From an uncultured Chromatiaceae bacterium (GTDB lineage: Bacteria; Pseudomonadota; Gammaproteobacteria; Tenderiales; Tenderiaceae): a stretch of 39,854 bases of DNA. The position numbers and the translations under genes were made by a program. Positions within the stretch are counted from its first letter, which is position 1; each line of letters begins with the position of its first letter. This document shows, in pieces, positions 1 to 39,854 of this stretch. The stretch lies in assembly GCA_945787735.1 (NCBI GenBank), contig CALZIQ010000001.1, forward strand, positions 1-39,854, read 5' to 3'. The notes under the pieces are model-generated. The model did no database searches. It had not been told where the DNA came from and saw nothing but the letters and a program-made list of their open reading frames with translations.

Positions 1-118
1 ATCCCAGCGGCTGACGGAACGCAATTTTTGGCCCGTATGGTGCGCTCTAGCCAGCCCTTCAAATTCATGTCTCGACAAAGGTTTGAGTAACTGATGCAAG
101 GCAGTGTTATGATGTGAC

Positions 119-194
119 AAAGCCTGAACCTCCCTGTTTTAAATGATTTTTCGCAAAACCATTCTAACAAGCGAGGTTCAGGTTTTCTTTTTTT
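119..194 (+). terminator. Rho-independent terminator with long loop
   Basis: CCTGAACCTC (123-132) pairs exactly with GAGGTTCAGG (173-182). A·T and G·T pairs extend the stem outward to about 119 and 186, and a T-rich run follows (183-194). The loop is about 40 nt, long for a classical terminator. It would end a plus-strand transcript that begins before the window, either an mRNA or a small RNA. No protein-coding gene is evident in 1-118. Confidence 0.55.
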
Positions 195-195
195 A

Positions 196-238
196 CTGCT
201 CAACTATGGGACAGTAGTGCGCTGAGCGGGCCTTTTTT
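196..238 (+). terminator. second terminator-like hairpin
   Basis: CTGCTCA (196-202) pairs with TGAGCGG (223-229), including one G·T pair. A short inner CTAT/GTAG stem sits in the loop, and six T residues follow (233-238). It lies just past the stop codon of the minus-strand GGDEF gene, but the T-run is on the plus strand. It would therefore back up the preceding terminator rather than end the GGDEF gene. Confidence 0.35.
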
Positions 239-241
239 GTG

Positions 242-1636
242 TCAGGCGGAAATGTCTATTTCGTTCGGACTGCTTTGTTGTTTGACGCCTTTTGGATCGA
301 GTACGATTTGATCGCGACCTGATGTCTTGGCCTTGTACATGGCCACATCTGCCCGTTTGATTAATTCATCCGCATCTTCGCCTGGATTGTAAAGGGCGAT
401 ACCAGCCGAGAAGGTGGGCACTGGTACTTCATCGTTCTTGAACAGAATGTAAGGATCAACCTTAAGTTTGTATTGCAGTTTGTGAAGTGCGCTCATGGCA
501 CCGATGGTGTCAGTATTGGGAAACAGCACCGCGAATTCTTCGCCGCCATAACGAGATGCCATGTCATGGTAACGAAATACTACGTTCATATTCTGGGAAA
601 AGTGTCGCAGGATCAGGTCGCCCGCAGCATGTCCAAAGCTGTCATTGATCGGTTTAAATTTGTCAATGTCAATCAGTGCCATGGTTAATGGATAATCGAA
701 ACGCAAGGCCCTTGATATTTCATCGTCAAGGCGCATGAGAAACGCGCGGCGATTGGGTAGCTGGGTCAGTTCGTCGGTGAGACTTAGGCGGTGTACCCGT
801 GACAGCTCTTCGTCCAAGTTGTGACTGTTTGATTCAATATCGTGTAGATTTTCATCGATGCTCTGAAACTTGGTGGCCAGATCCTGCTGCATTTTTATCA
901 GCTTGGCATAACGCCTGAGGAAATTATTTTTGACTAAGCTAATGTCATCCGTATCTTCCAGGTTACGTATAGCTGCAAATGAGCTGTGCAATAGTTTGGA
1001 CAGCGCCGAATTGAACTGTTTGGCATTTCCGATCTGATCGGAGAGGCTCGATTGTATGGTATGGATGTTGCTGCGCGTTTTATCGATGTAGCAATACGGG
1101 GCGTCGGGGTTGAATGCAGCAAAGGGCGGCACTTCATGCGTTTTCTGACTGCCAGCCGTATCGAGTAACTCGGACATCGGTGTTATTCCAGCGGCTTGTT
1201 GGGGTATCGGTGTAGCATTTGGAATGGCTGCGCCGCTGTCTTGAAATTCATGCAGCAGGGAATCGATGGTTTCCTGCATGCTTTTTTGGACATGCGGCTG
1301 GTCATGTTGTGCCTGGCCAATCAGTTGCTGAGTCTGCACCTGAATGTTGTGCAGCTCTTGTTCAGACATCGATTCCTGCAGGCTTTTCTGCATGATTCGA
1401 ATCCGCATCCATTCTTCAGTGCCGCTAGGAAAGTGACTGGTTAAGTTGCCAAGCAGGGCCTCAAGCAGGTTGAGATAGATTTTTTCGGATTGGGTTTGCC
1501 CAGCTTCAAGGTCGAGAAAAGATTTCTCGATGTGTTGATAAAGTGCACTACCTGCAGCGGTTGCCTTCAGGTTCTCCAGCAGGGAGAGCACTCTCCCTAG
1601 AGTTCTTGTGCGAGTTTGGTATGTGGAAACAGCCAA
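242..1636 (-). CDS. diguanylate cyclase (GGDEF), cytoplasmic
   Basis: This 464-residue protein is predicted to make cyclic di-GMP from two GTP. The C-terminal GGDEF domain spans about residues 285-452. It has an intact active-site GGEEF at 364-368, and an RxxD product-inhibition motif (RYHD, 355-358) five residues before it, so it should be catalytic and feedback-controlled. Residues 1-280 are mostly helical with no membrane segment or recognised sensor. The stretch at about 240-285 looks like a coiled coil leading into the cyclase, which would suit dimer-dependent activation. The start is a TTG, because an in-frame stop lies two codons upstream and no ATG lies nearby; the ribosome binding site is weak. 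The gene diverges from glyA. The input signal is unknown. Confidence 0.93.
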   Translation of the reverse strand: MAVSTYQTRTRTLGRVLSLLENLKATAAGSALYQHIEKSFLDLEAGQTQSEKIYLNLLEALLGNLTSHFPSGTEEWMRIRIMQKSLQESMSEQELHNIQVQTQQLIGQAQHDQPHVQKSMQETIDSLLHEFQDSGAAIPNATPIPQQAAGITPMSELLDTAGSQKTHEVPPFAAFNPDAPYCYIDKTRSNIHTIQSSLSDQIGNAKQFNSALSKLLHSSFAAIRNLEDTDDISLVKNNFLRRYAKLIKMQQDLATKFQSIDENLHDIESNSHNLDEELSRVHRLSLTDELTQLPNRRAFLMRLDDEISRALRFDYPLTMALIDIDKFKPINDSFGHAAGDLILRHFSQNMNVVFRYHDMASRYGGEEFAVLFPNTDTIGAMSALHKLQYKLKVDPYILFKNDEVPVPTFSAGIALYNPGEDADELIKRADVAMYKAKTSGRDQIVLDPKGVKQQSSPNEIDISA

Positions 1637-1972
1637 CTTCTATGCCCCATTATCAGGATCTGCCGGGTGCATACTTTACCATCAGTTGCCGGGGGATCCG
1701 AGTTAAACGGTTGGCTTCCTGCCTGGTTTCGAGTAATTGTTTAACTCGAATTCATTATGAATCCGAACTATATCACGGTTTTCTTTTATTGTGGTTTTGC
1801 TTGTACGCCAAAAAAGCCGCCAAATCGCACATGATTCAAGTGGTTACTCGTAAGAAGCATATCCTCTGACGTGATGCTGGCAAGCCTGTAACAATGCAGA
1901 GATGGGCCAAATCGGGTATCCTTATGCCCCATTTTTACTGAATTTTTCAGCGAGCCGGAGATTTGTAACGCT
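1637..1972. other. divergent intergenic region, GGDEF gene / glyA
   Basis: These 336 bases hold the promoters of two divergent genes; I could not identify either with confidence. The visible structure is an inverted repeat, CGAGTTAAAC (1699-1708) and GTTTAACTCG (1739-1748). A second hairpin, TTCGAGT/ACTCGAA (1728-1734/1744-1750), competes for the same right arm. No coding potential is convincing. The glyA ribosome binding site is probably GGAG at 1957-1960, somewhat far from the ATG. Confidence 0.5.
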
Positions 1973-3229
1973 ATGTTTACCAAGGATATGACAATTGCGG
2001 GCTATGACGAGGAATTGTGGTCGGCGATGGAGCACGAATGCGAGCGCCAGGAGGTGCATATTGAGCTGATTGCGTCCGAGAACTACGCTAGCCCGCGCGT
2101 GATGCAGGCCCAGGGGTCGGTGTTGACCAACAAATACGCCGAAGGCTATCCGAATAAGCGTTACTATGGTGGGTGTGAATATGTGGATATCGCCGAACAG
2201 CTGGCGATTGATCGCCTCAAGCAACTGTTTGGTGCCGACTATGCCAACGTTCAGCCCCATTCCGGTTCGCAGGCCAACGGAGCCGTTTACATGGCCCTGT
2301 TGCAGCCGGGTGATACTGTGTTGGGTATGAGCCTGGCGCACGGGGGTCACCTGACCCACGGTTCGCACGTCAACTTTTCCGGTAAGACCTATAACGCGGT
2401 CCAGTATGGTCTGAATGAAGAGACCGGCGAGATCGATTACGAACAAGTCGAGCAATTAGCACAAGAACACAAGCCCAAGATGATTGTCGCCGGTTTCTCG
2501 GCCTATTCTCGCGTGGTGGATTGGCAGCGTTTTCGTGATATTGCTGACAGTGTTGGCGCTTATCTGTTGGTAGACATGGCCCACGTCGCTGGTTTGATCG
2601 CGGCGGGTGTTTACCCCAGCCCGGTACAAATTGCCGACGTGACGACTTCTACCACTCACAAGACCCTGCGCGGTCCGCGTGGTGGCATCATTTTGGCCAA
2701 GGCTAATCCCGAAATCGAAAAGAAACTGAACTCAGCCATCTTCCCCGGCATCCAAGGCGGTCCCCTGATGCATGTGATTGCCGCCAAAGCGGTTGCTTTC
2801 AAAGAGGCGTTGGAGCCTGGTTTCAAGTCCTATCAACAGCAGGTAGTGGATAACGCCCGTACCATGGCGAAGGTCTTCATCAAGCGTGGTTATGATGTGG
2901 TTTCCGGCGGTACTGACAATCACCTGTTTCTGGTCAGCTTTATCAAACAGGAGCTTACCGGTAAGGATGTGGATGCCTGGTTAGGTAATGCTCATATCAC
3001 CGTCAATAAAAATGCTGTGCCGAATGACCCGCAGTCACCCTTTGTGACCTCCGGTATTCGTATCGGAACGCCGGCCATCACCACTCGTGGTTTTGGCGAG
3101 GCGGATAGCCGTGATTTGGCCCACTGGATCTGCGACATAATCGACGCCGAAGGCGACCAGGCAACTATCGATGCAGTTAAAGGCAAGGTGGCCGAAGTGT
3201 GCAGACGTCTGCCGGTCTACGCCGGATAA
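1973..3229 (+). CDS. glyA: serine hydroxymethyltransferase
   Basis: GlyA is a cytoplasmic PLP enzyme that converts serine and tetrahydrofolate to glycine and 5,10-methylene-tetrahydrofolate, the main source of one-carbon units. The 418-residue length is standard. Diagnostic stretches are IELIASENY near the N-terminus, [10 protein letters not shown], the glycine- and histidine-rich loop [10 protein letters not shown], and the PLP-binding lysine in TTSTTHKT (Lys230). The start at MFTKDM lines up with the E. coli start (MLKREM). nrdR begins 6 bases after its stop, so the two are probably co-transcribed. Both genes serve nucleotide synthesis, glyA through thymidylate and purine one-carbon units. 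Confidence 0.98.
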
Positions 3230-3235
3230 GCTCGT

Positions 3236-3754
3236 ATGCGCTGCCCATTTTGTGGTGCCGATGAAACCAAGGTAATCGACTCGCGCTTGGCGAATGAAGG
3301 CGACAGCGTTCGGCGGCGGCGCGAGTGTCTCAGCTGTTCCGAACGTTTCACCACCTTTGAAACGGCCGAGCTGGCCCTGCCGCGCATTGTCAAAACCGAT
3401 GGTGTGCGTGAACCCTTCGATGAAGAAAAAATGCGACGTGGCATGCAGCGTGCTCTTGAAAAAAGGCCGGTGGATACGGAAAAGGTGGAGGCGGCCATCA
3501 GTCGTATCAAACACCTGCTGCGATCTACAGGGGATCGCGAAGTGCCATCACGGCGTCTGGGTGGATGGGTGATGGATGCCCTGGCCGATTTGGATCAGGT
3601 GGCCTATATCCGTTTCGCCTCTGTTTATCGCAGTTTTGAAGATGCCAGCGCCTTCCGTGAGATGATCGAGCGCATTGAGAACGAGCCCCCGGCTGAGTTG
3701 AAGGCGCAGCAGATTTCCCTGTTGCCGGGCAACGAGAAGAAAAAAGAGGGCTGA
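3236..3754 (+). CDS. nrdR: transcriptional repressor NrdR
   Basis: NrdR is a nucleotide-sensing repressor of ribonucleotide reductase operons. The N-terminal zinc ribbon is clear, with cysteines at 3, 6, 31 and 34 (CPFC and CLSC). The ATP-cone domain follows at about residues 49-139 and senses ATP/dATP. The protein is 172 residues, slightly longer than the family's usual ~150 because of a charged C-terminal tail ending in a KKK run. It sits between glyA and ribD, an arrangement typical of gammaproteobacteria. No ribonucleotide reductase gene is in the window, so its targets lie elsewhere. Confidence 0.97.
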
Positions 3755-3785
3755 GGCTGTTACGCTTTAGTCATCCATATATACG

Positions 3786-3791
3786 TATAAT
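3786..3791 (+). promoter_or_regulatory. candidate -10 element for ribD
   Basis: A perfect TATAAT lies only 8 bases before the ribD ATG. Transcription would then begin at about 3797-3799, giving a leaderless or nearly leaderless mRNA. Consistent with this, the bases before the ATG (TTTCCCTCC) contain no purine-rich ribosome binding site. No good -35 hexamer is visible at the right distance, which limits confidence. Confidence 0.4.
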
Positions 3792-3799
3792 TTCCCTCC

Positions 3800-4891
3800 A
3801 TGTTTTCAGCTGACGATCACAAATACATGGCCCTAGCGTTGCGTCTGGCAGAGCAGGGGTTGTATACAACCGATCCCAACCCGCGAGTGGGTTGTGTCGT
3901 CGTGCGTGATGAGGTGATCGTCGGGCAGGGGTGGCACCAGGCAGCTGGTGAGCCGCATGCTGAAGTGCACGCCCTAGACCAAGCAGGTGAGAAAGCCAGG
4001 GGCGCAACGGTCTATGTGACGCTGGAACCTTGCAGCCATCATGGCCGTACTCCGCCCTGTGTAGATGCTCTGATCAATGCCGGGGTCGCGCGCGTAGTGG
4101 TGGCGATGCAGGACCCAAGTCCCAAGGTGGCGGGGATGGGTATGGCGCGCTTACAGGCTGCCGGGGTCACTGTGGAGTACGGTTTGATGCAACAGCATGC
4201 CGGGCAGCTCAATCCCGGATTTGTTTCGCGTTTTAGTCGTGGTTGCCCATATGTGCGCGCCAAGTTGGCCATGAGCTTGGATGGCCGCACCGCCATGGCA
4301 AACGGTGAAAGCAAGTGGATTACTTCAGAAGCTGCTCGGAATGATGTGCAAAAATTGCGCGCGCGCAGCTCGGTGATAGTGACCGGTATTGGCACGGTGT
4401 TGGCGGATAATCCGCGCATGAATGCTCGTTTAGGTGCAGAGTTAAAACAACCAGACCGGATCGTGATGGATACCAATCTGCGTATGCCAAACGATGCCGC
4501 CATGTTCGCACAGGCAGGCTTGACTTGGTTAGCCAATGATTGCCGCGATGAGAGTATTCGTTCACGCCTGCAGCTGTCCGGGGCACGTTTGCTTGATCTG
4601 CCGGCAAAAAAGGGTCAGGTTGATTTGAATGCCCTGCTCAACGCCCTGTGCGATCTTGAGTACAATGAAGTGTTGGTCGAAGCCGGACCGACGCTGAGTG
4701 GCGCCCTTATGCATGCGGGTCTGATTGATGAACTGATTGTTTATATGGCACCGCACTTGATGGGGGATGGCGGTAATCCGCTCTTGCATCTACCCGGTAT
4801 TGACTTCATGCAGAACAGAATTGCGTTGAAACTGACAGACCTGAAACAAGTCGGCGACGACCTGCGCCTGAGCTACGTACTGAGCAAATAA
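3800..4891 (+). CDS. ribD: bifunctional pyrimidine deaminase/reductase RibD
   Basis: RibD performs two successive steps of riboflavin synthesis: deamination of the diaminopyrimidine made from GTP, then NADPH-dependent reduction of the ribosyl side chain. The N-terminal zinc deaminase shows HAE (His53-Glu55) and PCSHHGRTPPC (Cys78, Cys87). The reductase domain starts near residue 145 and runs to the end. The 363-residue length is normal. The start at MFSADDHKYM fits the family's short N-terminus before the conserved MALALRLA helix, but no ribosome binding site precedes it. The stop is 14 bases before ribE. Confidence 0.97.
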   Translation: MFSADDHKYMALALRLAEQGLYTTDPNPRVGCVVVRDEVIVGQGWHQAAGEPHAEVHALDQAGEKARGATVYVTLEPCSHHGRTPPCVDALINAGVARVVVAMQDPSPKVAGMGMARLQAAGVTVEYGLMQQHAGQLNPGFVSRFSRGCPYVRAKLAMSLDGRTAMANGESKWITSEAARNDVQKLRARSSVIVTGIGTVLADNPRMNARLGAELKQPDRIVMDTNLRMPNDAAMFAQAGLTWLANDCRDESIRSRLQLSGARLLDLPAKKGQVDLNALLNALCDLEYNEVLVEAGPTLSGALMHAGLIDELIVYMAPHLMGDGGNPLLHLPGIDFMQNRIALKLTDLKQVGDDLRLSYVLSK

Positions 4892-4905
4892 AAAACAGGA
4901 TAAGA

Positions 4906-5583
4906 ATGTTTACAGGGATCATAGAAGCCAGCGGTGAGATTGCAGCGGTGGACAAGCAGGCCGCTGACAGCCGCTTGCGCATCAATGCCGGTGGACTCGA
5001 CATGACTGATGTCAAACTGGGTGACAGCATTGCCATAGATGGTGTTTGTCTTACCGTTGTGAAGTTCGATGCTCATAGCTTTGAGATGGATGTCTCAGCC
5101 GAAACCTTGAGCAAAACCACCCTGGGTGAGTTCAAACCTGATCGCAAGGTTAATCTGGAAAAGGCCATGCAAGTGTCTGCGCGTTTGGGCGGTCACATTG
5201 TCAGTGGTCATGTCGATGCACTTGGAGTTATTGAGGCGCGTGACCCGGTGGGTGAGTCATTGCGTTTTCGTGTGCGTGTGCCCGATAACCTGGCCAAATA
5301 TGTGGCTGTGAAGGGCTCGGTTTGTATTGATGGTGTCAGTCTGACAGTGAACAATGTCGAAGGTGCGGTGTTCGAAATCAATATCATCCCACACACCGCA
5401 GAGATGACGACCATTGGCGAATATCAAGCCGGACGTAAGGTTAATATTGAAGTGGACATTATTGCGCGTTATCTCGAGCGGCTCTTGTTGGGTGACAAGG
5501 CGGCTGAGCCACAATCCGATAAGCTGACACTTGAAAAACTGGTGCAGCACGGTTATTTGAAAGGCGACGCTATTAATTCATGA
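4906..5583 (+). CDS. ribE: riboflavin synthase, alpha subunit
   Basis: This enzyme dismutates two molecules of 6,7-dimethyl-8-ribityllumazine to riboflavin and a pyrimidine that is recycled. The N-terminal MFTGIIE is the family signature. Two tandem lumazine-binding beta-barrel repeats (about residues 1-90 and 95-190) each carry the [13 protein letters not shown] or [13 protein letters not shown] motif. The C-terminal helix used for trimer formation follows. At 225 residues it is slightly longer than the usual ~213. It is downstream of ribD in the same direction, with an AGGA-type ribosome binding site. A 159-base gap separates it from ribBA. Confidence 0.97.
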
Positions 5584-5742
5584 ACACACATCTTAAGTTC
5601 CAAACCCGCCCCCTCTGCGTTGCAAATCTTGGCAATAGGCCCGCTATTACCTGTGCTTTGCGCCTTGATGTGACGAATTTGGACTCTCAATCTGTCGTGT
5701 CCAGAATCAATAGCGGCGCCTTTGCGCCTTGATGGTGAGTTG
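5584..5742 (+). other. structured ribE-ribBA spacer
   Basis: This spacer holds a 14-base direct repeat, TTTGCGCCTTGATG, at 5657-5670 and 5721-5734. An inverted repeat, CCGCTATT (5641-5648) and AATAGCGG (5708-5715), encloses a smaller stem, TTGGAC with GTCCAG (5679-5684/5699-5704). The second direct copy runs into the ribBA ribosome binding region (GGTGAG, 5734-5739). I looked for the conserved core of an FMN riboswitch and did not find it, so any control here would use another mechanism. Confidence 0.45.
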
Positions 5743-6846
5743 ATGTCATTGAACAGTATCGAAGAGATCATCGAGGACATCCGCCAGGGCAAGATGGTGG
5801 TACTGATGGATGATGAGGATCGTGAAAACGAGGGCGACCTGATCATGGCGGCCGAATGTGTCAGCGCCGAGCAGATTAATTTCATGGCCCGCTACGCCCG
5901 TGGTCTGATTTGTTTACCTCTGACGCGGGAGCGTTGTCAGCAGCTGAACCTGCCGTTGATGGTAAGCGATAACAATGCCAAGCACGCCACCAACTTTACC
6001 GTTTCCATCGAAGCCGCCGAAGGCGTAACTACCGGTATCTCCGCCGCAGATCGTGCCACCACGGTGCAGGCGGCAGTGAAGCCCGATGCACGCCCTGAAG
6101 ATATTCATCAGCCGGGACATATCTTTCCGCTGATGGCGCAGCCTGGAGGTGTGTTAAGTCGGGCGGGGCATACCGAGGCGGGCTGTGACCTGGCACGCCT
6201 GGCCGGGCATGAACCGGCGGCGGTGATTGTCGAGATTCTCAACGAAGACGGTTCCATGGCGCGCCGCGCCGAGCTGGAAGTCTTCGCCAAAGAGCATGGC
6301 CTCAAGATCGGTACTGTGGCTGATCTGATTAGCTATCGCATGCAGCATGAAAAAACCATCGAGCGCGTGGCCGAGTGTCACTTGCCTACCGAATATGGTG
6401 ACTTCCATCTGATGGCCTATCAGGATTATGTCGGTCAGGGCTTGCACCTGGTGCTTCAAAAGGGTGAGTTAACAGCTGAGCAGGTTCCGCTAGTGCGCGT
6501 GCATCTGGCCGATACCTTTACCGATTTGCTGGCAGTGCAGCGTGGCGAAAGCAGTCTACCGCTTAAGGTAGCGATGCAGCGCATGCAGAATGAAGAGACA
6601 GGGATCCTGGTGTTGTTGCAGCACGTAGAACAGCCGGATGAGTTGGTAAAACGCATTCGCGATTATCAGTTGCAGGACCGTGGGGTGAATCTGCCCAGGC
6701 CGCCCGATACATCCGATCTGCGCCAGTATGGTATCGGTGCACAGATTCTGTTTGATCTTGGGGTGCGCAAGATGCGTGTCATGGGTGCGCCACGCAAGTT
6801 GCATGGTCTGTCCGGCTTCGGTCTCGAAGTAGTGGAATACGCTTAG
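5743..6846 (+). CDS. ribBA: DHBP synthase with degenerate GTP cyclohydrolase II domain
   Basis: The N-terminal domain (about residues 1-200) is 3,4-dihydroxy-2-butanone-4-phosphate synthase, which makes the four-carbon unit for the lumazine from ribulose-5-phosphate. Its [11 protein letters not shown] metal/substrate loop and the [14 protein letters not shown] and [16 protein letters not shown] motifs are intact. The C-terminal half has the GTP cyclohydrolase II fold, but the zinc-binding cysteines are gone. Where the family has VRVHSEC followed by GD and CDCG, this protein reads [14 protein letters not shown], and the domain contains no later cysteine. It is unlikely to open GTP, so a separate ribA should exist elsewhere. 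I start at MSLNSIEE (367 residues), which matches relatives and follows GGTGAG; an upstream TTG would add seven residues. Confidence 0.94.
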
Positions 6847-6914
6847 AATCATTACAATGGCAGCAGTTAAAGACTAAGATAGTCAGAATGCCGTTTAATA
6901 ATTAGGGATTTCAG

Positions 6915-7394
6915 ATGAAAGATGTAAATCGAATCGAGGGTGATTTCAACGCCACAGGCGCACGCGTGGCAATTGTGGCGGGACGCTTCAACAGCTTTGT
7001 GGTGGATCACTTGGTCAGCGGTGCGCTGGATTGTCTGGTTCGTCATGGCGCCAGTGCCAGCGATATCGATGTGCTCTACGCACCGGGTGCGTATGAGTTG
7101 CCCCTGCTGGCCCAGCGCGTGGCTGGCAAGAAAAAATACGATGCCATTATCGCGCTAGGTGCAGTGATTCGTGGCGGTACACCCCATTTCGATTATGTCG
7201 CCGGTGAATGTTCCAAAGGACTGGCGACCGTGTCACTGCAATTTGATGTGCCGGTGGCCTTTGGTGTGCTGACGGTAGATAGCATCGAGCAAGCGGTCGA
7301 GCGCTCAGGAACTAAGGCGGGCAACAAGGGTGTTGAGGCGACTATGTCGGCCATCGAAATGATCAATCTGCTCAAGCGTGTTGATCAGCTCTAA
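6915..7394 (+). CDS. ribH: 6,7-dimethyl-8-ribityllumazine synthase
   Basis: RibH condenses the pyrimidine from RibD and subsequent dephosphorylation with the butanone phosphate from RibBA to form the lumazine substrate of riboflavin synthase. Signature stretches are [28 protein letters not shown], and [16 protein letters not shown], which carries the catalytic histidine. The 159-residue length is typical of subunits that form pentamers or icosahedral shells. With ribD, ribE and ribBA this completes the pathway apart from GTP cyclohydrolase II and the phosphatase. The order ribH-nusB is widely conserved. Confidence 0.97.
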
Positions 7395-7427
7395 GCATTA
7401 TTTGCAGTAATTAAAGGAGAACAGCTT

Positions 7428-7859
7428 TTGAGTCAGCCTCGTACTATGGCACGCCGTTGCGCCGTTCAGGCGCTTTATCAATGGCAAGTGACTGGCCAGA
7501 ATGTGGATGAGATCTACCAGCAGTTCCTGGTTGAGCGCAACATGACAAAGGTCAATGTCGAGATGTTCCAAGAGCTGCTCACTGGTGTTACTAAAGAGCT
7601 GGAAGTATTAGACCGAAAGATTCAGCCCTATCTTGATCGCGACATCTCCGAAGTGGATCCGGTCGAACGAGCGGTATTGCGCCTCGGCACATATGAGCTA
7701 ATGTACAAGCTTGATGTGCCTTACCGTGTTGTTATCAATGAAGCCTTGGAAGCGGTTAAGACGTTTGGCGCCGAGCAGGGTCATCGTTTCGTCAATGGTG
7801 TGCTGGACAAGGTTGCGCAAGAGTTGCGTGAACTGGAAGTAAAGCGCAATTCCCGATAA
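7428..7859 (+). CDS. nusB: transcription antitermination factor NusB
   Basis: NusB is a small all-helical RNA-binding protein that pairs with NusE (ribosomal protein S10) at boxA sites to prevent premature termination in rRNA operons. The N-terminal RRCAVQALYQWQVTG and the C-terminal YRVVINEALEAVKTFG with HRFVNGVLD are family signatures. The length is 143 residues. The start is TTG, preceded by a strong ribosome binding site (AAAGGAGA, 7413-7420) at normal spacing. An ATG in frame just downstream (MARRCAV) is less well placed. It follows ribH by 33 bases. Confidence 0.97.
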   Translation: MSQPRTMARRCAVQALYQWQVTGQNVDEIYQQFLVERNMTKVNVEMFQELLTGVTKELEVLDRKIQPYLDRDISEVDPVERAVLRLGTYELMYKLDVPYRVVINEALEAVKTFGAEQGHRFVNGVLDKVAQELRELEVKRNSR

Positions 7860-7882
7860 AAACATATGCTGCTGAGCGACAT

Positions 7883-7914
7883 CCTGACCTCTCCTGCGCA
7901 CGAGAGCGGTCGGG
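7883..7914 (+). other. hairpin in nusB-thiL spacer
   Basis: CCTGACC (7883-7889) pairs with GGTCGGG (7908-7914), with one T·G pair. TCTC/GAGA extends the stem inward across a two-base bulge. No T-run follows, so it is not a terminator. The conserved CUGAGA core of a TPP riboswitch is not present nearby. The role is unknown; it may stabilise or separate the mRNA between nusB and thiL. Confidence 0.3.
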
Positions 7915-7957
7915 GTGAGGAAAAAAGAGATTTCATTCATCCTGACAGAAATCCATC

Positions 7958-8926
7958 ATGAGCCTCTCCGAATTCGAACTCATCACACGTTTTTTTGATT
8001 ACGCCTCCAGTAAGCAAAATGGTGTCGAGTTAGGTATTGGTGATGATGCCGCGCTTGTAAATGTGCCGCCCGGACAGTCACTGGTGATGAGCATGGATAC
8101 GCTGGTCTCAGGGATACACTTTCCTGTTGATACACCTGCTGACGCGATCGCCTACAAAGCGTTGGCGGTTAATTTGAGCGACATGGCTGCGATGGGAGCG
8201 CAACCCAACTGGATGTTGTTGGGCTTGACACTGCCCAAGGCGGATGAAGCCTGGTTGATGGCATTCAGCCATGGCCTAAGTCGCCTGGCGGATGAATACA
8301 ACGTGGCTCTCATCGGCGGTGATACCACGCACGGTCCGTTGACGATAACGATTCAGATCAATGGCTTGGTGCCGCAGGGGCAGGCCCTGAAACGCAGCGG
8401 TGCACAAAGCGGGGATCTAATTATTGTTACTGGTCAGCTTGGCGATGCGGGTTTGGGTTTGAAGCTTGAGCTCAAAGAATTGGAGCTGCCACTAACTTCA
8501 GTGCGGCGCGATTATTTCATCAACCGTTTAGAGCGACCAACACCTCAAGTGCAGGCCGGTTTGGCGCTCAGAGGACTGGCTTCAGCGGCCATCGATATCT
8601 CCGATGGTCTGTTGGCGGATCTGGGGCATATCCTTGAGGCCAGTGATGTCTCTGCTAACATCAATGTGGAAAATCTGCCGGTGGCCGAGGAAGTGCGAGC
8701 CTTGCCAGGTGATTGGTGGTCTTTGCCACTGACATCGGGGGATGATTATGAACTCTGCTTTACTGTACCACCAGAAAAGCATGCGCTCGTTGAGCAAAGC
8801 CTGCGAGCCATCGATTGTGCTTGTCACTGCATTGGCCGCATCGAAGAGGGCAGAGGTGTGAAAATATTGCTTAGAGGTCAAGCAGTAGAGATGAATAGTT
8901 TGAAAGGATATCTTCACTTTGATTAA
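7958..8926 (+). CDS. thiL: thiamine-monophosphate kinase
   Basis: ThiL phosphorylates thiamine monophosphate with ATP to give thiamine pyrophosphate, the active cofactor, here also needed by the nearby Dxs. The N-terminal SEFELITRFF, GIGDDAALV, SMDTLVSGIHF and NLSDMAAMGA motifs and the later LIGGDTTHGP and DISDGLLADL are characteristic of the PurM/ThiL ATPase fold. The length is 322 residues. The ATG lacks a strong ribosome binding site. Its stop overlaps the TTG start of pgpA, so the two are probably translationally coupled. Confidence 0.97.
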   Translation: MSLSEFELITRFFDYASSKQNGVELGIGDDAALVNVPPGQSLVMSMDTLVSGIHFPVDTPADAIAYKALAVNLSDMAAMGAQPNWMLLGLTLPKADEAWLMAFSHGLSRLADEYNVALIGGDTTHGPLTITIQINGLVPQGQALKRSGAQSGDLIIVTGQLGDAGLGLKLELKELELPLTSVRRDYFINRLERPTPQVQAGLALRGLASAAIDISDGLLADLGHILEASDVSANINVENLPVAEEVRALPGDWWSLPLTSGDDYELCFTVPPEKHALVEQSLRAIDCACHCIGRIEEGRGVKILLRGQAVEMNSLKGYLHFD

Positions 8927-9398
8927 ACGCATTCCCGGCCTGAATCTGGCAAATCCGATTCATCTGCTGGCCTTCGGATTTGGTTCGGGTGTAATGCCCA
9001 AGGCACCAGGTACCTGGGGCACACTAGTGGCGGTTCCTATTTTTTTATTGCTGCAGGATTTGCCCATGATGGCTTATCTGGCGGTGGTCATGTTCACGGC
9101 TGTTGTGGGTGTTTGGTTGTGCCATGTGGCGGCCAAAGACTTAGGCGTGCATGATCATCCGGGTATTGTCTGGGATGAGATTGTCGGCTACCTGATTACC
9201 ATGATCGCAGCGCCACCTGGCTGGCTCTGGTTGCTAATTGGCTTTGTGCTGTTTCGGTTGTTCGATATTCTAAAACCTTGGCCAATTCGTGCCATTGACC
9301 ATGGTGTTGATGGTGGACTGGGCATCATGCTGGATGATATTCTCGCCGGCGTGATGGCGTTGGCCTGTCTACAGCTGTTGGCCTACTTCTTTTCTTAA
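8919..9398 (+). CDS. pgpA: phosphatidylglycerophosphatase A
   Basis: PgpA is an inner-membrane enzyme that dephosphorylates phosphatidylglycerophosphate to phosphatidylglycerol. The family motif GVMPKAPGTWGTL is at about residues 25-37, and IVWDEIVGYLITM provides the conserved acidic residues. Three or four hydrophobic segments are visible. The start is TTG, overlapping thiL by eight bases, with a GAAAGGA ribosome binding site inside thiL. The stop codon directly abuts the stop of the convergent GGDEF-EAL gene, leaving no room for a terminator between them. Confidence 0.95.
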   Translation: MIKRIPGLNLANPIHLLAFGFGSGVMPKAPGTWGTLVAVPIFLLLQDLPMMAYLAVVMFTAVVGVWLCHVAAKDLGVHDHPGIVWDEIVGYLITMIAAPPGWLWLLIGFVLFRLFDILKPWPIRAIDHGVDGGLGIMLDDILAGVMALACLQLLAYFFS

Positions 9399-11828
9399 TC
9401 AGACGCTTGGTGTTGTAGGGTTGTCCTGTTTGGGCCACCAGTTGCTGTTATATAACCATTTTCGCAGTGCCTCGGCCGCCATGGGGCGAGTGATGTAATA
9501 CCCCTGAGCTAGGTCGCAGCCCATTTCCCTGAGCAGATAAAGCGCGGGCTCGTTGTCCACTCCTTCGGCGATCACCTGATGGCCCATGTTGTGGGCCAGG
9601 TCGATAGTGGAGCGTACAATGATCTTGTCCTCATTATGTTCCAGCATGGCATGTACAAAAGATCTGTCGACCTTGATTTCATGCACGGGTAATTGTTTGA
9701 GGTAGGCCAGTGATGAATAGCCGGTACCGAAGTCATCGATAGAAAGCTTGATGCCCATCTCATCGAGTTGTGTCAGGTTCTTCATTGCCTGCAGCGGGTC
9801 GTGCATCAGGGCGCGTTCGGTGATCTCAAGTTGCAGTTGGTTTGCATCCACGTTCCAGCGTTGCAAGAGTTGTCTGATGAATGTGCACAGGCCGGCATCA
9901 TAGAGGCTGCGTGATGATAGGTTGACCGACATACGTAGCCTCAGGCCGGTGTTATTCCAAAAATTAACTTGTTGTAGCGATTCTTCCAGCACAAAGGCAG
10001 TCAATTCACGAATGTGCCCGGAATGTTCTGCCAGCAGAATAAACTCATCTGGTTGGATCAGTCCCTTTTGCGGGTGCTGCCAACGCGCCAGCGCTTCTAC
10101 GCCTATCACCTTGTTGCTGCGCAGATCCACAGTCGGCTGGTAGTGCACAATAAACTCTTTCTCTTGCAGCCCGCGGCGCAGTTCGCCTGCCATGGAGAGG
10201 CGGCTGATGCTGTGATCATCCAGTTCTGGTTTGTAAAAGGTGTAATCGATGCCCGAGCGTTTGGCCACATACATAGCAATGTCAGCCTGGCGCATCAGCT
10301 TGCTGGGTTCTTCGCTATCTTGTGGATACATGGCAATGCCGATGCTAATACCGATATGGATATTTTTATCTTCGAAGATAAATGGCATGTCAATGGCGTG
10401 GGCGATTTTGCCGGCGGCCTGGATGATCTGTTCCTCGTCACTGATGTTGGGCAGCAGAATGGCGAATTCATCCCCACCAAGGCGGGCAACGGTATCGGAA
10501 TCACGCAGCACACCGCGCAGGCGCACAGCAACCTGTTGTAGCAGCAAATCACCATAATGATGTCCCAACGTGTCATTGATCTCTTTGAAACGATCAAGGT
10601 CGGTGAGCATCAGGGCGATGGAGTTGCCTTCACGTTTTGCCGTACGGATTGCCTGGGTCAGGCGGTCATTCAATAACACGCGGTTGGGTATGGATGTGAG
10701 TGAATCATGCAGGGCCTGGTGTTTGAGTTCCTTGTTAACATTGGCCAATTCACGGGTGCGTTTGATGACGCGTCTTTCCAGGTCCTCCTGCAATGACTTG
10801 ATCTTCGCTTCAGCCTGTTTGCGTTCGGTGATGTCACGGCAGACAAGTATATAAATGCTGCCGTCCATTTGACAGATCTCGTTGACCGAGGCCTCGACGT
10901 GGAAGGTATGACCGCTTTTGCGTTTGCCCTCGGTTTCAAATGGGGCGATCTGTTCAATGCTAAGTGCTTTTTCATTGTTGTGGGTTTCAAAAATGTCGGT
11001 GAAGGAGTTGCTAAACAGCAGATGAATATCCTTGCCGACCGCTTCACTAGCGGTATAGCCGAAGATTCGCTCAGCAGCCAGATTAAAAGACTGAATGCTA
11101 CCGTCTTTATCGATGGTGATTAGAGCGTCGATGACATTCGCCATGATAGTGCTCAGACGTGCCTCACGGGTGGCCAGGGCCTCGCTCTTGTTGACTAGTT
11201 CGCCACGCATCAATTCAAGATCTTGGATGAGCTGCTTAATCTCGCTAACGTTACTGTGAAAATCCAGCCGGCGTGAGTGTTTGCCCGAGGCGATTGTGCG
11301 AGCAGCCTGTCCAAGCTGTATCAAGGGCCTAGTCAATTGTGGGCCGAGCATGGAGGCAATCAGAACAGCCAGTAAAATATAAGCAATGGCAATGTAGGCA
11401 CCATATTGTTTTGTGCTGGCAAGCAGGTTTGCGGTTTCAGTCTCATCGTAGCCAAGCTGGAGAATGTAGGTTTGATCGCCAATGGTTAATGGCACGGCTA
11501 CGTAATAAAGATTGTCTGGTTGATCGCCGAAGCGTGGGTCTGTTTCAATTGTGGTGATTGAACCGTCCTGGATGTTGAGATGAATCAGTTTGAGTGAGTC
11601 GCCGCGGATCTGTTCGATATCGGCAGGTGGTTGCTGATAATTCCCCAGCGTGGCGGCCAATTGCGTAGCGTTTTGCACGCTATGATCAGCAAACTGGGTT
11701 TTGATGTGCCGTTCAATCGTGGGAAGAATCAGGATAAAGAGCACAGATGCCAGCAGGCCGTGAATGAGAAGCTCTGCCAGAACCATGCGGCTGGTAAATC
11801 TGTGAAAAAAACTACCCATGAAAGTCAT
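9399..11828 (-). CDS. membrane HAMP-PAS-GGDEF-EAL protein
   Basis: This 809-residue inner-membrane protein is predicted to control cyclic di-GMP. Order: TM helix about 17-37, periplasmic sensor 38-142, TM helix 143-162, HAMP about 163-215, PAS about 222-340, a coiled-coil linker, GGDEF (motif 451-455, with RDSD inhibition site 442-445), and EAL (about 548-795). The EAL domain retains EALARW (578-583) and the metal-binding DDFGTG (698-703). Both catalytic domains look intact, so synthesis or breakdown could dominate depending on signal. A short polar tail ends the protein. The ATG at MTFMGS is taken; MGSF three residues on is an alternative. Its stop meets the pgpA stop with no gap. Confidence 0.94.
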   Translation of the reverse strand: MTFMGSFFHRFTSRMVLAELLIHGLLASVLFILILPTIERHIKTQFADHSVQNATQLAATLGNYQQPPADIEQIRGDSLKLIHLNIQDGSITTIETDPRFGDQPDNLYYVAVPLTIGDQTYILQLGYDETETANLLASTKQYGAYIAIAYILLAVLIASMLGPQLTRPLIQLGQAARTIASGKHSRRLDFHSNVSEIKQLIQDLELMRGELVNKSEALATREARLSTIMANVIDALITIDKDGSIQSFNLAAERIFGYTASEAVGKDIHLLFSNSFTDIFETHNNEKALSIEQIAPFETEGKRKSGHTFHVEASVNEICQMDGSIYILVCRDITERKQAEAKIKSLQEDLERRVIKRTRELANVNKELKHQALHDSLTSIPNRVLLNDRLTQAIRTAKREGNSIALMLTDLDRFKEINDTLGHHYGDLLLQQVAVRLRGVLRDSDTVARLGGDEFAILLPNISDEEQIIQAAGKIAHAIDMPFIFEDKNIHIGISIGIAMYPQDSEEPSKLMRQADIAMYVAKRSGIDYTFYKPELDDHSISRLSMAGELRRGLQEKEFIVHYQPTVDLRSNKVIGVEALARWQHPQKGLIQPDEFILLAEHSGHIRELTAFVLEESLQQVNFWNNTGLRLRMSVNLSSRSLYDAGLCTFIRQLLQRWNVDANQLQLEITERALMHDPLQAMKNLTQLDEMGIKLSIDDFGTGYSSLAYLKQLPVHEIKVDRSFVHAMLEHNEDKIIVRSTIDLAHNMGHQVIAEGVDNEPALYLLREMGCDLAQGYYITRPMAAEALRKWLYNSNWWPKQDNPTTPSV

Positions 11829-11960
11829 GCTTCCTGAAAGTCTCTACCTGGATCTACAGAACGATTTCAGGGGGTAGTTGAAGTTATTATTCTTGCCTTA
11901 CCCCCATACCGCCAACTCTACCGGGAAGGGGGCTGTATCACAAGTGAAACGGGTCACAAA

Positions 11961-12755
11961 TCAGTCGTTGATTTGACGCTTGTCCTGCTCAATTAAAGCA
12001 TAAGCAGAGTGGTTATGAATCGACTCGAAATTCTCCGATTCAATGGTATAGGCGACGATGCGGTCATCGGCGTTGAGACTGGCAGCCACATCACGCACCA
12101 TGTCTTCGACAAACTTTGGATTGTCGTACGCGCGTTCGGTAACGTACTTTTCATCCGGTCGTTTAAGCAGGCCAAACAATTCGCATGAGGCCTGTTTTTC
12201 CACTAGATCGATAATGTCCTCAATCCAGACAAAATCACGCGTGCATACGGAAACAGTAACGTGAGAGCGTTGATTATGGGCGCCGTACTCCGAGATTTTC
12301 TTTGAGCAGGGGCAGAGGCTGGTGACTGGCACGACCACCTTGATATCTACGCGTGGCTGGCCATTCTTAATCTCACCCAGCAGGGTCACTTCATAGTCCA
12401 TCAGGCTTTTAACGCCTGAGACTGGGGCTGGTTTTTCAATGAAGTAGGCAAAAGACATTTCGATATGGCCGGCCTCGGCATCAAGGCGGTCGACCATCTC
12501 TTGCAGCATGTGTTCGAAGGATTCCACCGACAACTCGCGTTCATAGTTGTTGAGGATCTCAACAAAGCGCGACATATGTGTGCCCTTGAAGTTATGGGGC
12601 AGATTCACATACATGTTGAAATTGGCGATGGTGTGTTGTTCACCCTGGCTGCGGTCTTTGACCCGTACTGGATGTCGGATATCTTTGATACCAACCTTGT
12701 TGATGGGGATGCGACGGGTGTCTTCGCTGTTTTGCACGTCTGCAATGGTGGCCAT
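11961..12755 (-). CDS. folE2: GTP cyclohydrolase FolE2 (type IB)
   Basis: FolE2 converts GTP to 7,8-dihydroneopterin triphosphate, the entry point to folate and queuosine. The type-IB signature is clear: [20 protein letters not shown], with Cys148, Cys150 and His160. The 264-residue length is normal. It follows queD by 6 bases, and its ribosome binding site (GAGGAG) is formed by the last codons of queD. FolE2 makes the substrate that QueD uses, so the pair forms a short pathway. In bacteria with both types, FolE2 is often a zinc-starvation backup. I see no Zur site here, so it may be the only GTP cyclohydrolase I. Confidence 0.95.
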
Positions 12756-12761
12756 GTCTCT

Positions 12762-13142
12762 TTACTCCTCGGTGTAACGGACACAAGCCCGCTCAGTTTC
12801 CCAGATGGTGATAGCGCTGACCCGGGTGGTATCGCTGTTCAGTTGTTTGGCTAGCTCGCTGTAGATGTAGGCGGCGATATTTTCTGCTGTCGGGTTGATC
12901 TCGTCGAAGGGGCTGAGCTCATTCAGATAGGTATGATCCAAGTGCTCGCAAATTACCTTTGTTTCCTTGCGGATTTGTTTGAAGTCCATGCCGATGCCCA
13001 CCTCGTTCAGCGACGTAGCAGTCACTTCGGCTTCAACCTTCCAGTTGTGGCCATGCAGTTTGGAACAATCGCCGGGATAATTGCGCAGGGAATGGGCGGC
13101 GGCAAAATCAGTAACGACTTTCAGGGTATAGCGTGCAGACAT
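12762..13142 (-). CDS. queD: 6-carboxytetrahydropterin synthase QueD
   Basis: QueD converts dihydroneopterin triphosphate to 6-carboxy-tetrahydropterin, the first dedicated step to preQ0 and queuosine in tRNA. Zinc ligands are His17, His30 and His32 (FAAAHSL and LHGHNW), and the catalytic cysteine is Cys26 in CSKLHGH. The C-terminal WETERACVRY carries the substrate-binding glutamate. At 126 residues it fits the short bacterial QueD type rather than the longer animal pyruvoyl-tetrahydropterin synthase. It starts 23 bases after the dxs stop, so read-through transcription from dxs is likely. Confidence 0.93.
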   Translation of the reverse strand: MSARYTLKVVTDFAAAHSLRNYPGDCSKLHGHNWKVEAEVTATSLNEVGIGMDFKQIRKETKVICEHLDHTYLNELSPFDEINPTAENIAAYIYSELAKQLNSDTTRVSAITIWETERACVRYTEE

Positions 13143-13165
13143 AATAATTAATGCTTCAGAAAATA

Positions 13166-15058
13166 CTAATAGGAATGTACTTGGACAGCTTTTGGGCTGG
13201 TTTTACTCTCAAAATGATGATTAATGCGTTCTATTATACCCTGAATACTTAATCCTGACTCATTTAGTAGGTCTTGGCGGTCACCTTGTTCGATAAAGTA
13301 GTCCGGTAGACCGAGTTGAATCAGCGCTGTATGTTTCGCTTGCTTGTCTAGTAACTGGGCTACCAAGCTGCCGGCGCCGCCAATCACTGAGTTTTCCTCG
13401 ATAGTCACTAGCAGGTCGTGCTCTTCGGCCAATTTTAGAACCAGGGGTTCGTCCAGGGGTTTTACAAAGCGCATGTTGACCACGGTGGCGTCCAGTTGTT
13501 CGCCTGCGGCTTCAGCCACTGATACCATGCTGCCATAGGCCAGCAGGGCGACGCGTTTGCCGCGGCGGCGCAGCTCGGCCCGGCCCAATGGTAAAGCGGT
13601 CATTTCTTTGTCGATTGTCATGCCCGGTCCAGTACCACGCGGATAGCGCACTGCGGCCGGGCCATCCAGGCAATAGCCGGTGAAGAGCATCTGGCGGCAT
13701 TCGTTTTCATCGGCAGGTGCCATGACGGTTATGTTGGGAATGCAGCTGAGATAACTCAAATCAAAGCTGCCGGCATGGGTAGGGCCATCGGGACCGACCA
13801 GGCCGGCGCGGTCAATGGCGAACAGCACGGGCAGATTTTGCAGTGCCACGTCGTGGATCAGCTGATCATAGGCGCGTTGCAGGAATGTGGAATAGATCGC
13901 CACCACCGGCTTCATGCCCTCGCAGGCCATGCCGGCGGCAACGGTAATGGCATGTTGTTCGGCAATGCCAACATCGATGTAACGTTTAGGAAATTGCTGC
14001 GAGAATTCCACTAGACCTGAGCCTTCGCGCATGGCCGGGGTGATGCCAACCAGGCGTTTGTCCGCCTCAGCCATGTCGCAGAGCCATTCACCAAACACCT
14101 GTGTATAGGTGGTTTTGTTGGCGCTGGCGAGCAGTTCACCATTGTCTGGGTCAAACTTGCCGACGCCATGGTAGGTACAGGGGTTCTGCTCTGCAGGGGT
14201 GAAGCCTTTGCCCTTTTTGGTGACGATGTGCAGGAATTGTGGCCCTTCAATTTCGCGCATATTGCGCAGGGTGCTAACCAGGGTGGGCAGGTCATGGCCG
14301 TCGATGGGGCCAATGTAGTTGAAACCCAGCTCTTCGAACAGGGTGCCAGGCACTACCATGCCCTTCATGTGTTCTTCGGCGCGTTTGGCCAGTTCCCAGA
14401 CGCTAGGCATCTTTCCGAGCACCTTTTTACTGGTATCGCGCATGGAAGAGTAAAATCGGCCAGACAGAACCCGGGCCAGGTAATTGGACATGCCGCCCAC
14501 ATTGGGTGAGATCGACATCTCGTTGTCATTTAGCACCACCAGTAGATTGGCATCCACATCCCCGGCGTGATTTAGCGCCTCGAAGGCCATGCCGGCGGTC
14601 ATGGCGCCGTCACCGATGATGGCCACCGCCTTGCGGTCAATGCCTTGCTCCTGCGCGGCCAATGCCATGCCCAGGGCGGCGCTGATTGAGGTGCTGGAAT
14701 GACCCACGCCAAAGGTGTCATAGGGGCTTTCTTCCCGTTTGGGGAAACCGGCCAGGCCATCTTTCTGACGCAGTGTTGGCATTTGTTCGCGTCGACCGGT
14801 AAGAATCTTGTGCGGGTAGCTCTGGTGACCTACATCCCACACCAGGCGGTCTTCAGGCGTATTGAAGACATAGTGTAGGGCAACGGTCAGTTCGATGGTG
14901 CCCAGCCCAGCCGAAAGATGTCCACCGGTGTGGCTGACCGACTGGATCAGAAAGCGGCGTAGCTCATCAGCCAACTCGGGCAGCTGCTCCTGCGATAATT
15001 GGCGCAGCTCATCCGGTGTGTTGATGTTCTCCAGCAGGGAGTAGGTTTGGGCGGTCAT
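13166..15058 (-). CDS. dxs: 1-deoxy-D-xylulose-5-phosphate synthase
   Basis: Dxs joins pyruvate and glyceraldehyde-3-phosphate in a thiamine-pyrophosphate-dependent reaction, the first step of the non-mevalonate isoprenoid pathway. Thiamine-binding [18 protein letters not shown], the N-terminal [16 protein letters not shown], and the [11 protein letters not shown] and [15 protein letters not shown] stretches are all intact. The length is 630 residues. Its own promoter may lie just upstream (15068-15095). No clear ribosome binding site is present (CAGAGAGC before the ATG). ispA, which uses products of this pathway, lies upstream, and queD follows. Confidence 0.98.
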
Positions 15059-15067
15059 GCTCTCTGA

Positions 15068-15095
15068 TTTATATAGGGTGCGGAAAAACGGTCAA
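15068..15095 (-). promoter_or_regulatory. candidate sigma-70 promoter of dxs
   Basis: Read on the minus strand, TTGACC (15095-15090) is followed after 16 bases by TATAAA (15073-15068). Both hexamers are close to consensus. Initiation 6-7 bases beyond would fall near 15061, only about 3 bases before the dxs ATG, so the mRNA would have almost no leader. The spacer contains part of the dispersed GGTGCG repeat. Confidence 0.45.
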
Positions 15096-15253
15096 TTATG
15101 AGGCCCGGGCGGGTATGTAGCAAGCCCGGAATATCAGGGTTGTCGTCTCATGAGCGGGAGAGGGGGCCAAAGATACATAGGGTGCGCAATGCGCCCCGCG
15201 GTGTTTAGGGCGGGTGGCAACCGAAAGAAACGGTGCGCATTGCGCATCCTATG
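15072..15253. repeat. cluster of palindromic GGTGCGCAATGCGC elements
   Basis: Two facing copies lie at 15176-15198 and 15231-15253. The arms match at 21 of 23 positions when one is reverse-complemented, sharing CATAGG, TGCGCAATGCGC and CCG. They enclose about 32 bases. Each arm is itself nearly palindromic around TGCGCA-TGCGC. A third partial copy (TATAGGGTGCG, 15072-15082) overlaps the putative dxs promoter. The element recurs upstream of xseB and at the parC/SulP junction. Most of the 202-base ispA-dxs gap is therefore repeat-derived. Confidence 0.75.
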
Positions 15254-15260
15254 CCTCTTT

Positions 15261-16166
15261 CTAACTGTTGCGCGAGATGATGTATCGCGCCATCCAGCGC
15301 AGTGGATCAGCCTTTTCATCGAAGCTATCCAGGCTGCCCAGGGCATCCTGATACAGCCCCTGGGCTCGCTCCTTGGCACCCTCCAGTCCCAGCAGGGCGG
15401 GGTAGGTGGGTTTGTCTCTGGCAATATCCGCGCCTTGGGTCTTGCCCAAGGTCTCGGTGTCGCTTTCGATATCCAGAATGTCGTCCTGGATCTGAAAAGC
15501 CAGGCCGATGCACTTGGCGTAGTGGTCCAGCTGTTTTAGCTGTGCCTCGGTGACGTTTTCACAGCTGAGGGCACCGAGCATAACGCTGACCCGGATCAGG
15601 GCGCCGGTCTTGTGGATGTGCATGTTTTCCAGCGTCGGCAAGTCGAGATTTTTACCGACAGATTCCAGATCGATGGCTTGGCCGCCGCACATGCCGCGTG
15701 AGCCCGAGGCGATGGCGAGCCGGTCGATCATCTGAAGCCGTTTTTCGGCGTTGATCTGCATCTGTTTATCATGGGCCAGCGTATGAAATGCCAGCGCTTG
15801 GATAGCGTCACCGGCCAGAATGGCGCAAGCCTCATCGAACGCCTTATGGCAGGTGGGTTTGCCGCGTCGCAGGTCGTCGTCATCCATCGCGGGCAGATCG
15901 TCGTGGATCAGTGAATAGGCGTGGATCAGCTCTACTGCTGCGGCTGGGGCATCCAGTTGTTCCAGGGGGACGTTTAGGGCTTGACCGGCACTATAGACCA
16001 GAAACGGCCGTACCCGTTTACCACCATCAAGCACGGAATAACGCATCGCTTTATGCAGGGTTTCGGGGGCTACGCAGGCTTTGGGCAGCCAGTGGTCGAG
16101 CGTGTTTTCGGTGCGGGCCTGGTGGGCGGCGAGCAGATCCTGGAGTGCGGCGCTGTTACTGGTCAT
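15261..16166 (-). CDS. ispA: farnesyl diphosphate synthase
   Basis: IspA condenses isopentenyl diphosphate with dimethylallyl and geranyl diphosphates to give farnesyl diphosphate, the precursor of quinone side chains and undecaprenyl phosphate. The first aspartate-rich motif is DDLPAMD (residues 89-95), followed by [14 protein letters not shown]. The second is [20 protein letters not shown] start at MTSNSAAL (301 residues), because the 21 residues before it in the open frame are an arginine-rich read of xseB in another frame and match no relative. This start overlaps the xseB stop by 11 bases, normal for this gene pair. dxs follows 202 bases later. Confidence 0.96.
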
Positions 16167-16395
16167 TGTCGTCAAACGCCTCCGCCTCGCCGTTTTTGTC
16201 CAACAGGATTTGGACCTTCTGCTCCGCATCTTGCAGCGCTTTCTGACAGCTGCGCGTCAGGGTGACACCGCGTTCGAACAGTTTGAGCGACTCTTCCAGG
16301 CTGATGTCACCCTGTTCCAGGGTTTCGACCAGGGTTTCTAGTTCGGCCAGCTCGGTCTCGAAGTCAGGCTGTTTTTTGTTTGTCTTTCTTGGCAT
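16156..16395 (-). CDS. xseB: exodeoxyribonuclease VII small subunit
   Basis: XseB is the small subunit of exonuclease VII, which degrades single-stranded DNA to oligonucleotides. This 79-residue protein has the family core [32 protein letters not shown] split across its first 49 residues, followed by [16 protein letters not shown]. It is all helical. The large subunit gene xseA is not in the window. A half copy of the dispersed GGTGCGC repeat lies just upstream (16401-16412), and its AGGG is the only ribosome-binding-like sequence before the ATG. It heads the xseB-ispA-dxs set, divergent from parE. Confidence 0.95.
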
Positions 16396-16400
16396 TTATC

Positions 16401-16412
16401 TGCGCACCCTAC
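16401..16412 (-). repeat. half copy of the palindromic repeat
   Basis: On the minus strand this reads GTAGGGTGCGCA, identical to the left half of the element at the parC/SulP junction. It lies 5 bases before the xseB ATG, so it would be in the xseB mRNA leader or overlap its ribosome binding site. It is too short to be certain on its own; the exact match to the longer copies is the support. Confidence 0.5.
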
Positions 16413-16504
16413 ATTCGCCGCATCTTCGTTTGCATGATGCGTTTCCAGGGTCCACATGATACAGTTTCCGCGCATTGAATTAACAGGGTAATCACAATTT
16501 TAGT

Positions 16505-18391
16505 ATGAGCAGTAATTACGACGCGTCCGCTATCGAAGTCCTCAGCGGTCTAGAGCCGGTGCGCAAACGCCCGGGTATGTACACCGATACCACCCGCCCT
16601 AATCACTTGGCCCAGGAGGTGATCGACAACTCGGTCGACGAGGCCATGGCGGGTCATGCCAAGAAGGTTGAGATCACCTTGTACAAAGACGGCTCGCTTG
16701 AGGTCAGTGACGACGGCCGCGGCATGCCGGTGGATATCCATCCCAAGGAAGGTGTTCCGGGTATCGAAGTGATTCTGACCAAGCTCCATGCCGGTGGCAA
16801 GTTTTCAAACAAAAATTATCAGTATTCCGGCGGTTTGCACGGCGTAGGTATCTCTGTGGTCAACGCGCTTTCCAAACACTTGGAGGTGTGGGTCAAGCGC
16901 GGTGGCCAGGAATACAACATCGCTTTTGCCAGCGGCCAAAAGGTTTCGGAGCTGGAGGTGGTGGGCAAGGTTGGCAAGCAAAATACCGGAACCCGGCTGC
17001 GTTTCTGGCCCGATGCCCAGTTCTTTGATTCGATCAATTTTTCGGTAAGTAAACTCAAGCATGTGTTACGTGCGAAGGCAGTGCTCTGCCCTGGTCTGCA
17101 TGTCAGCTTTTTTGATGAAAAATCGGGCGATACGGAAGAGTGGTATTACGAGGATGGCCTGAGCGATTACCTCGACTCTGCTTTGCAGGGGTTCAGCTTG
17201 TTACCGGAAGAGTTGTTCATCGGTGGTACAGCCTCTGCGCATGAGGCGGCCGACTGGGCCGTGGTGTGGCTGCCTGAAGGTGGCGAGCTAATTACCGAGA
17301 GTTACGTCAATCTGATTCCCACGGCCCAGGGTGGCACCCACGTGAATGGTCTGCGCACCGGCCTCACCGATGCCATTCGCGAGTTTTGTGAATTCCGCAA
17401 CCTGCTGCCGCGCGGCGTTAAGCTGGCGCCGGACGATGTCTGGGACAAGTGCGCCTATGTGCTGTCGGTGAAGCTGGAAGACCCCCAATTCAGCGGTCAG
17501 ACCAAGGAAAGACTTTCATCGCGTGAGTGCGCGCCGTTCATCTCCGGTGTGGTCAAGGACGCCTTCAGCCTGTGGCTCAACCAGCACACCGAGGCGGGCG
17601 AACAGATTGCCATGCTGGCAATTAGCAATGCGCAATCAAGAATGCGTGCCGGTAAAAAGGTGGTGCGTAAGAAGGTCACTTCGGGGCCGGCCCTGCCGGG
17701 CAAACTGGCCGATTGCAGTTCGCAGGACCTGGGTCGAACCGAGCTGTTTCTAGTGGAAGGGGATTCGGCCGGTGGCTCGGCCAAGCAGGCGCGTGATCGT
17801 GTCTATCAGGCCATCATGCCGCTGCGGGGCAAAATCCTGAATACTTGGGAGGTTGACTCGGCCGAGGTGCTGGGTTCTCAGGAAGTGCATGATATCTCGG
17901 TGGCTGTCGGCGTCGAGCCGGGTTCGGATGTGTTGAAGGGTCTGCGCTATGGCAAGGTTTGCATCCTCGCCGATGCCGACTCTGATGGTGCCCACATCGC
18001 CACGCTGCTGTGCGCGCTGTTTCTGCGCCATTTTCGCCCCTTGGTGGGTGCGGGTCATGTCTATGTCGCTATGCCACCATTGTTTCGTATTGACGTGGGC
18101 AAGCAGGTCTTCTATGCCCTGGATGAAGCGGAACGTCAGGGGGTGCTGGACCGCATCGCCGCTGACAAACTCAAAGGCAAGGTGTCGGTCCAGCGTTTCA
18201 AAGGGCTGGGTGAGATGAATCCATTGCAGCTGCGTGAAACCACCATCGATCCTGATACCCGCCGCCTGGTGCAACTCACCCTCGATAGCGGCGATGATAC
18301 CTATCAGATAATGGACATGCTGTTGGCTAAAAAGCGCGCCGCCGACCGACGTGCCTGGCTCGAGAGCAAGGGTAATCTGGCCGAAGTTTAA
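16505..18391 (+). CDS. parE: DNA topoisomerase IV subunit B
   Basis: ParE is the ATPase subunit of topoisomerase IV, which unlinks daughter chromosomes. The GHKL ATPase motifs are present: EVIDNSVDEAMAGHAK, DDGRGMPVDIHPKEG and GGLHGVGISVVNALS. The Toprim domain has EGDSAGGSAKQARDR, PLRGKILN and the metal-binding DADSDGAH. The length, 628 residues, matches E. coli ParE (630) and lacks the extra insert of gammaproteobacterial GyrB, so ParE is preferred to GyrB. The partner parC is in the same window about 12.5 kb downstream. The parE ATG has a poor ribosome binding site. Confidence 0.97.
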   Translation: MSSNYDASAIEVLSGLEPVRKRPGMYTDTTRPNHLAQEVIDNSVDEAMAGHAKKVEITLYKDGSLEVSDDGRGMPVDIHPKEGVPGIEVILTKLHAGGKFSNKNYQYSGGLHGVGISVVNALSKHLEVWVKRGGQEYNIAFASGQKVSELEVVGKVGKQNTGTRLRFWPDAQFFDSINFSVSKLKHVLRAKAVLCPGLHVSFFDEKSGDTEEWYYEDGLSDYLDSALQGFSLLPEELFIGGTASAHEAADWAVVWLPEGGELITESYVNLIPTAQGGTHVNGLRTGLTDAIREFCEFRNLLPRGVKLAPDDVWDKCAYVLSVKLEDPQFSGQTKERLSSRECAPFISGVVKDAFSLWLNQHTEAGEQIAMLAISNAQSRMRAGKKVVRKKVTSGPALPGKLADCSSQDLGRTELFLVEGDSAGGSAKQARDRVYQAIMPLRGKILNTWEVDSAEVLGSQEVHDISVAVGVEPGSDVLKGLRYGKVCILADADSDGAHIATLLCALFLRHFRPLVGAGHVYVAMPPLFRIDVGKQVFYALDEAERQGVLDRIAADKLKGKVSVQRFKGLGEMNPLQLRETTIDPDTRRLVQLTLDSGDDTYQIMDMLLAKKRAADRRAWLESKGNLAEV

Positions 18392-18530
18392 GCGTTGCAT
18401 TTACCACCAGCGAATCAGCTTCAATCTATGTGATCAGGCGTTAATCATCGGTCTATACTTAGTCTGTTACGGATGTGTAAATAGAGCTATTTAATTATAA
18501 GTCAATCATAATATTCTTAGGGGGAAGCTT

Positions 18531-20711
18531 ATGTCTGCCAATCTCGCACCTGTTTTATCACCAGAACTGCAAAAGATTGCCGAAGCCCGTCACCACGATC
18601 CATTTTCCGTGTTGGGTAGGCACAAGAACAATGGCATTACTGAGGTGCGAGCCTTCCTGCCTTATGCCGTTGAAGTGACACTGGCCGAAGGTGAGCGCTC
18701 GCTGCAGCGTATCGAGGGCAGTGACTTTTTTACCTGGCGCGGAGACGCGACTGACCTGCCCGAGCGCTACCGCTTGATTTGGCGCGATAAGGAATTGCGC
18801 GAGCATATCAGCCACGACCCTTATAGCTATCCAGCACAGATTTCTGATTTTGACCTGCACCTGTTTGGTGAGGGCAAACACCTGCATGCCTACCGTATTC
18901 TAGGTGCTCATGCCCATGAAGTGGACGGCACCGCCGGGGTATTGTTTGCCGTGTGGGCGCCCAATGCCGAGCGTGTCAGTGTCGTTGCCGATTTCAATCG
19001 CTGGGACGGTCGTTGCCATCCGATGCGAGTGCGGGGTGGCAGTGGTGTGTGGGAGCTGTTTATTCCTGATATCTCGCAGGGGGCTATGTATAAATTCGAG
19101 GTCCGCAACCGCGACACGGGGGAGATTCATTTAAAAACTGACCCCTATGGTCAGCAGTTTGAGATCCGCCCGCAGACGGCTTCCATTGTCGCCGCCAGCG
19201 ATTACGCCTGGAATGATCAGGCCTGGCTGGAACAGCGTAAACAACATGACTGGCAGCATCAGCCCATGTCGATCTATGAGGTCCACCTAGGTTCATGGCA
19301 GCACGGCCCGGAAGGTGAGTTGTTGAATTATCGTGAGCTGGCCCATCGCCTGGTGGCATACGTTAAGGAGCTGGGCTTCAGCCACATCGAGTTGTTGCCC
19401 ATTACCGAACATCCCTATGATCCTTCCTGGGGGTATCAGACCACGGGTTATTACGCCCCCAGCAGTCGCTACGGGTCGCCCGATGATTTTCGTTATTTCA
19501 TCGATTACTGCCATCAAAACGGCATTGGTGTGTTCCTCGATTGGGTGCCGGCCCACTTTCCCAAAGATGCCTTTGGCCTAGCGCGTTTTGATGGTGAAGC
19601 GGTATATGAACATGCCGATCCACGCCTCGGCGAACACATCGACTGGTCCACGCTGATTTTTAACTATGGTCGTCATGAGGTAAGAAACTTCCTGCTCTCC
19701 AGTGCCTTGTACTGGATCGAGGAGATGCATATCGATGGACTGCGCGTCGATGCGGTGGCCTCTATGCTTTATCTCGACTACTCTCGCGAAGAAGGCGAGT
19801 GGCTGCCCAATCAATATGGCGGCCGTGAAAATCTCGAAGCAATCGATTTTCTGCGCCAGCTCAACACGGCGGTGCATGAGCAACACCCGGGGGTGTTAAT
19901 GATGGCGGAAGAGTCCACCTCCTGGCCCATGGTTAGCCGCCCTGTGCATGTGGGCGGACTCGGTTTTGATATGAAGTGGAACATGGGCTGGATGAACGAC
20001 ACGCTAAGTTATATCGAAAACGAGGCGGTGCATCGCAAATATCATCACAACATGCTTACCTTCAGCATGCTCTATGCGTTTACCGAAAATTTTCTTTTGC
20101 CCTTTTCCCATGATGAAGTTGTACATGGCAAAGGCAACATGCTCAACAAAATGCCGGGCGACGAGTGGCAAAAGCACGCCAATCTGCGCCTGTTATATAC
20201 CTATATGTTCACCCATCCGGGTAAGAAACTGATGTTCATGGGCTGTGAGATCGGCCAAGGTGTAGAGTGGAATAGCGCCCAGACGCTGGACTGGTATGTG
20301 CTGGATTACCCCCTGCATCAGGGTTTAAAGCAATCGGTTTCGGATTTAAACCGTTTGTATCACAACACCCCAGCTCTGTATCACGATGAATTTGAATGGC
20401 AGGGGTTTGATTGGATCGATTGTAATGATGCCGATCAATCGGTGCTCAGCTACATGCGCAAGAACGGCGATGATTTTGTCATTGTGATTGTCAACTTCAC
20501 ACCGGTGTCGCGGCATGGCTATCGTATCGGTGTGCCGCGTGCAGGTGTTTATGAAGAGATCTTTAATTCAGATGCTGCCATTTATGGCGGCAGCAATCAG
20601 GGTAATGGTGGCAAACAACTCATTGCTGAAGAAATTCAATGGATGAATCAATCCCATTCGCTTGAACTGACGCTGCCACCCTTGGCGGGCATTGTATTAC
20701 GCCCAGCCTAA
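18531..20711 (+). CDS. glgB: 1,4-alpha-glucan branching enzyme
   Basis: GlgB cuts alpha-1,4-glucan chains and reattaches them as alpha-1,6 branches in glycogen. Residues about 10-110 form the N1 module typical of long GlgB proteins. A CBM48 module follows (about 120-210), then the GH13 barrel from about 250. Catalytic residues lie in [12 protein letters not shown] (Asp), MAEEST (Glu) and [11 protein letters not shown] (Asp). At 726 residues it matches E. coli GlgB (728). The ribosome binding site (AGGGGGAA, 18519-18526) is strong. glgX follows after 17 bases. No synthase or pyrophosphorylase is in the window. Confidence 0.98.
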
Positions 20712-20728
20712 TGCTGTCATAGCCGTCT

Positions 20729-22891
20729 ATGCCAATTCGTCAAGGTTCTATCGCAGTCTGGCCTGGCCAACCTTATCCCCTCGGCGCCACTTGGGATGGC
20801 GAGGGGGTGAACTTTGCCTTGTTCTCGGAACATGCCGAGAAGGTAGAGCTGTGTTTGTTTGATCCCAACGGTCGGCGCGTTATTCATACTATCGATGTGC
20901 GTTGGCAGACAGATCAGGTGTGGCACTGTTATTTACCTGAGGCCCACCCCGGCATGCTATATGGCTATCGTGTCTATGGGCCTTATGATCCGGCCAGCGG
21001 CCATCGATTTAATCCCAAAAAACTCTTGCTCGATCCTTATGCAAAGGATGTCTCCGGCCACCTGCGCTGGAGCGATGCCCTGTTTGGCTATCGCCTCGAT
21101 CATCCGGACAAGGATATGTCCATCGATCGGCGCGATAGTGCTGCCGGTATGCTTAAGTCGCGCGTGATTGACCCCGCCTTTACCTGGGGCGACGACAAAC
21201 TGCTGCGCACAGCTTGGCATGACACTGTGATCTACGAGCTGCATGTAAAGGGCTTCACCGCCCAGCATCCAGATATTCCCCCGCACTTGCGTGGTACTTA
21301 TGCAGGGTTGGCCTCGGCCCCAGCAATAGATCATTTGAAACGTCTGGGGGTCACCGCCGTTGAATTGATGCCGACCCACACCTTCATCGATGATCGTCAT
21401 CTGCTTGAGAAAGGCTTGAGAAATTATTGGGGCTATAACTCCATTGGTTTTTTTGCCCCGGAAGCGCGCTATTCGTCCAGTGGCAATATCAAAGAATTCA
21501 AGACCATGGTCAAACGCCTGCATTCAGAGGGCATTGAGGTAATTCTCGACGTGGTTTACAACCACACAGGTGAGGGCAACCATATGGGGCCGACACTCTG
21601 TTTTCGTGGTATCGATAACAGTGCCTACTATCGTGTCAGTCCTCAAGACAAGCGTTTTTACATGGATTTCACCGGCTGTGGCAATACACTCAACATGCAG
21701 CATCCCAGGGTGTTGCAGCTGATCATGGACAGTCTGCGCTACTGGGTGCTGGAGATGCATGTGGACGGTTTTCGTTTTGACTTGGCCTCGGCGCTGGCAC
21801 GCGAGCTTCATGCGGTGGATCGACTGGGGGCATTCTTCGACATCATCCATCAAGACCCAGTGCTGTCGCAGGTGAAACTGATCGCCGAACCCTGGGACCT
21901 GGGGGAGGGCGGTTATCAGGTTGGTAACTTTCCGGTCGGCTGGACCGAATGGAACGGTAAATACCGCGACACTATGCGCGCCTATTGGAAAGGTGATGGC
22001 GGTCTGATCGGTGACCTGGCCTTTCGTATGACTGGCTCAAGTGATCTCTATGAACACGGTGGCCGCCGGCCCTATGCCAGCATCAACTTTATCACTTGTC
22101 ACGACGGCTTTACTCTGCGTGATATGGTCAGTTACAACGAAAAACATAACCAAGCCAACGGCGAGGGCAATCGCGACGGCGAAAGTCATAACCTGAGTTG
22201 GAACTGCGGCGAGGAAGGCCCCACCAACAACCAGCACATCAATACCCTGAGGGGGCGTCAACAACGGAATTTTCTCGCCACACTGCTTCTATCCCAAGGT
22301 GTGCCCATGCTCACCGCGGGGGACGAGATGGGGCGGAGCCAGCAGGGTAACAACAATGCCTATTGCCAGGACAGCGATCTTACTTGGTTGGACTGGGACT
22401 TAGATAAGGAAAACAAACAGCTGTTGAAATTCGTGCAGCAGCTCATCCAACTACGCAAGCAACATCCCAGCTTTCGTCGGCGCTACTTTTTTCAGGGGCG
22501 CGATATCGTTGGTGCCGGGGTCAAGGATATCACCTGGCTTAGATCGACCGGGGGCGAAATGACGGACAAGGAATGGCATCAGTCGTTTGCGCGTTGTCTA
22601 GGTCTGTTTCTGGCTGGTGATGCAATGGATGAATATGACGAACGCGGTGAAAAGATCTCAGACGACAATATCATCCTCTTGTTTAATTCTCATCATGAGG
22701 ATATTCCTTTTGTGCTGCCTGCAGAACCCGCGCTGGCGCGTTGGCAAGTAGAGATCGATACCAGTGATGTTGATGGCCTTGGCAGCCTGGGGCGTTTGTA
22801 TCACGCTAATGAAAAATACCCGCTGCAAAGGCGCTCATTTGTTTTCCTGAAACAGCTCATCAGTCCACCCCTGCATTCCATGCTTTCATGA
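20729..22891 (+). CDS. glgX: glycogen debranching enzyme GlgX
   Basis: GlgX hydrolyses alpha-1,6 branches of limit dextrin, mainly short stubs left by glycogen phosphorylase. It has an N-terminal CBM48 module (PLGATWDGEGVNFALFSE), then a GH13 barrel with GFRFDLASAL (nucleophile Asp), AEPWDLGEGGYQVG (Glu) and TCHDGFTLRDMVSYN (Asp). The long loop NEKHNQANGEGNRDGE is typical of GlgX/TreX. At 720 residues it is somewhat longer than E. coli GlgX (657). It is probably co-transcribed with glgB. I see no good terminator after it. Confidence 0.97.
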   Translation: MPIRQGSIAVWPGQPYPLGATWDGEGVNFALFSEHAEKVELCLFDPNGRRVIHTIDVRWQTDQVWHCYLPEAHPGMLYGYRVYGPYDPASGHRFNPKKLLLDPYAKDVSGHLRWSDALFGYRLDHPDKDMSIDRRDSAAGMLKSRVIDPAFTWGDDKLLRTAWHDTVIYELHVKGFTAQHPDIPPHLRGTYAGLASAPAIDHLKRLGVTAVELMPTHTFIDDRHLLEKGLRNYWGYNSIGFFAPEARYSSSGNIKEFKTMVKRLHSEGIEVILDVVYNHTGEGNHMGPTLCFRGIDNSAYYRVSPQDKRFYMDFTGCGNTLNMQHPRVLQLIMDSLRYWVLEMHVDGFRFDLASALARELHAVDRLGAFFDIIHQDPVLSQVKLIAEPWDLGEGGYQVGNFPVGWTEWNGKYRDTMRAYWKGDGGLIGDLAFRMTGSSDLYEHGGRRPYASINFITCHDGFTLRDMVSYNEKHNQANGEGNRDGESHNLSWNCGEEGPTNNQHINTLRGRQQRNFLATLLLSQGVPMLTAGDEMGRSQQGNNNAYCQDSDLTWLDWDLDKENKQLLKFVQQLIQLRKQHPSFRRRYFFQGRDIVGAGVKDITWLRSTGGEMTDKEWHQSFARCLGLFLAGDAMDEYDERGEKISDDNIILLFNSHHEDIPFVLPAEPALARWQVEIDTSDVDGLGSLGRLYHANEKYPLQRRSFVFLKQLISPPLHSMLS

Positions 22892-23251
22892 TTTTATCGC
22901 AGTAGCGTAAGTACATAACAAACTTCTAATTCCCTTGTTTTAAAGTAATAACAATATTTAACAATTAGCCAGGTATATTAATCTTTCCTTCATTTCTGGG
23001 ACATAAACATGTCTCAGTAATTCCCCAAAACGTTTGAAGTTTGAGTGTTTTTTTGCAGAACTCGATGAGTTTACTGCTTCTTCATTCATGGGTTTCTCAT
23101 GTTTCCTTTAAATAACTGCTTATTGCGTAAGATTTCTTATTAAAGATTTTGTTTTACGCGACGTTATTTGTTTTGCGTGGAATTACAGGAAGCAAGTTTT
23201 TTGCATGGTAATTACCACAGCAGCAATGGATTGGAAAAAAAGGTCAGCAAA
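22892..23251. other. AT-rich gap, glgX / chemoreceptor
   Basis: This is a 360-base AT-rich stretch without a convincing gene. It contains a short palindrome (GACAT-AAAC-ATGTC, 22998-23011 approximately), and a stem GCGTAA/TTACGC (23125-23130/23154-23159) that overlaps a sigma-28-like promoter. No terminator for glgX is clear. An open frame does run from a TTG at 23168 into the chemoreceptor, but the residues it would add look like translated leader. Confidence 0.45.
23141..23167 (+). promoter_or_regulatory. sigma-28-like promoter before chemoreceptor
   Basis: TAAAGATT (23141-23148) is separated by exactly 11 bases from GACGTTAT (23160-23167). The flagellar sigma-28 consensus is TAAAGTTT-N11-GCCGATAA. 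The -35 matches 7 of 8 and the -10 about 5 of 8. Initiation near 23174 would leave a leader of about 78 bases to the chosen ATG. The weak -10 keeps confidence moderate. Confidence 0.35.
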
Positions 23252-24883
23252 ATGATCATGAATTTTGAACGATTTCTTGGCAGATTCAGTTGGCGTACCA
23301 AGATTCTGGCGCTAACGGGCATTATGTCGCTCGGTAGCGTAGCAGTCGGTGCGATGGGGGCTTATTCCATACTCAACCTGAGCAAGCAAGTGAATAAGGC
23401 CAATGCCAGCGCCGCTGTGCGAATGAACACAGTGGAAGATGCACAGTTTGCTTTGCTGAGAATGGGCATTGCCCAGACCGAGGTGATTGCCCGTGTCGAT
23501 AAAAAAGAAATCAGAGTAGCCTCAGTAGCTGCCATCAAGGCCGCCAGTGATCTGGATGAAAAGCTCGCTAAGCTGCGTGAAGTATTACCCGAAGATGCCA
23601 ACGTAGCTGAGTTACAGCAGCTGGTGAAAGAGATCAATCCAAAACGAATGGAAGTGATCAAGCTGGCGCGCAAAGACAGAGACTTGGAAGCACTGCGGGC
23701 ATTGGAAGTGATGGAGCCACTGTTTCGCAGAGTGGATGAATTGTCCGAAACCGTTATCAATGAACAGCGAATAGCGATGGACAACCAGTTAGTCGAGATT
23801 GAAGATGCTGGTACGAATACAGTTTATATGCTGATGATTTTTGTAGCCGTGAGTTTTGCCGTGAGTGTTGCCTTGAGTTTGATTCTGGCTCGCTTTGCTG
23901 TGAAACCCATGTTTGCCCTGGAGAAGGCCATGCAGTCGCTTTCAGAAGGTGATCTCTGCATGAAACTGGAAACCGGCGCCAAAGACGAAGTTGGGCGAAT
24001 GGTCAATGCCATGAGTAAAACAGTCGGCGATCTTCATTCTATTGTTACTAATATCTATGCCGGCACCGAGACGCTTGGTACCCAGTCTGAGAGTGTGGCC
24101 CAAACCGCCGATAGTATTCACGATGTTTCCACTCGACTGCACAGCAGTGTGAAAGATATCAAGCAAGATGCTGAAATTGTGAACTCCACGACGCAAGGTG
24201 CAGTAGCAGAGCTGGAGCGTGCTGCAATGAGAGCACAGCAGTCTGCTGATACATCGGAGAGCATGGCACATAAAATCAATGATACGGCTGTCAGTTTTGA
24301 ACGCTTCCAGGAAAATATGGAACACACCGCCCAGGTAACGCGCGAATTGTCTGATACAGCAGACACCATTACTGCGATTACCAAAACCATTCGTGACATC
24401 TCATCCCAGACCAATCTGTTGGCCTTGAATGCCGCGATCGAGGCAGCTCGTGCCGGTGAGCAGGGGCGTGGGTTTGCCGTGGTGGCAGATGAAGTGCGTC
24501 AATTAGCATCAAGAACAGAAGATGCCACTTCAGAGATTTCAGGCCTGGTCGAAACCATTTCAAGCAGTGTTGGCAATGCCGTGCAAATGCTTGAAGGCTC
24601 TGTAAATGAATCACGCGAGAATATCGAGCGTCTGAAGAGTGTGTCAGATGAGACCTCGCTGAGTCGTGATCAGTCGGTACACCTGCGTGATGCGATGCAT
24701 GAGGTGGTACAGATGATTGGAGAGCAGGAACGTGCAGTAAATGGAATTAATGATGCTGTTAATTCATTGGTTGACTTGAGTGATGAAACGAATAGTCAGA
24801 TCGAGTTGTTACATGGTCTGTCAGGAGAATTGAACGGTGCTGCCACCGATCTTGGTCACGTGGTAGACAAATTCAAATTGTAA
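23252..24883 (+). CDS. methyl-accepting chemotaxis protein
   Basis: This transmembrane chemoreceptor signals to CheA/CheW. I start at MIMNFERF (543 residues); the 28 upstream residues in frame are unlike a receptor N-terminus. TM1 is about 16-41. A periplasmic domain of roughly 145 residues, all helical and resembling a four-helix bundle, follows. TM2 is about 188-214, then HAMP. The cytoplasmic hairpin tip is intact ([20 protein letters not shown] and [15 protein letters not shown]). There is no C-terminal NWETF-like tether. The gene ends 43 bases before the MauG-like gene in the same direction, suggesting that it might sense redox state or a substrate of that cluster. The ligand is not identifiable. 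Confidence 0.95.
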
Positions 24884-24926
24884 ATATTTTGGTGATATGG
24901 AGTTATCTCTTTTTAAGGAGGAGTTC

Positions 24927-25979
24927 ATGAAACACAGTACTTTCAGTCAGAAAACTCTGGCAAACAAAATTGCAACAGCCGTAGTTAGTATGACTGTAGC
25001 ACTAGGCGCAACAACTGTAATGGCAGCCTCTATGCAACCCAGCGCTGAGGATGTTAGTAAATATCTTCGCCCGATGGAGGTGCCTCAAGGTAAAAATAAC
25101 ATCAGTACTCCAGAGCGTGTTGAGCTGGGTAAGTTCCTGTTTTTTGATCCACGTCTTTCAGGCTCAAACTTCATCAGCTGTGCTACCTGTCATAATCCAG
25201 CACTGGGTTGGTCTGATGCACAGCCTACCGCTGTTGGTCATGGTATGGATATTCTGGAACGTTCAACGCCGACTATTCTGAATACCGCCTATCAGCGTTT
25301 TCAATTCTGGGATGGTCGTGAGCGTTCGCTGGAAGATCAAGCGTTGGGTCCAATCATCGCCGGCGGCGAGATGGCTCAGGATATGGATACTCTGATTGTT
25401 GAGTTGAAAGCAATCCCGGGTTATGTCGACATGTTTGAGGCAGCGTACCCAGGTGAAGGTGTTACGCCTGATGGTATCGCTAAGGCAATCTCGGCCTTCG
25501 AACGCACAGTGGTCTCCACCGACTCCAACTTTGATCGTTGGTTGAAAGGTGTTGATGGCGCAATGAGCAAAGAGGCGCTTAAAGGCTTTGAAGTGTTTAA
25601 AGGCAAAGCCAACTGTACAGCTTGTCATGACGGTTTTAACTTCAGTGATAATGGCTTTCACAATGTCGGTTTGAAGGGTATGGAAGATCCTGGTCGTTAT
25701 GCCATCAAACCTATCAAGGTTCTAAAGGGTGCTTTCAAAACGCCAACCCTGCGTGATGTCGCATTGACCGCACCATATATGCACAACGGTGCTTACAACA
25801 CGCTGGAAGAGGTTGTGGATCATTACGATGCTGGCGGTTTTGAGAATGCCGGTACATTGGATCCAAATATGAAGCCTTTGAAGCTGAGCAAGAAAGAGAA
25901 AAAGAATCTGGTCGAGTTTTTGAAGTCATTGACCGGTGACCCGATGGAAGTAACTGTGCCTGTGCTGCCAGTTGAATAA
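24927..25979 (+). CDS. MauG/CcpA-family diheme cytochrome c
   Basis: This exported diheme protein belongs to the bacterial cytochrome c peroxidase/MauG family. I start at MKHSTF (350 residues) after a strong AAGGAGGA site. A signal peptide ends near VMAA. Heme motifs are CATCH (C85-H89) and CTACH (C230-H234). Family stretches FLFFDPRLSG, FWDGRERSLEDQA, FKTPTLRDVALTAPYMHNG and TLEEVVDHY are present. In CcpA the high-potential heme's Met ligand lies after the LEE helix start. Here the matching position appears to be Tyr300 in DHY, as in MauG, which uses tyrosine. I infer a MauG-like redox or modification role rather than simple peroxidase, but an H2O2-reducing role is possible. It is first of five consecutive exported redox genes. 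Confidence 0.9.
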   Translation: MKHSTFSQKTLANKIATAVVSMTVALGATTVMAASMQPSAEDVSKYLRPMEVPQGKNNISTPERVELGKFLFFDPRLSGSNFISCATCHNPALGWSDAQPTAVGHGMDILERSTPTILNTAYQRFQFWDGRERSLEDQALGPIIAGGEMAQDMDTLIVELKAIPGYVDMFEAAYPGEGVTPDGIAKAISAFERTVVSTDSNFDRWLKGVDGAMSKEALKGFEVFKGKANCTACHDGFNFSDNGFHNVGLKGMEDPGRYAIKPIKVLKGAFKTPTLRDVALTAPYMHNGAYNTLEEVVDHYDAGGFENAGTLDPNMKPLKLSKKEKKNLVEFLKSLTGDPMEVTVPVLPVE

Positions 25980-26010
25980 GGATAGTTAAGGTAAGTAAAG
26001 GAGAATATTC

Positions 26011-26346
26011 ATGTTAAGCAAAAAAACTGTTGCAGCGGCGCTGGTTACTTTGTTTATGTCTGCTTCGGCAAGTGCGGCAGATATTACGGTGGCGCAGAAT
26101 AACAAGTCGTTCAAGAAAGATGGTGCCCAGATCGAGGCTATGACCATTAATGCCGGGGATACGATTCACTTTAAGAATGAAGACCCGTTTTTCCATAACA
26201 TCTTCTCATTGTCAGATCTAAAGACATTTGACCTCGGTTCTTATCCGGCTGGCGAATCAAAGGCAGTTACCTTTGATCAACCGGGCGAGGCCGAGATTGA
26301 ATGTGCCATTCATCCTGAGATGTACATGGTTATCGAGGTTAAATGA
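26011..26346 (+). CDS. amicyanin-like cupredoxin
   Basis: This is a small periplasmic type-1 copper protein of 111 residues, with a signal peptide cut after SASA (about residue 22). Probable copper ligands are His62 (PFFHN), Cys98, His101 and Met104 in CAIHPEM. The short C-x2-H-x2-M spacing resembles amicyanin; plastocyanin and azurin use longer loops. It should carry single electrons between periplasmic partners. It is preceded by a GGAG-type site, 31 bases after the MauG-like gene. Its TGA overlaps the ATG of the next cytochrome (ATGA), implying coupled translation. No methylamine dehydrogenase gene is present, so its partner is more likely one of the neighbouring cytochromes. Confidence 0.9.
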   Translation: MLSKKTVAAALVTLFMSASASAADITVAQNNKSFKKDGAQIEAMTINAGDTIHFKNEDPFFHNIFSLSDLKTFDLGSYPAGESKAVTFDQPGEAEIECAIHPEMYMVIEVK

Positions 26347-27014
26347 TGAGATTGCCATTATTTATGGCAGGCATGATGGCGCTGGTCTTGTCGGCCGGCG
26401 CCATTAGTATCACACATGCTAAAACTGACTCACGCAAGGATATCAAGGCGGCCAAATCAAAGCCATTGATACGCGGTGGCATTGTGTATAAAAGCTATTG
26501 TGTTCTTTGTCATGGTGAACGGGGAGATGGCATGGCCCGGGCAACCAAGCTGTATGGTCAGGGAAATCTGTTGATTAGCATGGATGATCACAATTATGAA
26601 TACTACGAAAAACTTATTCGCGAAGGTGGTTTGCCGCTTGGGCGTTCGAGGTATATGCCAGCCTATGAAGATGAGTTGTCGGAAGAACAGATCGGTGATG
26701 TGATGGAGTATCTTTATATTGTCAATGATCCGGTTTCCCGCGGCGAAATGGTATTTATGACTAATTGCATTCTTTGCCATGGCGTGAAAGGGAACGGCAA
26801 GGGAAGGGCATCAGTGATGTACGACCCTCCGCCTGCTGATCTTACTCGCAGTGATAAGAATGATGATTATAAACGCATGATTATTACTATGGGTGGGGCT
26901 GCGATGGGCCGTTCAGAAGTGATGCCTGAATGGGGTTTGCAATTGAAAGACCAAGAGATTGAAGATGTTATTGCGTATCTTCGGACTATTCTGGTGGCTT
27001 CACCGGGAAAATAA
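26343..27014 (+). CDS. diheme c-type cytochrome (module AB)
   Basis: This 223-residue periplasmic cytochrome has a signal peptide ending near SITHA. The first heme module (A) has CVLCHG (C53, C56, H57) and probable axial Met105 (RYMPAY). The second (B) has CILCHG (C142, C145, H146), the motif DPPPADLTRS, and probable axial Met194 (EVMPEWG). The same A-then-B order recurs in the next two genes. A short charged stretch (DSRKDIKAAKSK) precedes module A. Start at 26343 overlaps the cupredoxin stop; the adjacent ATG at 26346 is equally possible. I infer electron transfer; no enzyme domain is visible. Confidence 0.92.
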   Translation: MMRLPLFMAGMMALVLSAGAISITHAKTDSRKDIKAAKSKPLIRGGIVYKSYCVLCHGERGDGMARATKLYGQGNLLISMDDHNYEYYEKLIREGGLPLGRSRYMPAYEDELSEEQIGDVMEYLYIVNDPVSRGEMVFMTNCILCHGVKGNGKGRASVMYDPPPADLTRSDKNDDYKRMIITMGGAAMGRSEVMPEWGLQLKDQEIEDVIAYLRTILVASPGK

Positions 27015-29150
27015 TTAGCGCTGGGAATCTGCAATGAATCGAGTGAAAGTTGTTGCAAAGAATTTTAATATTATCCGGGTATTGCTTGTTAGCTTTCTCG
27101 CGATGATGGTTTTAGTGGGTCAGAGTTATGCGGCCGTCGAAGAGGTTGATGACAGAGACAGTCGCAAAGAGATTCGAAATGTAACGCAGGCCGCCAAGGA
27201 AAGGAACAAGCAGGCAACGCGTGGGGCGGTTGTCTACAAAGCCTATTGTGTGCTTTGTCATGGTGCAGAAGGCACAGGTGGTTCGCGCATGAACAGGCTG
27301 CATAATAGCGTCAATCTCAAAATTTCCAATCTAAGCGCTTATGGCTATGACGAGATCATTCGCAAGGGCGGTGCGGCGGTAGGGCGTTCTGAATTTATGC
27401 CGGCCTGGCAAAGCGAACTCACCGACGAACAAATTGAAGATGTTGTAGTTTATCTGGCTTTGCTGAATGACTCTGTACGTCGTGGTGAGGTGGTATTTAA
27501 GACCAATTGCATTCTTTGTCATGGTGTTGATGGTGAGGGTAAAGGACGTGCGTCTGGTTTCTATGATCCTCCCCCCTCCGATCTGACGCGGAGTGTCAAG
27601 AATGATGCATATAAAAAAATGATCATTACTCAAGGTGGCGAAGCCATGGGGCGTTCAGCAGGTATGCCAGTCTGGGGAGGGCAATTGAGTGAGCGTGAAA
27701 TTAATGATGTCGTAGCGTATCTGGGGACGATCTCGGAATCGAAGCGTAAAACACAAATGGCGAGCAACTTTGTTGCTGCCGAAATGAAAGACGATAAAAA
27801 AAATAGACGATCCAAGAAAAGAAAATCTCATGATGAGACGCAGTCAATAATTCAGAGTACAAAACTAAAAACACATCAGGTGCAGCGTGGTGGGTTGGTA
27901 TATAAGGCTTATTGTGTGCTTTGCCATGGCGCGCAAGGCAAGGGCGGCTCCCGTATGACCAAGTTGCATGGTGATCTACAGTTGGAAATAACCAAGCAGT
28001 CGCCTGAATATTATGAAACTGTTATTCGTGGTGGTGGTGAAGCAGTGGGCCAATCAGAGTTTATGCCTACTTGGGGCGATGAATTAACAGACGAGCAAGT
28101 TAACGACGTGGTGGCCTATTTGTCGCTTTTGAATGATCCTATTCGTCGTGGTGATGTTGTGTTTAAGACCAATTGTATTCTGTGTCATGGCATTAAGGGT
28201 GATGGCAAAGGACGTGCCGCAGTTTTGTTTGATCCGCCACCTGCCGATTTAACCCGCAGTGAGAAAAATGACGACTACAAACGCATGATTATCACCTTGG
28301 GAGGTGCCGCTATGGGACGTTCAAGCGTGATGCCCCAGTGGGGACTTGAGTTAGATAAAAATGAAATCGATGATGTAGTGGACTATTTGAGAACAATTTC
28401 GATAGTGCCAACTTCCAATTAACTGAATGGAATAAATGTATCAAGAGGATGTTCATGATTGGAACTAAGAATGGAAGAAAACAGCAAGGAATTTTGGCTG
28501 TCATTTTAATAGGTATTTTTGCGATAGCAGCACCGGTCGGGCAAACATATGCAACTGATGAGTTGGATGCTGACACGGCAAAGCAGCTTAAGAAAGAGAT
28601 TAGGGCTACCCGCAAAGAAATTCGTAAGGTGATGGCTCAAGCTAAAGATAAGACCAAACAGGCGGTTCGCGGAAGCCTGGTATATAAGGCCTACTGTGTT
28701 TTATGTCATGGAAACAAGGGTGACGGCAATGCCCGTATGACCAAAATGCATGGCAACCTGCCGCTAAAAATTTCCAAGCAGGCGCCTGAATATTATAAAA
28801 AAATAGTAGTTGGAGGTGGCCTGGCTGTAGAGCGCTCCGAGTTTATGCCGGCTTGGCAAGATGAACTGTCTGAAGAGCAAATTGACGACTTGGTGATGTA
28901 TCTGAGTATGATTACAGACCCGGTTAGTCGTGGGGAAATCGTGTTTAAGACGAGCTGCATTCTTTGTCATGGTGTAAATGGAGATGGCATGGGGCGCGCA
29001 TCAGTGCTATTTGATCCGCCCCCGGCCGATCTAACCAAGAGTGACAAGAATGACCTGTATAAGAAAATGATTATTACCATGGGCGGTGAGGCTATGGGCC
29101 GCTCACCCGTAATGCCCATCTGGGGCCAGGAGCTGAGTGAGGCGCAAATC
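26478..29150 (+). repeat. dispersed two-heme coding modules (four AB copies)
   Basis: Four consecutive copies of an A+B heme unit occur: one in the first cytochrome, two in the second and one in the third. Each runs from VYK-x2-C-VLCHG through FMP-x-W, R-R/S-GE-VF, CILCHG, DPPPADLT and MIIT-GG-AMGRS to the final MP-x-WG. The DNA around the B heme (ATTCTTTGTCATGG or close variants near 26768, 27513, 28174 and 28960) is almost unchanged among copies. This indicates fairly recent duplication or gene conversion. Confidence 0.8.
27034..28422 (+). CDS. tetraheme c-type cytochrome (modules ABAB)
   Basis: This 462-residue exported protein has a signal peptide ending near QSYA. It has four CxxCH sites: CVLCHG (C72-H76), CILCHG (C159-H163), CVLCHG (C294-H298) and CILCHG (C381-H385). 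Probable axial methionines are Met122, Met211, Met344 and Met433, each followed by Pro. It is a tandem duplication of the diheme unit in the neighbouring genes. The halves are joined by a lysine/arginine-rich linker (about 240-285; KKNRRSKKRK). Together the halves could form a four-heme wire. The basic linker may bind an acidic partner or surface. It follows the previous gene by 19 bases. Confidence 0.92.
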   Translation: MNRVKVVAKNFNIIRVLLVSFLAMMVLVGQSYAAVEEVDDRDSRKEIRNVTQAAKERNKQATRGAVVYKAYCVLCHGAEGTGGSRMNRLHNSVNLKISNLSAYGYDEIIRKGGAAVGRSEFMPAWQSELTDEQIEDVVVYLALLNDSVRRGEVVFKTNCILCHGVDGEGKGRASGFYDPPPSDLTRSVKNDAYKKMIITQGGEAMGRSAGMPVWGGQLSEREINDVVAYLGTISESKRKTQMASNFVAAEMKDDKKNRRSKKRKSHDETQSIIQSTKLKTHQVQRGGLVYKAYCVLCHGAQGKGGSRMTKLHGDLQLEITKQSPEYYETVIRGGGEAVGQSEFMPTWGDELTDEQVNDVVAYLSLLNDPIRRGDVVFKTNCILCHGIKGDGKGRAAVLFDPPPADLTRSEKNDDYKRMIITLGGAAMGRSSVMPQWGLELDKNEIDDVVDYLRTISIVPTSN

Positions 29151-29207
29151 GAGGATGTGGTGCAGTATTTGCGCTCGATTCTGACGGTGCCTTATCCCGT
29201 CGAATAG
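28455..29207 (+). CDS. diheme c-type cytochrome (module AB)
   Basis: This is the third member of the cytochrome family, 250 residues from MIGTKNG. That start is preferred to the ATG six bases upstream, because the AAGAGG site touches the upstream one. A signal peptide ends near QTYA. A long charged helix (about 40-70, RKEIRKVMAQAKDK) precedes CVLCHG. The CILCHG module follows, with DPPPADLTKS. Probable axial methionines lie in EFMPAW and PVMPIWG. It ends the redox gene run, with a strong terminator 24 bases after its stop. Similarity to the tetraheme protein is high at DNA level around the heme motifs. Confidence 0.92.
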   Translation: MIGTKNGRKQQGILAVILIGIFAIAAPVGQTYATDELDADTAKQLKKEIRATRKEIRKVMAQAKDKTKQAVRGSLVYKAYCVLCHGNKGDGNARMTKMHGNLPLKISKQAPEYYKKIVVGGGLAVERSEFMPAWQDELSEEQIDDLVMYLSMITDPVSRGEIVFKTSCILCHGVNGDGMGRASVLFDPPPADLTKSDKNDLYKKMIITMGGEAMGRSPVMPIWGQELSEAQIEDVVQYLRSILTVPYPVE

Positions 29208-29230
29208 TCGGTTTATTAGTTCGCACTGAT

Positions 29231-29258
29231 AAAGGGATGGCTTGCTATCCCTTTTTTT
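29231..29258 (+). terminator. Rho-independent terminator of cytochrome operon
   Basis: AAAGGGAT (29231-29238) pairs with ATCCCTTT (29247-29254). Two more pairs narrow the loop to CTTG, and a run of seven T residues ends the structure (29252-29258). It lies 24 bases after the last cytochrome stop. It separates that operon from the ompA-like gene. Confidence 0.9.
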
Positions 29259-29295
29259 ATAAATGTAAATCTTTGCAAATGCCCGTTAATTAGCA

Positions 29296-29324
29296 TTGTT
29301 TTACTGATTCCCTCTGCGTATATT
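29296..29324 (+). promoter_or_regulatory. sigma-70 promoter of OmpA-family gene
   Basis: TTGTTT (29296-29301), a 17-base spacer, and TATATT (29319-29324) form a good housekeeping promoter. The leader would be about 70 bases and contains a GCCCA/TGGGC hairpin (29343-29347/29356-29360). A strong GGGGA ribosome binding site follows. This fits an abundant outer-membrane protein. Confidence 0.6.
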
Positions 29325-29401
29325 AGCAGCGACTTTGGGGGTGCCCATTTTTTGTTGGGCTAATAACCAAATCGATCACTACTTACCTGGGGAAATATAA
29401 A

Positions 29402-30703
29402 ATGAAAAAATTCACTCTTTTACCGTTGGTTTCAGTTCTGGGGCTGACCGTTTCTGCCACCGCCATTGCTGAAGATCAATGGTATTTTGCACCAAGCCTT
29501 TCTTATGTTCTTGCTGACGATGATCGAGTCGCGGACGATGATTTTGGCTTACAGCTTGGTGTTGGTCAGGTGATCAATGAATCCTGGAACATCGAGTTCA
29601 GTGCTGTTATGGATACACTGGACTTGGAAAGCGGAGCAGGTGAATACAAACAGCGTGGTATCCAGGTTGATGGTCTGTATTTCTTCGACCGTGACCGCAG
29701 CATCGACCCTTACCTGGTCGGTGGTATCGGTGGCCTGCAGACCAAGCTAGGCACTAACAAAGACACCAACATGATGGCGAACGTGGGTGCTGGTGTGATG
29801 CACATGATCGGCGACAGCATCAGTCTGCGTGCCGATGCCCGTTACCGCTTGGATGATGATGACAAGAGCGTCGCAATGGAAGATCGCTTTGGCGACTGGA
29901 TTGTGAATATCGGTCTGGCTATTCCGTTTGGTGGCAGCAAGGCTGCGCCTGCAGCGGCACCAGTTGCCGCGGCAATGGCAGAGCCAGAGCCGGTGGTAAT
30001 GGATAGTGATGGTGACGGCGTGTCGGATGCAAATGACCGTTGTAAGAATACGGTTGCCGGTGCCAAGGTTAATGCCAACGGTTGTGAAGTCGACAGCGAC
30101 AAGGATGGTGTGGTCGATCGCATGGATCGTTGCCCAGCGACACCTGCAGGTGCCAAGGTTGACGCCAAAGGTTGTGAACTGGATGGTGATAAGGACGGTG
30201 TCGTTGATCGTCTTGACCGTTGCCCATCAACCCCGGCCGGCGTGAAGGTTGATGCCAAGGGTTGCGAACTCGACTCTGACAAAGATGGTGTGCGTGATAG
30301 TGCAGACCGTTGTGCCAATACTGCAGCGGGTGTGAAGGTCGATGTGAAGGGTTGTGAAATTCAGGATGTGATTGTGCTGAAAGGTGTTAAATTCAACTCC
30401 GGTTCGGCTGATCTGACTGAAGGCTCCAAGACTGAGCTGAATGAGGTTGCTGCAACTCTGAAGAAGCATGCTGAGCTGAAGGTGGAAGTGGGTGGTTATA
30501 CCGATAACACCGGTTCGCGCGCTTTCAATGTGTCTCTGTCTCAACGTCGTGCCCAATCAGTAGTTGATTATCTGGTCAGCCAGGGTGTAAATGCCGGCAA
30601 TTTGTCTGCCAAGGGTTATGGCCCGGCCAGCCCAATCGCGGATAACGGCACCGCCGCAGGTCGTGCTGAGAACCGTCGTGTGGAGCTGCATATCGCTCAA
30701 TAA
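29402..30703 (+). CDS. OmpA-family outer-membrane protein with TSP3 repeats
   Basis: This 433-residue outer-membrane protein has a signal peptide ending AIA/ED (residue 23). A beta-barrel domain spans about 25-178, followed by an Ala/Pro linker. Then come four exact 30-residue repeats (201-230, 231-260, 261-290, 291-320). Each has the calcium-binding pattern DxDxDGVxD and the cysteine pair DRC and GCE. The C-terminal OmpA domain (about 325-433) has the peptidoglycan-binding residues in GYTDNTGS and NRRVEL. The layout resembles OprF-type porins with a longer repeat stalk. It should anchor the outer membrane to the cell wall. It has its own promoter and terminator. Confidence 0.95.
   Translation: MKKFTLLPLVSVLGLTVSATAIAEDQWYFAPSLSYVLADDDRVADDDFGLQLGVGQVINESWNIEFSAVMDTLDLESGAGEYKQRGIQVDGLYFFDRDRSIDPYLVGGIGGLQTKLGTNKDTNMMANVGAGVMHMIGDSISLRADARYRLDDDDKSVAMEDRFGDWIVNIGLAIPFGGSKAAPAAAPVAAAMAEPEPVVMDSDGDGVSDANDRCKNTVAGAKVNANGCEVDSDKDGVVDRMDRCPATPAGAKVDAKGCELDGDKDGVVDRLDRCPSTPAGVKVDAKGCELDSDKDGVRDSADRCANTAAGVKVDVKGCEIQDVIVLKGVKFNSGSADLTEGSKTELNEVAATLKKHAELKVEVGGYTDNTGSRAFNVSLSQRRAQSVVDYLVSQGVNAGNLSAKGYGPASPIADNGTAAGRAENRRVELHIAQ
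30002..30361 (+). repeat. four 90-bp tandem repeats in the OmpA-like gene
   Basis: Four in-frame 90-base units encode thrombospondin type 3-like calcium repeats. The central two units are the most alike at DNA level. Each unit has three aspartates in DxDxDG plus two cysteines. Units of this kind can be gained or lost by slippage, so stalk length may vary among strains. Confidence 0.85.
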
Positions 30704-30727
30704 ACAGCCCGCAATATAATCCCCCTT

Positions 30728-30766
30728 AGGGCGGGTTCGGTCTTCTGATCGTGCCCGCCCTTTTTT
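30728..30766 (+). terminator. Rho-independent terminator of OmpA-like gene
   Basis: AGGGCGGG (30728-30735) pairs with CCCGCCCT (30754-30761). An inner GGTC/GATC stem lies in the loop, and T residues follow to 30766. It is 25 bases after the stop codon and before parC. Confidence 0.9.
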
Positions 30767-30811
30767 ATTGCCCGTACTTTGTTCGAAACTCTTTTTGACG
30801 CTCATGCCCTT

Positions 30812-30837
30812 CCGGCTTGGCTATGAGCCGGTATAAT
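30812..30837 (+). promoter_or_regulatory. candidate parC promoter with palindrome
   Basis: TATAAT (30832-30837) lies 34 bases before the parC ATG. An inverted repeat, CCGGCT (30812-30817) and AGCCGG (30826-30831), fills the spacer directly before it. The expected -35 position has no good hexamer. A TTGACG at 30795-30800 is 31 bases away, too far. The palindrome could be a regulator site compensating for a weak promoter. Confidence 0.4.
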
Positions 30838-30871
30838 GGCCCGCTTGAATTAACTGCAGACTGAGATTCAG

Positions 30872-33127
30872 ATGAGTGATCAACCCCGCCAGGACCAGGG
30901 CATAGAGCAACTTCCGCTCAAAAGCTTTACCGAAAAGGCCTATCTCGACTATTCAATGTACGTCATTCTCGACCGTGCACTGCCCAATATCGGTGATGGT
31001 CTAAAGCCGGTGCAACGTCGCATTGTTTATGCAATGTCTGAGCTGGGCCTGTCGGCCACAGCCAAATTCAAAAAATCAGCTCGAACTGTCGGTGACGTGC
31101 TGGGTAAGTTTCATCCCCACGGCGACTCGGCCTGCTACGAGGCCATGGTGTTGATGGCGCAGCCTTTCTCTACCCGTTATGCCTATGTAGATGGCCAGGG
31201 CAATTGGGGCTCACCGGATGATCCCAAGTCGTTTGCCGCCATGCGTTACACCGAATCACGCCTGGCACCGTATTCCGAATTGCTGTTGAGCGAGGCCTCG
31301 CAGGGCACGGTGGACTGGGTGCCTAATTTCGATGGTACTTTGGAAGAGCCCTCGGTGCTGCCTGCCCGCGTGCCGAATGTGTTGCTCAATGGAACAACGG
31401 GTATTGCTGTTGGCATGGCAACCGACATTCCGCCGCACAACATGCGTGAGGTGGTGAGCGCATGTATCCGCTTGCTGGATGAGCCAAAGGCCGATTTGTC
31501 TGCCCTGTGTGAACATGTGCAGGGGCCTGATTATCCCACCGAGGCGGAGATTATTACTCCACGCGCCGATATTCGCAAAATGTATGAAACAGGCAATGGC
31601 AGCATTCGTATGCGCGCTGTGTTTGAACGCGAAGACGGCGACATCATTGTCACCGCGTTACCGCACCAGGTTTCCGGTGCCAAGGTGCTGGAGCAGATAG
31701 CCCAACAGATGAACGCCAAAAAGCTGCCCATGGTGGAGGACCTGCGTGACGAGTCCGATCACGAAAACCCAACACGGCTGGTGATCACGCCGCGTTCCAA
31801 TCGCGTCGATGTGAAAGCACTGATGTCGCACCTGTTCGCCAGCACCGATCTGGAACGAACCTACCGGGCCAATTTCAATGTGATCGGCATCGATGGCCGT
31901 CCACAAGTGAAAAATTTACACCAGATCCTGAAAGAGTGGCTTGAATTCCGTACCGAGACTGTGCGTCGTCGTTTGCAGCATCGCTTGGATAAGGTGAATC
32001 GTCGCCTGCATCTGTTGGAAGGTTTGTTGATTGCGTTCCTGAATATCGACGAAGTGATTCACATCGTCCGCACCGAAGACGAGCCGAAGAAAGTGCTGAT
32101 GAAACGCTTCGCTCTCTCTGCAGAACAAGCCGACTACATCCTCGACACCAAACTGCGTCAATTGGCCCGTCTGGAAGAGATGAAGATTAAGGCCGAGCAG
32201 GAAGAATTGGCCAAGGAACGCGACATGTTGGAGAAAACCCTGGGCTCGAAACAGCGCATGAAGACGTTAATTCGAAAAGAATTGATGGCCGATGCCGAAC
32301 AGTACGGCGACGACCGGCGATCACCAATTGTTGAGCGGGTTGCCGCCGAGGCGATGGATGAAACGGCACTGACCCCGGCCGAGCCGGTTACGGTGGTGTT
32401 ATCGGAAAAGGGCTGGGTGCGTTCAGGCAAAGGGCATGAGCTCGATCCGAATAGCATGAGCTATAAGGCTGGCGATGGTTTCCTCTCTGCCGCGCGTGGC
32501 CGCAGCAATCATTTGGCGGTATTCATCGATTCAAGTGGCCGTTGTTATGGTGTGCCTGCCCACACATTGCCTTCAGCGCGAGGGCAAGGCGAACCCCTTA
32601 CCGGGCGTCTTAATCCGCCGGCCGGGGCGACCTTTGTTGCTGTGATGATGGGGGCGGAGAGTGATCGTTACCTATTGGCCTCGGATGCCGGCTACGGTTT
32701 TGTCGTCAAGCTGGGTGATCTGATGGCCAAGAACAAAAACGGCAAGGCGATCCTGAATGTGCCCAAGGGCGCGCGGGTGTTGCCGCCGACACCGGTTAAG
32801 GATGTGGTTAGCGATGTGGTGACTGCGGTGACAACTGAAGGGCGCATGCTGGTCTTCCCGTTGACTGAGTTGCCCGAATTAAGTAAGGGTAAAGGTAATA
32901 AGATTATCTCTATTCCATCAGCGCGTGTCGCCAGCCGTGAGGAGTATGTGGTGGCCATCAACAGCGTGCCTGCAGGCGAGAAATTGACTCTGTTCTGCGG
33001 TCAGCGCCATACCACCTTTAAATCATCCGACCTGGAACACTATCAGGGTGAGCGCGGTCGTCGTGGTAACAAACTGCCACGCGGATTTCAGCGCGTGGAT
33101 CGCGCCTCTGTGGGTGATGAGTCGTAG
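30872..33127 (+). CDS. parC: DNA topoisomerase IV subunit A
   Basis: ParC is the DNA-cutting subunit of topoisomerase IV. The winged-helix and tower core has [31 protein letters not shown] and [13 protein letters not shown], with catalytic Tyr126. The positions equivalent to E. coli ParC Ser80 and Glu84 are Ser86 and Glu90, the usual quinolone-sensitive residues. The C-terminal pinwheel domain begins near residue 500. The length is 751 residues, almost identical to E. coli ParC (752), and the GyrA-box is absent, so ParC is preferred over GyrA. Its TAG stop lies within a palindromic repeat shared with the convergent SulP gene. It partners with ParE from this window. Confidence 0.97.
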
Positions 33128-33146
33128 GGTGCGCAATGCGCACTAC
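33124..33146. repeat. palindromic repeat spanning two stop codons
   Basis: This 23-base element has GTGCGCA and TGCGCAC arms (33129-33135/33137-33143), flanked by GTAG and CTAC. It contains the parC stop (TAG, 33125-33127) and the stop of the convergent SulP gene (33143-33145). Transcripts from either direction would end with the same hairpin. It matches the copies at 15176-15253 and 16401-16412. No T-run follows on either strand. Confidence 0.8.
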
Positions 33147-34858
33147 ATTTTACATTCGGAAAAGATGCGGACGTTGCACTGTTGGCAGCGTTCGGCATCA
33201 AGTCGCGGGTAAATCTGTTCAATTGCTTCAGCCTTGCTGGCAAAGATATTTTCTGTGCCTAACTGTTTAAGGTAATCCCCTTTTTTCAGGATGTTGTAAA
33301 CCCCTTCTTTAACGGCGCAGAGGTAGAGGGCCCCGCCCATTTTGCTGCGGCGTTGAGCTTCGCGAACTAAAAGCTCCGCCCCGGCGACATCGATGAAGTT
33401 TATGCCGCTGCCGATGATTAATACATTTTTTTGTTGCGAATGTTTCTCGTTGATGTCGCGTATATAGCGTTCAATATAGTTGATCGAGCCAAAAAAAAGT
33501 GAACCATCGATCCGGATGATCTTTAGTTGCGGGCACTCCTTAGCCTGAGTGGCTGGGATAAAGTGGCGTTCTGATGAGTTTTCATCGGGACGTAAGCTAA
33601 TGATGTCAGGGTATGAGATGCGGTTGAGGTGTAACACCAGTGATAAGATCACACCGACGTAGACGGCGAAGGTCAGCTCGACAAAAAGTGTGGCAATAAA
33701 AGTGGTGCTGAGAACTGCAGCATCCACCGGATTAGCCTTGAAGATCACCTTGATGTGCTGCCAATCGATCAGACGAATTGCCACTAGTAGCAGCACGGCC
33801 GCCATGGCGGGTATCGGGAGGTAAGCTGCGAGCGGGGCAGCAACTAAAATAACCAGCGCCACAGCCAGGGCGCTGAACACGGCTGCCAGTGGTGTTCTGG
33901 CTCCGGCGCGATAGTTAACGCCGGAACGGGTGAAGGAACCGGATGAGGCATAGCTGGAAAAGAAACTGCCGACCAGGTTGGATAAACCCTGACCGATAAA
34001 TTCGCGATTGGCATCATGGGGCTGGTGGCTCTTGGCAGCAATGCTGCGAGCAATGGAGACCGCCTCCATGAGTCCTAGAAGCGCGATGGCCAGGGCGCCT
34101 GAGGCGAGTTGGCCGATGGTATCCAGATTCAGATTTGGTGCTGAGAGTGGTGGCAGCTGATTGGGTAACGAGCCGACCAGTTGAATGCCCTGTTTAGCCC
34201 CACCTAGTAGATCGGCAATAATGGCACCGAAAACCATGGCGATGAACAGAGAGGGCCAGTCGGGGCGTAGGCGGCGAATGATCAGCGCCACGACCAGTGT
34301 TGCTACGGCCACGGCAAGGGCATGTAGGTTGGTGTCGGGTAGATGCTGAATGATCTGGCTCCAGTTGTTCCAGAAGCTTAGGTTGCGCGGCAGCTCTAGG
34401 GCCAGCAGGTTATTCATCTGAGAGGTGATGATCAACAACGCAGCACCGGCGGTAAAACCAATAATCACCGAGTGTGAGATGAAGTTCACTAGCATGCCGA
34501 GGCGCGCCAATCCCATTAATAATTGGAACAGTCCCACCATAAATGTCAGTGTCAGCGCTAGTGCGATATAGGCCGGGGTTTCTGGCAGGGCCAGTGCACT
34601 GACCGTGGTGAATACGACGATTGAGATCGGAGTGGTAGGGCCTGACATCAGGTGATGGGACGAACCAAACAGGGCCGCAATGATTACCGGCACGATAGCG
34701 GTGTAAAGACCATACTCAGGTGGCAGTCCGGCCAACATGGCAAAGGCGACGCCTTGTGGTAGTACAATCACTGCGCCTGTCAGCCCGGCAAACAGGTCCT
34801 GCCGCATTTCGGTGCGGTTAAGATTGTTCCACCAGTTATGTCGGCTGGTTAGTCGCAA
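33143..34858 (-). CDS. SulP-family anion transporter with STAS domain
   Basis: This 571-residue inner-membrane protein belongs to the SulP (SLC26) family, which imports or exchanges sulfate, bicarbonate or other anions. The N-terminal signature LTGAVIVLPQGVAFAMLAGLPPEYGLYTAIVP is present (residues about 27-58), followed by 10-14 hydrophobic segments up to about residue 410. A cytoplasmic STAS domain follows (about 445-550; LIIGSGINFIDVAGAELL). A short tail has three cysteines (CQQC and SEC), unusual for the family and possibly metal-binding or redox-sensitive. The start is TTG with a weak site; MRQDLF (residue 18) is an alternative. The substrate cannot be assigned. Confidence 0.93.
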   Translation of the reverse strand: MRLTSRHNWWNNLNRTEMRQDLFAGLTGAVIVLPQGVAFAMLAGLPPEYGLYTAIVPVIIAALFGSSHHLMSGPTTPISIVVFTTVSALALPETPAYIALALTLTFMVGLFQLLMGLARLGMLVNFISHSVIIGFTAGAALLIITSQMNNLLALELPRNLSFWNNWSQIIQHLPDTNLHALAVAVATLVVALIIRRLRPDWPSLFIAMVFGAIIADLLGGAKQGIQLVGSLPNQLPPLSAPNLNLDTIGQLASGALAIALLGLMEAVSIARSIAAKSHQPHDANREFIGQGLSNLVGSFFSSYASSGSFTRSGVNYRAGARTPLAAVFSALAVALVILVAAPLAAYLPIPAMAAVLLLVAIRLIDWQHIKVIFKANPVDAAVLSTTFIATLFVELTFAVYVGVILSLVLHLNRISYPDIISLRPDENSSERHFIPATQAKECPQLKIIRIDGSLFFGSINYIERYIRDINEKHSQQKNVLIIGSGINFIDVAGAELLVREAQRRSKMGGALYLCAVKEGVYNILKKGDYLKQLGTENIFASKAEAIEQIYPRLDAERCQQCNVRIFSECKM

Positions 34859-34988
34859 AGTCCTGTTGTCACTCTAAATAAAATATTTTAATAATTATAT
34901 CTGTTATTTTTATAAAAGACTTGAGCGCTTCATGGATGTCAGGAAAAAAACAGGAAAATAGCTGCTTAAGTAAATCTTTGCATCCCGG

Positions 34989-35019
34989 CCATTGAACTCA
35001 GATAATTACACCCCATCTA
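34989..35019 (+). promoter_or_regulatory. sigma-32 heat-shock promoter of htpX
   Basis: CCATTGAA (34989-34996), a 14-base spacer (34997-35010), and CCCCATCTA (35011-35019) match the heat-shock consensus CTTGAA-N(13-17)-CCCCATnTA, with the -10 essentially perfect. htpX is a sigma-32-dependent gene in E. coli, so the match is expected biologically. Initiation should be near 35025. Confidence 0.8.
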
Positions 35020-35025
35020 ACGGAG

Positions 35026-35072
35026 CGTGGTGCAGATCTGCCACGATAGTTGATTTCCGAAATTTTTGGAGG
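35026..35072 (+). promoter_or_regulatory. htpX leader with SD-masking hairpin (possible RNA thermometer)
   Basis: The predicted leader of about 52 bases holds two hairpins. The first is CGTGG/CCACG (35026-35030/35041-35045). In the second, TTTCCGAA (35054-35061) pairs with TTTGGAGG (35065-35072) over a three-base loop. This second stem has eight pairs, three of them G·U, and covers the whole GGAGG ribosome binding site four bases before the ATG. A weak, U-rich stem of this kind would melt on warming, the design of known heat-shock RNA thermometers. Structure probing would be needed to confirm it. Confidence 0.5.
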
Positions 35073-35076
35073 ATAA

Positions 35077-35961
35077 ATGAAACGCATATTCCTGTTTTTG
35101 GCCACCAACATGGCCATTATCGTAGTGCTGAGTATCTCGCTGCGCCTGCTGGGGGTGGAACGAATCCTCGATGAGCAGGGCGTTGGCCTCGACCTGAAAT
35201 CTTTGCTGATTTTTGCCGCGGTATTCGGCTTTGGCGGGTCATTTATCTCTCTGGCCATTTCAAAATGGATGGCAAAGCGCACCACTGGCGCAAAAGTAAT
35301 CGAACAGCCTTCGAATGAGGTCGAGCGCTGGTTGGTACAAACAGTTCAGCGTCAGGCTGAGCGTGCTGGAATCGGCATGCCTGAAGTGGCGATATTTCCA
35401 TCACCCGCCCCCAATGCTTTTGCCACGGGCATGAGCCGTAACAAATCCCTGGTAGCGGTTAGCTCTGGCCTGTTGCAAAACATGGACAAGGATGAAGTAG
35501 AGGCCGTGCTAGGGCATGAAGTGGCCCACGTCGCCAACGGCGATATGGTCACCCTGACCTTGATCCAAGGCGTCGTGAATACCTTCGTGATTTTCCTCTC
35601 CCGCGTGATTGGTCATACCGTTGATCGGGTGGTGTTCAAAAACGAACGTGGTCACGGAATAGCCTTTTGGATAACCACTATCATTGCCGAAATTGTGTTG
35701 GGAATTCTGGCCTCAATAATTGTGATGTGGTTCAGTCGTCAGCGTGAATTCCGAGCTGATGCCGGTGGCGCCAGTCTGGCCGGACGGCAGAAAATGATTG
35801 CCGCGTTGGAACGCCTCAAGCAAGGCAGCGCCCCAGCAGAGCTGCCAGATCAGCTGGCCGCCTTCGGTATTGCAGGTGGCATCGGTCAGGGCTTAAAAAA
35901 ACTGTTCATGAGTCATCCTCCGCTTGAAGAAAGAATCGAGGCACTGCGTCGCGCTGAATAG
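35077..35961 (+). CDS. htpX: membrane zinc protease HtpX
   Basis: HtpX is an inner-membrane M48 metalloprotease that degrades misfolded membrane proteins alongside FtsH. The zinc motif HEVAH is at 147-151 and the third ligand lies in [10 protein letters not shown]. Four hydrophobic segments are visible: about 5-25, 40-62, 158-178 and 193-215. The length, 294 residues, is that of E. coli HtpX (293). Transcription should be heat-induced from the sigma-32 promoter upstream, possibly with a second, translational heat switch in the leader. The gene is monocistronic in this window. Confidence 0.97.
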
Positions 35962-36041
35962 TTAAATTATTGTTATTTAATCGTTTTTTGTTGAAAAAAC
36001 CTCTATTTTATGGAGTTTAATTGTCTTGGTCCATTCAGCAA

Positions 36042-36071
36042 TTGTTCAGTTTCGTTTAGCTATCTTGTAAT
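36042..36071 (+). promoter_or_regulatory. possible promoter of c551-like cytochrome
   Basis: TTGTTC (36042-36047) and TGTAAT (36066-36071) are 18 bases apart. Each matches consensus at four or more positions. They lie in the 213-base gap between htpX and the cytochrome gene, about 100 bases before its ATG. The rest of the gap shows an A/T hairpin (GTTTTTT/AAAAAAC, 35983-36000) and no gene. Confidence 0.3.
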
Positions 36072-36174
36072 CAAACCTGAAAGGGTTTGCCTTGTCCGCT
36101 GAGGATAAGGTGAGGGAATTAGGAATGGATCGGCTCAATGCTGATTTATAACTTGCACTAGAGGAGAAAATATT

Positions 36175-36486
36175 ATGAAACGTATTATTGCATCTGCAGT
36201 TCTGGCTTCTGCTTTCGTGGCTGCACCTGCTATGGCTGATCTGGATCTGGCCAAGAAGAGTGGATGTCTGGCTTGTCACAGTGTTGACGCTAAGGTTGTT
36301 GGTCCAGCTTGGAAAGACGTTGCTGCCCAAGTTAGTGATCGTGCTCGCATCGTCAACTCTATCAAAAAAGGCAGTAAAGGTAGCTGGACTGCCGTAACTG
36401 GTGGTGTTCCAATGCCTCCTTACTCACCTCGTGTTTCTGATGAGAACATTGAGAAGCTGGCTGATTTTATCCTTAGCCTGAAGTAA
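36175..36486 (+). CDS. small periplasmic cytochrome c (c551/c552 type)
   Basis: This 103-residue precursor gives a mature monoheme cytochrome of about 82 residues after signal cleavage at AMA/DL (residue 21-22). Heme attaches at CLACH (C31, C34, H35), and the axial methionine is probably Met80 in GGVPMPPY. The size and layout match class ID cytochromes c551/c552, which carry electrons to nitrite reductase, cytochrome oxidase or peroxidase. It has a strong AGAGGAGA ribosome binding site and its own terminator, suggesting high expression as a single gene. It could be the soluble carrier for the MauG-like/multiheme cluster, but nothing in the sequence links them directly. Confidence 0.93.
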   Translation: MKRIIASAVLASAFVAAPAMADLDLAKKSGCLACHSVDAKVVGPAWKDVAAQVSDRARIVNSIKKGSKGSWTAVTGGVPMPPYSPRVSDENIEKLADFILSLK

Positions 36487-36514
36487 AGCTCGGCACGAAG
36501 AACCAAGGTTCTTT

Positions 36515-36566
36515 AAAAGCCCTAGGCAAGGTCGAAGTCCCCCTTCGATAGCCTGGGGCTTTTTTT
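36515..36566 (+). terminator. Rho-independent terminator of cytochrome gene
   Basis: AAAAGCCCTAGGC (36515-36527) pairs with GCCTGGGGCTTTT (36551-36563), 13 pairs with one T·G. An inner TCGAAG/CTTCGA stem stacks in the loop, and a T-run reaches 36566. It is a strong bipartite terminator 29 bases after the stop. Confidence 0.9.
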
Positions 36567-36640
36567 ATTCTATTTTTCCTGAACCCAATCATCAATGTTT
36601 CGGTTATCCTTATGCGCTCTAGATAGAGCTGAGTACAGTC

Positions 36641-37324
36641 ATGCGACTATTGATTGTTGAAGATGAGACGGAACTGAGACAGCAGCTACAACAGCGCTTT
36701 CAAGAAGAAGGCTTTGTGGTGGATGTGGCTGCCGATGGTGAAGAGGGGCTCTATATTGCCATGGAATATCCTGTGAATGCAGCCGTGGTGGATATTGGCC
36801 TGCCCAAACTCAACGGCATCGAATTGCTGCAGAAGTTGCGATCATCAGACAAAAGCTTTCCTGTCTTGATTCTCACCGCACGAGGCCGTTGGCAGGATAA
36901 GGTCGAAGGCCTGGAAGCCGGTGCAGACGATTACCTGGTCAAACCCTTTCACATCGAAGAATTGGTGGCGCGTATGAAGGCCCTGCTGCGCCGTGCGGCG
37001 GGCTTGTCTAAGCCTGAAGTTGAATATGGCCCGATCAGTCTAAATACGTCTACACAGCAGGTGTTTCTGAGCGGGAATGAATTGGAGCTGACCGCCTACG
37101 AATACAAAGTGCTTGAATATCTGATGCTGAATGCGGGCAAGGTGATCTCCAAAACCGATCTTACTGATCACATCTATGAGCAGGACTTTGATCGCGACAG
37201 CAATGTGATTGAAGTGTTTGTCGGGCGCCTGCGCAAGAAGCTCGATCCGGACAATATACTGCACCCCATCGATACGCTGCGTGGCCGGGGCTACCGCTTT
37301 TCCTTGAAACAGGAAGGCGCGTGA
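36641..37324 (+). CDS. OmpR/PhoP-family response regulator
   Basis: This 227-residue DNA-binding response regulator has a receiver domain (1-115) with the acidic pair Glu7-Asp8, phosphoacceptor Asp51 (VVDIGLP), Thr79 and Lys101. The winged-helix domain (about 130-222) has EYKVLEYLMLNAGKV and the recognition/wing region VFVGRLRKKL and TLRGRGYRF. These stretches resemble PhoP and QseB. Its TGA overlaps the GTG of the sensor kinase (GTGA), so the two are co-translated. No PhoP-box-like direct repeat was convincing upstream. Confidence 0.95.
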   Translation: MRLLIVEDETELRQQLQQRFQEEGFVVDVAADGEEGLYIAMEYPVNAAVVDIGLPKLNGIELLQKLRSSDKSFPVLILTARGRWQDKVEGLEAGADDYLVKPFHIEELVARMKALLRRAAGLSKPEVEYGPISLNTSTQQVFLSGNELELTAYEYKVLEYLMLNAGKVISKTDLTDHIYEQDFDRDSNVIEVFVGRLRKKLDPDNILHPIDTLRGRGYRFSLKQEGA

Positions 37325-38688
37325 GGCTATCCATCAATAGCCGCATGTTGATTGCGGCCAGCATCATTCTATTTAGCTTTCTGGGGGTGACTGGTGTCAC
37401 CCTGGAGGGCTCATTTCGTGTCAGTACTGAAGCGTCTTTCAAGGAGCGCCTGCAGGTGCATCTCAATGCCCTGATCGCGGCGGCAGAGCAGGAGAGTGAC
37501 GGTTCCTTTCGACTGCTCCATGCCTTGCCGGAACCGCGTTTTTTTACCGAGCGTTCTGGACTTTACGCCAAGATTATTGGTAATGAGGGAACAGTGGTTT
37601 GGTCGTCAGTGTCGATGAATGACATTACCATTCCGATACAGCCTGGGCTTGGGCGAGGCGAGGGACGTTACCAATATTTGCTGGCATCCAGCGGTGAGCC
37701 TGTTTTGACGTATAGCCTTGGATTGACCTGGGGTGAAAATGAAAAATTCAAAGAAGGCTACACTTTTGCAGTGGCCGAGAGTGTGGTGCGTTTTAATCAG
37801 CAGTTTAATGAATTTCGTCAGAATCTCTGGGCCTGGCTTGGTGGTGTGACGTTGATTTTGCTGATTATGTTGACCGTCATTCTGCGTTGGGGTTTGGCAC
37901 CGTTGCGTGAAGTGGCCGAGGACCTGCAGGATATCGAAGCTGGCCGGCATCATGAACTGCGCGGCAAATATCCCAAAGAATTACGTGGCCTGACAGATAA
38001 TCTGAATGCGCTGATCCGTACCAATCGGGAACACGAAGAACGTTACCAGGCGAGCTTAGGTGACCTGGCGCATAGCCTTAAAACTCCGCTGGCGGTGTTG
38101 CGTGGTGCGGTTGAGGTTACCAACCAGCCTATCGGCCAGCTGCAGTCGATAGTGGAAGAGCAAGTGCAACGTATGGATCAGATTGTGCAATATCAGCTGC
38201 AGCGTGCGGCCACCTCTGGTCGTACCGCTCTAATGGCGCCTGTGGACCTAGAGGCGATGACGCACAAGATTGTGACGGCAATGGACAAAGTCTATGCCGA
38301 AAAAGGGCTGCAATGTCATATTAATATTGAGGCTGGGATGGAGTTCCGCTGCCAGGAAGGCGATATGATGGAGTTGCTTGGCAATTTAGTGGATAACGCC
38401 TTCAAGTGGGCAAAGCAACGCATTGAAATTTACATCCGACGGGATGATTTGGAGAATCGCACTGCGCCGGGCTTGTTAGTGATGATTTGTGATGACGGGC
38501 CGGGTATAGAAGAGAAAGACCTGGATACTGTACTGGCCCGAGGCGGCCGCCTGGACCCGGCTACCAGCGGTCATGGCTTGGGGCTGGCGATGGTGCAGAA
38601 TATTGTCGAACTCTACCAGGGCGAGCTGAGAATCAATCGTGCCCGCCTCGGTGGGGCTCAAGTAACACTCTGGCTGCCCTGGAGTTAA
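37321..38688 (+). CDS. PhoQ-like sensor histidine kinase
   Basis: This 455-residue inner-membrane sensor kinase is cognate to the preceding regulator. TM1 is about 7-28, the periplasmic sensor about 29-168 and TM2 about 169-190. HAMP follows, then the phosphoacceptor His251 in DLAHSLKTPLAVL, wording close to PhoQ. The ATP-binding domain has ELLGNLVDNAFKWAK (N-box) and DDGPGIEEKD, with GHGLGLAMVQNIV near the end. The periplasmic domain lacks an obvious run of acidic residues, so the PhoQ ligand (Mg2+ and cationic peptides) should not be assumed. The start is GTG overlapping the regulator stop. Confidence 0.93.
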   Translation: MRLSINSRMLIAASIILFSFLGVTGVTLEGSFRVSTEASFKERLQVHLNALIAAAEQESDGSFRLLHALPEPRFFTERSGLYAKIIGNEGTVVWSSVSMNDITIPIQPGLGRGEGRYQYLLASSGEPVLTYSLGLTWGENEKFKEGYTFAVAESVVRFNQQFNEFRQNLWAWLGGVTLILLIMLTVILRWGLAPLREVAEDLQDIEAGRHHELRGKYPKELRGLTDNLNALIRTNREHEERYQASLGDLAHSLKTPLAVLRGAVEVTNQPIGQLQSIVEEQVQRMDQIVQYQLQRAATSGRTALMAPVDLEAMTHKIVTAMDKVYAEKGLQCHINIEAGMEFRCQEGDMMELLGNLVDNAFKWAKQRIEIYIRRDDLENRTAPGLLVMICDDGPGIEEKDLDTVLARGGRLDPATSGHGLGLAMVQNIVELYQGELRINRARLGGAQVTLWLPWS

Positions 38689-38691
38689 TCC

Positions 38692-38719
38692 TAAAGACTT
38701 GCCACTTTTCGGCCGATAT
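38692..38719 (+). promoter_or_regulatory. sigma-28 (FliA) promoter of YjfB-like gene
   Basis: TAAAGACT (38692-38699) and GCCGATAT (38712-38719) match the flagellar consensus TAAAGTTT-N11-GCCGATAA. The -10 matches 7 of 8. The spacer is 12 bases, one more than the optimum. The promoter begins 4 bases after the kinase stop and would give a leader of about 60 bases. Confidence 0.6.
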
Positions 38720-38786
38720 CTATACCAGTAAGTACGTTTTCCCAGATCCCACACCGGACGTTGGATCCAAACTTAGGAGTACGAGT

Positions 38787-38999
38787 ATGGATATCAGCGG
38801 AGTAATGGCCCCTGCCGCAAGTCAGGTATCGCGACAGAAGATGGGTGATCCTGCCAGTATTGCTGTGTTGGACAAGGCGATGGATATTGAGATGGCCGCC
38901 GCCTCGCAGTTGATCAACAGTGTTGTCGAGCAGACCCAGGAGGTTCCCTCTGAGAAACTGCCCCCGCATCTTGGTCAAAATCTTAATGTCACAGCTTAA
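38787..38999 (+). CDS. YjfB-family putative motility protein
   Basis: This 70-residue cytoplasmic protein has no signal or membrane segment. The central helix (DKAMDIEMAAASQLINSV) and the N-terminal MDISGVM resemble the YjfB family, small proteins annotated as putative motility proteins because of their co-occurrence with flagellar genes. Function is not established. The sigma-28-type promoter upstream independently supports expression with late flagellar genes. A TAGGAG ribosome binding site precedes the ATG. It is close to the stop of the convergent methyltransferase-like gene (7 bases between). Confidence 0.8.
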   Translation: MDISGVMAPAASQVSRQKMGDPASIAVLDKAMDIEMAAASQLINSVVEQTQEVPSEKLPPHLGQNLNVTA

Positions 39000-39006
39000 T
39001 TAACAG

Positions 39007-39807
39007 TTAAGTTTCTAATTCAAACACCAGTTCTCCATCAGCTGTTGGGTTGGTGGAGAACAGTTGTTGTGCCCATTCCGAAAAATCCAGTTCAAATCTT
39101 TCGCTGAGTTCCTCGGCTTTTTGTTGCAGTGATGCCAAGCCCACTTCGCCTGGGCGTTGTTTGAAGGCGAACACAATCACATTTAAGTGCTGCGGCACAG
39201 TCAGGCAAAGTGTGGAACGATCAAATTGTTGTCGCATTAGCCAAAGAATATTTCTGAAGGTGTCGGCATTGTTTGTTATCAAGTTTATAATCAACATGCC
39301 GTTTGCTTCGAGCTTGTCATAACAGTGCTGGAAGAAGACCTTGTCTTGTAAAAGCACTGGCACATCAGTGCCGTGGTAAATATCTACCATGATCATGTTA
39401 TAAAGCTGTTTGCTGTTAGCAACAAAGTGTCCTGCATCATCAATTTGGATTTCAATTCGCCTTGAGTCTGGCAAAGCAAAGTATTCGCGGCAGATATCTA
39501 CCATGGCGGCATCGATCTCAACAGCAGTGAAATGGCTGTCAAGCAGGTAATGATGTAGGTAGCGTATTAGGTCGCCACCGCCCAGGCCAAGCATGAGCAC
39601 GCTTTCTGGAGGTACTTGAAATAGCAGGCTGCTCATCATGGCATGCATGTAGGGTAGATTAAGTTGCTGTGGACGCTTTAATGACAGTGCGCTTTGAACC
39701 GCATGCTGATCGGTGCGTAACATACGCAGTTCGTCAGACTGGCTGATTTCGATAGTGTGAAACGCCGAATGGCGCGAATAAATCAGTTGGCCTGGCGGAA
39801 ACTCCAT
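39007..39807 (-). CDS. spermidine-synthase-fold protein, possibly 5' truncated
   Basis: This protein of at least 266 residues has the aminopropyltransferase/methyltransferase fold. An N-terminal strand domain (LIYSRHSAFHTIEI) is followed by the nucleotide loop LMLGLGGGDLIRYL and AVEIDAAMVDICREYF. The active-site loop of true spermidine synthases (DSxDPxGPA) is replaced by VDIYHGTDVP, so polyamine synthesis is unlikely; an S-adenosylmethionine-dependent role is possible. The ATG at 39807 has a weak ribosome binding site. The frame stays open to the window edge (16 more codons without stop), so the real start may lie outside. Confidence 0.8.
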   Translation of the reverse strand: MEFPPGQLIYSRHSAFHTIEISQSDELRMLRTDQHAVQSALSLKRPQQLNLPYMHAMMSSLLFQVPPESVLMLGLGGGDLIRYLHHYLLDSHFTAVEIDAAMVDICREYFALPDSRRIEIQIDDAGHFVANSKQLYNMIMVDIYHGTDVPVLLQDKVFFQHCYDKLEANGMLIINLITNNADTFRNILWLMRQQFDRSTLCLTVPQHLNVIVFAFKQRPGEVGLASLQQKAEELSERFELDFSEWAQQLFSTNPTADGELVFELET

Positions 39808-39854
39808 GAGTGCCTCGTTCTCAAGTGAAATAATTTTCTGATCAATCAGATATT

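Follow-up and report, generated by a model that had tools for sequence, protein, structure and literature searches.

What does a compact run of genes for heme and copper proteins do in the periplasm, and does it work alone? The question is raised by five genes in a 39,854-nt stretch of DNA (the window), all on the plus strand. The first encodes CCP, an exported CCP_MauG-family enzyme with two hemes (24927..25979; PF03150, 192 bits), whose 350 residues are counted from an ATG preceded by AAGGAGG. After 31 bp follows CUP, an exported cupredoxin with the ligands His62, Cys98, His101 and Met104 (26011..26346; Pfam Copper-bind, 30 bits), which overlaps through ATGA at 26343-26346 (4 nt) with CYTa, an exported diheme cytochrome c with two CBB3/CcoP-type c domains (26343..27014; two Pfam Cytochrome_CBB3 units). 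CYTb, a tetraheme cytochrome consisting of two tandem diheme halves of the same type (27034..28422; four units), and CYTc, an exported diheme cytochrome c (28449..29207; two units), come after gaps of 19 and 26 bp, respectively. The CxxCH motifs number 2, 0, 2, 4 and 2 from CCP to CYTc, ten in sum, and export was assigned from signal peptides judged by eye. A hairpin resembling an intrinsic terminator closes the set on the plus strand (AAAGGGATggcttgctATCCCTTT-TTTT, 29231-29254). It is a match to the consensus only; its 10-pair stem is the longest found, and the number of terminator-like sites is not above that in shuffled sequence. A promoter scan likewise gave nothing above shuffle level.

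The receptor gene and its linkage to the redox genes

An earlier note on this DNA had described five exported genes, ten predicted hemes, one type-1 copper site, the ATGA overlap and the terminator, all of which are confirmed in the sequence, the hemes as CxxCH motifs. The limits that it gave to the unit, 24927-29207, are too narrow. The conserved unit begins one gene earlier, with MCP, a chemoreceptor of 543 aa (23252..24883, plus strand; Pfam MCPsignal 122 bits, 4HB_MCP_1 31 bits, HAMP), which is read in the same direction as CCP and ends 43 bp before it, with no terminator-like site in the gap.

In an early comparison of relatives from the window's family and other families of the class, the order MCP-CCP-CUP-CYT (CYT being a diheme cytochrome c) was present at all loci with intact flanks; locus L048, identical to L075, counts among those with CUP present. 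The flanking genes vary between families: the set lies near parE/parC in family f82 and in that of the window, and has other locations in the remaining families. A scan of the contigs of named genomes, most of them drafts, returned 39 loci, nearly all from Gammaproteobacteria; it used exact peptide patterns, which miss divergent copies. Errors of binning or labelling may lie behind titles like Terriglobia and Klebsiella (L089 and L093). All 39 loci carry MAG titles, which would explain why the module was missed. The complete trio of CCP, CUP and CYT was found on 35 contigs, 32 of which also carry an MCP matching the module's sensor profile, placed upstream on the same strand in 27, upstream and divergent in two, and downstream on the same strand in three. 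These named loci and the genomes considered below are partly the same and are thus not independent sets.

Searching with the sensor domain alone is a stronger test, because the redox genes are not its starting point. With the window's sensor as query, 15 of 95 relatives gave a match, in a single copy each and every one at the module; three genomes of the window's own family (G002, G004 and G007, 77-88% complete) yielded neither a sensor nor a cytochrome match. A sensor profile matched 24 of 369 genomes of the class, again in single copy and spread over 13 families, and in 23 of these the sensor lies within about 4 kb of CUP, one of them (G294) being a short remnant. For the association of sensor and CUP, the Fisher test gave p = 3e-28 (kinship not corrected for). 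The exception, G304, has the sensor without CUP nearby, close to a contig end. Since the eight carriers counted hold only 6-18 MCPs each, adjacency by chance would be a sub-percent event per neighbour, and the surroundings of the module are not a general MCP-rich neighbourhood. Such adjacency is evidence of selection for linkage, not of protein contact.

The redox genes also occur without this receptor. The trio lacks it at no fewer than seven loci (L066, L080, L089, L164, L166, L168 and L169); the redox part is thus able to stand by itself. CUP has a wider distribution than this receptor, with matches at E <= 1e-30 in about 32 genomes. Two loci, L161 and L170, have CCP and CUP only, and CYT is fused to CCP in L176 and probably also in L172. 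Other signalling genes adjoin some loci that lack the MCP, namely a NIT-HAMP-GGDEF-EAL protein at L170, a histidine kinase at L169 and, by eye, a kinase with a response regulator at L176. In a plasmid collection, the matches obtained were weak and of CcoP type. The conserved core is MCP, CCP, CUP and one or two diheme cytochromes. A set of periplasmic redox genes that is conserved, as the earlier note supposed, is supported; the exact set of five genes is rare (seen in two genomes). The idea of a self-contained chain is unsupported, since in most carriers the unit includes a chemoreceptor whose sensor is specific to the module.

Sensor, diheme enzyme, cupredoxin and cytochromes

MCP has the architecture of a four-helix-bundle chemoreceptor: TM1, a periplasmic four-helix sensor (approximately residues 43-190), TM2, HAMP and the MCP signalling domain. 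The AlphaFold2 model of residues 1-216 is a four-helix bundle (pLDDT 87), and a fold search places it closest in the PDB to the sensor domains of MCP2201, Vc1313 and PcaY_PP (E 4e-3 and weaker), a resemblance, at weak E-values, to sensors of amino acids and organic acids. By residue count, positions 1-215 contain no Cys, no His and no CxxCH, and no PAS domain was matched in the protein; MCP thus has neither the FAD-PAS domain nor the heme-binding motif of energy-taxis receptors that carry their own cofactor. Because the sensor is free of Cys and His, any redox cue must reach it through a partner or a small molecule. Four-helix sensors usually bind small molecules, and MCP may therefore sense one as well. 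A docking site at the apex of the sensor was also considered on the basis of conservation and set aside, as the computed pattern is not clearly apical.

CCP is nearest to the solved bacterial cytochrome c peroxidases (bCcPs), with best PDB matches at E 1e-65 to 1e-64. Its alignment with chain 4aal (4aal and 3hq6 are Geobacter MacA) is free of gaps through the GHG loop, FWDGR and the pocket with Gln and Glu. Six residues are invariant in 13 relatives: H105, W128, Q138, P142, E148 and Y300 (350-aa numbering). By their spacing, the first five are taken to correspond to bCcP His71, Trp94, Gln104, Pro108 and Glu114 (P. aeruginosa numbering), so that the loop His, Trp, Gln and Glu of a peroxidatic pocket are represented by H105, W128, Q138 and E148. 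The second, electron-transfer heme differs: where bCcPs have a Met ligand, CCP has Tyr300, which aligns with residue 294 of MauG chains, the axial ligand Tyr294. An axial Tyr at this heme and the inter-heme Trp, W128 in CCP, are features shared with MauG and MbnH. Against the curated families, however, CCP scores 315.7 bits for MauG (TIGR03791; cut-off for TTQ-forming MauG 443.85) and 214.2 bits for MbnH (TIGR04039; cut-off 362.85), His105 is kept, and no cognate substrate protein was found. With a bCcP-type pocket and a MauG-type tyrosine, CCP is a hybrid by its residues and a member of neither group by the tests made. The label "MauG-like" used in the earlier note holds for this one ligand position, whereas the protein as a whole is nearest to bCcP.

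The copper ligands of CUP, His62 and C98-x2-H101-x2-M104, are invariant in 13 relatives, and its model is a cupredoxin (pLDDT 88.5) that matches amicyanin, the cupredoxin domain of NirK and a Nitrosopumilus cupredoxin in the PDB. CUP thus has the ligands and fold of an amicyanin or type-1 cupredoxin. The description "amicyanin-like" is apt for the short C-x2-H-x2-M loop and the fold; identity to amicyanin is 16-21%, and the partner of CUP is probably not methylamine dehydrogenase. The small subunit of that enzyme (PF02975) had no match in 14 carrier genomes, in a search run without a positive control and with G000 89% complete. This agrees with the lack of a dehydrogenase gene stated in the earlier note, and a role in methylamine oxidation was rejected on the result of that uncontrolled search.

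In the CYT proteins, c domains of the CcoP type are arranged in pairs. These proteins were also considered as CcoP subunits of a cbb3 oxidase and rejected, as all score below the cut-off of TIGR00782 (179.95 bits), at 59.2 for CYTa, 149.1 for CYTb and 70.7 for CYTc. The tetraheme CYTb occurs only in the window's genome and in G005, a Tenderia-like genome of the same genus. In a tree, both of its halves from the two genomes form one group (support 99/93), which places the duplication that produced CYTb before the split between them.

A proposed receptor-coupled redox module and its alternatives

Linkage, domain content, catalytic residues and the specificity of the sensor for the module are established by the comparisons above, and from the linkage a sensing mechanism can be proposed. 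On the favoured reading, with a probability of about 0.5, the module is a chain that consumes an oxidant in the periplasm, and a dedicated receptor monitors how active the chain is or its redox state. In the core MCP-CCP-CUP-CYT, the CYT part of which is enlarged to 2+4+2 hemes in the window, electrons would pass from the respiratory chain to CYT and CUP and on to CCP, which would reduce a periplasmic oxidant, H2O2 being the likeliest candidate. The sensor, itself without cofactor ligands, would read the redox state or occupancy of a chain protein. The simplest route would be docking of CUP or CYT on the four-helix sensor, in the way that binding proteins dock on Tar. The signal would then reach CheA, and the load of oxidant or electrons in the periplasm would thereby govern how the cell moves or attaches.

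That these redox genes of uncultured Gammaproteobacteria nearly always have a dedicated MCP gene as neighbour suggests that the cells monitor the state of a redox reaction located outside their inner membrane and steer by it. Receptors of redox state are known mainly with the cofactor inside the receptor system. Energy- and redox-taxis receptors such as Aer, CetAB and GSU0582/GSU0935 share with MCP the signalling output and a presumed redox cue. According to the reports cited here, Aer senses through FAD and Geobacter GSU0582/GSU0935 through c-type heme (PMC9668731, PMC2628428, PMC3460858), whereas the sensor of MCP has no Cys or His and stands beside separate redox proteins. Coupling of periplasmic electron flow to behaviour through a receptor linked with a distinct heme-copper chain would, if true, be of a different kind. 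A bolder and tentative extension is a class of chemoreceptors whose ligands are soluble periplasmic redox proteins, either a cupredoxin or a diheme cytochrome that a peroxidase-like diheme enzyme would charge, by which the cell might steer according to the electron load outside its inner membrane, for example near cathodes, minerals or peroxide sources. No paper uniting all elements of this gene combination was found in the literature, and the titles and abstracts listed by broader searches are silent on it.

The strongest alternative, although on balance an unlikely one, is defence against peroxide or other oxidants, in which CCP would clear H2O2 with electrons from CYT and CUP, while MCP, co-regulated but independent, would sense a small molecule of the same niche. 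The closeness of CCP to solved bCcPs, its catalytic residues, the likeness of the sensor to small-ligand sensors and the loci without MCP are all consistent with it. Sharing of a niche, however, would not need a sensor subfamily that stands beside CUP in 23 of 24 genomes and is kept in three arrangements, and the classical Met ligand is replaced by Tyr in CCP.

Part of the set had in fact been noticed before. In Ca. Tenderia electrophaga, Eddie and colleagues describe a "putative electron transfer complex" that, as in the window, comprises a cupredoxin, a tetraheme and two diheme genes, and its three cytochromes were differentially expressed with electrode potential in the transcriptome (PMC5371394). 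The main text of that paper assigns no function to the complex and mentions neither a diheme enzyme or peroxidase, nor a receptor or chemotaxis, nor conservation beyond Tenderia, so that "uncharacterised" was nearly right for a cluster of which four of the five genes had been seen. G005 is probably this organism, as its three triheme genes and 11-heme gene are ordered as Tel_16515-16545 and the position of its cyc2-like gene is consistent with Tel_03480; its MCP and CCP genes lie at about 282.7-285.5 kb. The published label suggests a conduit by which the cell would take up external electrons from cathodes or minerals, in line with the response of the three heme genes to electrode potential and with "Biocath" in the isolate name of one carrier MAG. 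This reading is improbable, given that a strong cyc2 match was found in two carriers only (G005 and G008, with a short partial match in G006) and cyc2 is also present in the non-carriers G002 and G045, that the carriers span 13 families from MAG sources not obviously cathodic, and that the cluster has no outer-membrane porin-cytochrome. A link to cyc2 iron or electrode oxidation was accordingly rejected, there being no correlation with the module. Cofactor maturation in the manner of MauG or MbnH, with CCP oxidising a Trp or Tyr of CUP, CYT or the receptor to a modified cofactor, would suit Tyr300 and the conserved Trp128 and is nevertheless very improbable in view of both family cut-offs, the unmatched dehydrogenase subunit (a search without positive control), the lack of an MbnP-like partner among the cluster genes, the invariant H105 at the loop His position, a CUP without an invariant Trp and a window sensor whose sole Trp (W14) lies at TM1.

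A chain read by its own receptor would give a new interpretation to the published and unexplained expression response of Tenderia. As a bacterium that grows on cathodes belongs to one of the carrier genera, the module also offers a concrete gene set for how electroautotrophs may find or keep hold of electron sources. CheA and FliG were found in most carriers, and flagella are weakly associated with the module (FliG in 12 of 15 carriers vs 38 of 80 others, p = 0.025). The carrier G091 gave no match to FliG or to the CheA dimerisation domain, a pattern that an assembly gap could explain, and has a Wsp-like c-di-GMP cluster with a GGDEF regulator, which indicates that the output need not be swimming.

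Location of the module and differences at the receptor and CYT positions

The window module is flanked by parE and parC within a stretch (16505-33127) that also contains glgB, glgX and an OmpA gene, and this parE/parC location is partly common to f82, another family of the same class. At locus L066, a short ORF (4725-4972) encoding a fragment of the module-type sensor lies immediately 5' of CCP and looks like a decayed receptor; a different, sCache-like MCP is encoded farther upstream. At locus L170, a NIT-HAMP-GGDEF-EAL protein (7018-9891) is encoded immediately 3' of CCP-CUP, in the position of CYT in other loci.

Fusions and additional copies

Apparent CYT-CCP fusion proteins adjoining CUP are encoded at L172 (3313-4689) and L176 (5086-6435), the latter with three CxxCH motifs; CUP of L176 is adjoined, by visual reading, by a kinase and a response regulator. 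A CCP paralogue belonging to this subfamily stands alone on contig C39 of genome G000 (L053:4719-5795); it has the His-Tyr motif, and no MCP, CUP or CYT is encoded near it. Two more CCP genes and a divergent CUP (L077:4851-7310) immediately follow a complete module on its 3' side.

Wsp-like chemosensory clusters in carriers

Module carriers G091 and G003 host Wsp-like chemosensory clusters (L212:3083-12826 and L213:1667-11492), comprising, from Pfam assignments for some of the genes, MCP, CheW, CheR-like, CheW, CheA-RR, CheB and RR-GGDEF. The MCP of these clusters contains one CxxCH.
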